Below are positions 1 to 64,000 of a stretch of 64,000 nt of DNA, piece after piece. Origin of the DNA: Pseudomonadales bacterium (GTDB lineage Bacteria; Pseudomonadota; Gammaproteobacteria; Pseudomonadales; Azotimanducaceae); contig JANQMF010000036.1 of NCBI GenBank assembly GCA_028280225.1, positions 1-64,000 of the forward strand, given 5' to 3'. The notes below the pieces were generated by a model. The model was not told the origin of the DNA. It saw nothing but the letters and a program-made list of their open reading frames with translations, and made no database searches. Positions within the stretch are counted from its first letter, which is position 1. Each line of letters opens with the position of its first letter. The position numbers and the translations under genes are program-made.

Positions 1-1
1 G

Positions 2-637
2 CCCGAGGCAACAGACTTGACCTGTTTGTCTACGGCGCGCCACCGCACCAAGTTAAGACGGGGTGCTCACCAGGGTAATCGGTTTGACATCACGATCCAC
101 CAGGTTCAAGGCTGTTCACTCAGTCTGCTGGAAGGGTTGGCGGACGGATTTCCCAACAGCTTTGGCCCCCAGAGATTCTCGGCAGCCAATCTGGATCTTG
201 CGCGTTCCTGGATTCTGCAGCGCCGCCGGCGCAAGATTTCCAGACAACGCCGGGGCTGGCACCTGAGCGTGTTGCGCAGTTTTTTGTTCAACCAGGTGCT
301 TAATGCGCGCCGGGCTGCGGGTAATCATTGCCGCATAATCGACGGCGACGTTGTGGAAGACGGTCAGCCTACCGGGCCGTTGTGGGGCAGGGGGCGCTCT
401 TCCAGCCGGGGTGAAGCCTTATCCATAGAACAAGCTGCTCTGGCGGATTATGCAGAGCTCTGTGAAGCTTTAGAATATAGTGGTGTGGACCAGGCTAGGC
501 GCAAACTGTTCGAAAAACCCCGGGACCTTAAGGTGCAAGCCCTTGGGCAGGACCAGTTTCGATTAACGTTTTATTTACCCCCGGGCGCCTACGCCACCAG
601 TATGTTAGCCCACTGTCTGGAACTGGAGGGGAGTTGA
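2..637 (+). CDS. truD: tRNA pseudouridine(13) synthase TruD, C-terminal part
   Basis: This is the downstream part (about 211 codons) of TruD, which makes pseudouridine at position 13 of some tRNAs. The reading frame is already open at base 2, so the start codon and the catalytic Asp region lie before the window. The visible part begins close to the family motif [16 protein letters not shown]. It then covers the TRUD insertion domain ([39 protein letters not shown]) and the conserved C-terminal end with [14 protein letters not shown]. Its TGA overlaps the TTG start of pcm, so the two are probably translationally coupled. In Pseudomonas relatives surE normally sits between truD and pcm; here there is no room for it. 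The family call is secure. Confidence 0.95.
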
Positions 638-1299
638 GCAACTTTGATTTGAGCGGCATTGGCATGACCTCCCAGCGCACCCGGGACAGGCTGGTGCAAA
701 GACTGCGGGATCAGGGTATTCAAGATGAAAACGTACTGGGGCAGATTGCAGCCGTCCCCCGGCACATTTTTATCGACGAAGCCCTGGCCCATCGAGCTTA
801 TGAAGACACGGCGCTGCCCATTGGCCATGGCCAGACCATTTCGCAACCCTTTATTGTGGCGCTCATGACCCAGCTTGTGCTGAACAAAACCCGGCCGCGG
901 GTGCTTGAGGTGGGCACCGGATGTGGCTATCAAACGGCCATATTGGCCGGCTTGTGTGAGGAGGTTTATACCGTTGAGCGCATCGAAGCCTTGCTGCACA
1001 AAACCCGGCAGCGTTTCAGCGCTCTGGGCTTACGCAATATTCAAGTACGGCATGGAGATGGCTACGAAGGCTGGACGCGCTTTGCACCATTTGATGCCAT
1101 TTTAGTTGCGGCAGCACCGGCGGAGGTTCCCCAGGCGCTTCTGGAGCAGCTGGCACCGGGTGGCCGTTTAGTGCTGCCGGTGGGTGGGGACGGTGTGCAA
1201 GAGTTACGGGTGATTGACCTTACCGATGAGGGGTTGGTTGAATCGGTGCACGAATACGTGCGCTTTGTACCGCTGAAAAAAGGTGTTGCACAGGGCTGA
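634..1299 (+). CDS. pcm: protein-L-isoaspartate O-methyltransferase
   Basis: Pcm uses S-adenosylmethionine to methylate L-isoaspartyl residues in damaged proteins so that they can revert to aspartate. The 221-residue product has the usual length. It shows the family opening [16 protein letters not shown], then [19 protein letters not shown], and the SAM-binding motif [17 protein letters not shown] chose the TTG at 634 because GGAGG lies just before it and it overlaps the truD stop. The ATG 30 bases downstream, at GMTSQRT, is an alternative without a clear ribosome binding site. The stop overlaps the ATG of the next gene (ATGA type), so pcm sits in a tight operon with truD and the DUF368 gene. 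The operon leads on to nlpD and rpoS, the usual gammaproteobacterial order. Confidence 0.93.
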
Positions 1300-2195
1300 T
1301 GGCGCGCGATAAATCCTTTGACGGGCAGGGAGTGGGGCCGGTCGGCATTGCCGGACGGGGGTTTTTGATGGGCCTGGCGGAGGTTGTTCCCGGTGTTTCC
1401 GGAGGCACAATCGCTTTTATCACCGGGATTTACCCCACCCTGATCAGCAGCATAGCCAGTTTTGGGCCGCGATCCGTGCCCATGTTGTGGCATTGGCGGC
1501 GGTTTGTAGATCATCACCAGGTTATTTTTCTGGGTTGGCTGGCCTTGGGTATGGGCGGTGGAGTGCTGCTGTTTGCCCAGCTCATGCAGTATCTGCTGAC
1601 ACACTTTCAGCCGGTGGTCTGGGGTTTTTTTGCCGGTGTGATTCTCCTTTCGGTGATCATTATCGGCACCGCCAGAGTCCGGGCAAAATTGCTTGTCTGG
1701 GCGCCGCTGGGTATAGCCGCGGGCGTCAGCATGTTATGGCTGCCCCAGGCGGAAATTGAGCCTGTTTTGTGGCAGGTATTTGCCGGGGGCGCCATTGCTA
1801 TTTGTGCCTGGCTGTTGCCCGCGGTGTCAGGCTCATTCATATTGTTGGCGCTGGGGCTGTATGCCACGGTCATCCACGCGGTGGCCACCTTACACTGGCC
1901 GGTACTTTTTACCTTTGCTTTCGGCTGTGTGGCCGGAGTGCTGGTATTCAGCCGTTTGCTGGCTTGGTTGCTGGACAAACACGGGGAAATTCTGTTGAGT
2001 TTTCTCACCGGCTTCATGCTGGGGTCGGTGACCAAACTCTGGCCCTGGCAGGCTGAGGACACCACCGGTTGGGATCAGTTGTTAACGCCCTTGGAATATG
2101 CCCACGCGCAGCCTGCGTATTTGCCATGGGTGCTGGTGTTTGCCATGCTAGGCGCCCTAGGCATATGGGTACTATCAAAATTCTCCACAAACTGA
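1299..2195 (+). CDS. DUF368 membrane protein (polyprenyl-phosphate translocase family)
   Basis: This 298-residue polytopic membrane protein belongs to the DUF368 family. Members (PopT type) have been described as undecaprenyl-phosphate flippases that recycle the lipid carrier of cell-wall and O-antigen synthesis. The signature GLAEVVPGVSGGTIAFITGIY is near the N-terminus, and the related repeat WLLPAVSGSFILLALGLY lies in the second half. That is the internal duplication expected of the family. About eight hydrophobic segments are visible. The ATG overlaps the pcm stop, and the 3' end overlaps the nlpD start by about 30 bases. The insertion of a DUF368 gene between pcm and nlpD is a local addition to the classical truD-surE-pcm-nlpD-rpoS order. 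The family is certain; transport of undecaprenyl phosphate by this member is inferred. Confidence 0.85.
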   Translation: MARDKSFDGQGVGPVGIAGRGFLMGLAEVVPGVSGGTIAFITGIYPTLISSIASFGPRSVPMLWHWRRFVDHHQVIFLGWLALGMGGGVLLFAQLMQYLLTHFQPVVWGFFAGVILLSVIIIGTARVRAKLLVWAPLGIAAGVSMLWLPQAEIEPVLWQVFAGGAIAICAWLLPAVSGSFILLALGLYATVIHAVATLHWPVLFTFAFGCVAGVLVFSRLLAWLLDKHGEILLSFLTGFMLGSVTKLWPWQAEDTTGWDQLLTPLEYAHAQPAYLPWVLVFAMLGALGIWVLSKFSTN

Positions 2196-3130
2196 GCCGC
2201 AGTCTGCACCTGAGCATAACCCTGTTGGTTATGGGCGGATGTGTACAGTTGGGGCAGCCGGTGATCAGTGAGCAATCCCAGGCTGCAAAACCCCCAAGGC
2301 CCAGCAACCAGGGTGTTCTGCGGCCCACCCGAAACACCAAACCCCCGCCGGTAATCACCCAGACCCCGTCAGTTATCCCCAAGGTGGTTGCACCGGCCGC
2401 GCAGCCGGCGCCAAAAGCCGCTCGCACAGCCCCGGCTACAACAACTTATACGGTGGGCGCCGGGGAAACCCTGTATGCCATTGCCTGGCGATTTCAACTG
2501 GATCACCGAAGTTTGGCCCAGGCCAATAATATTCCGCCGCCATACACCATTTATCCCGGACAGACACTCAGCCTGACGGCGGCGCCGAGAACGCCCTGGC
2601 AAAGGACAGATCAAAAGGCGGATCATAAGACGGTTCAAAAGACTGACCAAAAATTGATTGAACAAGCCCGCACGACCGCTGTGCCAAAACCGGTGGCTGA
2701 ACCAGAGCCAGTGACAGCGCTGCCGCCGGGGCCCGGTGCCGCGGCAACCGGTGGTGTTACCGGCAAACCTCAGGTGGGCCCGTGGCTATGGCCGGTAAAT
2801 ACGCGTCCGACCCGGGAGTTCAGCCGGGCCAGCAAGGGTATGGACTTTACCCTTAATGGGCGCACCCCGGTCCGGGCCGCCAGCAGCGGCGAAGTGGTCT
2901 ATGCCGGGTCCGGCATTGGTGGGTATGAACGCCTGGTTATCGTCAAGCACAATCAAAATCTGCTCAGCGCTTACAGCTTGAATGGGGAAATCATGGTTCG
3001 CGAGCAACAGCAGGTTAAAGCTGGCGCCAAGTTGGCCGACATAAGAAACACAGGCCGGGCGTCCCAGGTATTGCATTTTGAGCTCCGCAGGAATGGTCAA
3101 CCCATTAATCCGCGAGAAAAGCTGCCTTAA
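2165..3130 (+). CDS. nlpD: NlpD-type lipoprotein, murein hydrolase activator
   Basis: NlpD is an envelope lipoprotein that activates the cell-separation amidase AmiC. The ATG at 2165 gives a signal peptide followed by a lipobox-like VMGGC, so the mature protein should start at that Cys. Residues about 94-137 form one LysM peptidoglycan-binding repeat ([17 protein letters not shown] to YPGQTLSL). A Pro/Ala/Lys/Gln-rich linker follows. Residues about 215-318 form an M23/LytM domain. It is degenerate: the first zinc ligand is replaced (KGMDF) and the end reads LHFELRRNG rather than HxH. That is the pattern of regulatory, non-hydrolytic NlpD/EnvC proteins. The reading frame is open further upstream, but only the 2165 start gives a sensible signal peptide. 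rpoS follows 38 bases later; in related bacteria a main rpoS promoter lies inside nlpD. Confidence 0.92.
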
Positions 3131-3168
3131 CCCGGTCTGCCGGACAGACATTGAGCAACGAGGCAGGT

Positions 3169-4095
3169 ATGAGCGAATTGGATACAAAATCCCAGGCGGT
3201 TAACGGACAGGCAACCAGTGCATCCCAATGGCTGGAGCGGCAGCCCGATGGGGACAGGTTGACCGATTCACCGGATGCCACTCAGCTGTATCTGCGCGAA
3301 ATTGGTTATGCTCCGTTGCTGAGCGCAGCGGAAGAGCAAAAGTATGGCCGCCTGGCCCAACAAGGTGATGCCCAGGGCCGCAAACGCATGATAGAAAGTA
3401 ACCTGCGCTTAGTGGTGAAGATCTCTCGCCGCTATCTCAATCGCGGGTTGTCGTTGCTGGACCTGATTGAAGAAGGCAACCTGGGCTTGATCCATGCGGT
3501 GGAAAAGTTTGACCCGGACAGGGGTTTTCGCTTTTCAACCTATGCCACCTGGTGGATTCGCCAATCCATTGAACGGGGTATCATGAACCAGACCCGCACG
3601 ATTCGTCTGCCGGTGCACGTGGTTAAGGAAATGAACTACTATCTGCGGGCTTCCCGGGAATTGTCACAAAAACTGGATCATGAACCCTCGCCGGAAGAAA
3701 TTGCCGCTCTGGTGGAAAAACCGGTGGAAGAAGTGCGGCGTATGTTGAAGTTGAGTGAGCGGGTTGACTCAATTGATGCGGTTAAGGACGCCAATGACCG
3801 CAGCCGCCTGGAACTGGTCGCCGATGATAACTCCCCGGACCCCGCCATTCAGGTGCAACGTAAAGATCTGTTCCGCAAATTGGATCTATTGCTGGGTGAT
3901 CTCTCTGAAAAACACCAGGATGTCATCAGTCGCCGGTTTGGCCTGCGCGGCCACCAACGTGCCACCCTCGAAGAGGTGGGCGCGGAAATTGGGCTGACCC
4001 GGGAGCGGGTCAGACAAATTCAGATGGAAGGGTTAAAACGTCTGCGCCGTGCCCTTGAGGAGCACGGCCTGAATCCGGATCAGCTGTTCAGCTAG
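3169..4095 (+). CDS. rpoS: RNA polymerase sigma factor RpoS (sigma-38)
   Basis: RpoS is the stationary-phase and general stress sigma factor. The product has about 308 residues. Region 1.2 is seen in [24 protein letters not shown]. Region 2 is seen in [43 protein letters not shown] and [18 protein letters not shown], the -10 recognition part. Region 3 is the [22 protein letters not shown] segment. Region 4 ends with the helix-turn-helix [29 protein letters not shown] prefer the ATG at 3169, preceded by AGG-rich sequence; a TTG at 3151 is in frame and would add six residues. The gene follows nlpD in the conserved order and converges with fdxA. Confidence 0.95.
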
Positions 4096-4096
4096 A

Positions 4097-4112
4097 CCGG
4101 TTTGCGCACCGG
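4097..4112. terminator. small hairpin between convergent rpoS and fdxA
   Basis: CCGGT and ACCGG form a 5-bp stem around a 6-base loop in the 20-base gap between the two convergent genes. There is no clear T-run on either side. It could serve as a weak two-way terminator; the call rests on position and symmetry only. Confidence 0.25.
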
Positions 4113-4115
4113 GGA

Positions 4116-4439
4116 TCAGCGCTCCAGTAGTTCCCGTTTGTTCGGCTTGCCGTCCCATTCTTCGGCATCCGGCAGGGGGTCCTTCTTCTCAGTCAGGACG
4201 TCCCACTGTTCAGCGAGTTCTGCGTTCAATTCGAGGAAGTTTTGCTGATCGTCCGGTAACTCGTCTTCGGAGAAAATGGCTTCCACCGGGCACTCGGGCT
4301 CACACAGGGCACAGTCAATACATTCATCCGGATGGATGACCAGCATGTTCGGACCCTCGTAGAAGCAGTCGACTGGGCAAACTTCCACACAGTCTGTGTG
4401 CTTACACTTGATACAGTTTTCACCAACAACGAAGGTCAT
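4116..4439 (-). CDS. fdxA: 7Fe ferredoxin FdxA
   Basis: This small electron carrier of 107 residues binds one 3Fe-4S and one 4Fe-4S cluster. The N-terminus [26 protein letters not shown] and the later [17 protein letters not shown] carry the cysteine pattern of the FdxA/FdI family. The acidic C-terminal tail ([22 protein letters not shown]) is also typical. It lies downstream of mutS on the same strand, with about 69 bases between the mutS-proximal end and its start. The fdxA-mutS neighbourhood is standard in Pseudomonas-like genomes. It converges with rpoS. Confidence 0.95.
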
Positions 4440-4508
4440 AGAGGCTCTCGGATTTTCGCAAAGCCCGCTATTCTAGCGAATCGTGGGCTGCTGTCGAGGC
4501 TTATATCC

Positions 4509-7112
4509 TTATTCCGAATTGACCGGTTTTTGTTGTATCAGGCGCTTCAGTTCATACAACAGATCATGGGCCTGCCGTGGGCTGAGATCATCCACATCCA
4601 CGTCACCCAGGGTAAGTTCAACTTCAGAAATCCGCGGCTGTGGTTGGGCCGGGGCGAATAAGTCCGCCTGCTGGGGGTTGGCGCCAACCTGTTCAAAGGT
4701 GCGTAACCGCTCCCTGGCATTGTTAATGACCACGCGGGGAACCCCGGCCAGCTTAGCCACCTGAATACCGTAGCTCTGGCTCGCCGGACCGTCCTGGACC
4801 TGGTACAGGAATACAATATCACCGTTGTGTTCCGTGGCGGCAAGATGCAGGTTCCCCACGCCCTGGCATTGTTGCGCCAGACTGGTCAGCTCAAAGTAGT
4901 GGGTGGCGAACAAAGTCAGTGCACCCGCCCGTTCAGCCAAATAGGCGGCACAGGCCCAGGCTAGGGCAAGCCCGTCATAGGTGCTGGTTCCCCGGCCAAT
5001 TTCATCCAGTAAGACAAGACTTTGCCGGGTGGCATTGTGCAGAATGTAGGCGGTTTCGGTCATTTCCACCATAAAGGTGGACCGGCCGCCGGCCAGGTCG
5101 TCAGCGGCACCGATGCGGGTAAAAATCTGATCAACGGGGCCTAACGATACGCTTTGGGCCGGTACGTAACTGCCGCAATAGGCCAACAGCGCAATAATGG
5201 CCGTTTGCCGCATATAGGTAGATTTTCCCCCCATGTTCGGGCCGGTAATTACCCACATACTCTGTTCGGTGTTCATGGCAAGGTTGTTGGCGATAAAGGG
5301 TGCATGGCTGGCGGACTTAACAACCGGGTGCCAGCCCCCGACAATTTCCAAATGCTGCTCCAGAGTAAATGTTGGGGCACAAAAATCCAGGGTGGTGGCT
5401 CTTTCCGCAAAGCAGGCCAGCACATCAATTTGTGCCAGGGCATCAATGGCGCGGCGCAGCCGCCCCTGATCACGGTTGATTTGCACCAGCAGTTCTTCCC
5501 AGAGCTGTTTTTCCAGCTTCAGCGCCCGGCTTTGGGCGCTCAGGGCTTCTTCTTCAAAAGCTTTCAACTCGGGCGTGATGAACCGTTCCGCATTCTTAAG
5601 GGTTTGCCTGCGGATGTATTCAGCGGGTATGGATTGGGTATCAACGGCCTTACTGACTTCAATGTAGTAACCGTGGACACGATTGTAGCCCACCTTCAGG
5701 CTGGTGATACCGGTGCGGGATTTTTCAGTCTCTTCCAGCCGGGCCAGCCAGGCACTGGAGTTTGTGGTCATGTGGGTGAGCTGATCAAACTCTTCGTGGT
5801 ATCCCGGAGCGATAAATCCGCCTTCCCTGATGGTAGCGGGCGGATTGGGGATAATGGCGCGCTGCAACAAGCTAACCCATTCAGAAAAGTCGGGCAGGGC
5901 GGCCAGCAGATCTTGGTTCAGGGGTTGCTCTAACGGTTGCAGCACACGGTGCAGGCCGGGTAAGCTCTCCAGGGCGTCGCACAGGCGCACGACATCCCTG
6001 GGGTTGGCCGAACCCAGGGCAATTCGGGTGAGGATACGTTCTAAATCACCCATACCCTTGAGGATTGACCGGCACGGGTCAACCGCCCTGCGCTCGATGG
6101 CCTCGGTCAGCCAATCCTGACGCATCAGCACTTGCTTAAGCACCCGGCACGGTTCGTTTAACCACCGATTCAACAAGCGGCTTCCCATGGGTGATTGGGT
6201 GGTATCCATAAGGGCAAGCAGGGTCAGGTCCGTCGACCCGTCCGCCCGCTGGTCAATTTCCAGATTACGGCGGGATTGGGCGTCGATCAGTACAATCTCC
6301 GCATCGGCAATCCGCCGGATGTGTTGAACATAGTCCAGAGACTGGCATTGGGTATCCTGGGCATAAGACAAGGTTGCGGCGGCGGCACCCATACAGGGGT
6401 TGTTCGAGCCCAGATTGGTCAGGCCGGCCACATCCGCTCCGAAGTGACGATTCAGCTTCAGCAGGCCGCTGGCATTATCAAAGCGCAAGGCGGGTAATGG
6501 CCGCACGCTCACGGCAAAGTTGACCTCGATGCCGGCTTGATCCGCAACCAACAATTCCGTTGGTTGCATCTGGTACAAAAGGTTAGTCAGCGCGTTGGCA
6601 TCTGCCAGTTCAATCAGTTCCAGCTTGCCGGCCGCCAGGTTCAGACAAGCTGCGCCAAAGGCCGGACCACTTTTGCCACCGTGGGTTTGCACCGCCATGA
6701 GCAAACTCTGGGGCTGGCCTTCCAATAAAGCGTCATCGGTGAGGGTGCCCGGGGTAATTACACGTTGTACTTTGCGTTCGACGGGACCTTTGCTGGTGGC
6801 GGGGTCACCCACCTGTTCGCAAATGGCTACCGAACGGCCTTGCCGGACCAGGCGGGCAAGATAATTTTCCGCTGCATGGAAAGGTACACCGCACATGGGA
6901 ATAGGTTCACCGGCACTTTGTCCGCGGGCGGTCAGGGTGATGTCCAGAAGGTCAGCGGCAATTTTAGCGTCTTCATAAAACAACTCATAAAAATCACCCA
7001 TGCGATAAAAGACCAGATCATCCGGGTGTTGACCCTTGATGGCCAGATATTGACGCATCATGGGTGTATGGTCGGACTTTGACCCATCTGCTTCGGTTGC
7101 GTGTTTTTGCAT
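4509..7112 (-). CDS. mutS: DNA mismatch repair protein MutS
   Basis: MutS recognises base mismatches and small loops and starts MutL-dependent repair. From the ATG at 7112 the protein has 867 residues, the normal length. The mismatch-contacting Phe-Tyr-Glu is at about residues 41-43 (MGDFYELF). The ABC-type ATPase has its Walker A GPNMGGKS at about 624-631, Walker [17 protein letters not shown], and the helix-turn-helix tail with [27 protein letters not shown]. The frame stays open for 86 codons upstream through the recA control region; that extension contains translated tandem repeats and is not credible as protein. No good Shine-Dalgarno precedes 7112: AGGAG is present but about 14 bases away. 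The exact start is therefore less certain than the identity. Divergent from recA. Confidence 0.94.
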
Positions 7113-7115
7113 TTT

Positions 7116-7134
7116 AGGAGGGAACTGTTCTCCT
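7116..7134. repeat. imperfect palindrome upstream of mutS
   Basis: AGGAGGGAACTGTTCTCCT reads AGGA-GG-GAAC-T-GTTC-TCCT, an inverted repeat with a two-base bulge. It sits directly before the mutS start in the mutS-recA intergenic region. It could be an operator or a leader hairpin that hides the mutS AGGAG. No known consensus is matched; the half-site spacing does not fit the GAAC-N4-GTTC type of LexA box. Confidence 0.3.
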
Positions 7135-7247
7135 GACCCGGTTGCGCAGTGAACTACAGGCACTGACGGCGAGTCAACCGGGACCGGTATGGATTTGGGC
7201 AAAGGCAATATTTGATGTGCGACATCGCCTAAAGTTGCTGAATGGGC

Positions 7248-7276
7248 TTGCAAAAAGATACTGTTTGAATATACAG
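7248..7276 (+). promoter_or_regulatory. recA promoter with LexA (SOS) box
   Basis: CTGTTTGAATATACAG at 7261-7276 is a full CTGT-N8-ACAG LexA site, extended by TA on both sides as in the best SOS boxes. It overlaps a likely promoter: TTGCAA at 7248-7253, a 16-base spacer, and TATACA at 7270-7275. LexA bound here would block the -10 element, as expected for recA. The site lies about 100 bases before the recA ATG. Confidence 0.88.
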
Positions 7277-7300
7277 TACTTGTCACGTTCAATACATTTT

Positions 7301-7360
7301 CGTAAACGTTCACGTAAACGTTCACGTAAACATTCACGTAAACATTCACGTAAACATTCA
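7301..7360 (+). repeat. five tandem 12-bp repeats in the recA leader
   Basis: Five head-to-tail copies of a 12-base unit fill this stretch: CGTAAACGTTCA twice, then CGTAAACATTCA three times. The array ends 13 bases before the recA ATG and lies downstream of the predicted promoter, so it would be transcribed as 5' leader. The unit contains AACGTT-type symmetry in the first two copies. It may be a replication-slippage minisatellite or may bind a protein or affect translation of recA. Confidence 0.9.
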
Positions 7361-7373
7361 TAAGGTCCAAATT

Positions 7374-8507
7374 ATGCCCCGCGAATCTCTCAAGGACTCA
7401 GCCAAAGCTTCCGGCAAAGACGCCGGTGCTGCTACCGGAAAAGAAAATTCAACCAAGAATCCCGAAAAAGATCGCGCTCTGTCCGCTGCCCTGGCACAGA
7501 TTGAGCGTCAGTTCGGCAAAGGTTCGTTAATGCGTTTGGGTGACCAGGAGCGGGTGGCCATTCCGGCTATATCCACCGGGTCGTTAGGTCTGGACATCGC
7601 GTTGGGTATCGGCGGTCTGCCCAGGGGCCGGGTGGTTGAGATATACGGTCCCGAGTCTTCGGGCAAAACCACGCTGACCCTGCAGGTGGTTGCCGAGGCG
7701 CAAAAAATGGGCGGTACGTGTGCCTTTATTGATGCGGAGCATGCACTGGATCCCATTTATGCACAGGCCCTGGGTGTCGACACCGACGACTTGCTTGTTT
7801 CTCAGCCGGATACCGGCGAACAAGCACTGGAAATATGCGATATGTTGGTCAGGTCCGGTGCTGTTGATGTGGTTGTTGTGGACTCGGTTGCGGCGCTCAC
7901 ACCCAAGGCGGAAATTGAGGGTGAAATGGGGGATACCCACGTGGGTCTGCAAGCGCGTTTGATGAGCCAAGCGTTGCGCAAGATGACCGGAAATATCAAA
8001 CAATCCAATACCCTGGTCATATTTATTAACCAGATTCGCATGAAAATTGGGGTGATGTTCGGCTCACCGGAAACGACAACCGGTGGTAACGCGTTGAAGT
8101 TTTATTCTTCTGTTCGCTTGGACATCCGGCGTATCGGTGGTGTGAAAGACGGGGATGAAGTTATTGGTAACGAAACCCGGGTTAAGGTGGTTAAGAACAA
8201 GGTATCGCCGCCATTCCGGCAAACAGAATTCCAGATTCTCTACGGCAAGGGAATTAATCTGACGGGAGAAATTCTGGAGTTGGGTGTGCAACAAGGTATT
8301 GTTGAAAAAAGTGGTGCCTGGTATGCCTACAACGGAGACCGTATTGGTCAGGGGCGTAAAAATGCCGGGGACTTTCTGGATGAAAACCCAGCCATGCGCA
8401 ACGAAATTGAACAGAAAATTCGCCATGAGCTGATGCCTAATTTAGCCTCGGAAGATGAAGTCGGTGAGGTGGTTATACCGGAAGCTGCACAGGACAGCTT
8501 GTCCTGA
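7374..8507 (+). CDS. recA: recombinase RecA
   Basis: RecA coats single-stranded DNA, drives strand exchange and triggers LexA self-cleavage. The core is fully conserved. Walker A GPESSGKT is at residues 92-99. Others are the MAW-equivalent region ([21 protein letters not shown]), [28 protein letters not shown], the L2 region [29 protein letters not shown], and an acidic tail. In E. coli Walker A is at 66-73, so this protein has about 26 extra N-terminal residues rich in Lys, Ala, Gly and Ser. No alternative ATG exists before the core, and AAGG precedes 7374 at a fair spacing. An SOS box and tandem repeats lie upstream; recX follows. Confidence 0.97.
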
Positions 8508-8548
8508 AGCGCTTGGCTTAGGCACCACAATACCACTAACACCATGTT

Positions 8549-9073
8549 GTGGAAGACGAAGTAAATAAACGCCAGGCCAACAAAGCTTATGCGCTGGCTT
8601 TGAGGATGTTGGCTCGCAGGGAACACAGCGAAGCTGAACTTCGTCTGAAACTGGGTCAAAAACTGGGCCAAAAGCCGGGTCAAAAGCGGGTAGGGCGAAC
8701 CTCCAGGACGGAGGATCACCCCGATCTGGTTCCGGACCTGGTTAATAGCGTCATTGCGGATCTCAAGCAGGACAACCTCCTTAGCAATGCCCGCTTTGCG
8801 GAAATGCTGGTGCGCAGCCGCGTTAACAAGGGTTATGGACCGCGGTACATTCAGCAGGAACTGGTGTCCAAGGGAATTGGTCAAGATTTGATTGACCGGT
8901 ATTTAGATGATTTAGGCACAGATTGGGCTGGCCGGGCACAGATCCTGGTTGCACAACGATTCCCCAATTTTGCGCAGTCTCAACAAATGTGGCAGAAAGC
9001 GGCCCGCTTCCTTCAACGCCGGGGTTTTTCTTCCACGACGCTGCGTGCGGTACTGGGCCCCATACCCTATTGA
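8549..9073 (+). CDS. recX: regulatory protein RecX
   Basis: RecX binds RecA filaments and limits their activity. The 174-residue product has the family pattern of three-helix repeats: NKAYALALRMLARREHSEAELRLKL, then DLVNSVIADLKQDNLLSNARFAEMLVRSRVNKGYGPRYIQQEL, and a C-terminal RRGFSSTTLRAVL. Residues about 32-52 (GQKLGQKPGQKRVGRTSRTED) are a Gln/Lys/Gly-rich low-complexity insert not typical of the core. The start is GTG at 8549. It sits inside the 3' arm of a 6-bp stem (CCACAA at 8525-8530 with TTGTGG at 8547-8552), which could dampen recX expression relative to recA. The gap to recA is 41 bases. Confidence 0.88.
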   Translation: MEDEVNKRQANKAYALALRMLARREHSEAELRLKLGQKLGQKPGQKRVGRTSRTEDHPDLVPDLVNSVIADLKQDNLLSNARFAEMLVRSRVNKGYGPRYIQQELVSKGIGQDLIDRYLDDLGTDWAGRAQILVAQRFPNFAQSQQMWQKAARFLQRRGFSSTTLRAVLGPIPY

Positions 9074-9088
9074 CCCGCAGATTAGGTT

Positions 9089-9118
9089 CTGCCAAAACCC
9101 TGCGGCTTACTTTATACT
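9089..9118 (+). promoter_or_regulatory. possible alaS promoter
   Basis: CTGCCA (9089-9094), an 18-base spacer and TATACT (9113-9118) form a plausible sigma-70 promoter in the 123-base gap before alaS. The -10 is good and the -35 matches four of six consensus bases. This is sequence inspection only. Confidence 0.35.
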
Positions 9119-9196
9119 TGCCCGCCTTTTATTTACCCGGTTAGCCGCATTGGTCTGCTGCCGGCCAATAGAACGAGTAAAAGTGATGGTAAGTGC

Positions 9197-11815
9197 ATGA
9201 AAACCGCAGAAGTCAGGGATGCGTATTTAGGCTTTTTTGAAGGCCACGGCCACAAGGTTGTGCCGTCCAGTACGCTGGTTCCCCAGGATGATCCCACCCT
9301 GTTGTTTACCAATGCGGGCATGAATCAGTTTAAGGATCCGTTGCTTGGCCGCTCGAACCCGGGGTATACCCGCGCAACTTCCTCTCAGCGTTGTGTGCGA
9401 GCCGGTGGTAAACACAACGATCTGGAAAATGTGGGATATACCGCGCGCCATCATACCTTCTTTGAAATGCTGGGTAATTTCAGCTTTGGTGATTACTTTA
9501 AAGAGGAAACCATTACCTGGGCGTGGGACTTTGTTACCCAGGTATTAACATTGCCGGCGGACAAGATCTGGGTCACCGTGCACCCAACCGACGATGATGC
9601 CCGGGCTTTGTGGGAAAAGAAGGTGGGTATACCCAAAGATCGGGTAATCAGCTTGGAAGAGAATTTCTGGACCATGGGTGATACCGGACCCTGTGGACCC
9701 TGTACAGAGTTATTCTACGATCACGGTCCGGAGGTTTCTGGTGGTCCGCCGGGTTCACCCGACGAAGACGGGGATCGTTACATCGAATTCTGGAATCTGG
9801 TATTCCCCCAATTTGATCGTTCAGCGGACGGTGAACTGGCCGCGCTGCCACAGCCCGGGGTGGATACGGGTATGGGGCTGGAGCGGGTGACCGCTATTAT
9901 GCAGGGGGTACACAGTAACTACGAAATAGATTTGTTTCGTAACATCCTGCGCCGGGCGGGAGAATTTGCCGGTATCACGGATGAGTCCGCAGTTCTTAAG
10001 AATGCATCACTAAGAGTAATTGCAGACCATATCCGTTCCAGTGCCTTTCTGATTGCAGACGGCATCATTCCGGGTAATGAAGACCGCGCCTATGTCTTGC
10101 GCCGAATTATCCGACGTGCCCTCAGACATGGTTATAAGCTGGACATCCAAACCCACTTTTTTCATCAACTGGTTGAGGTGTTGGTGAATGAGATGGGAGA
10201 AGCATTTCCGGTGCTGGTTGAACGCCAAAAGCATGTTGCGGATGTACTGCGAGGTGAGGAGGAACGTTTTGGCGAAACGTTGAAACAGGGTATGGAACTG
10301 TTGCAAAACCGGTTAAAAGACCTGGCTGGGGATACCATACCCGGCGAGGTTGTTTTTCAGCTTTATGATACTTACGGCTTTCCCGCGGATCTCACCGCGG
10401 ATATTGCCAGGGAAAGGCAACTCAAAGTAGATATGGCGGGTTTTGAAAACGCCATGGAAGCCCAGCGTGCCCGAGGCCGGGCGGCAACCAGCTTCTCCAG
10501 CAGCCTGGGCCAGAAAGTCAACGTTCAACAGCCGGTTGAATTTTCCGGTTATGTTGAGGATACGGATTCTGCTGAGATCCTGGGTTTGTTTTCAGAAGCC
10601 GGGGAGTCACTGGAGTCACTGGCAGCGGGTCACCGGGGTGTGGTGGTTCTGGACAAGACGCCATTTTATGCAGAGTCCGGTGGGCAGGTTGGAGACCAGG
10701 GGCTACTGGCTGCTGATGGTGTTGAGTTTATTGTTGAAGACACCCTGGTGTCCGGTGATCAGCATCTGCACATCGGAGAGCTCGGGCAGGGGCAACTTAA
10801 GCCCGGGGTTCGGGTTAAGGCATCCATTAACCGTGGCCGGCGGGATCACATCAGGCGTAATCATTCAGCCACTCATTTGTTGCACGCCGCACTTCGTCAG
10901 GTCTTGGGTGATCATGTACAACAGAAGGGCTCGCTGGTTAACGAAGAAAAGCTACGCTTTGACTTCTCCCATACCGCCGGTTTGTCCCGGGAAGAACTGC
11001 AACGTATTGAGGATGTTGTGAATAGCCAAATTCGCATGAATAGTGATGTGCAGACACAACTTATGCCTTATGACCAGGCCCTGGCGGAAGGGGCTATGGC
11101 TTTGTTCGGCGAAAAATACGCGGACGAGGTCCGGGTGTTGACCATGGGCCGGGGATATTCGGTGGAACTGTGCGGCGGCACCCATGTCAGCCGCACCGGT
11201 GATATTGGCTTTTTCAAAATTACCGCGGAGATGGGTATTGCAGCAGGTGTCAGACGGGTCGAAGCTGTCACCGGCGATGGTGCTGACGAGTATGTTCGGG
11301 CTCAGCAAGCGCAGCTGACACAGGTTGCGGGGGTGTTGAAGAGTACTCCGGCGGAATTAGTGGAGCGGGTTGGGCAGCTACTTGAAGATAACCGGGAAAT
11401 GAGCCGGCAGCTCAAAACCCTGCAGCAAAAAGCCGCAGCCAGCCAGGGCAGTGATCTGGCCGCCAGAGCGGTTGATGTGGCCGGGGTGAAATTTTTGGCA
11501 GCGACAGTTGAAGGGGACGGGAAAAGTCTGATGCAGACACTCGATACCCTCAAGTCACAGCTGTCTTCCAGCGTCATCATCCTGGCGAACGTGGACAACG
11601 GCAGGGTCAGCCTGGTGGTTGCGGTCAGTAAAGACCTGGCGGCACAAATTCCCGCACCGGCGGTTATGAATGTGGTTGGCCCCGGGGTTGGTGCCAAAGG
11701 GGGCGGAAGGCCGGATCTGGCCCGGGCCGGGGGCGGCAACAATCCACAGGGGATCGATCAGGCTTTTGCTGAGGCGCAAGCCTATATTCAGCAGCAGTTG
11801 ATGGAAACGGGTTGA
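9197..11815 (+). CDS. alaS: alanyl-tRNA synthetase
   Basis: AlaS charges tRNA-Ala and edits mischarged Ser and Gly. The product has 872 residues, the usual size. The class II catalytic core starts at the N-terminus (DPTLLFTNAGMNQFKDPLLG, then ARHHTFFEMLGNFSFGDYFK). The editing domain carries the zinc-binding HSATHLLH, with His at about 556 and 560. The second half of that site is CGGTHV, Cys about 659 and His about 663. The C-terminal oligomerisation domain ends GGGRPDLARAGGGN, also canonical. The ATG at 9197 matches the family start MKTAEVRDAYLGFFEGHGH. lysC starts four bases after the stop. Confidence 0.97.
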   Translation: MKTAEVRDAYLGFFEGHGHKVVPSSTLVPQDDPTLLFTNAGMNQFKDPLLGRSNPGYTRATSSQRCVRAGGKHNDLENVGYTARHHTFFEMLGNFSFGDYFKEETITWAWDFVTQVLTLPADKIWVTVHPTDDDARALWEKKVGIPKDRVISLEENFWTMGDTGPCGPCTELFYDHGPEVSGGPPGSPDEDGDRYIEFWNLVFPQFDRSADGELAALPQPGVDTGMGLERVTAIMQGVHSNYEIDLFRNILRRAGEFAGITDESAVLKNASLRVIADHIRSSAFLIADGIIPGNEDRAYVLRRIIRRALRHGYKLDIQTHFFHQLVEVLVNEMGEAFPVLVERQKHVADVLRGEEERFGETLKQGMELLQNRLKDLAGDTIPGEVVFQLYDTYGFPADLTADIARERQLKVDMAGFENAMEAQRARGRAATSFSSSLGQKVNVQQPVEFSGYVEDTDSAEILGLFSEAGESLESLAAGHRGVVVLDKTPFYAESGGQVGDQGLLAADGVEFIVEDTLVSGDQHLHIGELGQGQLKPGVRVKASINRGRRDHIRRNHSATHLLHAALRQVLGDHVQQKGSLVNEEKLRFDFSHTAGLSREELQRIEDVVNSQIRMNSDVQTQLMPYDQALAEGAMALFGEKYADEVRVLTMGRGYSVELCGGTHVSRTGDIGFFKITAEMGIAAGVRRVEAVTGDGADEYVRAQQAQLTQVAGVLKSTPAELVERVGQLLEDNREMSRQLKTLQQKAAASQGSDLAARAVDVAGVKFLAATVEGDGKSLMQTLDTLKSQLSSSVIILANVDNGRVSLVVAVSKDLAAQIPAPAVMNVVGPGVGAKGGGRPDLARAGGGNNPQGIDQAFAEAQAYIQQQLMETG

Positions 11816-11819
11816 TACA

Positions 11820-13037
11820 GTGGCATTAATTGTACAGAAGTACGGTGGCACCAGCGTTGGTGATCTTGAACGTATTACCGGCGTGGCCAAGCGTGTTGCC
11901 GGTTACCGGCAACAGGGTCACGACGTGGTGGTTGTGGTTTCAGCCATGTCCGGAGAAACGAATCGCCTGACCGCAATGGGAGAAGAGATATCAAAAGGCT
12001 CTCCCAACCCGCGTGAAATGGATGTGCTGACCAGCTCCGGTGAGCAGGTCACCATCTCCCTGCTGAGTATGGCCCTGCAGGGGTTGGGTATTGCCGCCCG
12101 CTCAATGCTGGGTGATCAAGTTGCCATTCGCACGGACTCCGCCCACGGCAAGGCGCGCATCCAGCATATTGAAGTGGACACCCTCCGGGATGAAATCAAA
12201 AGAGGTTGTGTGCCGGTGGTGGCGGGATTTCAGGGTGTGGATGCACAGGGCAACCTTACCACTCTTGGGCGGGGTGGCTCGGATACTTCCGCGGTGGCTG
12301 TGGCATCAGCACTACAAGCGGATGAGTGTGAAATTTGTACCGATGTGGATGGGGTTTATACCGCGGATCCGCGGGTGGTCAAGGATGCTAAACGCTTAAG
12401 CCGGGTTACCTTTGAAGAGATGCTGGAGCTTGCCAGCCTGGGGTCAAAAGTTCTGCATCCGCGATCGGTGGAATTTGCCGGCAGGTACCGCATACCGCTG
12501 CGGGTATTGTCCACCTTTGAACCAGGCCAGGGTACGCTGATTACGATAGAGAACAAGAACATGGAACAACCTATAGTCTCCGGAATTGCGCATGCGCAGG
12601 ATGAAGCGAAAATCACTATCAGCGGGGTGCCGGACATCCCGGGTATCGCCTCAAAAATTTTAGGTCCGGTGGGTCAGGCCAATGTCGAAGTTGACATGAT
12701 TGTGCAGAATACCGGTGCGGACGGCTTAACCGATTTCACTTTCACCGTAAAACGACAGGACTTTGACCGGACCATGTCCCTGTTGAAGCCCGTTGCCCGG
12801 GAAATATCCGCACGGGAGCTCAGCGGTGATAACGAAATTGCCAAAGTATCGATGGTGGGAGTAGGTATGCGCTCTCACGCCGGGGTAGCCACAAGAATGT
12901 TTGACTGTTTGGCCTCTGAGAACATTAATATCCAAATGATCTCAACTTCGGAAATAAAAATCTCTGTTGTAGTAGCAGAAAAGTATATGGAGCTGGCGGT
13001 AAGGGCATTACACTCGGAGTTTGAATTAGAAAAGTAA
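11820..13037 (+). CDS. lysC: aspartate kinase (aspartokinase)
   Basis: This enzyme phosphorylates aspartate, the first step to lysine, threonine, methionine and diaminopimelate. The 405-residue product begins [15 protein letters not shown], the kinase ATP-binding signature. It has the catalytic-domain motifs [13 protein letters not shown] and [13 protein letters not shown]. Two ACT domains fill the C-terminal third ([20 protein letters not shown] and [43 protein letters not shown]). This is the single-function, lysine/threonine-sensitive type. The start is GTG four bases after alaS with no strong ribosome binding site of its own, so coupling to alaS is likely. alaS-lysC-csrA is a conserved order in this bacterial group. 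Confidence 0.95.
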
Positions 13038-13101
13038 CCAAGACAGCGGTATCCTGTGGGTGGACGTTGTGAAGTGCGGGACAGCAGAAAGGAGAAGGTG
13101 T

Positions 13102-13293
13102 GTGCTAATTCTGACTCGCAGGATCGGTGAAACGTTGATGATCGGCGATGATATAACCGTAACCGTGCTCGGGGTAAAGGGCAATCAGGTTAGGGTAGGT
13201 GTCAATGCCCCAAAAAATGTCGGCGTCCACCGGGAAGAGATATATGATCGAATCCAGAAGGAGGAGCCAAAGACAGCCAAACGTTACGAGTAA
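13102..13293 (+). CDS. csrA: carbon storage regulator CsrA
   Basis: CsrA is a small RNA-binding dimer that represses or activates translation of many mRNAs by binding GGA motifs. The reading frame is open further upstream, but the family start (MLILTRR) fixes the GTG at 13102. AAGGAG precedes it with a 7-base spacing. The protein has 63 residues: [54 protein letters not shown]. The RNA-contacting residues near the N-terminus (Leu4, Arg6) and the VHREEI segment are present. It follows lysC by 64 bases. Confidence 0.96.
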
Positions 13294-13728
13294 CGGGCTC
13301 GTATTTACTGATTTACATCAAAGTGCAAGAGGTGGGGGGCTCTTGGTGAGGCTTGCGGGTTTTGACCTAGCTGGTTTTGGTCCGGCTTGTTCTGGTGTAA
13401 CTTATTCCGGTATAGATTTGTCTTGGTCTAGGCTGATCCCGGTTTGGACGGTAGACGGGTGCCTGGTGATTTAGTGGGGTATGCCTTGACCTTACTGTAG
13501 TGCCATTCAGGTCATCAGCATAGATGCCGGTTCAAAGTAGTCTGCTTACACAGCGGAGGCTGGGCCCTGCTTGTCGGCAATTTCTTAACCTGATCCACGA
13601 CATCACCTACAGACGCTGAACATCGGTGGCCGTAACCTGGGCTCCGGGTTATGGGTGATCAGGTCATGTTTGGTGAATTTTGTTCCGGTACTTATTCAAG
13701 TTGGGTGGGCCTGCAAAGGTGTTGCACC
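13294..13728 (+). other. non-coding gap between csrA and the exporter operon
   Basis: This 435-base stretch has no convincing gene. Related genomes often carry tRNA-Ser and tRNA-Arg after csrA, but no cloverleaf is visible here. The longest local ORF with an ATG inside the gap is 31 codons (13524-13619). It has no double-glycine leader, so it does not look like a cargo peptide of the exporter. The next gene's frame is open from 13651. A weak ACGAG/CTCGT stem overlaps the csrA stop. Confidence 0.5.
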
Positions 13729-14535
13729 ATGCGTTACCTTGCACCCGTCACCCGCAACAAGCAGCAATTGAATAAAATTGCTCACTTAATGGCGCTGTTG
13801 TTAGGGGAATCGCCACACCAGGCCTGTTTGCTGTCCCGCCGCTGGGCACAATCCATGCGGCGTATCGAACGCAACTGGCAACAAGCCGTTTCCTTGTCTT
13901 TAAATCGTGCCCTGTCCATGGCGGACCTGCTGCACAGCAACGAAACCGAGCAGTTAGTACACTACCTGCGTACCCAACCCCAGGGTATCGTCCTGGTCAG
14001 CCTGCATATGGGTGACTATCTCATTGGTCTGTTTCACATCCTGCGTCATCTGCATGGGCGCCGGATTTTTATCGTCCGCCGCAAGGCCGCAAGCGCTCAG
14101 GAAACAGGTGCCTTTGCCAAACTTAAGGAATATGGTCTGCAAACCGGGGTTATTCGCAGTTATCACCCGGCGGCGGCGCTGCAGGTGCATCGAAGCCTGT
14201 GTCAGGGACACGTGGTGGTGATGTTATACGATCTGCCCGGTACCTTTGGTACAACACTTAATCTTCAGTTCCTGGGCCAACAGGTCGCCTGGGTAAAGGG
14301 CCCGGCGGCGGCCGCCGCCATGGCCAGGGCTGTCCTGGTACCCTGCATCACATACCGGCAAGAACGGTTGCGCTGTGCCCTTTTGCCGGTTTCCTCTCCG
14401 GTGGGTACGGGGCAAATTCAACAAAGTGCCCAACAACTTGCGGATTGGGCTACGGTTTATGTCCGGCGTTATCCGGATCAGTGGCTGCACTGGCACCTGG
14501 TACCCGAAATGGTGGTGGGCGGGAAAATTGGCTGA
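13729..14535 (+). CDS. LpxL/HtrB-like acyltransferase in exporter operon
   Basis: The 268-residue product resembles the lysophospholipid/lipid A acyltransferase superfamily (LpxL/HtrB type). Visible signs are the His-containing block IVLVSLHMGDYLIGLFHILRHL, then IFIVRRKA, FAKLKEYGLQTGVI, and HVVVMLYDLPGTFGTTLNLQFLGQQVAWVKGPAAAAAMARAVLVPCIT. The last block matches the family's substrate/phosphate region. In classical members the His is followed by an acid five residues later (HxGxxE); here that position is Leu and an Asp is at +3, so activity is uncertain. No membrane anchor is obvious. The gene overlaps the HlyD gene downstream, so it is part of the exporter operon. It could acylate the exported peptide or a membrane lipid; both are inferences. 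Start uncertain: 13651 is also in frame. Confidence 0.6.
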   Translation: MRYLAPVTRNKQQLNKIAHLMALLLGESPHQACLLSRRWAQSMRRIERNWQQAVSLSLNRALSMADLLHSNETEQLVHYLRTQPQGIVLVSLHMGDYLIGLFHILRHLHGRRIFIVRRKAASAQETGAFAKLKEYGLQTGVIRSYHPAAALQVHRSLCQGHVVVMLYDLPGTFGTTLNLQFLGQQVAWVKGPAAAAAMARAVLVPCITYRQERLRCALLPVSSPVGTGQIQQSAQQLADWATVYVRRYPDQWLHWHLVPEMVVGGKIG

Positions 14536-15781
14536 ATCATCGTTATTCCGCCGCGAAGCGGTGCATTTTGCGGGCCAGTGGTTTTTGGGCGGACGAACCC
14601 TGGTGCAACCGCTGTCACTAAAAGCGCTCACCACTCTGATCGCCACCCTGTGTTGCACCGTGGCGGTTTTCCTCAGTCTCGGTGAGTACGCCCGTAAGGA
14701 AACTGTTTCCGGTTATCTTGAGCCGACCACCGGGTTTGTCGACATTTATAACAACAGCAACGCCAACGTGGTGCAACAGGTTTATGTGCAAAACGGTCAA
14801 TGGGTTGAAAAAGGTACCCCTCTGGTTGAACTGGCCAGTCCCCAGGCCCGGCTTGATGGACAGGATGTGGGGGTAGCAATTCTTGCTGAACTTGAGTCCC
14901 GGGAAAACAGCGTTGTCGAACAGCTCGAACAAAACGAGATCTATTTTGAGCGCGAGGCCGCCCGCCTGGGACAGCAGGAACAACAGCTTATGGCGGAGCT
15001 TGTCCAGCAACAACAGCTGCGTACGCTCCAACAGGCTCGAGTAGGGGTAAACGCGCAGATGCTCTCTGCGATGAACAAGTTGCGCGCCACGGGTGGTGTG
15101 TCCGAATTCCGTCTGCTGCAGGTCACCGCGGAAAAGTTAGAGCAGGAAAAAGAGATGGTTACAATCACCCAGAGGTTGGCTCAGTTGGATTCGGCCTTAA
15201 CCTCGCTGAGGGTTGACCTGGTGCAATTGCCGGGTGAGCGCTTACGCCGGGCTTCGCAACTGTGGCTGCAAAAGTCCACCATCCGGCAGCAAATTCAAGA
15301 GACCGCAGCTCAACGTGAGCGTTTGATTCTGGCACCGGTCAGTGGTGAAGTGAGCGGTTTACAAGCCCATGCCGGCGTCAGCGTGGTCCCGGGCTTACCC
15401 TTGCTTTCCCTGGTGTCGAACAGCGCCAATTTACACAGTGTGCTTCTGGTACCCAGTACGGCCGCCGGATTTTTAACACCAAACCAGCCTGTGCGCCTGA
15501 TGTTTGATGCCTATCCCTACCAGCAGTTTGGTACCCACCCGGCGGTGTTGCAATCGGTTTCCGCATCACCCATTGCAGCCGGGGATTTGCGCGCCCCAAT
15601 ATCAGTCCAGGGCCCTGTATTTGTTGCCAGCGCAGCACTGAGCAGCAATCGCATTACGGTCATGGGGGAGTCCAGGCTTTTGCAGCCGGGCTTGTTATTG
15701 CGTGCGGATATTGTTCTGGAAAAACGCTCGCTATTCGATTGGTTGCTGGCACCTTTGTATAGCCTGCGCGGGCGTACATAG
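14528..15781 (+). CDS. HlyD-family periplasmic adaptor of peptide exporter
   Basis: This 417-residue membrane fusion protein links an inner-membrane ABC exporter to the outer membrane. From the TTG at 14528 the order is: short cytoplasmic segment with SLFRREAVHFAGQWFLGGRTLVQPLSL, one membrane helix at about residues 33-52, the first half of a lipoyl/barrel domain (VVQQVYVQNGQWVEKGTPLVEL), a long coiled coil rich in Gln/Glu, and the second lipoyl half (LILAPVSGEVSGLQAHAGVSVVPGLPLLSLV). A beta-barrel domain closes the protein. The pattern is that of colicin V/microcin-type adaptors (CvaA-like). It overlaps the genes on both sides. No outer-membrane TolC partner is encoded nearby. Confidence 0.85.
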   Translation: MAESSLFRREAVHFAGQWFLGGRTLVQPLSLKALTTLIATLCCTVAVFLSLGEYARKETVSGYLEPTTGFVDIYNNSNANVVQQVYVQNGQWVEKGTPLVELASPQARLDGQDVGVAILAELESRENSVVEQLEQNEIYFEREAARLGQQEQQLMAELVQQQQLRTLQQARVGVNAQMLSAMNKLRATGGVSEFRLLQVTAEKLEQEKEMVTITQRLAQLDSALTSLRVDLVQLPGERLRRASQLWLQKSTIRQQIQETAAQRERLILAPVSGEVSGLQAHAGVSVVPGLPLLSLVSNSANLHSVLLVPSTAAGFLTPNQPVRLMFDAYPYQQFGTHPAVLQSVSASPIAAGDLRAPISVQGPVFVASAALSSNRITVMGESRLLQPGLLLRADIVLEKRSLFDWLLAPLYSLRGRT

Positions 15782-17901
15782 TGCGCTTCGGCGGCAAACG
15801 GCTTAAACCCATGTTGCAGGGTGAAGCGGCGGAGTGTGGGCTTTGCTGTGTTGGCATGCTGGCCGACTACCACGGCTATTCACTGGATCTGATCACTTTG
15901 CGGCAGAAATTTAACCTTTCTCTGTCAGGTGCGTCATTGCGTCAGATCATGGACATCTGTGTGGGCCTGAAGCTCACTCCGCGCCCCTTAAGATTAGAGT
16001 TGAATGACTTAAAACACCTGCAACTGCCCGCCATAGTCCACTGGAATCTGAATCACTTTGTTGTGGTCAAACGGGTGAGTTTGCGCCGGGTTGTTGTCCT
16101 GGACCCTGCGGTGGGTGAACGTGTGTACAGCGTGGCGGAATTTGGGCATCGGTTCAGCGGCATTGCCCTTGAAGTTAGCCCTCGAATAGATTTCTCAGCG
16201 GGTGAAGACAAACAAACCTTAAAGCTGTCTGCCTTTTTCCGCGGGGCTCGGGGTCTGGCACCGGCGTTGATCCAAATTCTTGTTCTGTCCGCTCTGATTC
16301 AGATATTTGCCTTAGCCACACCTTTTTATATCCAGGTGGTGGTTGACGATGTGTTAATCAAAAACGACAGTGATCTGTTGAATTTACTGGCGCTGGGTTT
16401 TTTGGCCCTGACGCTGTTTTCCGTTGCTACAAAAACCCTTCGCGGTTTTACGTCCTTATATCTGGCCAATCAACTCAATTACAACGTTGGCAACAGTGTA
16501 CTGTTCCACCTGTTGCGTTTGCCGTTAATCTACTTTGAAAAACGTCATCTTGGAGATGTGATTTCCAGGTTTGGCTCTACCGGACCCATTCAGGAATTTA
16601 TAACCTCCGGCGCGGTTGCGGTAGTGATTGATGGTGTACTGGCGGTATCAACACTTGCACTGATGTGGATCTATGCGCCGGGGTTAACCGGTGTTGCGGT
16701 GGGTGCCTTGATCTTGTACTGCTTATTTCGGCTGGCGCAATACCGGCCGTTGATGCTGGCCCAACAGGAGTCTATCAACGCCGGTGCCAAACTCGATTCT
16801 CATTTTATGGAAACCATAAGAGCGCTTGCCGGGGTCAAGAATGCCCACCGCGAGGTAGAGCGGCAAACTCAATGGCAACATTACTTTGTTGATAGCATCA
16901 ACACTGAGGTCAAGATTGGGCGTCTGACCCTGTCTTACGAAGCCATCAATAACACCCTCACCGGGTGTGAATATGTACTGATTGTGTATTTGGGGGCGCT
17001 GGAGGTTCTGGGTGGTTCCATGACCGTGGGGATGCTGTACGCTTTCCTGGCCTACCGCAGTCATTTCAGTAACGCAGGCGTATCTCTGGTCAACACGACC
17101 ATCCAGTTTAAAATGTTGCGTCTGCACCTGGATCGTCTGGCGGACATTGTAAACACCGGGCAGGAAACCGGATTATCGACGGACAGTGCTTTTTCGCTGC
17201 CGTTAACGGGGCAGTTGGGAGTACGGGAATTGGCCTTTCGCTATAGTCCCGGCGAACCGGCAATTTTCAAAAACTTTAATCTGGAGGTACCGGCAGGTCA
17301 GTTTGTTGCCATATACGGGCCTTCTGGGGTGGGGAAATCCACCTTGTTAAAGAACCTGATGGGACTGCTGCAACCCACTGACGGTTTAGTCACGCTGGAC
17401 GGTCATCCGCTGAAAACTTTGGGGATAAAGTCGCTGCGGATGCATTCGGCATCGGTGCTGCAGACGGATCGGTTGTTTTCCGGGGGAATACGAGAGAATG
17501 TATCCTTTTTTGACAGGCTTGCCGATCGCCAGAAAATTATTGATGCCTGTAAGCTGGCCTGTGTCCATGATGAAATCATGGACACCACCATGGCTTACGA
17601 AACCCGGATTGGTGATATGGGCGCTTCGCTGTCTGCGGGACAACAGCAACGTATTTTGATCGCCAGGGCGTTGTACCGCCGGCCCAAGTTTTTTTTCCTG
17701 GATGAGGGCACCGCCCACATTGATGCACCCCGCGAACGTCAAATTATGGAAAACTTGCGCCGTCAGCAGCTCACCTGTATATACGTCACCCACAGTTTAG
17801 AACTGTTGAAATACGCAGATCAGGTGGTTTATTGGCAAGTGCCGGACCAACCCCAGGTTGTGTCGCGCTCCGGATTGGCTGAGGTTCTGCGTCAGTCCTA
17901 A
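15781..17901 (+). CDS. C39-peptidase ABC exporter (microcin/bacteriocin type)
   Basis: This 706-residue protein combines leader peptidase, membrane and ATPase parts, as in CvaB/PCAT exporters that cut double-glycine leaders and export the peptide. The C39 domain has Gln13 and the catalytic Cys19 (QGEAAECGLCC), His92 (NLNHFVV) and Asp108 (VLDPAVGERVYSV), so it should be active. About six membrane helices follow. The ATPase has Walker A GPSGVGKS at 513-520, signature SLSAGQQQRILIARAL, and Walker B FFFLDEGTAHID. The GTG start overlaps the stop of the adaptor gene. No candidate cargo is seen within a few kilobases. It converges with the kinase gene, overlapping by four bases. Confidence 0.92.
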   Translation: MRFGGKRLKPMLQGEAAECGLCCVGMLADYHGYSLDLITLRQKFNLSLSGASLRQIMDICVGLKLTPRPLRLELNDLKHLQLPAIVHWNLNHFVVVKRVSLRRVVVLDPAVGERVYSVAEFGHRFSGIALEVSPRIDFSAGEDKQTLKLSAFFRGARGLAPALIQILVLSALIQIFALATPFYIQVVVDDVLIKNDSDLLNLLALGFLALTLFSVATKTLRGFTSLYLANQLNYNVGNSVLFHLLRLPLIYFEKRHLGDVISRFGSTGPIQEFITSGAVAVVIDGVLAVSTLALMWIYAPGLTGVAVGALILYCLFRLAQYRPLMLAQQESINAGAKLDSHFMETIRALAGVKNAHREVERQTQWQHYFVDSINTEVKIGRLTLSYEAINNTLTGCEYVLIVYLGALEVLGGSMTVGMLYAFLAYRSHFSNAGVSLVNTTIQFKMLRLHLDRLADIVNTGQETGLSTDSAFSLPLTGQLGVRELAFRYSPGEPAIFKNFNLEVPAGQFVAIYGPSGVGKSTLLKNLMGLLQPTDGLVTLDGHPLKTLGIKSLRMHSASVLQTDRLFSGGIRENVSFFDRLADRQKIIDACKLACVHDEIMDTTMAYETRIGDMGASLSAGQQQRILIARALYRRPKFFFLDEGTAHIDAPRERQIMENLRRQQLTCIYVTHSLELLKYADQVVYWQVPDQPQVVSRSGLAEVLRQS

Positions 17902-18392
17902 TTGTTGAAAATAAGCACATTTCTTAAGCGTTGCTCCCGGGCGTCGGGACTCTGCCAGGCGTTGTCAGCAATTTCAAAAATCTCCTCGGAGACAGTCATT
18001 CTGAAAGTGGCACCTTGTTCCTGATTGCGTTGTTGTACACGGCGCCAACGCTCTTTCTTGGGCGCGTCCAGGACATGCACAATCAATTCAAGTTCAGCCT
18101 GATCCACGCGGGTATAAAAATCCTCCCGCTCGGCCAAAGTCACCAGACCCAGCTCCAGCACCACATCGACACCATTGCCGGCCAAGGTTTGTGCCACCAG
18201 CCAGATCTGCTCCACACAGCGCCGTTTACGTTCTAAGTACCAGTTCAGGAAACCGGTACCGGGGCGGTCGGGACTGAACAGGGTAACCATCCACTCGTCC
18301 AGATTCAGCAGCGCACAGGTTTTGCTTTTGGCCAGTTTGGCGGCGTAGGTCGATTTTCCGGCGCCTACCGGGCCTTCGATGAGGTAAAGCAT
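17898..18392 (-). CDS. small P-loop kinase-like ATPase
   Basis: The 164-residue product is a compact nucleotide-binding protein of the AAA_33/zeta-toxin-like kinase fold. Walker A is at the very start (MLYLIEGPVGAGKSTYAAKLA), which fixes the ATG at 18392 although the frame is open upstream. Further segments are LLNLDEWMVTLFSPDRPGTG, VDVVLELGLVTLAEREDFY and HVLDAPKKERWRRVQQRNQ, the last typical of the lid/adenine region of small-molecule kinases. It ends with WQSPDAREQRL. The substrate is unknown. It is last on the minus strand after the MFS gene, with a 151-base gap, and converges with the exporter operon. Confidence 0.75.
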   Translation of the reverse strand: MLYLIEGPVGAGKSTYAAKLAKSKTCALLNLDEWMVTLFSPDRPGTGFLNWYLERKRRCVEQIWLVAQTLAGNGVDVVLELGLVTLAEREDFYTRVDQAELELIVHVLDAPKKERWRRVQQRNQEQGATFRMTVSEEIFEIADNAWQSPDAREQRLRNVLIFNN

Positions 18393-18543
18393 AATGGAAC
18401 CCGCAATGATATTTGCTGCAGTGTATGCGGATTGTTTCTTTGACGGCAGTCTGCTACTTTGTGATCTCTTATTCCGCCTGTCGCCGGTCTGTATCGGGTG
18501 CATCCTCCCGCCGCAACCTTTCGCCGCATCCTTCCACCACTGC

Positions 18544-19722
18544 CTAACGACTACTTTGTTCAGGCTTGCTGATAACCGTAAACAAAGCAAAGCCGCACAA
18601 ACACAAAGTGATGAGCTGAAGATTAACCGCGTAAAATCCGAAATTGCTGATCAACAGCGACGCAAAAACCGGCCCGAGCACACCCCCTAAAAGCTGGGCC
18701 GCCGGGATCAGCCCGGCTGCCTGGCCGGTTGGATCGCTGCGGGTAATGGTAGACATGGCAAAGGGTAGGCTGAAGTTCCAGCCCAAATTCAACAGCAACA
18801 GGGCTGTTGCAAATTGCCAGGGAAGGGTAGCTACTTCTAAGATCAGGGCGTATATCAATAAAAGGCCCAGAGATAGGGCAAGGGCATTGGCAACGCTCAG
18901 ACGGGTACTTAACATGCCCGCGGCAATAGCCCCCGCGGCCCCGGCGATGGCCGCCAGCGCAAAGGCACTGCCGATGGTTTCCGCATTCAGGCCCATATAG
19001 TTTCCAGCCCGTTCCAGAAATGCGTAAGCGCCGTTTAAGCCTACAAATACCACGCACATCGCCAACAAACCAAAAAAGGGTGTGTAGTTGATTGAATGTG
19101 CGCTGGCTGGCCGGGACTCCGGCAAAACCCGGTTTTGCACAAAGGGTAAGGTGGGGAACAACCCCAACGTGAACAGCGCAAAAAAGATGAGCAGACCGTT
19201 AAACCCCAGGGTGGGTAACAAAAACACCGGGATCACAAACATGGACACACCGGCAACAATCACCTGGGTCGACAAGGCCACGGCAAAACCGCGGGTCGGG
19301 TCCTTGGCGGCTGCCAGCCCGGCAAGCGCCGGTACATAAATTATGCCCATGCCAAATCCCAGCAGAGTGATACATATCAGTATGCCGGGATAGACGGTGG
19401 TTTGGCTGAACAAGGCAATGGCCGCCAGGCTGATCAGTGCGCCGGTGGCCACCGCAATTTTATGGTTCAAGCGATTAACCCACAGGGGGGAAGTCATCAG
19501 GCTGAGCAGAGCGCCCAGTAGTCCCATGGAAATGATCGTCCCCAATCGGGTGGCGGAAAAACCATAAGCGTCCGCCAGGGCACCCACAATGACCGGCTGC
19601 AGATTAAATAACATAGCGCCCACCGTGGCCACGTACGCCAGGGCCGCTACCCTGGGTTCCGGGTTTGCCGCCGCGTTAGGCGGATCTGAACGGGAATGGT
19701 TGATGCCCCTTGTCCTTAACAA
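18544..19722 (-). CDS. MFS transporter
   Basis: This 392-residue protein has about twelve hydrophobic segments in two halves, as in the major facilitator superfamily. The loop after helix 2 reads SPLWVNRLNHKIAVATGA, a variant of the MFS motif between helices 2 and 3. The substrate cannot be told from sequence. The only early start is TTG at 19722, so the true start may be slightly downstream. It lies 18 bases after the HerA-like gene on the same strand, so the two may be co-transcribed. Confidence 0.82.
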   Translation of the reverse strand: MLRTRGINHSRSDPPNAAANPEPRVAALAYVATVGAMLFNLQPVIVGALADAYGFSATRLGTIISMGLLGALLSLMTSPLWVNRLNHKIAVATGALISLAAIALFSQTTVYPGILICITLLGFGMGIIYVPALAGLAAAKDPTRGFAVALSTQVIVAGVSMFVIPVFLLPTLGFNGLLIFFALFTLGLFPTLPFVQNRVLPESRPASAHSINYTPFFGLLAMCVVFVGLNGAYAFLERAGNYMGLNAETIGSAFALAAIAGAAGAIAAGMLSTRLSVANALALSLGLLLIYALILEVATLPWQFATALLLLNLGWNFSLPFAMSTITRSDPTGQAAGLIPAAQLLGGVLGPVFASLLISNFGFYAVNLQLITLCLCGFALFTVISKPEQSSR

Positions 19723-19740
19723 CTTAACCGGGGTACCGGA

Positions 19741-21264
19741 TCATTTTAATAAGGAGCCCAGTATGCCCCGAGCCAGTTTGGTACCCAGGGTTCGGCCCAC
19801 GCTGCGCAAGGCACTTTTGAAAAAAGCCTCACTCGCGCTTTGCCGGTTGGAACGGCGGCTGCTGCGGCGTTGGGTAGATTTTTTAGCAGCTCGGGCCCGT
19901 TCCTTTTCAGCCTTTAAACGCAACTTTTCAGCTTCTGCAGCCCGCTTGGCTTCAGCTTGCCTGGCCTGAGCTTCGGCGGCCCGGGTCTGCAACTGTTCGT
20001 ATGCTGACTGCCGGTCAATGGATTCATCATACTTGCCGCCTAAGGGTGAATTGGCGAGGAGTTTCTTACGCTCTGTATCTGTAATGGGGCCGATACGGGA
20101 TTCGGGAGGTGCCACGGTGGCTGCCACGGCAGAACAGGGCGCCCCGTTTTCATCCAGGGTGGATATCAGGGCTTCCCCAACCCCCAGGGTGGTTAAGATG
20201 TTCTGCACATCCAAACCCCGATCGTTGCGAAATCCCTGGGCAACACCGCGAAGAGCTTTCTGATCCCGAGGGGTAAAGGCACGCAGAGCGTGTTGTACCT
20301 TGAGGCCAAGCTGACCCAGAACGTTGTTGGGAATATCCGCCGGGTTTTGGGTGACCAGGTAAATCCCCACGGCTTTGGAGCGAATGAGCCGGAATACCTG
20401 TTCAACACGATCCAGCAGCCCCTTGGGCATGTCCTTAAACAGCAGGTGGGCTTCGTCGAAAAACAGCACCAGAACGGGCCTGTCCTGGTCACCGGCTTCC
20501 GGAAGTTCCTCAAACAGTTCGGACAATAACCACAGCAGGAAGGCTGCATAAAGCTTGGGGGATTCCCGGAGCAGCCGTTCCGAATCCAACAAACTGATGG
20601 CGCCAACCCCGGAGAAATCTTTTTGCATTAAATCCTGTAAAGACAGGGCAGGTTCGCCGAAAAACCGATCGCCCCCCTGTTCTTCCAGCACCAGCAAGCG
20701 CCGCTGGATGGCGCCTACCGAGGCGGCGGAGATGTTGCCGTATTTCTGTCGCAGGTCCTTGGCATGATCGGTCACAAAGGCCAACATGCTGCGCAGATCT
20801 TTCAAGTCCAGCAACAACATACCTTCATCGTCCGCAAGGGCAAAGCAGGCGTACAGAATACCGGTTTGGGTGTCGTTTAAATCCAGCAAGCTGGCAAGGA
20901 TATCCGGGCCCATTTCAGAAATGGTGGTGCGCACGGGGTGCCCGCGCTCACCAAAGATGTCCCAGCAAATTGTCGGATAACCCCGCAGTTGGTGATCGGT
21001 TATGCCAATAAGCTGGTTGCGGCGGTCAATCTCTTTGTGCGGCTTGCCGCTTTGGGAGATTCCACTTAAATCACCTTTAACGTCCGCGGCAAATACCGGT
21101 ACGCCGGCGCGGGCAAAAGCTTCAGCCAAGACTTGCAGGGTAACCGTCTTGCCGGTGCCGGTTGCCCCGGCCACCAGGCCGTGTCGATTGCTCATGAAAG
21201 TCAGCTGTTCAACGGTCTGATCTCCATCCCCCGCAAACAGCAATCCCGTAGGTTTGTCTGTCAT
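19741..21264 (-). CDS. HerA-like / DUF853 ATPase (YjgR family)
   Basis: The 507-residue product belongs to the helicase-HerA-like (DUF853, YjgR) family of unknown physiological role. Walker A is GLVAGATGTGKTVTLQVLAEAFARAG. Other family marks are VFAADVKGDLSGISQSG, GYPTICWDIFGERGHPVRTT, the Walker B VLVLFFDEAHLLF, and VGIYLVTQNPADIPNNVLGQLGLKVQHALRAFTPRDQKAL. The C-terminus carries a Glu/Ala/Lys/Arg coiled coil and a basic Arg/Ser tail. Length matches E. coli YjgR (about 500). The ATG is close to the start of the Walker A domain as expected. Confidence 0.88.
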   Translation of the reverse strand: MTDKPTGLLFAGDGDQTVEQLTFMSNRHGLVAGATGTGKTVTLQVLAEAFARAGVPVFAADVKGDLSGISQSGKPHKEIDRRNQLIGITDHQLRGYPTICWDIFGERGHPVRTTISEMGPDILASLLDLNDTQTGILYACFALADDEGMLLLDLKDLRSMLAFVTDHAKDLRQKYGNISAASVGAIQRRLLVLEEQGGDRFFGEPALSLQDLMQKDFSGVGAISLLDSERLLRESPKLYAAFLLWLLSELFEELPEAGDQDRPVLVLFFDEAHLLFKDMPKGLLDRVEQVFRLIRSKAVGIYLVTQNPADIPNNVLGQLGLKVQHALRAFTPRDQKALRGVAQGFRNDRGLDVQNILTTLGVGEALISTLDENGAPCSAVAATVAPPESRIGPITDTERKKLLANSPLGGKYDESIDRQSAYEQLQTRAAEAQARQAEAKRAAEAEKLRLKAEKERARAAKKSTQRRSSRRSNRQSASEAFFKSALRSVGRTLGTKLARGILGSLLK

Positions 21265-21416
21265 ATTGTTACTTGTTATTGCTCACCTGGATCTAGTTGA
21301 CCCTATTTGGCGGCTTAATACAAAAATAATTGCCAGGAGCGGGTTAAGGGTTGCCGCAGCTACGCCGTGGGGTTAAACGTGGCACACTATGGGTCTCGAC
21401 AGTTCCTGGAGCGCCC

Positions 21417-21911
21417 ATGCACATCCGTCCCGGCCGGCAGTCCGACATTGAGCCGCTGAACGAAATATATAATTACTATATCCGGGAGACGCACTTTACC
21501 TTTGACCTTAAGGAAAAAACGCTCAACGAACGGACCCGGTGGCTGAGCCAATTTGCGCCGGGAACCCGGCATCAGTTGTTTGTTGCAACGGTTGACGAAC
21601 GGGTGGTGGGATATGCCAGCAGCACACAGTTCCGGCCCAAACAGGCTTATGAAACTTCGGTGGAAACCAGCATCTATCTGCACCCGGACAGCCATCACCG
21701 GGGGGTAGGAACCCGGCTTTATGAAACACTTTTTGCGGCGTTGTTGCCCCTGGATGTCCACCGTGCTTACGCGGGTATTACCCAGCCTAATGCCGCTTCT
21801 GCTGCGTTACACAAAAAGTTTGGCTTTGTACCCCTGGGCACCTACCGGGAAGTTGGGCGGAAGTTCGGCCGCTACTGGTCTGTGGATTGGTTTGAAAAAC
21901 AACTGGACTGA
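21417..21911 (+). CDS. GNAT N-acetyltransferase (Pat-like)
   Basis: This 164-residue GNAT enzyme resembles the phosphinothricin/methionine sulfone acetyltransferase group. Marks are MHIRPGRQSDIEPLNEIYNYYI, the TRHQLFVATVDERVVGYASSTQFRPKQAYETSVETSIYLHPDSHHRGVGTRLYE block with the acetyl-CoA motif (HRGVGTRL), and NAASAALHKKFGFVPLGTYREVGRKFGRYWSV. GGAG precedes the ATG at 21417. The frame is open from 21351, but the family start and the ribosome binding site favour the shorter form. The natural substrate is unknown. Confidence 0.85.
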   Translation: MHIRPGRQSDIEPLNEIYNYYIRETHFTFDLKEKTLNERTRWLSQFAPGTRHQLFVATVDERVVGYASSTQFRPKQAYETSVETSIYLHPDSHHRGVGTRLYETLFAALLPLDVHRAYAGITQPNAASAALHKKFGFVPLGTYREVGRKFGRYWSVDWFEKQLD

Positions 21912-22089
21912 TGGGTGAGCCTCAACATAGCCGGCAATACCCCCTACTACCCTGATGCGGGCCAAAAACAGTGTTGTGATTTAACGGAAACTTAACATTT
22001 GTACGGGAAACTGAACGGTTTACGGTATGGCCAAATAAGCCAATACGATAAAGCCACGGAACCGGGTGGCTACTCAACGCGGGGGAACT

Positions 22090-23112
22090 GTGTCAATCGA
22101 GTTATTTGCCATCGTTGGCTTTATGCTGGCGGCTTACTCCATCGTAGCTAATGATGCCATTCAGACGTTGGGCACATTTCTGGCCTCCAACGCCCAGCGC
22201 CCCTGGTGGGTGCTGTGGATTTTTGCCTCCTCCATTATTGTTGCCATTATGTTATATGCCTGGTTTTTCCTGGATGGTGACATTGGTTTTGGACGGCTGA
22301 ATCGAATTCCTTACCCGGAAAACGGGGTGCAATGGTGGCACGCGGTACCCCCGCTGATTCTGCTGTTTTTGACGCGGTACGGTATTCCGGTGTCCACCAC
22401 ATTTCTGGTGCTGACGCTATTTGCCATCACCGGTGGTGCCGCCACCGAGGGTGTAATGGCCAGTATGTTGACCAAATCTTTTCTGGGGTACGTGGTGGCA
22501 TTTTTTGTGGCCGGTGCGATTTATCTGATGGTGTCCAAGACATTCGAGGCCTGGATCATACGCACCCGCTCAGACCCGCCAAAAACACATTGGGTCGTCT
22601 TTCAATGGCTGTCGACCGGATTTTTGTGGAGCCAATGGCTGATGCAGGATCTGGCCAATATCTTTGTCTTCCTGCCCCGTACAACCACGGAAGTTGGCGG
22701 TCAGATTACGGTTACCTTTGATCCCACCCTCATTATCTTTTCCACCTTATTAATGTTGTTACTGCATGCCTACATATTTGCTACCCGGGGAGGTAAGATC
22801 CAGGAAATTGTCCGGGTTAAAATTAATACCAGTGATATACGCGCTGCCACCTTAGTGGACTTGATTTTTGGTCTTATACTCCTGGTCTTTAAGCAGTGGA
22901 ACGACATCCCCATGAGCACAACATGGGTGTTTTTGGGCTTGTTAGCCGGACGGGAGCTTGCGGTGGCTTGGCTGACCGGGGCGCGCAGTAACCGGGAAGC
23001 AGCCACGGATATCGCCACGGATATTGGCCGGGTTGCCTTTGGCCTGGTGATTAGCGTTATTCTTGCCTTCAGCATGCCCTGGGCCGCAACCGGCTCACTA
23101 CCGAAATTTTGA
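22090..23112 (+). CDS. multi-pass inner membrane protein, phosphate-transporter-like
   Basis: The 340-residue product has about nine to ten hydrophobic segments. The N-terminus IELFAIVGFMLAAYSIVANDAIQTLGTFLAS and the later TRYGIPVSTTFLVLTLFAITGG resemble the ANDA and GxPVSTT motifs of PiT-family inorganic phosphate transporters. A relation is therefore likely, but the protein is shorter and I would not assign a substrate. I chose the GTG at 22090, preceded by GGGGGA; a GTG at 22066 is also in frame. It converges with the amidase gene, overlapping it by 15 bases. Confidence 0.6.
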   Translation: MSIELFAIVGFMLAAYSIVANDAIQTLGTFLASNAQRPWWVLWIFASSIIVAIMLYAWFFLDGDIGFGRLNRIPYPENGVQWWHAVPPLILLFLTRYGIPVSTTFLVLTLFAITGGAATEGVMASMLTKSFLGYVVAFFVAGAIYLMVSKTFEAWIIRTRSDPPKTHWVVFQWLSTGFLWSQWLMQDLANIFVFLPRTTTEVGGQITVTFDPTLIIFSTLLMLLLHAYIFATRGGKIQEIVRVKINTSDIRAATLVDLIFGLILLVFKQWNDIPMSTTWVFLGLLAGRELAVAWLTGARSNREAATDIATDIGRVAFGLVISVILAFSMPWAATGSLPKF

Positions 23113-24510
23113 AGCAATCAAATTCAGATTAGCGCGATCTTCAATAGTCTGCGCCGCTTCAAGGCAAAGGTCTTCGCGAAATCGCCGGCTGATGATTTGT
23201 ACGGATTGCGGCAGTCCGGCAATGTTTGCCACCGGAACGGCCACCGCGGGCAGCCCCAACAAATTGACGACGGTAATCGTGTGTATTTGTGTTAACCAAC
23301 GGGCCAGCCATTCACGATCCAAATCCGAACCCACCGGCCAGGCCGGAATTGTGGCGATAGGGACGAGCAACAATGGGGTCCGCGTGAGCTGATCGTGCCA
23401 TTGGGCATAGATTTCCCCCCGCGCCATGAGGGGATCGTGAACAAGGTCGCCCTGGGCCTGGGACCAGGGCGCATCAAAAGCCTCCCAAAATTGATTGTAC
23501 TCAGCAGATATTACGCCAACGGGTGCTCGTTTAGGTTGTGGGGTCAGACGTCCGTATTGCCCCATAATCTGGACGTAGATTTTACCCGCATGGTGCAAAT
23601 CCGGTAGTTCAACGTTTTCCACCGGATGCCCGGCATCAGCCAGCATCCGAGCTGCCAGATCCATGGCTTTGCTGACCCGGGAATCGAGCTCCAGTCCGCA
23701 GACCCGGCCAACGGGTAAGGGTGAGCTTGGCTGAGGGCCACTGATGGGGGCAACAACATGCCAGGGATCCGAAGAGGGTTCTGCACACATGTGAGCAAAG
23801 GCCAAGGTCAAATCTTTCACCTGTCTTGCCATTGGACCGTGTGCGCTCAGCACTTGGAAGGCTGCGGGAATAGGATGTGTTGCTGTCCCGGTATTGGCAA
23901 TGGGAATGCGCCCTTGGGAAGGTTTAAGGGCGGCAACACCACAGCACTGGGCGGGCCAGCGCAAAGACCCGGCACCGTCGTTGCCGATCCCAAGGGATGA
24001 CATCCCGCTGGCCAGGGCAGCCGCTTCGCCGCCGCTGGAGCCGCCGGGCGTCAGACTGTGGTCGTGGGGGTTTTTGGTGTGCCCGTACAGTCCGTTGTGG
24101 GTGTGCCAGCGCATGCCAAACTCAGGCATGTTGGTACGGGCGATGGGAATGGCCCCCGCCCGGCGAAGTTGTGCAATATGTGGGGCGTCCCCTTCAGCAA
24201 TATGGTTACGCAGTGGAGAAATTCCCTGAGTAGTGGCGGAACCGGCAACATCCTGGTTTTCTTTAACGGTGATCGGAATGCCCAACAACGGTTTTTCGCG
24301 TAAGGCGTTGCTGCGCCGCCTGATCTTACGATCATATTCCGCGGCGGCAGACAGGGCGGTCTGCTCTAAAGTCACGGTCACCCCATTTACCTGTGGGTTC
24401 ACCTCCTGAATACGCTGCAAGAAGGCTTCAATGACCTCCTGGCAGGTAATCTGGCCGGATTTGATCAATGTCCCCAATTCGGTTGCACCCAGCATCCAAA
24501 GTTGTGTCAT
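23098..24510 (-). CDS. amidase signature family enzyme
   Basis: This 470-residue hydrolase cuts carbon-nitrogen amide bonds. The Ser-cisSer-Lys catalytic set is present: Lys in PITVKENQDV, the Gly/Ser-rich loop PGGSSGGEAAALASGMSSLGIGNDGAGSLRWPA with both serines. The start at 24510 is favoured by GAGG seven bases upstream; an earlier in-frame ATG at 24543 lacks one. The substrate cannot be inferred: GatA is unlikely, as no gatB/gatC is present. It marks the left edge of the accessory region. Confidence 0.88.
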   Translation of the reverse strand: MTQLWMLGATELGTLIKSGQITCQEVIEAFLQRIQEVNPQVNGVTVTLEQTALSAAAEYDRKIRRRSNALREKPLLGIPITVKENQDVAGSATTQGISPLRNHIAEGDAPHIAQLRRAGAIPIARTNMPEFGMRWHTHNGLYGHTKNPHDHSLTPGGSSGGEAAALASGMSSLGIGNDGAGSLRWPAQCCGVAALKPSQGRIPIANTGTATHPIPAAFQVLSAHGPMARQVKDLTLAFAHMCAEPSSDPWHVVAPISGPQPSSPLPVGRVCGLELDSRVSKAMDLAARMLADAGHPVENVELPDLHHAGKIYVQIMGQYGRLTPQPKRAPVGVISAEYNQFWEAFDAPWSQAQGDLVHDPLMARGEIYAQWHDQLTRTPLLLVPIATIPAWPVGSDLDREWLARWLTQIHTITVVNLLGLPAVAVPVANIAGLPQSVQIISRRFREDLCLEAAQTIEDRANLNLIASKFR

Positions 24511-24893
24511 CTTGAGCCTCGCCGTTGTTTGCGCGGTGGGCATATTAGGTTTAAAAAACGAAAATTACAGTCTTGTAATTTTATGCGATCTGATTACGCA
24601 GGCGCTTGCAGGTTGGTGAGCACTAACGCGCCCTTAGCCATACAGCAACGCTTGCCGGCGTGGTATGTAGCGTAATGGCCTATTTCCGTACCCACCCTGC
24701 GCGCTGACTGCAAAACATATTTACTAAGGTGCCGGTCACCGCCGGGCTGAATTTGTGGCCGCGCATTGTTTCCCGGCCGGAGTGCCGGGGGTTAGCGCTG
24801 AGAGGGTGTGCGCAACTTTGTTATGCGGGGAGTACCATCATTAAATCCGTGCCCGGCAGCTTTCACAGCTGAGGCTCTTGTCCGTCGCCTGAT
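24511..24893. other. gene-free stretch at the left edge of the accessory region
   Basis: No ORF with coding character is seen. The sequence holds a short inverted repeat near the amidase promoter side (AATTACAGTCTTGTAATT) and otherwise mixed, GC-rich sequence with no tRNA, integrase or repeat that I can recognise. It leads into the remnant of a giant gene. No copy of the tRNA-Ser 3' end found at 47.2 kb was noticed here. Confidence 0.4.
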
Positions 24894-25127
24894 TTGTCAA
24901 TGTCGATTGCCCCGGGGATCATGTATGCCTCTCAGCTCCTGCGGAATAAGAGTTACCGGTTTCCCGGCATAACTCATGTCCTGTTTAAGTATGCGTCTGG
25001 GGGTGTAAGTGTCATTGGGGATGATCTGAACAACGAATTAACACAAGCTAACAAGCGGTCGTTTGATACCTATCTTAAGGCGAATCATTTTCCCGATGCA
25101 GAACTTCGTAGGTGGTTAGATTGGTGA
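24894..25127 (+). pseudogene. C-terminal remnant of a third giant AAA+/transglutaminase gene
   Basis: The last about 65 codons (from about 24930) translate to a sequence that lines up with the C-termini of both giant proteins downstream. Shared landmarks in order are RFPGITHVLFKY (against RFPGVTHVLYKF and EFTGITHVEYC), a variable basic stretch, NHFPDA (against NNFPDE and HNFPDA), and a terminal aromatic W followed by the stop. The codons before that match nothing, so the break is probably near 24930. This is the scar of a deleted or recombined third tandem copy. It may still be an open frame but is unlikely to make a functional protein. Confidence 0.75.
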
Positions 25128-25242
25128 AGTTTTCAGGCTAAGTAAATCCGGTATATGCGGCGGATATGAATTGCTTGTTGCAGGATTTTTCAGCACGTGT
25201 GTCCGGATAAATCACTAGTGGGGGCTCACACGACCGCGTGAT

Positions 25243-25289
25243 GGCCGTCGACTTTAACTGTTACAGTCAGTTATTGCCGGAACCTGGTC
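25243..25289 (+). promoter_or_regulatory. conserved leader before giant gene 1
   Basis: The 47 bases before the start can be aligned with the 46 bases before giant gene 2. Both begin GGCCGTC, share GTCA-TTA in the middle, and end TGC(C/T)GGAACCT a few bases before the start codon. GGAA may serve as ribosome binding site. Conservation between diverged copies suggests promoter or translation signals duplicated with the gene. Confidence 0.45.
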
Positions 25290-28200
25290 ATGGTTACCCC
25301 CGAAGATCTTACGAACGATCCATTTACCCTTGTTGTTGCTAAAGAACCGGCACAAATCACCCGCACGGTGTCCGGCTTGTTACGGTGGTGTAAAGAAAAA
25401 AATAAATCCTGCCTGGTGCTGAACTTTAATGCCGCCCACCAGTGGGATGACGCCCTGCAGCGCATTCAGCCCAACCAGGGCAACATCGAAATCACCGACG
25501 GACCGTTGCTGAACCTGCTGATCCACACCAACGGCGAACGCCTTCTGGTGATCGACTGTCACGATTCCCAAGCCAAGCTGGTGGAGTCATTAAATGCCCT
25601 GTTTGATGACAAACCCTATCTACAAATCTCACCCACACAACAAAAACATCTTGATCTGGCCAAGGCCAGGATTGTCCTGCTGGTCACCCAACAGGACCTG
25701 CAGGACGGTAAGTTTTCCGAAGCCTTCTATTCCCGCCTGTCCCATATACAACTCAGCCAGCATGACTTTGCCCAGGCCAGCCCCAGCCAGATGTACTGGC
25801 CTGAAAAGCAAGTTGCGGCAACCCCGTATAAACGTCAGAACAACGACGTGACGGTCGACCTGGGACATGACCCGGATTGGCAGACCCCCTTGTGGGGGCG
25901 GTTTGTATCCACAAATGCCCAATGGTCCGTTGAAGCCGGGGGGTTACAAAAGGCGGTTGAGCAGAAAAAGCCGGTGCAATGTGTGCTGGTGAATACACCG
26001 TCCCCCCTGCCCAAGGACCTGCGCTACTTGATTGACCGGGCGCAAACACAACCCATAGACGTCTATGGTGAGGTGCTTGACCTGGGGCAGATCACCTTTG
26101 TGGACGGGGGTCAACAACAGCCGGACAAGCCACCCAAGGCGAAGGTGTATCAATACCGGGATCACCTTAACAAGCCGCTGTTCCCGGTGAATAGTGTGAC
26201 CGTGGAAGCCCTGTTTCAGACCATTTATCTGGACGAGAACCGTCACCTGACCAGCAAGCAAGGGCTGTTGGATAACAGCCTTAAGCGCAACCTGCTGATC
26301 AGCGGGCGGCTGTTACGTGCACAATGGCACCGTTTATGCCAACGGGCGGCTGGATATACCCTGTACCTGGGTAAAGGTGTGACGTGGCCCAAGGCTTTTC
26401 TGGGCAGTCCACCTAAAAAAAGTGCGGTCGTGGCCCAGACCCGGACGCTGGTGTGGTCCGATATGAACTCGCTGGAACGGTTGCGCAAAGATAAATACAA
26501 CACCGGGGTGTTTTATTGTCACGACCTGGGTCTGGGGACCACCTTGTTACACGCCTATGCGGAAAAAATAGGTGCAAAGATCAACTGGATCTATACCGTT
26601 AACGAAGATAAAGACGATGGACAACTGTTATCCCGTTATGACGCACAGCCGCAGGACAAGGTCAAAGAAGCGGTCAAAAACGACGAAAAATCCAATGTAG
26701 ATCAGGCCCCGGCGATCTGGGTTCCCCAACAGTTCGAACCTGTTGAAGGCCCTCTGCTCAAGCAGCTTCTGACAGAAGACCAAAAGGGGATCCTGCTGCT
26801 GAAGGCGGCGGACCTGGCGCCGGGGTTGCTGGAACATCTGGAAGTGGTCCTGCACCTGGGCCAGGTTCTGGTGGCGGGGCAACTACAGCCGGTAAAAAGA
26901 CGCTTATGGCTGCTGTTTGAAGACCACGTCACCCATCCGGCCCTGCAACATGCGCCCAGCCGGTATCGCTTGCAGGTTGATCAACCCAGACAGGTGTATC
27001 CACAGTTGCTGCGCGGCTCACACCGCGATACGCAAATTGCGGACACCACCCTTAAGCTTCTTCTGGATCTGGTGACCCAACTTAATGATCAAGTGCCCCA
27101 ACATACCCGGCTGAAAACCCCCCTCCACTTATCCTGGCAGCGGCTCCATGCGCTGTACAACGAACTGGCGGGGTTAAGCCACACGCAAGACGTACATGAG
27201 GTGGTGGACCGGCTGGTCTGGGGACACTTCTACGGTCAGGACCCGGAGGCCCGGGCGTATGCCGGGGTGCTGCTGAGGGCGGGCTTAGCGTCCCGGGACA
27301 CCGGGTATACGGTAGACATCACGGTCTTAGAGCAAGCCGTGGAAAACTGCGCAGACCTGTCCCGGTTCAGGGGGGTGTTCTGGCGGTTGTTGTCCAGTTT
27401 GAATGGGGCCTGTTTACGCGCCTTGGGTCTGGAGAAGGCACCGTTCCAGGGGGCAGGTTTGTCCCGCCCCCGACAGTACCTGCGTGCGTTGTTGTCCCGT
27501 TTTAACGGCAAGGATTTCAGCACCCGGACCCCGGGGTTGAGTACCCCCCTGGCCACACTTTGCCGCCGTTATGCCTTAGCCTGTGGGGTGACCGACTGGC
27601 CACTGATGTCAAGCCAGGTGGTAGACGAAAAGGAAGAAGAAAAAGACGACGACAAACACAACATCGACGTCATCGTCGACACCCCATCAGGCTCGTATCT
27701 ACCCCCGCGGGTCACCGTGTCCCATCCCAGCCACGCCTGGACCCGGCAAACCGATGAGGCGCTGCAACTTATCCGCCGTTACCCGGCGGTGGCCCTGTTG
27801 GGTCCGGCAGGGACGGGGAAAAGCCACTTTTTGCGGAAATTACAAACGTTTGCCAACAGCGCGCCTGACCAGAACAACAAAAACAAAACTCCAATGACCG
27901 TGCAACTGTTTGGCCCGTTGAACATCAGCCCCCACACCCATACCGGCAGCCCGGACTTTAACGCGGTGGTGGGCCGGTGGTTAGACCAAAAATCTGCACC
28001 CAATACCTGGTTTGTGCTGGCCCTGGACGAAGCCAACTTAAGGGACCAACGGTTGTGGAACCTGTGGCGGGACCTCAGCCAGGCCCAACCGGTGGTCTGG
28101 TGGCGGGGTAAATCCCATCCCTTAAGTCCCGGGCATAAGATTGTGGTGACCGGCAACCCGCCGGACTATGTGGGCCGGTTGCAGGGGTGGGTGATGCGGG

Positions 28201-31200
28201 ACCTGTTTTTTACCGTGCACTTTCATCCCTTTGACCGGGCGTATCTTAAACAGGCGATATTACCCAAGCTGCTTGAGCACTATGGCATGGATCAAAGTCA
28301 CTTAGCGGCCTTAAGTGACAATCTGGCGGTGGGCATATCAGCCTGCCGGGTGCTGCGGCCCCGGCAGCAGATGAGTATTCGGGACATCCAGTCTATTTTG
28401 CAGAGCTGTGTGGCCATTGATCCAACGTTTAAAAATCCCAAGGAGGTCCTTTATCAGGCCTGGGTCAGGGCGGTATTTGCCGGTTTCAGCCGCGACGAAC
28501 GTCAGGCCTTGATGACCTGGTACCGGCAGCGCTATTTTCAAGCTTATGACCTGGTTACCGCCCCCATCCACCAGGGGCTGCCTTTTGCCGCAGAGGCCAA
28601 GCGGGTCCTGCAAGGTCTCCCCAAAACCATCACCGTCACGCCGTTAACCCAGGCCTATGTGCAACAGGTGATCGCCTGTGTGAAGGATATCGAATACTTT
28701 GTTGAGCATCAGGATAAAAACAAGAATAAGAATAAAGACGGCACCCTGATCGGCAAGGTCATGACCATTTTTGAAGGGCCGTCGGGGATTGGCAAAGATC
28801 TGGTGCTACCCCAGGTGCTTAAACATTACCACTACCAGCCCCTGGACCAAACACCGGCCACTATCAAGACGCACCGCCACTACGTTCACCTGACCGCCAG
28901 TACCCTGGAAAAGCTGGTCAAGGTGATTGAGGATGCTAAGACAAAGGGCTATGTGGTGATTGTTTCCGAGATCAACCTGCTGCCCAGTGCGGAACTGGAA
29001 GGGGCGTTAAACGATACTCTGGCGGGGGCAGCCGCGCCGGGGTTTTATCTGTTTATCACCATGAACAGCAGCCGATTGTCCGGCCGGCAGACCCTGTCCC
29101 GGGCCTTTATGAACCGTGGGGTGGTGTGTCAACTGCGCAGTTACAACCGGCACGAACTGTTGCAGATTGTCCAAAACCACAAAGACGGCCAGACCCTGAA
29201 TCAGAACATCCCCCTATATCTGGTTGGGTTGCATCAATCACTGAGATCAGCCTTGGAAAAATACCCCAGGGCCCCGCTGCCCACATTGCGGGATTTACTT
29301 AAGTGTGTGCATACGGTAATCGTTCACAAAAAGGCCAAAAGTGCCAACCCGAAAAAGGACATTCTGCCCCTGTTCCTTCAGTCCTACCGGCTCTTTTATT
29401 CGTTTGGCCAGATCAGTGAGCTGGTGCCCTATAAAGTACCCGAGACGGATACCTTGCCGGTGTTGTCTCTGCTGGTGCAGTTGTACAGCCGGGGGTACTG
29501 TCGGCAGGTGAGCCGCCCGCAAACCGTCCCCGCCATCGGCTCATATACCCGGCAACACGGTGTGCGCTTAGGCCAATACACCCAGCATGATGTGCCGGTG
29601 ATCTGCTTCCAGGGCCACCTGGCCTACAATGAGGGCACGTTGCCGTTGTCGAATAATCCCTATTTGCTACCGGTGCTGCAGGCCTGGCGGCTGGGTCAGC
29701 AGCCTGTTCTGGCAAGCCGATACAAAGCGCTCAACCGGCACTGGGGCACCCCAACTGAGATTTTGAAGCGGTTACAGTCAACCCCGGATAACCGGGGGGA
29801 TGAAAAGGAGAAAAAAGTTCGGATGCCACCAGTTTCCCCGGCAGGGTTTGGGCAACTGCTGTGCGGGATGGTGTTAAATCCGGCTGCGGAGCACAACCTG
29901 GCAACGCTGATCACTTCCCAAACGCTGCCTTATGACTGGGTGAACTGTTTAAGGCAGGTCCATCTGACCTATCATACCTTCAAAGCCGCACAAACCATGT
30001 TGACCAAACCAGGCCGAGTTGGGGATGCCTTGGTGTTGGCATTTTTACACCGCTGGGCGGAACTGACCCAGGCGTATTTTGACGAGTATGCGTGGAACAA
30101 AGACAAACCCAAGCAGCAGGCGTATAAATTTTCCGCCTTTAACCAACAGTATCAATACGCGGTTGGGTGGGCTAAACAGGCGCCGTTAACGCCCAAGGCC
30201 CAGCGTGGGATTGAAGGGTGTGTGTACCTGGATTTTCAGCGCATGCAGGTCCTTACCCCTCAGCAATATACAAACTGGTGGCAGCAGTTTGAGCCGAGTG
30301 AGGTTTACCAGGTACCGCATCATAAAAATATCAAACCACAAAAATCGGTTGACAAAAACGTTAAGCTGTTTGGTAAGCAGTGGATGGACATATTTAAACT
30401 CTGGTTAAACATGCAGTTTGGTCAAAGTACGGCGGCAAATTTAAAATACACACTTAATCCCAAAGGGGATCAGGACGATCCCGACCTCATTCCTCGTCTT
30501 ACCTACTTTAACCGCTTGCTTACCGAAGGCCGATCTCAAAATGCGGTGTTCAGACCAAGGTTTAGCCCACAGACTTTGATACCGGGAATGAATTACGCGC
30601 GTGAAAGCCGCCGGCTATTTTTGTACTCGACACATAATCCGGAATGGTGTGCCCATTTGTTGTTGGCCACAGCCACGGGCCGGTGGTCTTACCCGCTGCC
30701 CAAGCAAACAGATTTATATCGCCGCCGGCTCAGGGAAACCCTGTATTACCTGATATACAACCGCCAATTGGCGCAAAGCTACCCCGGTTTTGCTTGGCAT
30801 TTGAATTCTTCCGGTCAAAAAACCAAGCATCCTTACAACGCAGACTTGACCGTTAGGGGATTGCAGTGCCGTTATTGGCAGCAGGAGGTGGAGAAGCTCC
30901 TCAACAAGAAACCCAAGTATACCGAAGTCACAAACGATGTGCTGATCTATTGGATGATTAAGCGGAGTTCAAAGGTAAATAAAAGCGACAGGCAGTCACA
31001 AAGGTATGTTCAGGAAAAAATCTCATTTGAGGACACAACGCTGGCCTTAACCGCTGCCTGGGTGTATGGATATATCAGCTACGCTGAGATAGTCAATGCC
31101 TATGCGGGTAACAAGTGGTGGCAGAACCTGCTGCAAGTCACTTCCGTATTCTTTGATATTGAATCGAAATTACACAAATTCAACAACCTGGCGTTTATTG

Positions 31201-33755
31201 AGCCCCAACAGATTGTTGAAGCGATTGATGAAATTAAAGTAACGGTAGAGCTGATTTGTAAAAAAAGCAGACCTACTCAAACCACAAGCCTGAAACTTGG
31301 TGGGTCTAATCTGAGCGGTGTCCCCCGTGCGTCGAAACACCTGGCAACCCAGGTTCGGGGCATCAAATACCTTGCCACCGGCATTATCGATCAGTGTGAT
31401 GAGTATGGGGTGCCTTTGACGTCGAGAAAATTGACCGTGGAGGACTATATCTCCGCCGGCAACCCGAAAGCGCTGAATCAGATAGGCAGTATCACCGCGC
31501 TCCCGTTTGATATTGTCAAAAACGAAGCCAGCTTTAAGCTGCTGGTCCCGTTGGGGTGCGCAATCCAAAACCCGTCAGCACTGCACCAAACCATGGATCT
31601 GACAAAGTTAATTGGTCCCGATGGATTAGTTACTTTTAAACTACCCGGAGGAATCAGACAGTTCTCCTACAACGTCCTGTTCCCGAAGAAGAAGCCACTG
31701 AAAGAAGCGCCCTTAGTTGTAAAGTGCACGCATAAGAAAACTTTTAAAATAGACACGAATACAAAGAACGGCAAGACGCTGAACAAGATTGTGTCGGAGC
31801 GACTGCCAGAAGACGGGAAAAAATTGGGCCGCAACGACGTTTACCTGATTGAGGGTTTAACCCGCTGGATTGCAAAAAAGGGGACCTACTCGGGTAGTGA
31901 TGACACCCGTGCTCAATGGCAGGGCTGGCGAAACAAGAACAAAGAAAAAGAGCATATGCTCAATTTTTGTTTGCGCATTGAGTTCAAAGGGGTGTGTCAT
32001 GAATTCAATAGCATGTTATTTGCCATCCTGTGGAGTCTAAAGCACTACAATAACCCCATGCGGCTGGTGGACGTCTATCTGGTCGAATCCGGTGAGGTGT
32101 ATTCAACCGGAGGGCATATAGTGTTGCAGATATTTATAGACGAACAGTGGGTCACTTTTGATGCCACCCCCCCGGACAACCAGACCGTTGATCACGTAAC
32201 AATTGACAATAGGATTGAGTTTGGACGTGCGGCTTATCCCTATGCACCACCGGATAGGGATAACCCCTATGATACACCCATAAAGAACGCCGAGATTCGT
32301 AATGCGATTAAAACCCGGTTTCCCCAACTGTTCCATACGTCCAGCGAACGCGGTGGAGTCCGCTTTGCCTGGTCGGGTCACCGGATAAATCTGAAACAAC
32401 TGGTTCGGGGTCAACCTCCGTTTGCCGTATCCAATACAGTAACCGTCCTACAGCCCCAGAACCTGGTGATAACCAACAGCAAATTTAGTTACGTTATCGC
32501 AGGATATGACAATATCCTGAGTGTCGAATACTGTGGCCGGTTCTATCGTGGGTATGCGATCAATCATCTGTTTGCGCAATTGTTCAATTTAGGGTTCACG
32601 TTCACATTGAACACGACTAACGATATTGTTGAGGTAAGTGATATCGATCAGCTAAAGGATCTGATGTACGCAGGTCATATCTGCGATATTTCTCCTGAAC
32701 AGCTGAATATGCTACGCGAAAAAAAGGAATTAACCGAGCCTTATACGATTGTAGACATGAATCTGGTGGCTAAGTTAGTGAATGCCTTTCTTGGAAACTA
32801 CGCATTTGGCAGCTATCAGAAGAATAACAAGGAATACACATATTATCATTTGAACCTGAACGGACTAAGCTCTCAACACTTTAATGTATACGATGGTCTG
32901 GAAAAAGTGTTGTCACAACCAATAGAAAGACCGTCTGCCTCTTTTTGGATGGGCAGGATAAGCAAGGGTTTACCAGACAATATATTTCAGCGGCTAAAGG
33001 TCACCAGGCAATTACGCCATGTAAAAATCATTGGGGATAAGTTCGAGGGGGCGCCCGTCTCGAAAACCGCGTTTAAATCCATTCCCTGGTTAGAGTCGTT
33101 TAACTTGTGCATCGGCAGTTTGCAAGCGCGGGGTCACTTTGAAGCCTTGGGCGCTACCTCACTCTACAGTCTTATACTGGACCTGAAAGGCCTCAACAAG
33201 GTGAATGAACTCAATCAATTTTTGCGGCAAGCATCCACTTTGTATGCACTGGGTGTTATGTGTACAAATATTGACAAGCCCGTAACAATTCCTCCCAACA
33301 TAAAGTATCTGAGCATTAAAACGTTCAAAAATATCGATTTCAGGTACAATAAATTGGTGACCTTGGCTTTGAAAGATGCAAACGTTGAAGAGATCTTTTT
33401 GAGTCGCGCAACATTTCCGGAACTGGTGACTCTCTCCCTGCATGAAGTCATCTGGCCCGATGTTCTGGACCCCAAATTATGGGAGGATTTTAAGGCCCGC
33501 TGTCCGAAACTAACCCGCTTCAAGGTGGTTGATGGACCCCAATATAAGTACGATCAATCCAAAAACGAATCACTCTTAGATTCTGACAAGCTTCGGTTCC
33601 CGGGAGTTACTCATGTGTTATATAAATTTTCCCCCATCAGGAAGCGGCAAATGAATGGAAACATAAAACATCCGTTGGTTAAGTTGTTCAGGCAAAAACT
33701 ACAGGGGAATAACTTTCCCGATGAAGTTCATTTGGAAACACATATGGAATGGTGA
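25290..33755 (+). CDS. giant AAA+/transglutaminase-like/LRR-like protein, copy 1
   Basis: Predicted length is 2,821 residues. Residues 1-800 contain degenerate AAA-like segments without Walker A (LLVID at 85-89; GILLLKAADLAPGLLEHLE from about 500). The first complete AAA+ module has Walker A GPAGTGKS at 838-845, Walker B LALDEAN with Asp913-Glu914, and sensor VVTGNPPDY near 952-960. The second has GPSGIGKD at 1163-1170 and VIVSEINLLPSAELEGALN with Glu1227; the Walker B Asp is Ser. The text after it, FITMNSSRLSGRQTLSRAFMNRG, is of the midasin/dynein-related AAA_5 type. Residues about 1300-2150 are unclassified. A transglutaminase-like domain has Cys2236, His2276 and Asp2291. The C-terminus (about 2550-2790) is LRR-like. 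No signal peptide or membrane helix is apparent. Function is unknown; a remodelling machine with a protease or cross-linking activity is inferred. Confidence 0.82.
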   Translation: MVTPEDLTNDPFTLVVAKEPAQITRTVSGLLRWCKEKNKSCLVLNFNAAHQWDDALQRIQPNQGNIEITDGPLLNLLIHTNGERLLVIDCHDSQAKLVESLNALFDDKPYLQISPTQQKHLDLAKARIVLLVTQQDLQDGKFSEAFYSRLSHIQLSQHDFAQASPSQMYWPEKQVAATPYKRQNNDVTVDLGHDPDWQTPLWGRFVSTNAQWSVEAGGLQKAVEQKKPVQCVLVNTPSPLPKDLRYLIDRAQTQPIDVYGEVLDLGQITFVDGGQQQPDKPPKAKVYQYRDHLNKPLFPVNSVTVEALFQTIYLDENRHLTSKQGLLDNSLKRNLLISGRLLRAQWHRLCQRAAGYTLYLGKGVTWPKAFLGSPPKKSAVVAQTRTLVWSDMNSLERLRKDKYNTGVFYCHDLGLGTTLLHAYAEKIGAKINWIYTVNEDKDDGQLLSRYDAQPQDKVKEAVKNDEKSNVDQAPAIWVPQQFEPVEGPLLKQLLTEDQKGILLLKAADLAPGLLEHLEVVLHLGQVLVAGQLQPVKRRLWLLFEDHVTHPALQHAPSRYRLQVDQPRQVYPQLLRGSHRDTQIADTTLKLLLDLVTQLNDQVPQHTRLKTPLHLSWQRLHALYNELAGLSHTQDVHEVVDRLVWGHFYGQDPEARAYAGVLLRAGLASRDTGYTVDITVLEQAVENCADLSRFRGVFWRLLSSLNGACLRALGLEKAPFQGAGLSRPRQYLRALLSRFNGKDFSTRTPGLSTPLATLCRRYALACGVTDWPLMSSQVVDEKEEEKDDDKHNIDVIVDTPSGSYLPPRVTVSHPSHAWTRQTDEALQLIRRYPAVALLGPAGTGKSHFLRKLQTFANSAPDQNNKNKTPMTVQLFGPLNISPHTHTGSPDFNAVVGRWLDQKSAPNTWFVLALDEANLRDQRLWNLWRDLSQAQPVVWWRGKSHPLSPGHKIVVTGNPPDYVGRLQGWVMRDLFFTVHFHPFDRAYLKQAILPKLLEHYGMDQSHLAALSDNLAVGISACRVLRPRQQMSIRDIQSILQSCVAIDPTFKNPKEVLYQAWVRAVFAGFSRDERQALMTWYRQRYFQAYDLVTAPIHQGLPFAAEAKRVLQGLPKTITVTPLTQAYVQQVIACVKDIEYFVEHQDKNKNKNKDGTLIGKVMTIFEGPSGIGKDLVLPQVLKHYHYQPLDQTPATIKTHRHYVHLTASTLEKLVKVIEDAKTKGYVVIVSEINLLPSAELEGALNDTLAGAAAPGFYLFITMNSSRLSGRQTLSRAFMNRGVVCQLRSYNRHELLQIVQNHKDGQTLNQNIPLYLVGLHQSLRSALEKYPRAPLPTLRDLLKCVHTVIVHKKAKSANPKKDILPLFLQSYRLFYSFGQISELVPYKVPETDTLPVLSLLVQLYSRGYCRQVSRPQTVPAIGSYTRQHGVRLGQYTQHDVPVICFQGHLAYNEGTLPLSNNPYLLPVLQAWRLGQQPVLASRYKALNRHWGTPTEILKRLQSTPDNRGDEKEKKVRMPPVSPAGFGQLLCGMVLNPAAEHNLATLITSQTLPYDWVNCLRQVHLTYHTFKAAQTMLTKPGRVGDALVLAFLHRWAELTQAYFDEYAWNKDKPKQQAYKFSAFNQQYQYAVGWAKQAPLTPKAQRGIEGCVYLDFQRMQVLTPQQYTNWWQQFEPSEVYQVPHHKNIKPQKSVDKNVKLFGKQWMDIFKLWLNMQFGQSTAANLKYTLNPKGDQDDPDLIPRLTYFNRLLTEGRSQNAVFRPRFSPQTLIPGMNYARESRRLFLYSTHNPEWCAHLLLATATGRWSYPLPKQTDLYRRRLRETLYYLIYNRQLAQSYPGFAWHLNSSGQKTKHPYNADLTVRGLQCRYWQQEVEKLLNKKPKYTEVTNDVLIYWMIKRSSKVNKSDRQSQRYVQEKISFEDTTLALTAAWVYGYISYAEIVNAYAGNKWWQNLLQVTSVFFDIESKLHKFNNLAFIEPQQIVEAIDEIKVTVELICKKSRPTQTTSLKLGGSNLSGVPRASKHLATQVRGIKYLATGIIDQCDEYGVPLTSRKLTVEDYISAGNPKALNQIGSITALPFDIVKNEASFKLLVPLGCAIQNPSALHQTMDLTKLIGPDGLVTFKLPGGIRQFSYNVLFPKKKPLKEAPLVVKCTHKKTFKIDTNTKNGKTLNKIVSERLPEDGKKLGRNDVYLIEGLTRWIAKKGTYSGSDDTRAQWQGWRNKNKEKEHMLNFCLRIEFKGVCHEFNSMLFAILWSLKHYNNPMRLVDVYLVESGEVYSTGGHIVLQIFIDEQWVTFDATPPDNQTVDHVTIDNRIEFGRAAYPYAPPDRDNPYDTPIKNAEIRNAIKTRFPQLFHTSSERGGVRFAWSGHRINLKQLVRGQPPFAVSNTVTVLQPQNLVITNSKFSYVIAGYDNILSVEYCGRFYRGYAINHLFAQLFNLGFTFTLNTTNDIVEVSDIDQLKDLMYAGHICDISPEQLNMLREKKELTEPYTIVDMNLVAKLVNAFLGNYAFGSYQKNNKEYTYYHLNLNGLSSQHFNVYDGLEKVLSQPIERPSASFWMGRISKGLPDNIFQRLKVTRQLRHVKIIGDKFEGAPVSKTAFKSIPWLESFNLCIGSLQARGHFEALGATSLYSLILDLKGLNKVNELNQFLRQASTLYALGVMCTNIDKPVTIPPNIKYLSIKTFKNIDFRYNKLVTLALKDANVEEIFLSRATFPELVTLSLHEVIWPDVLDPKLWEDFKARCPKLTRFKVVDGPQYKYDQSKNESLLDSDKLRFPGVTHVLYKFSPIRKRQMNGNIKHPLVKLFRQKLQGNNFPDEVHLETHMEW

Positions 33756-33905
33756 TCAGGTAACTATGACGGTTGGTCCTGGTGCCGAGGGTCCCGTATA
33801 GAATATAGCGCGTTGCCAAATTCCAGCACACGAGCATGATTTTCACGTTGTCGGATTTTGGCCGTCCACACTATTGTCTTTGTCAATTAGTGCTGGAACC
33901 TCATC
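33756..33905 (+). promoter_or_regulatory. spacer and conserved leader before giant gene 2
   Basis: This 150-base gap separates the two giant genes. Its last 46 bases (33860-33905) align with the leader of copy 1 (GGCCGTC ... GTCAATTAGTGCTGGAACCT). No terminator hairpin with a T-run is evident after copy 1, so read-through into copy 2 is possible. Confidence 0.45.
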
Positions 33906-36900
33906 GTGGCCACTCTACAAAACCTGTTAGAAAATCAATTTACCCTTTGTATTGCACATAACTCTGCTCAGATAACGCGTGTAGCTAGCGATATGTTGCA
34001 GGGCATGAAAAACAAGAAGCAACCCTGCTGTGTTCTGAATTTTAATGCATCCCATCAGTGGGATGATGCCTTGCAGAGTATGCAACCGCATCAGGACAAA
34101 ATTCAAATCACGGATGGCCCCTTGCTGAAGCTCCTCCTGAGTACAGAAGGTGACCGCACCTTGGTTATCGATTGTCACGATTCTCAAGCTGAGCTGGTCG
34201 AGTCCCTCAATTCAGTATTTGACGCCAACCCTTACTTGCAGATATCACCCACGGAACGCAGGGACCTGGATCTAAACAAAGCCAATATTGTCCTGCTGGC
34301 AACCGGTAAGGACATACGCTGCGGTAAATTTTCTGAAGCCTTTTATTCCCGCTTATCCCATGTGGTTCTTAACGTTGGGGATTTTTCAAAATCCAGCCCC
34401 AGCCAGGTTTATTGGCCTGAGGAAAAAAACTCTTCGAAGACAAAATATCAACCCCAAAGTAGTGATGTTGGTGCGGATTTAGGTTATGACATGGATTGGC
34501 AAACGCCATTATTTGGTAAGTTTATTCCAAACAATTCGAACTGGTCGATCGAGTCGGGTCAATTAAAAAAAATCGCGACGGAAAAGCAACCTGTGCGATG
34601 TGTTCTATTTAACGTACCAACACCCCTGCCCAAAGATCTACGCTATTTTATTGATAGTGCCAAATCTCAAATCATGACCGTATACGGCGAACCTCTGGAT
34701 CTGCGGCAAGTGACCTTTGTTGATGGGGGGCATAAAGGATACAAAAATAAGCCCAAGGCAGCAGCTTACCAGCATACACCCAAGCAGAGTTTTTTCCCCG
34801 TAAATTCGGTTACCGTGGAAGCCCTGTTGCAAACTGTCTATCTGGACAACAACGGCCACCTGCAATCCAAGCCGGGATTGTTGGCGAAAGAATTTAAGCC
34901 GGCTCTATTGATCAGTTCGCATCTAAGCCGATCACAATGGCACCGCTTATGTGCAGTGGTTGAAAAAAATCCCCTGCACATTGGCCGGCATGTTAACTGG
35001 CCCAAGGACTATCTGGGTAACCCGCCCAAGGAGGGTGTCACGCTGTCCGAAACCAAGGTGCTTTTGTGGAAAGATCAGAATATCGAATCGATTCAGCAGC
35101 TTCGAAAGGATTCAAATCAGACGGTGGTGTTCTATTGTCAAGACCTGGGTTTGGGGACTCGGTTATTGCAAGACTGTGCCCAAAAAATGGGTACAAAGAT
35201 TAGCTGGATGTATACCGTTAACGAGGACAAAGACGATGGCAGACTGTTGTTCCGCTATGCCGCGGAACGGGCTACCGATATGCCAAGTGATCAGGTGCAA
35301 GATCGGGACGAAGACGACAAAGATGAGGTTAAGGAGGGCCCGGTCGACGACAAAGACGACGAAAAATCCAATATCGATTACAGCACGAATATCTGGGTAC
35401 CCCAGCGGTTTAAAAGAGTGGAAGGTCCCTTATTAGGGCAGTTACTGGCTGAAGACAACAAAGATATCCTGCTGCTGAAGGCAGCGGATCTGGCTCCGGG
35501 GTTGCTTGAGCATCTGGAGATTGTGCTGCACCAGGGTCAGGTGCTTGTGGAAGGTGAACTGCGCCCGGTCAAGCGCCGCTTGTGGCTGCTGTTCGAAAAC
35601 AATGTAACCCATCCGGTCTTACAACATGCCCCTAGCAGCTATCGGCTGCAGATCGATAAGCCTGGAGAAGTTTATCAAGATCTGCTTATACGTTCCGGTC
35701 AGAAATCTGTACGCTCACAACCTGCAAACATTCCTTTTAAGGTACTACTGGATCTGGTTTCACACTTTAATGAACAGGTTCCCAAATATACCCGTCTGAA
35801 AATCCCTGTTCACTTATCCTGGCAGCGCATCAAGGCGCTGCATCGCGCACTCTCGGATCAAAAGGATACCCAAGATATACATGATGTAGTCGATAGTTTG
35901 ATATGGGGACATTTTTACGGTCAGGATCCGGAAGTTCGAGCCTATGCCCGAGTAATGTTGCGGGTGAATTTATCTCCCACAACGGGTCAGCATGAGGTGG
36001 ACATTGGCGTGATGGCGCAGGTGCTTAAAACCTGTCGCGATCTGACCATTTTCGAGGATGTGTTCTGGCGCTTGTTATGCAGCCTCAACGCTGCCTGTTT
36101 GCAAACTCTGAAGCTGGATAGAGCCCCGTTTCGCGGTGAGGGCCTGGAACACGCCCGGCAATACTTGCGGGCCATGCTTTCCCACTACAACGGTGTAGAT
36201 TTCGGAGGACAGAAACGGGTTTTGTCGAACCAGAAAAAGGACAACAAACGTGATGAACTTAAAGACAAGGGCGCTGCGCCGGTATTTTCCCTATCAGCTA
36301 TCTGTTATCAATACGCGCTGACTTTTGGTGTCGCCCGTTGGCCGAATACCCGCGAGCAGGGTTTAGAGAATACAAAAAAAACCAACAACACACATGCTCC
36401 CAACGACCGCCTGCATATACGGACCTCCAATCCGGTTACGCCCTGGGTACAACAAGCCGAGGAGGCGCTGCGCCTGATTCATCACTACCGGACGGTTGCG
36501 CTGTTGGGCCCAACAGGTACGGGAAAAAGCTACTTTTTGAGACATTTAAAGAAATTTGCCAACACCGGCAAAAAACTGAAGAACAAAGGTAAAAACCCGA
36601 TTGACCTCCAACTGTTTGGGCCGTTGAACATCAGTCCGCAAACCCATACCGATAGTCCGGACTTTGAGGTGGTGGTTAAGAAGTGGCTGAATCACAAGTC
36701 TGGGCACGACGCCTGGGCGGTGCTGGCTTTGGACGAAGCCAACTTGAGGGATCAGCGTTTGTGGAATGTGTGGCGGGATATCAGCCAAGACACTCCGATA
36801 GTCTGGTGGCAAGGCGAAAGGCGTAACTTAGGTGCCGGGCATAAGATTGTGGTGACCGGCAATCCGCCGGACTATGTAGGCCGATTACAGGGGCGGGTGA

Positions 36901-39900
36901 TGCGGGACCTGTTTTTTACCGTTCATTTTCAGCCTTTCAGCGTAGGCTATCTGGAAGAGAAGATACTGCCGGATTTGCTCGAACACTATGGTATTGAGAG
37001 AAGTCACTTACCGGCCATCAGCGAAAATCTGGCTGCAGGTATAGAGGCCTGCCGGCTCTTGCGGCCCCGGCAGGAAGTGAGTATTCGCGACGTTCAATCC
37101 ATCTTGCATACCTGTGTGGTCATAGACCCTGACTTCAAAAACAGCAAAAGCTTGCTCTACCAGGGCTGGGTGAGAGCTGTCTTTGCCGGATTCAGCACAA
37201 GTGAATGTCAAGCCTTAATGACCTGGTATCAGCAGCGCTACTTCCAAAAATACGATCTGGTGGTTAACCCTTTGCACAAAGTACTTCCTTTTGACAAACA
37301 AACATCAACAGTGCTGGAAGATCTGCAAAAACAAATTACAGTGACATCTTTGACCCGGGATTATGTAAAACTGGTGGTCGCTTGTTTAGGAGACATTGAC
37401 TACTTTGTCAAAAGAAAAAAGAAAAACAACAACGCCTTAACCGGCAAAGTGATGACAATCTTCGAGGGCCCCTCGGGAATTGGCAAGGATTTAGTTCTGC
37501 CCAAAGTTTTGGAGAGTTCCGGTTATTCACCCATTAACAAGATGTCTGATTCTCCAGGTGATGGAAAATTCTATGTTCACATCACAGCCAGTACCCTGGA
37601 AAAACTGAAAGAGGTTATTGAGAACGCCAGGATAGGTGGCTATGTGGTGATTGTTTCCGAGATCAATCTGCTGCCCAGCGCGGAACTGGAAGGGGCCCTG
37701 AATGATATTCTGGCAGGGGACGTAAACCCCGGTTTTTATCTGTTTATTACGATGAACAGTAGCCATTTATCCGGACGTCAGTCATTGTCCCGGGCATTTA
37801 TGAACCGGGGTGTGGTTTGTCAACTGCGTGGCTATAACCGGCATGAGCTACTGCAGATTCTGCAAGACGATGAGTTTGGCAAACAGCTTAATCAGGTTGT
37901 AAGGAACTGTTTGGTGAACTTACATCAAGCAATTGTCAGGTATTTACAGGAGAATCCGGCAGCTTCCAAACCCACCTTAAGAGATTTGTTACGGTGTGCA
38001 AAATTAGTTGTCAACAAGGGTGTTGGCAGGGCTAAATCCGGGGCTTTACAGAATACAGTTGTGCCGTTAGCGAGGGAGTTGTATCGGCTGTATCTGTTAA
38101 TTGGTGGTGTTAAGAAACTGGAGGTAGCAAAAACAAGCGATGTGATCAATTCCGGCGAACTGGATTCTTTGCCGGCATTGTCACATTTGGTTCAGTTGTA
38201 TAGTTATGGCCACTGCCGAGCGGTTAGAAGAAGTAAAAATATGTCTGCCATTGGTGGGTATGACCGGCGCCAAGGTGTATTGGTACAGGCGGATAACCGA
38301 AATTCTGAGGGGTTGGCGACCCGCTTGCAGGGACACATTGCACAATATGAACCATATTTGCCTTTCTCAAACAACCCTTATCAAACTCTGTTATTGCGGG
38401 CCTGGTGGTTGGCTGAGCAGAAGCCGGATCTTGCCAGCCGGTACCTGCAGCTTAATTCAAATTGGCAATTTCAGGATTATGGTCCTGTACGGGAGCAAAC
38501 TGAAGAGAAAGATAGTGAAAAGGAAGACATAAAGGACGATACCAAGAACGATAAGAAGTTGGACGAGAAAAAGACAAAGACGGATAACAACAAATCCGAG
38601 GCCTGTCACAAAATCTACGGCGACCTGCTTTGTGGCCTTTTACTCAGTGTAAGGCCAAAAGATACTCTGTCTAAGCTGATGAACACCAATAACCTGAAGG
38701 ACCGATCGGCTGCTTGGGTAAGCTGCCTGAGGCAAGTCCATCTTACATATCATGTCTTTCAGGCTGTGAGTAAAGATCTTAAAAAACTCGCTGGCGGCCC
38801 AGTCCGAGAAGCTCTGATGTTGGCTTTTTTAAACCGTTGGGCACAACTTACCCACGCATATTTCGAACAGTATATGTGGAATCGAGATAAGGGCAAACAG
38901 CAGAGCCCCAGATATTCGGCCCTGATCCAACAGTATCAATACGCGGTTAAATTAGTTCAAAAAGCACCGCTAAATGCTTGGACCAAGCGCGGTATAGAAG
39001 GGTTTGTGTACATACTGTCTGAACAACTGCAAGACATGGCGCCGCAGGACTACCTGAGTTGGTGGCGACATTTCAGTTCCAGTTCGAAAGAGGCGATTAA
39101 GGAAAAAGTTACGCTTCTGGACGAACATGGGCAGGTCATAAGGTTGTGGTTGGGTATGCAGTTTGACGACGTTCAGGAGATCCATCTCAGAAAAACGCTG
39201 ATCCTTGATGGTAGCGTTTTTGAAAACGAAGAAGCACAGGCCCGGGTACAGGCCTTTGTAAGGCTACTGACACAGGGGCGCTGTGCACGGATAGTGTGGC
39301 AGCCGAATCACCCACGGAGTTTAGCTGCGGGCATGCGTTATGTGGGAGAAAGCCGCGAATTTTTGGTGTTCTCCGAAGGTAGTCCCGAGTGGTGTGTCAA
39401 TTTGTTAATTGCTACTGCCACGGCCCGCTGGGCGTATCGGTTGCCTCATCAAACTGACCGATTTGGCCGCGAACTCACCGAAACCCTGTACTACCTTATA
39501 TACAAGCGACAATTACTCCAAAGCTTTCCTGGTTTTTGGTGGCCACAAGAAATGCTGAATCGGAAGAACGAGAAGTATAAGGCTAGCTACGGCGACCCTG
39601 ATGTAATCGGCAAAGCGACCTTGTGCCGTTACTGGCAGCGAGCGGTGAATAACATCAATACGGTTAATCCAACGAATTATTCCGCCGTGCCAACAGACAT
39701 TCTGACCTATTGGCTTATTAAATCAATGGATACAGTCACAGGGGCGCAGATGCGTCAGCATGTACAAAACAGAAGTTTGGAGGATGTCATCCATGCCCTG
39801 TTGACCGGTTGGGTGTTCGATTATCTAAGTGACGATGAGTTGATAGAAGCATCTTCCGCTTTCTGGTGGCCCGATCTGATAGAGGCTATCGAAACAGTTG

Positions 39901-42515
39901 TCTTGGCCAAAAAGAATTTGGGCAAACTTAAGAAGCGGGGTCATCTTAATCCACAACAGATCGTCAGTGCGATCAGGGAGATAACGGCATCCGTAGAATT
40001 AGTCCTTAAACGATTATATAAAAACAAACCAACACAATTGACAAGTTTGAGGCCTGATGGATCGGGACTATTTAACAGTAACTCCGGCATACCGAAGCTA
40101 GTAGCATATAGTATCAGTCGCAATATTAAATATCTTGCCACCGGAATTATTGACCATTGTGATGAGTATGGCGTACCTGGCAAAGCTAGAACGCTCACTT
40201 TAGACGACTATGTTTCTGCTGCTGATCTGGACACAATGGTTAGTGTAGGTCGTATCGTAGCGCACCCACGAGCTAGAACCAATACAGGGGCCTTCTTTCA
40301 ACTGATGGCCCCACTGGGGAGTGCTATCCGAATATCTCCTGATGAGAAAAGTAAAACGCATGACATAAGTGAGACAATCGGTTCAGATGGTTTGATCGAC
40401 CTAATTACACAAGATGCGTTCGAACCTTTACCTTACGAGGTCCTGCGTCCCAAAGTTCGTTCATCGGCTATACCCGACATAAAGGCTTGTAATCACAAGC
40501 AGTCTTTCAAGATCGATACCAATACTAAGTTGGGCTCTGCACTGGATCATATCGTGTCGAATGTCCTGCCTGGCAACAAAACAAAGTTGAGCGAAGAAGA
40601 TATTGATAAGATTAGAGATTTGGAGCGGTGGATTTCACGAGAAGGCACTTATTCGAACAGCAGCAGCACAGCCGCAGATTGGAAGCGTTGGCAGAGTACT
40701 TACAAGACACACAACCTGCATATGCTTAACTTTTGCTTGAGTATCGGCTTTGAAGGCGTGTGTTATGAGTTCAACAGTATACTGTTTGCCATCCTCTGGA
40801 GTTTAAAACGTTACAACAACGCTATGCGTATGGTCAGTGTGTTCAAGGTTCAGGCTGGGCAAGTGTATTCGAACTACGGCCATATCGTGGTGGACATCTA
40901 TATCGAGGGTCGGTGGGTCCGGTTTGATGCTACTCCGCAAGGTGCATCAACAGTTGATTATGTTGAAACCGGCGAGTTCATTAAATTTCAGTCTCCGGCT
41001 TATCCCTATGCCCCGCCGGACCGGAAAAACCCCTGGTATACGCCGGAAAAGAATGCTGAGGTCCAAAATGCCATTAAAGCGCGTTTTCCGCAATTGTTTC
41101 ATCGGCGTGGCAACAGTGGTGGGGTGCACTTTGCCTGGTCCGGTCACCGGCTGAACTGTAAGCAATTGGTGAAAGGCAAACCACCCTTTGAAGTACCAAA
41201 TATTGTGACTGTCCTACAGCCCCAGCATTTGGTGATCAAAACCCATAAGCTTGTCCATTTCTTGGTGGGGTATCAGAATATTCTGAATGGATATGCAGGT
41301 GGCAGGTTTTTCCTGGCACATGCAATAAACCATTTGTTTGCACAGCTTTTCCGCCTCGGTTTTACTTTGAGTGTGAAAACCAACAGCGATTTTATTAAGG
41401 TGCAAAATATCGATCATCTAAGACATCTGGCTTATGCGGGTAATATATGCGAAGTACCCGAGGGTCAGTTACAGCAACTGCGTGATACCAAACGTTTCGA
41501 TGAGCCTTACCTGATGATCGATGCGGGTTTTATGGACAATTTTGTCAAGGCTTTCCATTCGTTCTACAAGGATGATCAAAACCAGCCTGCGTTAGGACTG
41601 GAAGAGACGATTGTGGCGAGAGTCATCGATAAAGGTGAAAAAGAATCAAAAAGAATAGGTATCATCGATGGGCCGTCGGCAAGAATTGTGTTAAACCGAA
41701 ATGGCCGGATAGTGAACAACACCTTTCAGCGGATGCAAGCTACTGGAATATTGCGCAATTTGACAGTTGTCTATCATTTCAGGGATGAGGTGCCCGTTCC
41801 CAAGGAGGCTTTTCAATCCATACCCTTGTTGGAGGGTTTCGGAATACACAGCTACGGCGGCATCGAAGCTTTGGACTTTTTTGAGATTTTAGAGGCGACC
41901 TCTCTTTACAGTTTGACCATTCACAGCGGATATAAAACGTTAGATAAACTGAATCTCTTTCTGCGGACGGCATCACAGCTATACGCCTTGTGTATCTCCG
42001 GCTTATACGATCAAGTACTTAAGCCACCCTTGGTGATTCCTCCCAACATCAAATATCTATCTGTTGATACAACGGAAAATATTGACTTTCGGTATAATCA
42101 GATAACCACTTTGGAAGTGGCAAAAGGAGAATTTCGAGAGATACTATTAACTAAGGCAACATTCCCCGAGCTTGTGACGTTGTCGCTGAATTGCGTTCGA
42201 TTCCCCGGCGCTCTGGATATCGACCTTTGGGAAGCCTTTAAGGCCCGTTGCCCAAAACTTATTCGATTCTGCCTGCTTGACGGTACGGATCCGGATCCTG
42301 AAACCAATAAGCGTGATGACCTGGTGACTAATAAGCATTATGAGTTTACGGGTATTACTCACGTTGAGTATTGTCGTTTATCTAGTGATCCAGTGGTAAT
42401 CAAGGCAAACCAAAACAAAAATCAACGGGAGAAAAACCTGCAGAACAATCTTGCGTTTCTGGAAGAACATAATTTTCCCGACGCATTTCAGGTGAGGGCA
42501 ATAGCAAAATGGTAA
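33906..42515 (+). CDS. giant AAA+/transglutaminase-like/LRR-like protein, copy 2
   Basis: This tandem paralogue of the preceding gene has 2,869 residues and aligns with it from start to end. AAA+ module 1 has GPTGTGKS at 868-875 and LALDEAN with Asp943. Module 2 has GPSGIGKD at 1188-1195 and VIVSEINLLPSAELEGALN with Glu1252, again with Ser in place of the Walker B Asp. The transglutaminase-like triad is Cys2286, His2326 and Asp2341 (GVCYEF, YGHIVV, RFDATP). The C-terminal LRR-like part ends HNFPDAFQVRAIAKW. Extra length lies in Lys/Asp/Glu-rich linkers, for example about residues 1535-1565. The start is GTG, aligned with the ATG of copy 1. Core motifs are kept while linkers differ, so both copies appear to be under selection. 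Confidence 0.82.
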   Translation: MATLQNLLENQFTLCIAHNSAQITRVASDMLQGMKNKKQPCCVLNFNASHQWDDALQSMQPHQDKIQITDGPLLKLLLSTEGDRTLVIDCHDSQAELVESLNSVFDANPYLQISPTERRDLDLNKANIVLLATGKDIRCGKFSEAFYSRLSHVVLNVGDFSKSSPSQVYWPEEKNSSKTKYQPQSSDVGADLGYDMDWQTPLFGKFIPNNSNWSIESGQLKKIATEKQPVRCVLFNVPTPLPKDLRYFIDSAKSQIMTVYGEPLDLRQVTFVDGGHKGYKNKPKAAAYQHTPKQSFFPVNSVTVEALLQTVYLDNNGHLQSKPGLLAKEFKPALLISSHLSRSQWHRLCAVVEKNPLHIGRHVNWPKDYLGNPPKEGVTLSETKVLLWKDQNIESIQQLRKDSNQTVVFYCQDLGLGTRLLQDCAQKMGTKISWMYTVNEDKDDGRLLFRYAAERATDMPSDQVQDRDEDDKDEVKEGPVDDKDDEKSNIDYSTNIWVPQRFKRVEGPLLGQLLAEDNKDILLLKAADLAPGLLEHLEIVLHQGQVLVEGELRPVKRRLWLLFENNVTHPVLQHAPSSYRLQIDKPGEVYQDLLIRSGQKSVRSQPANIPFKVLLDLVSHFNEQVPKYTRLKIPVHLSWQRIKALHRALSDQKDTQDIHDVVDSLIWGHFYGQDPEVRAYARVMLRVNLSPTTGQHEVDIGVMAQVLKTCRDLTIFEDVFWRLLCSLNAACLQTLKLDRAPFRGEGLEHARQYLRAMLSHYNGVDFGGQKRVLSNQKKDNKRDELKDKGAAPVFSLSAICYQYALTFGVARWPNTREQGLENTKKTNNTHAPNDRLHIRTSNPVTPWVQQAEEALRLIHHYRTVALLGPTGTGKSYFLRHLKKFANTGKKLKNKGKNPIDLQLFGPLNISPQTHTDSPDFEVVVKKWLNHKSGHDAWAVLALDEANLRDQRLWNVWRDISQDTPIVWWQGERRNLGAGHKIVVTGNPPDYVGRLQGRVMRDLFFTVHFQPFSVGYLEEKILPDLLEHYGIERSHLPAISENLAAGIEACRLLRPRQEVSIRDVQSILHTCVVIDPDFKNSKSLLYQGWVRAVFAGFSTSECQALMTWYQQRYFQKYDLVVNPLHKVLPFDKQTSTVLEDLQKQITVTSLTRDYVKLVVACLGDIDYFVKRKKKNNNALTGKVMTIFEGPSGIGKDLVLPKVLESSGYSPINKMSDSPGDGKFYVHITASTLEKLKEVIENARIGGYVVIVSEINLLPSAELEGALNDILAGDVNPGFYLFITMNSSHLSGRQSLSRAFMNRGVVCQLRGYNRHELLQILQDDEFGKQLNQVVRNCLVNLHQAIVRYLQENPAASKPTLRDLLRCAKLVVNKGVGRAKSGALQNTVVPLARELYRLYLLIGGVKKLEVAKTSDVINSGELDSLPALSHLVQLYSYGHCRAVRRSKNMSAIGGYDRRQGVLVQADNRNSEGLATRLQGHIAQYEPYLPFSNNPYQTLLLRAWWLAEQKPDLASRYLQLNSNWQFQDYGPVREQTEEKDSEKEDIKDDTKNDKKLDEKKTKTDNNKSEACHKIYGDLLCGLLLSVRPKDTLSKLMNTNNLKDRSAAWVSCLRQVHLTYHVFQAVSKDLKKLAGGPVREALMLAFLNRWAQLTHAYFEQYMWNRDKGKQQSPRYSALIQQYQYAVKLVQKAPLNAWTKRGIEGFVYILSEQLQDMAPQDYLSWWRHFSSSSKEAIKEKVTLLDEHGQVIRLWLGMQFDDVQEIHLRKTLILDGSVFENEEAQARVQAFVRLLTQGRCARIVWQPNHPRSLAAGMRYVGESREFLVFSEGSPEWCVNLLIATATARWAYRLPHQTDRFGRELTETLYYLIYKRQLLQSFPGFWWPQEMLNRKNEKYKASYGDPDVIGKATLCRYWQRAVNNINTVNPTNYSAVPTDILTYWLIKSMDTVTGAQMRQHVQNRSLEDVIHALLTGWVFDYLSDDELIEASSAFWWPDLIEAIETVVLAKKNLGKLKKRGHLNPQQIVSAIREITASVELVLKRLYKNKPTQLTSLRPDGSGLFNSNSGIPKLVAYSISRNIKYLATGIIDHCDEYGVPGKARTLTLDDYVSAADLDTMVSVGRIVAHPRARTNTGAFFQLMAPLGSAIRISPDEKSKTHDISETIGSDGLIDLITQDAFEPLPYEVLRPKVRSSAIPDIKACNHKQSFKIDTNTKLGSALDHIVSNVLPGNKTKLSEEDIDKIRDLERWISREGTYSNSSSTAADWKRWQSTYKTHNLHMLNFCLSIGFEGVCYEFNSILFAILWSLKRYNNAMRMVSVFKVQAGQVYSNYGHIVVDIYIEGRWVRFDATPQGASTVDYVETGEFIKFQSPAYPYAPPDRKNPWYTPEKNAEVQNAIKARFPQLFHRRGNSGGVHFAWSGHRLNCKQLVKGKPPFEVPNIVTVLQPQHLVIKTHKLVHFLVGYQNILNGYAGGRFFLAHAINHLFAQLFRLGFTLSVKTNSDFIKVQNIDHLRHLAYAGNICEVPEGQLQQLRDTKRFDEPYLMIDAGFMDNFVKAFHSFYKDDQNQPALGLEETIVARVIDKGEKESKRIGIIDGPSARIVLNRNGRIVNNTFQRMQATGILRNLTVVYHFRDEVPVPKEAFQSIPLLEGFGIHSYGGIEALDFFEILEATSLYSLTIHSGYKTLDKLNLFLRTASQLYALCISGLYDQVLKPPLVIPPNIKYLSVDTTENIDFRYNQITTLEVAKGEFREILLTKATFPELVTLSLNCVRFPGALDIDLWEAFKARCPKLIRFCLLDGTDPDPETNKRDDLVTNKHYEFTGITHVEYCRLSSDPVVIKANQNKNQREKNLQNNLAFLEEHNFPDAFQVRAIAKW

Positions 42516-42885
42516 GCGTTGCTGAATCTATAGACTAACAGATAGTGTTCGAGCTATGTAAATCAGTGGAACCGCCTGAATAGGTACAAGGGTTCTCCCG
42601 TGCCGAAAACTCTGCCCGATTTTGGGACATAACGGGAAGATCCAGCGACCAGGTTAGTACTTACATGCTCCATAGTGAAGTCGATTAATACATCGGAGCG
42701 GGGGCACTATCTTGATCAGAGCAACCTTTCGGCCTTGAGCGATTTTGAAAAAACAAGCGGTGGTAGAATCAGTACTTACCCGCCCGGTTTTACTAGTGCT
42801 TGTCGCAAATACATACTTGCTGATTGAAATCCTGTTTCTTATCAGAAACAATCAACAGACTTTAATATCACAAGGATGTAGATAA
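42516..42885. other. gap after the giant genes
   Basis: No gene is evident in these 370 bases. A hairpin GTTTC-TTATCA-GAAAC, flanked by GATTG and CAATC, lies near 42820-42853 and may end transcription or be part of the leader of the small ORF that follows. The base composition is AT-richer than the flanking core genome. Confidence 0.4.
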
Positions 42886-43086
42886 GTGAAAGCCGTTCGC
42901 ACTGTGCTGCTGTTCGCCGCCATACCCATACATTTTCAAACAGTCCATGCCGGATTGATTGCAAAGTTTGCATTTGAAGGGATACGAATGAGGGTGTGGT
43001 GCAGAACTACCGACAATTACACAACCGGAATATCCGGCCTGGCTGCGGCTTCTGGGTGCCTTCACAAAGAAACGATTCCAAAATAA
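42886..43086 (+). CDS. small ORF with signal-peptide-like start, possibly truncated
   Basis: The frame encodes 66 residues. The first 22 (MKAVRTVLLFAAIPIHFQTVHA) look like a Sec signal peptide with an AxA-like cut site. The next residues, GLIAKFAFEG, resemble the first strand of secreted LamG-type proteins (lva-ysFeGn), but the similarity ends at once. AAGGA lies nine bases before the GTG. It may be the 5' stump of a larger secreted protein gene or a chance ORF. I do not recognise the rest. Confidence 0.3.
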   Translation: MKAVRTVLLFAAIPIHFQTVHAGLIAKFAFEGIRMRVWCRTTDNYTTGISGLAAASGCLHKETIPK

Positions 43087-43126
43087 ACTCGACATAAAGT
43101 AGTTAGAACATAGTTTTCTTATAAAT

Positions 43127-46100
43127 ATGTTATCAAGGCACATCGAAGGTGAAAAACCATCCTGCCAGGTGATGGTCAGTAGTACGATGAATGACCTTCC
43201 TGATCATCGTGAGCGCGCGAAAGATGCCATTATTCGAGCCGGTTGTATGCCGGTGATGATGGAGCATTCAACCGCTGAACCTCAAACTGATGCAATAGAC
43301 TTTTCGCTGCGCAAGGTGGAGCAGGCGGAGATATATGTAGGCGTGTTTGCTCTTCGATATGGTTATATCCCAGAAGATCAACAGCGTAATCCTGATAATC
43401 TCTCTATTACGGAACTGGAGTATCGTCACGCAAAGCGTCTGGGAAAGAAGGTCCTGATTTTTATTGCCAGTGATTCACACTCCTTTTTGCCTGGCCAAAT
43501 CGACCAGGAACCTTTAGCGCTTGAGAAGCGTCAGGCACTGTACCGGTTGTTAACCACTGATGAGATTGTTGGGTTTTTTAACAATCCGGATGACCTTGGA
43601 TCAAAGGTCTACCAGGCTATTATCGAACAGCAAGCGAAACAGCCAAAAGAGGCACCAAATGCTACAGCGTTTTTCAGTGCCAAAAAAAGTATTCGTATTC
43701 CCCCGGAACTTTGGGCGGTGCCCGCATATACGCTTACGAACGCCTTTATAGGGCGAAGTTCTGAATTAGACAAGTTAGATATCTGGGCTGATTCCGACGA
43801 TTCGATACTTGTGGTTGAAGGTATCGGTGGGCTTGGTAAAAGTGCTCTTACCTGGGAATGGCTCAACTCAAGAGCCGAGCATAAAATCTCCGATTTATAT
43901 GGCAGACTTTGGTGGAGTTTTTATGAACAAACTTCTCTGGCGGATTTTGCAAGACACGCCCTTGCATATCTGACGGAACGCGAAGTGGACGCCGTTAGCA
44001 ATGACTACAATAAAAATGCACGTGAACTCGTCATCGCACTGAATGAACGTCCTTCGCTGCTTGTGCTGGACGGCTTTGAACGATCGTTAACGGCCTATCA
44101 TCGTTGGGACAAGGCACAACAACGCGACGATCAGATAGAGACCCACATGCGTGGTTGCACAAACCCGGCTGATGCCTATCTACTGAAATGGCTGGCCAGC
44201 GCTACTCCCTCCAAGATCCTGATTAGTTCCCGCTTGTTTCCGTATGAGTTGGAAAATGTTGCGGATCGAAGTCCAATTCCCGGCGTTGCTAAACAGAATT
44301 TGGATGGCCTGTCTGAAGAAGATACGCTTCAATTTATCCGGCATCACAAAATAGAAGGGGATGCCAAAGAGATTCTTCGATTTGCGGATCGTTTTGGCAG
44401 GCACAGTCTCGTGCTAAAGCTTGTTTGTGGAATGATCAGTTTTTATCGCGCTGATCCCAAAAACTTTGATGCCTGGCTTGCGGATCCAAACTATGGCGGC
44501 TCACTTAGACTGAAAGATCTGGACCTTAAGCAAACAAAAACTCACATTCTGGAATTTGCACTAAGTGGTTTGAGCGATAAAACCAGGCAAGTGCTGCAAC
44601 GTATCGCCGTTCTTTCGGAAGACGTTGATTACGATACGATTAAGGTGCTGAATCCCTACATTCCCGAGGAAATGAATGCACCTATTCCAGTAACAGACTC
44701 TATCCGTTGGCAATACATTTGGAATGAGGACCACAAGCGTAAGGTGTTCCCGGAGCACGAAAAACGTTATCAGGCTGAGCTTAAGAAGTATGATCAATAC
44801 AAGATGGATCTTGGCAATGCTGTGCCCGATTTTGATGCGGCACTTGATGAGTTGTGTGAGCGTGGTCTTTTGCAATGGGATGTAGATACCAACCGTTATA
44901 ATATGCATCCGGTTGTACGAGGTTCAGCCAGCGACCAAATTGAAGAGCAGGATAGAAAACACGCGCTAAAGACGGCAAGAGATCACTTTGCGGCATTGCC
45001 CGAGGATGATCTTGAAAATGCAACGGACATTGCACAGATCTCCAATAGCATGAATATCTACTACTGCCTGATTGGTGAGGGGCTTTTTGAGGAAGGTGCT
45101 AAGCTTTACGAAGAAAAATTGTTCGGTGTCATTCGGCATCGTTTTTTCGCGTTTGACATTATTGTTGAGCACCTTGAACCTGTCCAACGATTTATTGATA
45201 GTGAATCCTCAGCCGGTGACATACAACGTCATGGCCGCTGGCTTTCAAACTCACTGGCAAAAGCCTATGACGAAATTGGCAAGTGCCGGGAAGCTGAAGA
45301 TACCATTCTAAAGTCATTAGAGTCTAACGTTGAGAATGAGAGATGGAACTGGGTGATTGATGACTTGTCGGTACTGTGGAACATATACGTTGGGGATGAT
45401 CGCCTGGCAGAACAAGCAAGATTGTCAGCGATATCATTGGAATTGAGTGAAGCATTGGGTGTTAAAGAAGAGGTGACTAATACCGCTCACCAATATTACT
45501 GCAGTGCTGTCGTTAGGGGACAATTTCGCGAGGCAGAATCAATTTCTAAAAGTTACGAACTCGAGAGCCAAACAGAAAGGCCAAATTTTATATTCTGGAC
45601 ATGGTTTAAAGATTGGATACAGGGTAAAGAAAACGATCAGACTTGGCAGAAGGGTTATGCGCTGGCTCAATCAACTGGAGATCTATGGCACCAGGAAATG
45701 TTCTTGCGCTGGTATGCGGTATGGGCGCTTGAACAAAGTCGCGGCCAGGAAGCGCTTGGATTCATTGACGAGGCGTTGGCGTTGGCCCACAAGATGGGTA
45801 AATTTTCGACCAGTCATGCCGTTAAGGCGTGGGCGTTAGCTAAAGTGAACAAAGCGGAAGATGCTGTTAAGGAATTGAATCTGATTGAAAATAACAAACC
45901 GGGCTATGCATCAGCAAGAGCGTGGCTTGAAATAGGGGAACGGGAGAAAGCAAAGCAAATTTGCCTGAATGCTTATGCAAAGGCCTGGGGTATTGGTGCC
46001 CCGTTCAGCGAGGTGTTTACATTGGGTCGTTCGCACAGGTTGCTCCTTAGGCTGGGTGAGAAGGTTCCGGAATTACCCAATACCGGAAATTCGCAGTTGC

Positions 46101-46159
46101 CGGAGGTTCCATTTGAAAAAGAGATCAGTGCAGCCATTGCGCGTATGAAGACCTCGTAG
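43127..46159 (+). CDS. DUF4062 / NB-ARC-like STAND ATPase with TPR repeats
   Basis: This 1,010-residue protein has an N-terminal DUF4062 domain (about residues 13-105: CQVMVSSTMNDLPDHRERAKDAI, EIYVGVFALRYGYIP, SITELEYRHAKRLGKKVLIFI). A STAND-type ATPase follows, with Walker A GIGGLGKS at 232-239, Walker B LLVLDGFERSL around Asp315, and ILISSRLFP as sensor region. A winged-helix segment comes next (HILEFALSGLSDKTRQVLQRIAVLSE), then TPR-like helices from about residue 600 to the end. DUF4062 with NB-ARC/NACHT and repeat domains is a frequent layout of bacterial NLR-like immune proteins, where the repeats sense and the N-terminal domain acts. Its place beside the giant genes supports a defence or conflict role, but no function is proved here. 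Confidence 0.85.
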   Translation: MLSRHIEGEKPSCQVMVSSTMNDLPDHRERAKDAIIRAGCMPVMMEHSTAEPQTDAIDFSLRKVEQAEIYVGVFALRYGYIPEDQQRNPDNLSITELEYRHAKRLGKKVLIFIASDSHSFLPGQIDQEPLALEKRQALYRLLTTDEIVGFFNNPDDLGSKVYQAIIEQQAKQPKEAPNATAFFSAKKSIRIPPELWAVPAYTLTNAFIGRSSELDKLDIWADSDDSILVVEGIGGLGKSALTWEWLNSRAEHKISDLYGRLWWSFYEQTSLADFARHALAYLTEREVDAVSNDYNKNARELVIALNERPSLLVLDGFERSLTAYHRWDKAQQRDDQIETHMRGCTNPADAYLLKWLASATPSKILISSRLFPYELENVADRSPIPGVAKQNLDGLSEEDTLQFIRHHKIEGDAKEILRFADRFGRHSLVLKLVCGMISFYRADPKNFDAWLADPNYGGSLRLKDLDLKQTKTHILEFALSGLSDKTRQVLQRIAVLSEDVDYDTIKVLNPYIPEEMNAPIPVTDSIRWQYIWNEDHKRKVFPEHEKRYQAELKKYDQYKMDLGNAVPDFDAALDELCERGLLQWDVDTNRYNMHPVVRGSASDQIEEQDRKHALKTARDHFAALPEDDLENATDIAQISNSMNIYYCLIGEGLFEEGAKLYEEKLFGVIRHRFFAFDIIVEHLEPVQRFIDSESSAGDIQRHGRWLSNSLAKAYDEIGKCREAEDTILKSLESNVENERWNWVIDDLSVLWNIYVGDDRLAEQARLSAISLELSEALGVKEEVTNTAHQYYCSAVVRGQFREAESISKSYELESQTERPNFIFWTWFKDWIQGKENDQTWQKGYALAQSTGDLWHQEMFLRWYAVWALEQSRGQEALGFIDEALALAHKMGKFSTSHAVKAWALAKVNKAEDAVKELNLIENNKPGYASARAWLEIGEREKAKQICLNAYAKAWGIGAPFSEVFTLGRSHRLLLRLGEKVPELPNTGNSQLPEVPFEKEISAAIARMKTS

Positions 46160-46160
46160 C

Positions 46161-46802
46161 TTAACTTAAGGGTGCCGTCATATGAGTTTCCAGACCATTG
46201 ACGATCAGGTTGTCTTCCATCATCTCGATCATACCACCTGTGTGGACTTGACAGCGTACTTCGAAGAGCGCATTGCCGTACCAGACGATGGCGGCAACCC
46301 AGAATTTGCCATCTTCATCGCGCCCGTTATATGACGCGGGGTGAGCATGAAAGGCCAATTCGAGCTTGTCATCAACTGCATTTATGAGTGGTATTTCAGG
46401 CTGTTCCGGACTTTCGAAGATTAGGAATGGTCCATCGCTCCCCTGTACAAAATAGAAAAAAAATCTTAAGTAAGCCAACACATTGGCTTCATCAAGCGCA
46501 ATGGGCGCTTTAGCATTTACCTCGTGAATCGGCGGAGATGTGCCGTTGAGCCAATGGAGGCTGCCATTGTCCTCAAGGTAATAGGTTTGAAAGGTATTAC
46601 CCCAGTTAGGGTCGGTCAGATGTAGTATTGAGATATTGTCGGGGTAAAAGGGGAGATGTGCCGAACGTATGTCTGTAGTTTTACCTACGTAACGTTTGCT
46701 GTTTATTGGGTTTAACTGATCGATTAGAGAAGTGCGCTGATCATCGGAAGCGGTCTGCCATTCCAGATCGCTGGACCAAGACTTAGGTTCAGGTAAGTTC
46801 AT
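46161..46802 (-). CDS. protein of unknown function
   Basis: I do not recognise this 213-residue product. It is soluble, with no signal peptide or membrane helix. Notable stretches are RYVGKTTDIRSAHLPFYPDNISILHLTD, the aromatic block VLAYLRFFFYFVQGSDGPFLIFESPEQPEI and a C-terminal AAIVWYGNALFEVRCQVHTGGMIEMMEDNLI. The frame is open further upstream (to 46943) into the repeat next to tRNA-Ser. I chose the ATG at 46802, where the sequence becomes protein-like, though its ribosome binding site is poor. It converges with the STAND ATPase gene with only one base between the stops. Confidence 0.6.
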   Translation of the reverse strand: MNLPEPKSWSSDLEWQTASDDQRTSLIDQLNPINSKRYVGKTTDIRSAHLPFYPDNISILHLTDPNWGNTFQTYYLEDNGSLHWLNGTSPPIHEVNAKAPIALDEANVLAYLRFFFYFVQGSDGPFLIFESPEQPEIPLINAVDDKLELAFHAHPASYNGRDEDGKFWVAAIVWYGNALFEVRCQVHTGGMIEMMEDNLIVNGLETHMTAPLS

Positions 46803-46894
46803 TGCCGGTTGTCTACAAACCCCACTGCTGCCTAGCATACAGAATGAACGTGGTGAAGGTATAGATGAAGGTATAGATATTGTTCGTTGTAGGC

Positions 46895-46982
46895 CGCTCG
46901 CAGTCGAACCGGAGGGACCGAAACAAACCGACCCCACGGCCATTCATTAAAAGGGCCATTGGCCCTTTTAATGAATGGCGGA
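46895..46982. repeat. 88-bp direct repeat, distal copy
   Basis: This 88-base block recurs at 47119-47206, exactly 224 bases further on, with three differences. It contains a perfect 18-base inverted repeat with a 3-base loop (46940-46978: CCATTCATTAAAAGGGCC and its complement) and ends in TGGCGGA. That is the complement of the last bases of tRNA-Ser. It therefore looks like a second copy of the tRNA 3' end plus its terminator, left by duplication or integration. Confidence 0.9.
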
Positions 46983-47011
46983 CCGAGCGGGAGAAACTTC
47001 GAACCGCGATT

Positions 47012-47030
47012 TGGTGGAGAGGCAGGGATT
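47012..47030 (-). pseudogene. 3'-end fragment of a second tRNA-Ser
   Basis: Read on the minus strand this is AATCCCTGCCTCTCCACCA, which looks like the T-arm and acceptor end of a tRNA-Ser including CCA. It is close to, but not the same as, the intact tRNA-Ser at 47200-47287. The rest of the tRNA is missing. A further tRNA-like piece (GGAGAAACTTCGAACC) lies just before it. These are probably remnants of recombination at a tRNA-Ser locus. Confidence 0.5.
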
Positions 47031-47118
47031 ATTCACATCGGGCTATTCGCCCGATGCTCACCCTGCGGGCTGCGCGCGGCGCGGTGCGCCGTGCTCGTTC
47101 GCTACGCTCCCGATGGGT

Positions 47119-47206
47119 CGCTCGCAGTCGAACCGGAGGGACCGAACCAAACCGACCCCACGGCCATTCATAAAAAGGGCCAATGGCCCTTTTAATGAAT
47201 GGCGGA
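47119..47206. repeat. 88-bp direct repeat, tRNA-proximal copy
   Basis: This is the copy of the 46895-46982 block that overlaps the last bases of the intact tRNA-Ser gene. One of the three differences lies in the arm of the inverted repeat, so its hairpin has one mismatch. Confidence 0.9.
47172..47193 (-). terminator. Rho-independent terminator of tRNA-Ser
   Basis: On the minus strand GGGCC-ATT-GGCCC is preceded by AAAA and followed by TTTTT, a classical intrinsic terminator about 10 bases after the tRNA CCA end. Confidence 0.8.
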
Positions 47207-47287
47207 GGGGCAGGGATTCGAACCCTGGGAGGTGTTACCCTCGCTGGTTTTCAAGACCAGTGCTTTCGACCACTCAGCCACCCCTCC
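47200..47287 (-). tRNA. tRNA-Ser (anticodon UGA)
   Basis: The minus-strand sequence starts GGAGGGGTGGCTGAGTGG. It has the anticodon stem CTGGT/ACCAG around CTTGAAA, giving anticodon TGA (reads UCA). It has the long variable arm of class II tRNAs, the T-arm GGGTTCGAATCCC, and the acceptor pair GGAGGGG/CCCCTCC with G discriminator. CCA is encoded. It marks the right edge of the accessory region. Confidence 0.96.
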
Positions 47288-47447
47288 AGGCTTTTAAATC
47301 AATGACTTATGGCTCTTATCTAAACAACGGCTCACTATCTGAGTAGATGGTGATATGTTGCTAAACAAGAACAATCTGAGTGCTTGATGAGCGGGGCGGA
47401 TTCTAGCATCCCAACCCCGGGTTTGTTGAGTGTTAAATGGCGGTTGG

Positions 47448-48479
47448 TTAAGTGTTAAAGCCGTTTGGGTATTGGCTTTGCCAACGCCATGCATCTTCAC
47501 ACATGCGATCGAGGTTGTATTGTGCTTCCCAGCCTAACTCTTCTTTGGCCTTGGTGGGATCTGCGTAGGACACTGCAACGTCTCCCGGCCGCCGTCCGGT
47601 AATCTGGTAGGGAATGGTAATACCACAGGCACGTTCAAAAGCTTGTACCGCCTCCAGAACCGAATAGCCGTTGCCGGTGCCCAGGTTGTGTATGGCCAGT
47701 TTGGGTTCGTCCTGGAGAAATTCCAGGGCTTTCATATGACCGCGGACAAGGTCCACCACGTGAATGTAGTCCCGTACCCCGGTGCCGTCCGGGGTAGGGT
47801 AGTCGTCTCCATAAACCGATAACTTGTCGCGCCGGCCTACGGCGACCTGGGCAATAAAGGGCATCAGGTTGTTGGGGATGTCGTTGGGATCTTCACCAAT
47901 CTCACCGGTGGCATGGGCACCTACCGGATTGAAGTACCGCAACAGAGAAATGCGCCAGGTGGGATCTGCCGTATACAAGTCTTTTAAGACTTCTTCCACC
48001 ATCAGCTTGGTGCGGCCATAGGGGTTAGTCGCGCCGGTGTCCGCATCTTCGGTAATGGGCATTTTATCCGGCAGACCGTATACCGTGGCGGAACTTGAGA
48101 AGACCAGAGTTTTACAGCTGGCGGTTGTCATGGCTTCCACCAGCCGCAGGGTACCGTTCATATTGTTGTCGTAGTATTTAACCGGAAGCTCGGTAGATTC
48201 ACCAACCGCCTTGAGACCGGCAAAATGCAGTACTGCTTGAATATCATGGTTGGTGAATATGGCTTGCAGGCAGTTGGCGTCACGAATGTCACCTTGTACA
48301 AAGGTTAGCGGTTTCTGGGTAATACGCTGCACGGCTTCAATACTGGCCGCACTCGAATTTGACAAGTTGTCCAAAACCACTACATCATATCCCGCGCTTA
48401 ACAGTTCTACACACATATGAGAGCCAATGTAGCCACAGCCCCCGGTCACCAGAATGGTTTGTTTTTGTTGAATGCTCAT
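47448..48479 (-). CDS. galE: UDP-glucose 4-epimerase
   Basis: GalE interconverts UDP-glucose and UDP-galactose, supplying surface polysaccharide synthesis. The 343-residue product is an extended SDR enzyme. It has the NAD motif ILVTGGCGYIGSHMCVEL, VLHFAGLKAVGEST, the catalytic SSSATVYG and YGRTKL (Tyr and Lys), and ISLLRYFNPVGAHATGEIGEDP, typical for GalE. It is the last gene of a three-gene minus-strand cluster; its start is four bases after the stop of the upstream epimerase gene, so they are co-transcribed. Confidence 0.94.
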   Translation of the reverse strand: MSIQQKQTILVTGGCGYIGSHMCVELLSAGYDVVVLDNLSNSSAASIEAVQRITQKPLTFVQGDIRDANCLQAIFTNHDIQAVLHFAGLKAVGESTELPVKYYDNNMNGTLRLVEAMTTASCKTLVFSSSATVYGLPDKMPITEDADTGATNPYGRTKLMVEEVLKDLYTADPTWRISLLRYFNPVGAHATGEIGEDPNDIPNNLMPFIAQVAVGRRDKLSVYGDDYPTPDGTGVRDYIHVVDLVRGHMKALEFLQDEPKLAIHNLGTGNGYSVLEAVQAFERACGITIPYQITGRRPGDVAVSYADPTKAKEELGWEAQYNLDRMCEDAWRWQSQYPNGFNT

Positions 48480-48483
48480 ATCG

Positions 48484-49512
48484 TTACCTTACATTGTGGG
48501 CGACATCAACGCCGTAGTAATCCTTGTACCACTTAACAAACTCGGCAATGCCGTGTTCGATAGGTGTGTCCGGTGCATATTCCATATCGCGTATCAAATC
48601 GTCGACGTCCGCAAAGGTGTCAGGTACATCACCGGGCTGCAATGGCAGCAGGTTTTTCTTGGCCTTTACCCCCAGGGTTTGTTCCAGCACATCGATGTAG
48701 CGGGATAAGTCAACAGGACGGTTGCTGCCAATATTATAAATCCGGTACGGTGCGGCTGATGTGGCTGGGTCGGGATTTTTTGCATCCCAGTCTTTATTGG
48801 CTAGGGCCACCCGGTCAAGGCTTTTGATGATGCCCGCAACAATGTCGTCCACATAGGTAAAGTCCCGGGTGTGGTTGCCGTGGTTAAAAACATCAATAGG
48901 CTCACCCGCTAACATCTTGCGGGTGAATAAAAACAGCGCCATATCCGGCCGGCCCCAGGGGCCGTACACGGTAAAAAAGCGCAGCCCGGTACAGGGTATG
49001 TTGAACAGGTGAGCATACGTATGTGCCATCAGCTCATTGGATTTTTTGGTGGCTGCGTACAGGCTTACCGGGTGATCAACACCCTCATGTACAGAAAAAG
49101 GCATGTTGGTATTGGCGCCGTAAACGGATGAGGTGGAGGCAAAAACCAGATGTTGGGTGCCCTCATGCCGGGCGCACTCCAGAACATTTAAAAAACCGGT
49201 GATGTTGGCGTCTATATAGGCGTGGGGATTTTCCAGGGAGTAACGAACCCCGGCCTGAGCAGCCAGATGCACAATGCGATCCGGTCTGGTCCGCGCAAAG
49301 ATCTGTCGCAGTGCATCCCCGTCCTTTATATCCTGTTTACAAAATTCAAATGCCGATTGATGCATCAAACGGTCCAGGCGGGCTTGTTTCAGGCTGACGT
49401 CGTAATAGTCATTCAGGCTATCCACACCCACCACGGTGTTGCCCCGGGCCAATAGCGCATGTGTCAAAGTAGAGCCAATAAACCCGGCAGCACCGGTTAC
49501 AAGTACTTTCAT
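48484..49512 (-). CDS. NAD-dependent epimerase, UDP-glucuronate 4-epimerase type
   Basis: The 342-residue extended SDR protein has [74 protein letters not shown], the catalytic STSSVYG and [15 protein letters not shown], and [22 protein letters not shown]. This set is diagnostic of the UDP-glucuronate 4-epimerase (CapI-like) group, which makes UDP-galacturonate. Its upstream partner is a UDP-sugar dehydrogenase eight bases away. Together they would supply an acidic sugar nucleotide for capsule, exopolysaccharide or LPS. Confidence 0.88.
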
Positions 49513-49519
49513 CGTATCT

Positions 49520-50800
49520 TCACAACCGGGCGGTGACCTGGTCCTTGGGCAGGATGTGTTTTACATCGAATATTACGTGTTGGGGTTTGGTAAACTTTAA
49601 GATCCCGTCTACCCCCATTTCGCCAAATTCCCGGTGGGCAACAGCCAGAATCACCGCATCGTATTGATGCTCGCCGGGTTCAGTGACCATGGTCACCCCA
49701 TAAGTTCTTGCCGCTTCCGTGGAATCTACCCAAGGATCATAAACGTCCACGTCATTGTGGTAGGTCTGCAGGGCACGTATCAAATCCACCGCCTTGGTAT
49801 TGCGCAAGTCCGGGCAATTTTCCTTAAACGCCAAACCCATCACCAGTACCTTGGCCCGCACCGGATTAATGGCTTGCCTTGCCATCAGCTTAATCACTCG
49901 CTCGGCAATGTGTTCTCCCATATTGTCGTTAATTCGCCGTCCGGCCAGGATGATTTCCGGGTGATAACCCACTGCTTGAGCCTTGTGGGTAAGGTAGTAC
50001 GGGTCGACGCCAATGCAGTGCCCCCCCACCAGGCCGGGCCGGAAGGGTAAAAAGTTCCACTTGGTGCCTGCAGCTTGCAACACTTCTTCGGTGTCGATGT
50101 CCAGACGCTCAAAAATCATGGCCAGTTCGTTGATCAGCGCGATATTCAAGTCTCGCTGGGTGTTTTCAATCACCTTGGCGGCTTCGGCAACCCGGATGCT
50201 GCTGGTTTTGTGGGTACCCGCGGTCACAATACTGGCGTACAGCGCATCTACGTAATCAGCGGTTGCAGGTGTTGAACCACTGGTTACCTTAAGGATCATC
50301 GGCAAACGATGGGCCTTGTCTCCGGGGTTAATGCGCTCCGGGCTATAACCGGCAAAAAAATCCTGATTCAGTACCAGACCACTGATCCCTTCTATTTCGG
50401 GGATACAGATCTCTTCGGTTGCACCGGGAAACACTGTTGATTCATAAATCACCACGTCACCGGCTTTGATGACTTCTGCGATACTCCTGCTGGCGGCGAT
50501 TAAAGGTTCCAGGTTGGGTTGGTTGCTGTCGTCGATCGGGGTGGGTACGGTCACCACAAAGGTATTGCATCCGGCAATGTCTTTTAAACTGCTGGTAAAT
50601 GAAAGCTGGTCTGCGCGTTTGAAGTCGGCTGGGTCTACTTCGCGGGTCTCGTCCTGGTGATTGCGCAACGCATTGATACGCCCGGGATTGATGTCAAAGC
50701 CGATGGTGGGATATTGACAGCCGAATTCAATTGCCAGGGGCAAGCCCACATAGCCAAGGCCAATCACCGCAATCCGGGCGTTTTCTGTCTGTGTGGGCAA
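49520..50800 (-). CDS. UDP-sugar 6-dehydrogenase (TviB/WbpO-like)
   Basis: This 426-residue enzyme oxidises C6 of a UDP-sugar to the uronic acid with two NAD. The N-terminal Rossmann motif [18 protein letters not shown], the VTVPTPID segment, [23 protein letters not shown], and the catalytic Cys in [15 protein letters not shown] are present. The C-terminal domain has [24 protein letters not shown]. The sequence style is nearer to the UDP-N-acetylhexosamine dehydrogenases (TviB, WbpO) than to the UDP-glucose type. The substrate is uncertain because the next gene is a UDP-glucuronate-epimerase type. It is the first gene of the minus-strand trio. Confidence 0.85.
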
Positions 50801-51208
50801 GACACCATCCTTTGTTGCTCATGCAAATCTTTGTGCAAGTTGTGCGCCCCGGCGTGTCATGATGATTCGTTTCGTGGCGTTTGTGGCATGACCCGGGAGG
50901 GCAGCCCCGGACCGGCCATCATGGACGTGCATTATGCCTCAAAAATGGGTTCCATTTTGTGCGCTCGGGCGGCATTTTTTGCTCAATACCGGGCAAAAGT
51001 TGTATAAATTACATACTGTTACAAAAATCATGAAGTTTCCGCTTTACAATGAGGAACAACAGCAATTTTCCCTCCTTAAATGATTCAAGCATCTGAATTT
51101 GCGGCGGTGAGCCAAGGAAAGTGGTAACGTTGTGCAATTAGAGTGCCGACATGATGCCGTGCTCAATTTTTACATGGATTTTAGGCAGGATTTCACCAGG
51201 TAAGGCGA
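50801..51208. promoter_or_regulatory. divergent intergenic region between polysaccharide genes and ATPase
   Basis: These 408 bases separate the minus-strand sugar-nucleotide genes from the plus-strand ATPase and should hold both promoters. On the plus strand TATAAA (51003-51008) sits 18 bases after TTGCTC (50979-50984), a weak sigma-70-like pair; the section around it is AT-rich. No gene or clear operator is seen. Confidence 0.35.
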
Positions 51209-52324
51209 ATGTACGAAGAACATTTTGGATTAACCCGCAAACCCTTCCAATTATCGCCGGATGCGCGGTTCTTCTTCCCCAGTGCAGAACACCAAAGAGC
51301 GTTGTCCTTCCTGCAATACGGTATCAATCAGGGTGATGGCTTTATTGTCATTACCGGCAACGTGGGCACCGGTAAAACGACCCTGGTCCAGACCTTATTG
51401 GAAAATTTGGACGATGACGAACTGTTGGTGGGCAATATTGTTACCCCCAACCTGGAAGAAGAAGACCTGCTGCGGGTGGTTGCCAACTGCTTTGATATTA
51501 AGGTGGGTGATCAGACCAAGGCCCAGTTGCTTAAAGAACTGGAGCACACCTTTCAACAGCAGGCCTTGGCCAATCGCCGGGTTTTGCTGATTGTTGACGA
51601 AGCCCAAAACATTCCGCCCCGCTCGGTGGAAGAGTTGCGCATGTTGTCCAATTTTCAGCACGACGGCAAACCGCTCATTCAGATCTTTCTGCTGGGTCAG
51701 CAAGAATTTCGCGGTACGTTGTTGTCCGAGGGGTTCGAACAGCTCCGTCAACGTATTATCGCAACTTACCATTTGAACCCGCTCAGCGAAGAAGAAACGC
51801 AAACCTACATAGAGCACCGCCTGCAGGTTGCCGAATACGAAGGCCGGCCGGCTTTTGCGGACAATGCATATGGCGCCATCTATAACTTCTGTGAGGGGGT
51901 ACCGCGCCGGATCAACAACCTGTGTGATCGCTTGTTGTTGTTTGCCTACCTGGAAGAACTGGAAGAAATTGACGAATTGGCTGTGGAACAGGTGTCCAAT
52001 GAAATTGGCTCAGAGTTCTTTGGTGACAACAGCGCCAGCAAGTCGGCCAATTCAGACCTGGATGTGTTAAAGCCCCCAGCCGGTGAGGTTTTTGATTCAC
52101 CCCAGGCACCGCTGGAAGACATGGCCCGCTCCATGTTTGACAAAGCGGACGTGCAAAACCGTTTGGGGGCTTTGGAACGGGCCGTTGACGGCCTGGGCCA
52201 TACTTTAAAGCCGGAAATTGTCGAAATCCGCGAAGAGCTGAGTTTTGTTCGGCTCATGTTGGACGATTTGCTGCACGAAGTGCGGCAACTTTCGCGGGGT
52301 TCGGAGAAAAAAAAACGGGCCTGA
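51209..52324 (+). CDS. ExeA / XrtA-associated-type AAA ATPase
   Basis: The 371-residue product has the family start MYEEHFGLTRKPFQLSPDARFFFPSAEHQRALSFLQYGI, Walker A ITGNVGTGKTTLVQ, Walker B RVLLIVDEAQNI, and the PRRINNLCDRLLLFAYLE block. This is the AAA_22-like ATPase seen in ExeA of type II secretion and in exosortase-A exopolysaccharide loci. The C-terminal part (about residues 265-371) is acidic and then coiled-coil, without the peptidoglycan-binding domain or membrane helix of full ExeA. AGGTAAGG precedes the ATG. Its position opposite nucleotide-sugar genes fits exopolysaccharide assembly, but no glycosyltransferase or exosortase lies in the window. Confidence 0.82.
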   Translation: MYEEHFGLTRKPFQLSPDARFFFPSAEHQRALSFLQYGINQGDGFIVITGNVGTGKTTLVQTLLENLDDDELLVGNIVTPNLEEEDLLRVVANCFDIKVGDQTKAQLLKELEHTFQQQALANRRVLLIVDEAQNIPPRSVEELRMLSNFQHDGKPLIQIFLLGQQEFRGTLLSEGFEQLRQRIIATYHLNPLSEEETQTYIEHRLQVAEYEGRPAFADNAYGAIYNFCEGVPRRINNLCDRLLLFAYLEELEEIDELAVEQVSNEIGSEFFGDNSASKSANSDLDVLKPPAGEVFDSPQAPLEDMARSMFDKADVQNRLGALERAVDGLGHTLKPEIVEIREELSFVRLMLDDLLHEVRQLSRGSEKKKRA

Positions 52325-52361
52325 AAGTCAGACCTGATCGGCTGTCCAGTCGCTACAACTC

Positions 52362-55300
52362 TTAGTGGAAGTCCCGTGAGCTGAAAGGCAGGGTTTGAGT
52401 GTCCATTTCTCGAAGTTTATGTGTGGCGTCTTCAACATGTCCCGCCACGACGTGAATCACACTGCCTTCCCGCTCAACCACACCCTTAATTTTCAACAAC
52501 TGGCCTTGCAATAAGGCAGCCCGGAACCGGTTGAGCACCGTAGACCAAACCACCACGTTAATGTTGCCGGTTTCATCTTCCAAGGTGAGAAAAACCACCC
52601 CCGTTGCAGTCCCCGGACGCTGTCTGCCTGTAACCAGGCCGGCAACCCGAACCAATTTGCCGTGCCGATGGTTGGCCAGATCTTCTGCGGTACAAAAGTG
52701 GTTAAATTGTTGTTTCAGCACGGCCATGGGGTGAGGCCCCAGGGTCAGTCCGGTATAACGATAGTCGTCTAACAAATCTTCAGTGACAGAGGGTGCAGGC
52801 AGGTTGATGGGCGTTTCACTGCCATGGGTATAGGGGCTGTCCTGTGCCGCTACATTGTCTGTCAGATGTGACAGCAAAGGCATGGGACGTTCGATGCCGG
52901 CAACCTGCCAGTGGGTTTGGTGGCGGTGGCCACTCAGTTGCTGCAGGGCTCCGGCACGGGCTAAAAATCGCATATTTTGATCATTCAAGTGTGCGCGTGC
53001 GGCCAGATCTTCCACACTTTGCAACGGCACTTGTTGGCGGGCTTGTACAATATTTTCCGCAGCCTCTTCGCTGAGTCCCTTGATCATGCGCAAACCCAAA
53101 CGCAAGGCCGGCTGAGGATCAGCGGCATTGCCGGGTGCTTCCAGGGTATGTGACCATTCGCTGATACACACATCAATTTCGCGCACCTCTATGCCATGTC
53201 GTTGGGCATCCTGAATCAGCTGAGACGGCGAATAAAAACCCATGGGCAGGCTGTTTAAAAGGCCACAGTAAAAAGCTGTGGGTTCATGTCTTTTCAGCCA
53301 GGCTGAAATATAAACCAGCAGGGCAAAACTGGAGGCGTGAGACTCCGGAAAACCGTATTCGCCAAACCCCTGAATTTGCTTAAAAACACGTTGGGCAAAC
53401 TGTTTGTCGTGGCCGCGCGCAAGCATGCCGTCGACCAGCTTTTGTTCAAACCCTTCCAGACCACCACGCCGTTTCCAGGCGGCCATGGCTCTGCGCAATT
53501 GATCAGCTTCGCCTGCTGAAAAGCCTGCGGCAACCATGGCCAGTTCAATCACCTGTTCCTGAAAAATAGGTATCCCCAAGGTGCGTTCCAACACCTTACG
53601 CACCTCCTCGCTGGGATAGTGGATGGGTTCCAAACCCTGGCGGCGGCGCAGATAGGGGTGCACCATGTCACCCTGAATTGGCCCCGGACGAACAATGGCA
53701 ACCTCTATCACCAGGTCATAAAAATGCTGGGGTTTAAGCCGGGGCAGCATGCTCATTTGCGCTCGGGATTCCACTTGAAATACCCCAATGCTGTCACCCT
53801 GTTGCAGCATAAAGTAGGTATCGGGATCTTCCGGCGGAATGTCCTGGATGGTTATGGCGCTTTGCCGATAAGCATTCAGGCAGCTTAAAGCTTTGCGAAT
53901 GGCGGTCAGCATGCCCAGAGCCAGCACATCCACCTTCAGCAAGCCCAGGGCTTCCAGATCATCTTTATCCCACTGGATGACAGTACGGTCTTCCATGGCG
54001 GCATTTTCCACGGGCACCAACTGTGCCAGCGAGCCTTGGGATATAACAAAACCACCAACGTGTTGAGAAAGGTGCCGGGGAAACCCCAGAATCTCGTTGA
54101 TAAAATACAGGAACTGTTCCGCCACCAGGCTGTCCGGGTCCAGCCCGGCACTGCGCAAACGATCTGGAATTTCTTCCTTTTTATCCCACCAGGCCATGGA
54201 CTTGGCCAGCAAATCAACCACATCAAGCCCCAGCCCCAATGCCTTGCCCACGTCTCGAATAGCACTGCGGGGACGATAGGTAATCAATGTGGCTGCCAAA
54301 GCCGCGCGCTCGCGACCATAACGCTTGTAGATATATTGAATAACTTCTTCCCGGCGTTCGTGTTCAAAGTCGACATCAATATCCGGGGGTTCATTACGTT
54401 CTTTGGAAACAAATCGCTCAAACAACAGATGCATGCGCGCCGGGTCAACTTCGGTAACATGCAGACAAAAACACACAGCGGAATTTGCCGCAGACCCTCG
54501 GCCCTGACACAAAATGCCCTGACTGCGTGCAAATTGGACAATATCTTGAACCGTCAAAAAAAAGTGTTCGTACTCTAACTCCGCAATTAGCTGTAATTCT
54601 TTTTCAATCACCGCCATGGTGTCCTCAGGGATACCATTTGGCCAACGCTCCCTGGCCCCGGCCATGGTCAATTGACACAGGTATTCATGTGGCGAAAGGT
54701 GGGGGGGGACTAAGTCCTGGGGGTATTCATAACGCAACTCATCCATGGAGAATTGACACCGCTGGGCAATAATCATGGACTCAGCAAGCATTTCAGGAGG
54801 GTATAACGCTTGTAATTCGCTGATGGGCCGCAGTGTACGTTCTGCATTGCTGAAGGTTTGTACACCCAAATCGGCAATGGGTGTGCGCAGGCGAATGGCG
54901 GTGACTAAATCCTGCAGGGGCTGGCGCTGGGGATGGTGGGTGTGGACATCATTGGTGGCCACTATGGGTAGACCCAAACGCATGGAAATGGTCAGGGTAT
55001 TGGCCATTTTGTCCAGATCGTGGCCGTCACGAAACAGCTCCAAGGCCAGCCACATGTCGGCAAATACGGTTTGCAGCTGACGGGCCATTAACATCAAAGC
55101 CTCAATATCCCCAAGTGGCGGCACCCACAGCGCCAAACAGCCGCTCAGGCCAAAACGGAAATCTTCCAAATTGGCTTGATACTCTCCCTTTTTGGACCGT
55201 CGCCGAAGTTTGGTGATCAATGCAGAAAGCTGTCCATAGGTCTCCCGGTTGGTGGCCAGCAGAACTACCTTGGTTTGGTGCAGCGGGTTGGCTTCGTCTT

Positions 55301-55541
55301 CTAAAGACAGGGTGAACTCAGCACCAATAATCAGCTTAATGCCATAAGTTTTGGCTGCCACATGTGCCTTGACCAAGCCGGCATAAGAACATTCATCTGT
55401 TATGGCAATGGCGCTATAACCCAGTTGGTGGGCTTGTTTAACCAGCTCTTCCGGGTGAGATGCACCGCGCAGAAAGCTGTAGTTACTGATACAGTGCAGT
55501 TCTGCGAATTCAGGTAAATCCTGTTCAGCCAAAGTAACCAT
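52362..55541 (-). CDS. dnaE2: error-prone DNA polymerase DnaE2 (ImuC)
   Basis: DnaE2 is the C-family translesion polymerase of the SOS mutasome. The product has 1,059 residues, as usual for the type. An N-terminal PHP domain (FAELHCISNYSFLRGASHPEELV) is followed by the polymerase core: CQGRGSAANSAVCFCLHVTEVDP, NEPPDIDVDFEHERREEVIQYIY with the catalytic acids, and FGEYGFPESHASSFALLVYISAWLKRHEP. A C-terminal OB-fold follows (VRVAGLVTGRQRPGTATGVVFLTLEDETGN). The start overlaps the imuB end by 17 bases. imuA-imuB-dnaE2 should act together under LexA control. Confidence 0.95.
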   Translation of the reverse strand: MVTLAEQDLPEFAELHCISNYSFLRGASHPEELVKQAHQLGYSAIAITDECSYAGLVKAHVAAKTYGIKLIIGAEFTLSLEDEANPLHQTKVVLLATNRETYGQLSALITKLRRRSKKGEYQANLEDFRFGLSGCLALWVPPLGDIEALMLMARQLQTVFADMWLALELFRDGHDLDKMANTLTISMRLGLPIVATNDVHTHHPQRQPLQDLVTAIRLRTPIADLGVQTFSNAERTLRPISELQALYPPEMLAESMIIAQRCQFSMDELRYEYPQDLVPPHLSPHEYLCQLTMAGARERWPNGIPEDTMAVIEKELQLIAELEYEHFFLTVQDIVQFARSQGILCQGRGSAANSAVCFCLHVTEVDPARMHLLFERFVSKERNEPPDIDVDFEHERREEVIQYIYKRYGRERAALAATLITYRPRSAIRDVGKALGLGLDVVDLLAKSMAWWDKKEEIPDRLRSAGLDPDSLVAEQFLYFINEILGFPRHLSQHVGGFVISQGSLAQLVPVENAAMEDRTVIQWDKDDLEALGLLKVDVLALGMLTAIRKALSCLNAYRQSAITIQDIPPEDPDTYFMLQQGDSIGVFQVESRAQMSMLPRLKPQHFYDLVIEVAIVRPGPIQGDMVHPYLRRRQGLEPIHYPSEEVRKVLERTLGIPIFQEQVIELAMVAAGFSAGEADQLRRAMAAWKRRGGLEGFEQKLVDGMLARGHDKQFAQRVFKQIQGFGEYGFPESHASSFALLVYISAWLKRHEPTAFYCGLLNSLPMGFYSPSQLIQDAQRHGIEVREIDVCISEWSHTLEAPGNAADPQPALRLGLRMIKGLSEEAAENIVQARQQVPLQSVEDLAARAHLNDQNMRFLARAGALQQLSGHRHQTHWQVAGIERPMPLLSHLTDNVAAQDSPYTHGSETPINLPAPSVTEDLLDDYRYTGLTLGPHPMAVLKQQFNHFCTAEDLANHRHGKLVRVAGLVTGRQRPGTATGVVFLTLEDETGNINVVVWSTVLNRFRAALLQGQLLKIKGVVEREGSVIHVVAGHVEDATHKLREMDTQTLPFSSRDFH

Positions 55542-56976
55542 GCAAAAACCATTGTCCTTGGGGATCTACAAAAACCCAGCATTCAATTCCAAACCGATGT
55601 TGCGCAATGTAATAGTCCCGGTGTGTCTGTGTTTCACGCCGGCCATGGTGAGCCGCCGTGCCGGCCTGCCACCATTGAGTTTGTAGCCGCTCGGGGCCAT
55701 GCAGCAATGTTAATTCACTCAATCTGATGTGCCGGGGAGGAGAGAATAACCACAGAGGGCGCTTGTGCTGTTGATGGTGGCAGGGCCCGGATTTGAATGA
55801 TTTGTTGTTTAACATTTGTCCCTGCCAAGCCATTTCAGGGGTATGTTCCTGCCTGCTTTGGATACCCCGGCAGGCGTTGTCGCCGAGTTTGGCGCACAAT
55901 TCATCAACCAATTCGCTGAGTTCCCCGGTGGCGGCATCCCCGCCCGGGGACACATTCTGAAATAAGGTCCGGCTCTGATTTTGCCAAGGGGTTAAATGGC
56001 GCGAGGTAAGACGAATGCTGATAATTTCCTCAGGCAGCGCACTTTGTTCCAGTTTAAGCTTGCTGACATGCAGAAAGTCCTGCCGGTTTTGACGCCCTTT
56101 GGCAAAACGGACAGGCAGGTAAGCCACTTCCTGATGGCTGCTGGTGAATTTCCATAACAATTGTTCACAACCGAATTGGTAGGTTATGAGCCACTGTTGC
56201 AGTTCCAGGGCTAATCGGCACATTGGGCTTTTGGGATGAAGATATAGTTCACCTTTGTTACGTAATGGCTCTAACAGATGTATTTGTTCGTCAAAGGCTG
56301 TCCTGGGGGTAATGCCTTTCCGCGGGTCCGGCAGGTCACCACTGAGCTGGGCCAGATATTTCAGCAACGCCTTGCCAAAACGCCTTCCCAATTGTTTGGT
56401 GGGCAGATCCAGCAAAGGTCCCAAGGTATAAATACCCATATTGGCAAAACGCTCTATGGCTTGGGGCGGTACCTCTGCCAGTTCCAGCCCCGCCTGGGTG
56501 AGTGGCACGTCGGACAGGTGCTGCTGTTGAGACCGGGCCAGGGCAATGCTGGCCCAGGGTGTGGTGGCTACCCGGGCACAGGCTTTATGACCTAAGCTTT
56601 GACACAGGGTAATGGCGGCTGCACATACCTGTGCGTGGCTGTTGAACAATTTTAAACTGCCGCCAATTTCCAGGACAATGCAGTCGGGTGCTTGAATGCT
56701 GACATGGCTGCTGAAACGATAAAGGGCGTCTGCCAGTGCGCGCAAACGCTGAGCTTCTGCCGCGTTATCCCGCTGACAATATTTTAATTGGGGTGCAATA
56801 CTGTGTGCTGTTGCCAGGGTGCTGCCTGGTTCAATACCCTGGTCCCGGGCCTGGGCGTTGCGCAAATATACCCGGTTGTCCTGCAACACCACCACGGCTG
56901 TTGCGGCAGGCTCAGCCAGCCGGGCAGAAAATATATCCAGGGCTAAGGTTGGAAAATGCAGGCTCAGCCACAGCAT
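55525..56976 (-). CDS. imuB: Y-family polymerase-like protein ImuB
   Basis: ImuB is a Y-family polymerase relative that usually lacks catalytic acids and bridges DnaE2 to the beta clamp. The 483-residue product starts MLWLSLHFPTLALDIFSARLAEP, then LADALYRFSSHVSIQAPDCIVLEIGGSLKLFN, where classical Y polymerases carry catalytic acids; here the SDE-like motif is absent. The helix-hairpin segment is ANMGIYTLGPLLDLPTKQLGRRFGKALLKYLAQLSG. The C-terminal HYFG end (HGYFG) is family-like. It starts nine bases after imuA and overlaps dnaE2. Confidence 0.9.
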   Translation of the reverse strand: MLWLSLHFPTLALDIFSARLAEPAATAVVVLQDNRVYLRNAQARDQGIEPGSTLATAHSIAPQLKYCQRDNAAEAQRLRALADALYRFSSHVSIQAPDCIVLEIGGSLKLFNSHAQVCAAAITLCQSLGHKACARVATTPWASIALARSQQQHLSDVPLTQAGLELAEVPPQAIERFANMGIYTLGPLLDLPTKQLGRRFGKALLKYLAQLSGDLPDPRKGITPRTAFDEQIHLLEPLRNKGELYLHPKSPMCRLALELQQWLITYQFGCEQLLWKFTSSHQEVAYLPVRFAKGRQNRQDFLHVSKLKLEQSALPEEIISIRLTSRHLTPWQNQSRTLFQNVSPGGDAATGELSELVDELCAKLGDNACRGIQSRQEHTPEMAWQGQMLNNKSFKSGPCHHQQHKRPLWLFSPPRHIRLSELTLLHGPERLQTQWWQAGTAAHHGRRETQTHRDYYIAQHRFGIECWVFVDPQGQWFLHGYFG

Positions 56977-56985
56977 GTCATTTGC

Positions 56986-57951
56986 CTAATGAACAGGGTT
57001 TTCTAAAGTGTTGTGGCCGCTCCCCCCGGGAAAGGGTATGAGGGGTGCAGATTGTGCTTGCTCGGCTTGCTCAGCGGATGACAATTGGGTGATTTGTTGC
57101 GCCCGCCACAAACTGAGCTGTTCGGTAATGTCTTGCAGTTGGCGATGCTGGGTCTGGGTGGTTTCAGCAATGGACAAGGTCATGCCGCTGACCGGCCAGC
57201 CGCCCCGGCGTTTAACAATGTCTAACCGGAGTTGTCCAGGCTGGGGGTGAGCCTGCAAACCCAGGCGCAGCTCAGCCATGCTGGCTTGGGCCTGGGCGGT
57301 TTGGGGTCTGAACAAACAGGTCAGGGTATTCCCCTGTTTAGCCGCAACCTGTAAACGTTGGGTATCTTTGAGCTTCAGTTTTTTTTCATCTGCCCAGCCA
57401 AGGACAACACTGCAAGTACCGGACTTACAGGCTCGTTCAATTGACCACAAGGTATCCAGATGATTTTGCGGATGAATCAGTAAAATTTTGTTGATGTTAA
57501 TGCCCACCGCTTCTAAAGCAGGGGCATAGGGAATAAAGGGCGGATTGACCCAGGCAATCCAGCGATGCTGATCCCGGCTGAGAGTTTTGAGGGCGGGTGC
57601 TAACAAGCGCAATTCGCCCACCCCGGCTGAGGTCAGCAAAAATTCGACCAGGCCTGCAGTGGGCCAGCCTTGTTCAGGCAGATGGGCATCTAATGCGGCA
57701 TAGCCGGTTTGGGTGCCGGTGTTTTGTGTTTTGGCGAGCTGACCTGCCCGCCAAAGATCAGGGTGCTGCAGCAGTTTTTCTTTAGCACTCTTTATATCGG
57801 CACTATTTATATCAGCGCTATTTATATCAGCGCTATTTATATCCTCTGATATATCAGAGGCATTTGTTATATCAGGGGTATTTGCTGCAGGTGTGTTGGT
57901 TGAAGTGGTATGGGTTGCGGGCTTGACGGTGCGGCGGCTCTGTTTCATCAC
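56986..57951 (-). CDS. imuA: SOS mutasome protein ImuA
   Basis: ImuA is a RecA/SulA-like protein required for ImuB-DnaE2 mutagenesis. The 321-residue product has the family core LLQHPDLWRAGQLAKTQNTGTQTGYAALDAHLPEQGWPTAGLVEFLL, ELRLLAPALKTLSRDQHRWIAWVNPPFIPYAPALEAVGI, and LDTLWSIERACKSGTCSVVLGWADE. The first about 60 residues are unusual: Thr/Asn-rich, then a repeated ADINS unit encoded by 15-base tandem repeats. The start is GTG at 57951 or the adjacent ATG at 57948. A LexA box lies directly upstream. Confidence 0.9.
   Translation of the reverse strand: MMKQSRRTVKPATHTTSTNTPAANTPDITNASDISEDINSADINSADINSADIKSAKEKLLQHPDLWRAGQLAKTQNTGTQTGYAALDAHLPEQGWPTAGLVEFLLTSAGVGELRLLAPALKTLSRDQHRWIAWVNPPFIPYAPALEAVGININKILLIHPQNHLDTLWSIERACKSGTCSVVLGWADEKKLKLKDTQRLQVAAKQGNTLTCLFRPQTAQAQASMAELRLGLQAHPQPGQLRLDIVKRRGGWPVSGMTLSIAETTQTQHRQLQDITEQLSLWRAQQITQLSSAEQAEQAQSAPLIPFPGGSGHNTLENPVH
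57793..57842 (-). repeat. 15-bp tandem repeats inside imuA
   Basis: Three copies of TATATC(A/G)GC(G/A)CTATT plus a partial one encode repeated Ala-Asp-Ile-Asn-Ser in the N-terminal part of ImuA. The unit length is a multiple of three, so copy changes keep the frame. Confidence 0.9.
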
Positions 57952-57959
57952 GACAACTA

Positions 57960-58006
57960 CTGTGTTTTTATACAGGGCCGTTCAGGTTAACTGTATATAT
58001 AACCAG
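57960..58006 (-). promoter_or_regulatory. two LexA boxes before imuA-imuB-dnaE2
   Basis: CTGTGTTTTTATACAG (57960-57975) is a perfect CTGT-N8-ACAG site that starts nine bases before the imuA GTG. CTGTATATATAACCAG (57991-58006) matches at all but one core base (CCAG for ACAG) and has the AT-alternating centre of strong SOS boxes. The two sites are 31 bases apart, about three helical turns, so LexA dimers could bind the same face. This fits SOS control of the mutagenesis cassette. Confidence 0.85.
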
Positions 58007-58064
58007 TAGTCAAGCGCATTCTTCTGCCGGCAGGTCAGCCGGTTCACGTCAGGTCATGGCGTGC

Positions 58065-59630
58065 CTACAGCACCGCTTCAATCAGGTGAGGACCCGGGGT
58101 GGACAATGCTGCCGCCAGCGCGGTATTCATTTCTTCAGCGGTTGTGGCGCGACTGGCGTCAACCCCCATACCCTGGGCCATGGCCACCCAATCCAGGTCG
58201 GGACGGGTGAGTTCCATCATGTCCATGGCCTTACGCCCGGGGTTACTGGCACCCACCCGCATAAATTCAACTTGCAGAATGGCGTATTTACGGTTCGAAA
58301 ACACAATATTGGTCACATTCAATTGTTCACGCGCCTGCGTCCACAAGGCTTGTACGGTATACATGCCACTGCCGTCCGCTTGCAATCCCAGCACCTGCCG
58401 GTCCGGACAGGCAATGGCCGCGCCGACCGTGGCCGGTAAACCCATGCCGATGGCCCCGCCGGTCAAATCCAGCCAGCTATGTGGGTGAGCACCCCTGGTA
58501 AATTCCGGCATGGCAAATCCCGCCGTGGCGGCTTCATTCACTACAATGGCTTGTTCCGGCATCAGGGCGGCTACACTTTGGGCAATACTCTCCGGTGTCA
58601 GCGGCCCCTTGGGTAGTGGTGGCAGGGATAATGCCGTCAGCGGCGCGCTTTGTTGTTTTGCCCCAACAGCTTCGGCTAACTGCGCCAAAGCGCCAAGAGT
58701 GTCTTCACCGGGCAAGGATAGCTGATGGGTTTGGGCATGGCCCGGTGTGAGTTTGCTGGCTTTGCCGGGATAAGCAAAAAAACTGACCGGCGCCTTGGTG
58801 TCCAACAGAATAATGTGCTGATAAGGGTGTAAAACCTCTTCCGCCTGTTCGGCAAAGTAGGGGAGCCGGGGCAGATCAAAACGCCCGGCACCCCGTTCGA
58901 TGCGGCTGATAAATGTATCACCCAAGGCATCAGCACCGGTGGCCGCGGTAATTTGGCCCAACAGTGCCAATCCGGTTTCGGTTACTGCCTGACCGTTACA
59001 CAGGAATACACAGGACTCTCCGGATTTCAACACTTTGGCCACGGGGTCGAGACGTTCGGCGGGTACCGGGCTTGCCGGCGTATCCGCCAGGGGTTCGGCA
59101 GGGGCCACTGCTTCGTCCCAGGCCGCATCAGCGGGTAAAATCAACGTAGCAATCTGACCAGGCCCCTGGCGGGCAGCCTGTACCGCCCGGGCCCCGTCGG
59201 CTGCTACCGATGCAGCATCCGGGGTCAGGTGTATCCAGGCTGATACCGGTGCGGCAAATCCTTCTATATCGGATGTCAGCGGTGCATCCAGGGCGCGATG
59301 ATATGTGGCGTGTTCGCCGACCACATTAACAACGGGGCTGTTAGCACGTCGTGCATTGTGCAGATTGGCCAGACCGTTGGCTAAACCAGGCCCCAGATGC
59401 AGCAGGGTACATGCGGGTTTGCCGGCCATGCGTGCATAGCCGTCCGCGGCCCCGGTGACAACCCCTTCGAAAAGGCCCAGCACTGCCCGCATGCCATCCT
59501 GTTGATCCAGGGCTGCCAAAAAATGCATTTCGCTGGTGCCGGGATTTGTAAAACAAACCTCTACACCACAATTCACCAGGGTCTGCAATAGGGATTGGGC
59601 GCCGTTGAGCGTCATTTGTTCCGCGGTCAT
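58065..59630 (-). CDS. ThDP-dependent acetolactate-synthase-like enzyme
   Basis: The 521-residue product belongs to the thiamine-diphosphate family of acetolactate synthase large subunits and relatives. The cofactor-activating Glu is in CFTNPGTSEMHF. The ThDP/Mg motif runs GGAIGMGLPATVGAAIACPDRQVLGLQADGSGMYTVQALWTQAREQLNVTNIVFSNRKYAIL. AGGAG six bases before the ATG at 59630 decides the start over the longer open frame to 59720. No small regulatory subunit (IlvH) or other branched-chain gene is nearby, so it is probably a paralogue with another 2-keto-acid substrate rather than the anabolic IlvB. Confidence 0.82.
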   Translation of the reverse strand: MTAEQMTLNGAQSLLQTLVNCGVEVCFTNPGTSEMHFLAALDQQDGMRAVLGLFEGVVTGAADGYARMAGKPACTLLHLGPGLANGLANLHNARRANSPVVNVVGEHATYHRALDAPLTSDIEGFAAPVSAWIHLTPDAASVAADGARAVQAARQGPGQIATLILPADAAWDEAVAPAEPLADTPASPVPAERLDPVAKVLKSGESCVFLCNGQAVTETGLALLGQITAATGADALGDTFISRIERGAGRFDLPRLPYFAEQAEEVLHPYQHIILLDTKAPVSFFAYPGKASKLTPGHAQTHQLSLPGEDTLGALAQLAEAVGAKQQSAPLTALSLPPLPKGPLTPESIAQSVAALMPEQAIVVNEAATAGFAMPEFTRGAHPHSWLDLTGGAIGMGLPATVGAAIACPDRQVLGLQADGSGMYTVQALWTQAREQLNVTNIVFSNRKYAILQVEFMRVGASNPGRKAMDMMELTRPDLDWVAMAQGMGVDASRATTAEEMNTALAAALSTPGPHLIEAVL

Positions 59631-59806
59631 ATCTGCTCCTGTTGACCCGAAGTGACGGGTGGATTGGGTTTTTCCGCCCAAGGATTTCATTTTTAGACCC
59701 AAGATGCCAATTTCAGGCAAAAATTATTTTGTCCGTGATTGGCCAGATGGTGATTGCAGGTCGCAGTGAACTTCCATAGGCTGCTTGTTTTTGCCGGATA
59801 TATTTT

Positions 59807-61204
59807 ATGGCCTATGACTATGACCTATACGTAATTGGCGCTGGGTCCGGGGGTGTGCGCGCAAGCCGGATTTCCGCAAACTATGGTGCTCGGGTTGCGG
59901 TTGCAGAGTCCACTTATCTGGGGGGAACCTGTGTCAATGTCGGCTGCGTGCCCAAAAAATTATTTGTCTATGGCTCTCATTTTCATGAGGAATTTGAAGA
60001 CGCTGCCGGCTTTGGCTGGCAGGTGAACGCTGAAGGATTTGACTGGCCAACGTTGCGCGATAACAAAAGCCGGGAAATCGAACGGCTCAACGGCATCTAT
60101 CGTAACCTGCTTGAGGGTGCCGGTGTGGATCTGCACGAAGGTCATGCGCAACTGCTGGACGCCCATACCGTATCCGTCAACGGCCAGACTTATACCGCAG
60201 ACAAAATTCTGATTGCCTCGGGCGGCTGGCCCTCGGTGCCTGACTTCCCCGGCCGGGAACATGTCATCACGTCCAATGAGGCATTTTATCTGCCCTCCTT
60301 TCCGCAACGTGTGGTGGTGGTGGGTGGAGGTTATATCGCGGTGGAATTTGCGGGTATTTTTGCCGGCCTGGGTGCACAAACCACACTGATGTACCGCGGA
60401 CCTCTGTTTCTGCGTGGCTTCGACAACTCCGTTCGAGAATTTGTTGCGGAAGAGCTGCCGAAGAAGAATGTCAACATCCGTTTTGACACTCAGGTGGAAC
60501 GTATTGAAGTGGCTGCCAAACCAACCGATAGTCAACATCAAGAAGGCCAAGGAGAAGTGCGACAGTTGCATCTAAATGACGGTAGCGTTGTCGAAGCAGA
60601 TTTGGTGTTATATGCCACCGGACGCAAACCCAATACACAAAACCTGGGTTTGGAGAACGCCGGTGTGGCTTTGGGCAAGGGTGGTGAGATACTGGTGGAT
60701 GAAGATTACCGCACCAACGTAGACAATATTTATGCGATTGGCGACGTCACCGATAGAATTCAGTTGACCCCGGTGGCCATTGAAGAAGGAATGTGCATTG
60801 CCAACAATTTATTTACGGACCAGCCGAAAAAACGTCTCAATTACAACAATATTGCTACGGCGGTTTTTTGCCAGCCCAATATCGGCACTGTTGGCCTGAC
60901 GGAGGCTCAGGCCGTGGCGGACTATCCCGAGGATCTGGATATTTACGAATCAACGTACAAACCCATGAAACATACCCTCAGCGGCAGGGATGAGCGCAGT
61001 TTTATGAAAATGATTGTACGCCGCAGCACCGATGTGGTTTTGGGTGTGCACATGGTTGGTCCCGATGCTGGGGAAATCATGCAAGGCATGGCCGTGGCCA
61101 TGGTGGCTGGCGCCACCAAAACCCAGTTTGACGAAACCGTTGGCATACATCCCACCGCGGCAGAAGAGCTGGTTACCCTGCGTGAAGTGAGCAGGCAGGC
61201 GTGA
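59807..61204 (+). CDS. gorA: glutathione-disulfide reductase
   Basis: This flavoenzyme reduces oxidised glutathione with NADPH. The 465-residue product has the FAD motif [26 protein letters not shown], the redox-active disulfide Cys42/Cys47 ([13 protein letters not shown]), the NADP Rossmann motif [42 protein letters not shown], and the C-terminal His448 (GIHPTAAEE). A short Gln-rich insert ([10 protein letters not shown]) lies near residue 245. The ATG at 59807 agrees with the family start. It is divergent from the ThDP enzyme gene. Confidence 0.94.
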
Positions 61205-61212
61205 GTGGGTAG

Positions 61213-61254
61213 ATATGAGTGGTAGGGTATGAGCGGCAGGGTATGAGCGGCAGG
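61213..61254 (+). repeat. three 14-bp tandem repeats after gorA
   Basis: The unit GTATGAGCGGCAGG occurs twice in full (61227-61254), preceded by a diverged copy (61213-61226), between gorA and the phosphatase gene. It is probably a slippage product; each unit contains an ATG without a following frame of note. Confidence 0.85.
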
Positions 61255-61271
61255 TATAAGACGGACAGCAC

Positions 61272-62666
61272 GTGAAAATATTCAGCTGCACCGGATTATT
61301 GATAACGGGGATTTTAAGTTGCCTGGGGGTGCAGGCGCAGAATGTCATCCTGTTTGTTGGTGATGGCATGGGCATCAGTACAATTACCGCGGCCCGCATC
61401 TACGCCGGCCAGCAGGCCGGACAACCCGGGGAAGAATATAGCTTGGCATTTGAACACTTTCCCAACCTTGCCCTGGTTAAAACTTATAACTTCGACGCTC
61501 AGGTGCCGGACAGTGCAGGCACCATTTCTGCCATGCTGACGGGTCAGAAAACCCGCATGGGGGTGCTGGGTGTCAATCACTCGGTGGCGCGCGGGGATTG
61601 TGAGCGTGCGCTAAAACACGAGTTGCCGACGTTGTTTGAACTGGCGGAGGAGGGTGGCTTTGCCACCGGCGTCGTCACCAACACCCGAATTACCCATGCC
61701 ACTCCGGCAGGGGCATATGCCCATACACCGGATCGGGACTGGGAAGACAATACCCTGGTACCGCAAGCCGCCTTAACCCTGGGGTGCAGGGACATTGCCC
61801 GGCAGCTTATCGAATTTGGTCACGGTGATGGCCTGGACGTGATTTTGGGCGGCGGGCGCAGTAACTTTTTCCCCGTGGGTGTTAAGGATGCTGAGCACCC
61901 GGACAAAGCCGGACGGCGCACCGACGGCCGTAATCTGGTTGAGGAATGGCTTGCTGACGGTGGGGATCGGCATTACGTGTGGAATCAACAGCAGTTTGCC
62001 GAGTTTACCCCGGGCAAAAACAAACAGCTGATGGGCTTGTTTGAGCCGTCGCATCTCAACTTTGAAGTAGACCGCGGCAAGGACGTAGCCGGCGAGCCGT
62101 CCCTGGCGGAAATGACCGGTTTAGCGATCAGCCAGCTACAACAGCGCGGTCAGCCCTTTTTGCTGCTGGTAGAAGGCGGGCGCATCGATCATGCCCATCA
62201 CTTTGGCAACGCTTACCGGGCGCTTACCGATACGGTGGCGCTGTCCGCTGCCGTGGCCCAGGCGCTGAGCCAGGTTGATTCAGCACAAACGCTGATTATC
62301 GTCACCGCGGATCACAGTCACACACTAACGATCAGTGGCTATCCGCAACGGGGCAATCCCATTCTGGGTAAGGTTAAGGGCCCCGGGCCTGTTCCCGGGA
62401 TGGAGAATCCACCCTATACCACCCTGGGTTATGCAAACGGCCCGGGTTATAAAGACAGGTATCCTGATCTGCGTCAGGTCGACACCACAGCACCGGACTA
62501 CCGGCAAATTGCCGCAGTGCCCTTACAAATAGAAACGCATGCCGGCGAAGATGTGGCGGCTTTTGCAACCGGCCCCGGGGCCCACGGGGTGCGTGGTGTC
62601 ATGGAGCAAAACGCACTGTTTGATGTGATGCGGCGTGTGCTGTTCGACACTCAAGATCACCCATAA
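61272..62666 (+). CDS. alkaline phosphatase (PhoA family)
   Basis: The 464-residue product is a secreted phosphomonoesterase. A signal peptide covers about residues 1-22 (ends GVQA). Asp31 in ILFVGDGMG is a metal ligand, and Ser81 in VPDSAGTISAMLTGQKT is the nucleophile. Other metal-site motifs are TRITHATPA, VILGGGRSNFFP, LLVEGGRIDHAHHFGNA, and IVTADHSHTL; ATGPGAHGVRGVMEQNALF closes the active site. The start is GTG at 61272. It belongs to the zinc/magnesium PhoA class and should act in the periplasm to release phosphate. No Pho box was recognised upstream. Confidence 0.92.
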   Translation: MKIFSCTGLLITGILSCLGVQAQNVILFVGDGMGISTITAARIYAGQQAGQPGEEYSLAFEHFPNLALVKTYNFDAQVPDSAGTISAMLTGQKTRMGVLGVNHSVARGDCERALKHELPTLFELAEEGGFATGVVTNTRITHATPAGAYAHTPDRDWEDNTLVPQAALTLGCRDIARQLIEFGHGDGLDVILGGGRSNFFPVGVKDAEHPDKAGRRTDGRNLVEEWLADGGDRHYVWNQQQFAEFTPGKNKQLMGLFEPSHLNFEVDRGKDVAGEPSLAEMTGLAISQLQQRGQPFLLLVEGGRIDHAHHFGNAYRALTDTVALSAAVAQALSQVDSAQTLIIVTADHSHTLTISGYPQRGNPILGKVKGPGPVPGMENPPYTTLGYANGPGYKDRYPDLRQVDTTAPDYRQIAAVPLQIETHAGEDVAAFATGPGAHGVRGVMEQNALFDVMRRVLFDTQDHP

Positions 62667-62696
62667 ACTCATCCTGGTCGTCAGAAAGGACATGTC

Positions 62697-64000
62697 ATGC
62701 AATTGATTGAAAACGCGCTGAATTTTCTGGATGGCATTTTGGGCAGTGCGTTCTATTTTCCAATCCTGTTGCTGGGTGTGGGTGTATTTTTCACCTTTTA
62801 TCTCGGCTTTCCCCAAGTGCGTTTTTTTAATCATGCCTGGAAGGTATTGCGTGGCAGATACAGCAATGACAGTGATCCCGGTGATACCTCTCATTTTCAG
62901 GCGCTGTCCACCGCGTTGTCCGGCACCGTTGGCACCGGCAATATCGGTGGTGTTGCCTTTGCCATATTTTTGGGTGGGCCTGCCGCATTGTTCTGGATGT
63001 GGGCCACCGCCTTTGTCGGCATGACCACCAAGTATGTTGAGGTGTCGATCAGCCACAAGTATCGGCATAAGGATGACCGGGGCCAGATGGTGGGTGGCCC
63101 CATGAACTACATGGAAAGTGGCCTCAATCTGAAGTGGCTGGCAGTATTTTTTGCCATAGCCACGGTCATCAGTTCTTTTGGCAGTGGTAACCTTCCTCAG
63201 GCCAACAATATGGCTTCGGGCCTTGAGTCTTCCTTCAACATCCCCACCTATGTCAGCGGCGGGGTGCTTGCCATTCTGCTGGGTCTGGTGATTGTCGGCG
63301 GTATCCAGCGCATTGCTAAAGTTGCCAGCACCCTGGTGCCTCTGATGGGGGTCCTGTATGCCATTGGTGCATTTGCGGTGATCCTCACCAACGCTGAAAA
63401 CATCATACCGTCTTTCCTGGCCATCATTGGGGACGCCTTTACCGGCTCAGCGGCAACCGGTGGTTTTCTGGGCGCAACCTTTGCTTATGCTTTTAATCGC
63501 GGTGTTAACCGGGGCCTGTTTTCCAACGAAGCAGGCCAAGGGTCAGCTCCAATTGCACACGCTGCGGCGCGTACCAAGGAACCCGTGGCGGAAGGCATGG
63601 TGGCCATATTGGAACCCTTTATCGACACGTTGATCATTTGCACCCTGACCGGTCTGGTCATTTTGTCATCCGGTGTCTGGCAGCAGAAATATCACAATAC
63701 CTTTGCTGTATTCGACACCGAAATTGTTCAGGGGCAGTACAGCGAGGCAAACCCAACCGATGTGCAACAACTGTTTGCCCACATGGATCTGGTGAAACCC
63801 AAGGACGATCCGGTAAAACCGTTTAACGGTGAGGTCAAGGTGGAAGGCGGAGTTTTTTCCGCTGATGGGTTTACCGTTTTGCACAATCGCAGCATTGCCG
63901 AAGACGTACAGATCCGGTCCGGGGGGCAGTTGTTTTCAGGCACGGTTGTGGTGGTCGACGGACACCTTGAAGACCCCGCCTTGGAATTGAGTGGACGTTC
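62697..64000 (+). CDS. AGCS-family alanine/glycine:cation symporter, 5' part
   Basis: The frame is open from the ATG at 62697 to the window end, so the protein is cut after about 434 residues. AAGGA lies six bases before the start. Family marks are [15 protein letters not shown], the [40 protein letters not shown] signature of sodium:alanine symporters, [19 protein letters not shown], and [26 protein letters not shown]. About eight helices are visible. After [10 protein letters not shown] comes a long hydrophilic insert (from about residue 330) that is common in marine members of the family. It follows the phosphatase gene by 30 bases. Confidence 0.9.

What the first reader, a model, noticed from the sequence alone, without database searches (positions are those of the whole stretch)
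25290..42515. Tandem giant proteins with midasin-like AAA+ modules, a transglutaminase-like domain and LRR-like repeats
Two adjacent genes of 2,821 and 2,869 codons encode the same unusual chain: degenerate AAA-like segments, two AAA+ modules of dynein-related type, an unclassified middle, a Cys-His-Asp transglutaminase-like domain and an LRR-like end. I know no named bacterial system with this combination. Midasin and RNF213 are the eukaryotic giants with serial AAA units; RNF213 acts in innate immunity. A repeat-type sensor, a remodelling ATPase and a papain-like effector in one chain beside an NLR-like gene suggests a defence or conflict machine. The architecture is read from the sequence; the function is inferred.
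Basis: partly seen in the sequence, partly recalled or inferred. Interest (0 to 1): 0.92.

Follow-up and report, generated by a model that had tools for sequence, protein, structure and literature searches.

The report
Giant bacterial AAA-motor cysteine-hydrolase proteins
Two neighbouring bacterial genes make giant proteins that join a ring-type ATP motor, built like the eukaryotic machines midasin and dynein, to a protease-like cysteine enzyme and a repeat-rich end; relatives occur mostly in animal- and amoeba-associated bacteria, where one genome carries about 33 copies in a row, which suggests an undescribed weapon or immune machine.

Summary
The ORFs at 25290-33755 (2,821 aa) and 33906-42515 (2,869 aa) are 50%-identical paralogues. 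Their genome has at least five copies; none was found in 36 congeners. Residues 1-1400 match a family profile covering four degenerate AAA units followed by two with P-loops. Outside bacteria the profile matches midasin best (E 2e-64), then dynein. An AlphaFold model of a Legionella homologue (pLDDT 80) matches dynein and Rea1 rings. A transglutaminase-like (papain-type) domain with Cys-His-Asp is confirmed. The LRR-like tail rests on motifs only: no Pfam hit and the fold prediction failed.

New here: (1) homologues occur in Endozoicomonadaceae, Legionellaceae, a Thiotrichales bacterium and an Elusimicrobium; (2) the same modules occur in opposite order (Legionella LRR-TGL-AAA; window AAA-TGL-LRR); (3) one complete Endozoicomonas genome holds 33 intact copies in a 286-kb same-strand array, with a constrained motor (dN/dS 0.23) and a diversifying C-terminal half (0.55-0.67). 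I read it as a recognition-coupled, ATP-driven cysteine hydrolase used in conflict. Direction is open: defence inside the cell is favoured for the window organism (no T3SS, T4BSS or T6SS marker), while NLS-like tails and host-associated hosts favour host-directed effectors elsewhere. No function has been tested.

The parts
25290..33755 (+). Giant protein 1 (P0001, 2,821 aa)
   Evidence: open frame; 50% identical to P0002
33906..42515 (+). Giant protein 2 (P0002, 2,869 aa, GTG start)
   Evidence: open frame
25290..27280 (+). P0001 degenerate AAA units 1-4 (residues ~1-663)
   Evidence: family profile match 11-663 (P0001 is itself a row of the profile); Pfam AAA_5 27-150; unit-to-unit hhalign
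27735..28559 (+). P0001 AAA unit 5, canonical Walker A K844 (nt 27819) and Walker B D913-E914 (nt 28026)
28707..29324 (+). P0001 AAA unit 6, Walker A GKD (K1169), Walker-B-like SEIN (S1226)
31821..32174 (+). P0001 transglutaminase-like domain, C2236 H2276 D2291
   Evidence: Pfam PF01841 E 1.6e-4 (22.4 bits, cut-off 23), triad positions
32910..33599 (+). P0001 LRR-like tail
   Evidence: motif chain of 8, shuffle p 0.0012; no Pfam hit
33906..35966 (+). P0002 degenerate AAA units 1-4 (residues ~1-687)
   Evidence: family profile match 10-687 (P0002 is itself a row of the profile); hhalign
36438..37265 (+). P0002 AAA unit 5, Walker A K874 (nt 36525), Walker B D943-E944 (nt 36732)
   Evidence: Pfam AAA_5 E 1.9e-6
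37398..38045 (+). P0002 AAA unit 6, GKD (K1194), SEIN (S1251)
38046..40505 (+). P0002 unclassified middle (residues ~1381-2200), no homologue found outside this genome
   Evidence: HMM search of family negative; AlphaFold failed
40584..40940 (+). P0002 transglutaminase-like domain, C2286 H2326 D2341 (nt 40761, 40881, 40926)
   Evidence: Pfam PF01841 E 5.8e-7, 30.2 bits
41658..42350 (+). P0002 LRR-like tail
   Evidence: motif chain of 8, shuffle p 0.0018
43127..46159 (+). Neighbouring NLR-like gene P0003 (DUF4062, NB-ARC, TPR); association with the giants not shown to be functional
   Evidence: Pfam; no DNA match in the 39 other genomes of the genus searched

Best explanation
Each protein is a single-chain AAA+ ring of the midasin/dynein type: four units without a P-loop plus two P-loop units, one of them canonical. 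The same chain carries a papain-type Cys-His-Asp hydrolase of the transglutaminase-like superfamily and a diversifying C-terminal recognition half that ends in LRR-like repeats. Proposed mechanism: the variable part binds a foreign or modified protein, binding releases the ATPase, and ring movement threads or remodels the target (or frees the active site) so that the cysteine hydrolase can cut or modify it. In the window organism I think this most likely happens inside the bacterial cell as a conflict or immune machine kept in several diverged copies. Shown: the domains, the triad, homology to midasin/dynein, co-occurrence of the modules in both orders, and constraint on the motor against divergence of the C-terminal half. 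Inferred: ring closure, coupling, substrate, and direction of action.
For: Motor: PDB profile search midasin E 1.8e-64, dynein 1.5e-12; AlphaFold of the Legionella homologue pLDDT 79.9; Foldseek against dynein and Rea1 rings E 1e-17 to 1e-19; unit-unit hhalign U5-U6 98%, U1-U5 95%, U2-U4 95%. Hydrolase. Motor plus TGL kept in both orders: LRR-TGL-AAA in Legionella-type genomes, AAA-TGL in Endozoicomonas and window. Diversification: 33 paralogues, dN/dS 0.23 (units 5/6), 0.31 (degenerate units), 0.44 (TGL), 0.55-0.67 (C-terminal); catalytic Cys and His invariant 33/33. Same trend in own-genome paralogues: AAA units 5/6 and TGL 0.60-0.69 identity, middle and tail 0.41-0.42. In-cell action for the window: only a flagellar FlhA, no DotI/IcmL, VipB or TrbI marker at 96.7% completeness. 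Accessory: 0 of 36 congeners; low-GC stretch beside tRNA-Ser.
Against: No biochemical data. There is no close match to any PADLOC model (weak generic AAA matches, best E 1.4e-6), no phage match and no conserved partner gene; relatives lie among ordinary genes. Relatives are concentrated in host-associated bacteria. dN/dS stays below 1, so diversification could be relaxed constraint. Own-genome copies lie next to housekeeping genes, not defence islands.
Confidence: 0.42

Rival explanations
1. Host-directed giant effector: the protein is delivered into a eukaryotic host cell, some copies into the nucleus, where the motor-coupled cysteine hydrolase acts on host proteins selected by the variable repeats.
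For: Named homologues fall mainly in Endozoicomonadaceae and Legionellaceae, which carry a second, T3SS-type FHIPEP or a Dot/Icm marker. NLS-like K[KR]x[KR] motifs sit in the variable N-terminal tail: 16/33 array members (4.4 expected), 11/24 other loci (2.3 expected), including AAKRVKLD-type sequences. LRRs are a known effector module. The same Endozoicomonas genome has about 200 ankyrin matches.
Against: The window organism lacks the tested injection systems and its proteins have no NLS-like tail. The NLS motif is short, array copies share ancestry, and the enrichment is not seen in the Legionella-type tails (6/17, 3.0 expected). A single-chain six-unit AAA ring as an effector would be unprecedented to my knowledge.
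Confidence: 0.35
2. Assembly or remodelling factor acting like midasin on an endogenous complex, with the cysteine domain processing a cellular substrate.
For: Best non-bacterial relative of the motor is midasin.
Against: Sporadic (15 of 392 genomes of the order, 15 of 368 others in the class), multi-copy and diverging; absent from congeners; no vWA/MIDAS domain found by Pfam.
Confidence: 0.1
3. Decaying or selfish gene family with no present function: tandem duplication by recombination only.
For: Arrays, several broken copies and transposase-like genes inside the array.
Against: 33 intact 2,450-2,690 aa frames, dN/dS 0.23 in the motor, invariant catalytic Cys and His.
Confidence: 0.04

Closest known systems
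Midasin / Rea1 (eukaryotic ribosome assembly AAA+)
   Same: single chain with serial AAA+ units of the dynein-related type; best profile match (E 1.8e-64); fold match of the ring
   Different: no vWA/MIDAS domain found; carries a transglutaminase-like domain and LRR-like end; most units lack P-loops
Dynein heavy chain motor
   Same: ring fold match, best Foldseek E 1.6e-19; profile E 1.5e-12
   Different: no stalk or microtubule-binding domain recognised
RNF213 (PMC7311170)
   Same: giant single chain with six AAA units of which only two are catalytically competent, plus an enzymatic module
   Different: no RING found; cysteine hydrolase instead of E3; not among the 60 best PDB sequence matches shown
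MoxR-vWA ternary conflict systems (PMC7159879)
   Same: MoxR/dynein-midasin clade AAA+ proposed to control hypervariable effectors
   Different: one chain rather than three genes; no vWA, VMAP or iSTAND component found
Bacterial NLR/STAND defence proteins (e.g. Avs)
   Same: NTPase plus repeat sensor plus effector in one chain; an NLR-like gene is the neighbour
   Different: NTPase is midasin-type, not STAND/NACHT (only sub-threshold NACHT matches in the window proteins)
Transglutaminase-like superfamily (PF01841)
   Same: Cys-His-Asp triad and profile match
   Different: embedded in a giant AAA protein; activity unknown

Membership tests
Transglutaminase-like superfamily | profile match above curated cut-off | tested here: met
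   P0002 30.2, P0007 31.4, C39 copy 34.7 bits against cut-off 23; P0001 22.4 just below
Transglutaminase-like superfamily | Cys-His-Asp triad | tested here: met
   Cys and His 33/33 in the array, third residue D 25, N 7, S 1
Dynein-midasin type AAA+ | Walker A/B, sensor 1 and AAA_5 profile | tested here: met
   unit 5 canonical; unit 6 has GKD/SEIN
Midasin | six AAA units in one chain | tested here: inconclusive
   four degenerate plus two P-loop units from hhalign and an AlphaFold model of a homologue; U3 weak (15-24%); ring closure not tested
Midasin | C-terminal vWA/MIDAS domain | tested here: not met
   no vWA match at E<=1 in P0001 or P0002
RNF213 | RING-containing E3 module | tested here: not met
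   no RING match at E<=1
Dynein | microtubule-binding stalk | tested here: not met
   no dynein stalk or MTBD match at E<=1
NLR/STAND | NACHT/NB-ARC STAND NTPase | tested here: not met
   NACHT only 13-14 bits against cut-off 26.7 in window giants
LRR proteins | LRR profile match | tested here: not met
   no Pfam hit in four window-genome tails; motif periodicity only; relative L076 does match LRR models (E 9.6e-17)
Known anti-phage systems (PADLOC) | match to a defence model | tested here: not met
   P0001-P0003 none; relatives only weak generic AAA matches, best E 1.4e-6
Secreted effector | translocation into host cells | not testable with these tools
   needs experiment; no T3SS, T4BSS or T6SS marker in the window genome

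The most novel reading that the evidence does not exclude
An undescribed bacterial family of single-chain, midasin-type AAA+ ring machines with a built-in papain-type hydrolase and a diversifying recognition region. Modules are shuffled in opposite orders between lineages, and copies are amplified into arrays of more than 30, forming a paralogue repertoire for immunity or for manipulation of eukaryotic hosts.
Probability: 0.6. Interest if true: 0.92.

Novelty: new variant of a known kind. Interest (0 to 1): 0.82.

Why it matters
Single-chain serial-AAA giants (dynein, midasin, RNF213) are regarded as eukaryotic. A bacterial family with the same kind of motor fused to a cysteine hydrolase would bear on the origin of those machines. 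It would also define a new class of conflict protein in coral, sponge and amoeba symbionts. The Endozoicomonas array (about 3.9% of a chromosome in one gene family) makes a testable case for diversification of a recognition module on a constant motor.

Tried and rejected
The hypothesis that the LRR-like tail is homologous to Legionella LRRs was not supported by hhalign (probability 2.6); the same test also failed to link the window TGL to the relatives' TGL (probability 2.8), so that link rests on each matching the same Pfam family. A fixed partner gene was sought in flanks of relatives; none was found. Phage carriage: no match in phage records; one plasmid record, Legionella adelaidensis. RNF213 as closest relative was rejected: it is not among the best 60 PDB matches shown, whereas midasin is far ahead. 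The first TGL multiple alignment misplaced the Cys and was discarded. Literature searches found no description of the family; the library holds open-licence papers only. The organism of the window was not identified by name; a degenerate zincin in the middle region was considered from sequence alone and not confirmed.

Full report
Observation. The two open frames are exactly as described and are 50% identical over their length. The same genome (G000, 4.44 Mb, 242 contigs) holds a third complete copy (P0007, C210), a 1,566-aa C-terminal half at the end of C39 and two N-terminal pieces at the ends of C180 and C18, so at least five copies; assembly breaks inside them hide the exact number. BLAST found no copy in 36 congeners. 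The left flank is ordinary chromosome (mutS, recA, alaS, aspartokinase). GC falls from 0.54-0.57 to 0.45-0.49 over roughly 30-46 kb, beside a tRNA-Ser gene with a 91-nt near-perfect repeat at its end. P0001 changes GC inside the gene (0.557 to 0.478).

Motor. Pfam gives AAA_5 (dynein-related) but at modest scores. A six-row profile of the two P-loop modules matched midasin best among solved structures (E 9e-45, best single stretch 4e-11). A 29-row family profile matched midasin at 1.8e-64 with five stretches and dynein at 1.5e-12. An AlphaFold model of the compact Legionella quateirensis homologue, residues 835-2033, reached pLDDT 79.9 and pTM 0.64. Foldseek matched it to dynein motors and the Rea1 ring at E 1e-17 to 1e-19, although TM-scores are low (0.33-0.39), so the match supports serial AAA units and not a particular ring geometry. 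Four segments before the P-loop modules behave as degenerate AAA units: hhalign links U1 to U5 (95%), U2 to U4 (95%), U4 to U5 (60%), with U3 weak. The window proteins share this whole core: P0007, not itself in the profile, matches over 9-668 and 787-1387. Unit 5 is canonical; unit 6 has GKD and SEIN in the window and similar GKD/SE motifs in Endozoicomonas and Elusimicrobia, but GKS and DE in Legionella.

Hydrolase and repeats. Transglut_core is found in all four own-genome paralogues tested (E 2e-8 to 1.6e-4; P0001 is just below the curated cut-off) with the triad in place. A direct profile comparison of the window TGL with the relatives' TGL was not significant, so the shared module is 'same superfamily', not shown to be inherited together. 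The tail has LRR-like periodicity in all four (p 0.001-0.005) but no profile match, and the structure job failed on two sequences. True LRR models match the Legionella-type relatives (E 1e-16).

Relatives. Named relatives: Endozoicomonas and Kistimonas, a 'Salinisphaera' isolate, an Oceanospirillales bacterium, Legionella quateirensis, L. bononiensis and other Legionellaceae, a Thiotrichales bacterium and an Elusimicrobium. L. adelaidensis carries one on a plasmid, annotated only as 'AAA family ATPase'. Sampling found 15 of 392 genomes of the order and, beside the window's own, 15 of 368 of the class, and one other genome of 397 in a phylum-wide draw. Architecture is telling: Legionella-type proteins run LRR, TGL, degenerate AAA, active AAA; the window and Endozoicomonas run AAA core, then TGL. 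A tree of the active pair separates the two orders; the window group is a distinct branch on the AAA-first side. Some Endozoicomonas arenosclerae-type copies lack the TGL domain.

Array. A complete Endozoicomonas genome (G221, 7.38 Mb) has 33 intact same-strand genes of 2,450-2,690 aa between 957,046 and 1,243,604, 286 kb. Their active AAA pair is 0.74-0.95 identical with median dN/dS 0.23; the TGL domain is 0.44; the regions after it 0.67 and 0.55; the N-terminal tail 0.81. Catalytic Cys and His are invariant in 33 of 33. This is a constant motor and active site under a diversifying binding region. dN/dS below 1 cannot separate relaxed constraint from local positive selection.

Direction of action. 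For host-directed action: taxonomic concentration in host-associated bacteria with injection systems, and NLS-like motifs in the N-terminal tails of Endozoicomonadaceae (16/33 and 11/24, against 4.4 and 2.3 expected). Against it for the window: the only FHIPEP protein sits in a flagellar operon, with no DotI/IcmL, VipB or TrbI, no NLS-like tail, and few ankyrin proteins (3 matches, against 201 in G221). I therefore favour in-cell conflict for the window and leave the host-directed reading close behind; the family may do both.

Limits.

Noticed in passing
window 43127-46159: NLR-like gene (DUF4062, NB-ARC, weak TPR) downstream of the giants; no DNA match in the 39 other genomes of the genus searched.
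   Followed up: partly
window 46892-47287: tRNA-Ser(tga) with a 91-nt, 96% direct repeat overlapping its 3' end and a terminator-like palindrome: possible integration footprint.
   Followed up: no
window 25290-33755: P0001 has GC 0.557 in its 5' half and 0.478 in its 3' half: mosaic gene or replaced C-terminus.
   Followed up: no
window 15781-17901: Peptidase C39 plus ABC transporter gene (double-glycine exporter type) upstream of the giants.
   Followed up: no
G221 C1:957046-1243604 (L088-L103): 286-kb same-strand array of 33 intact giant genes with repeat-rich spacers and transposase-like genes.
   Followed up: yes
G221 C1:657303-743725: Dense run of ankyrin-repeat genes on one strand, another tandem array in the same Endozoicomonas genome.
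   Followed up: no
G357 C1:140424-149858: A 4,790-aa open frame holding one AAA core and part of a second: apparent fusion of tandem copies.
   Followed up: no
L052:7313-12043: Elusimicrobia homologue: AAA core followed by a VHEAGH (HExxH-type) stretch instead of a TGL domain, cut by the contig end; seen by eye only.
   Followed up: no
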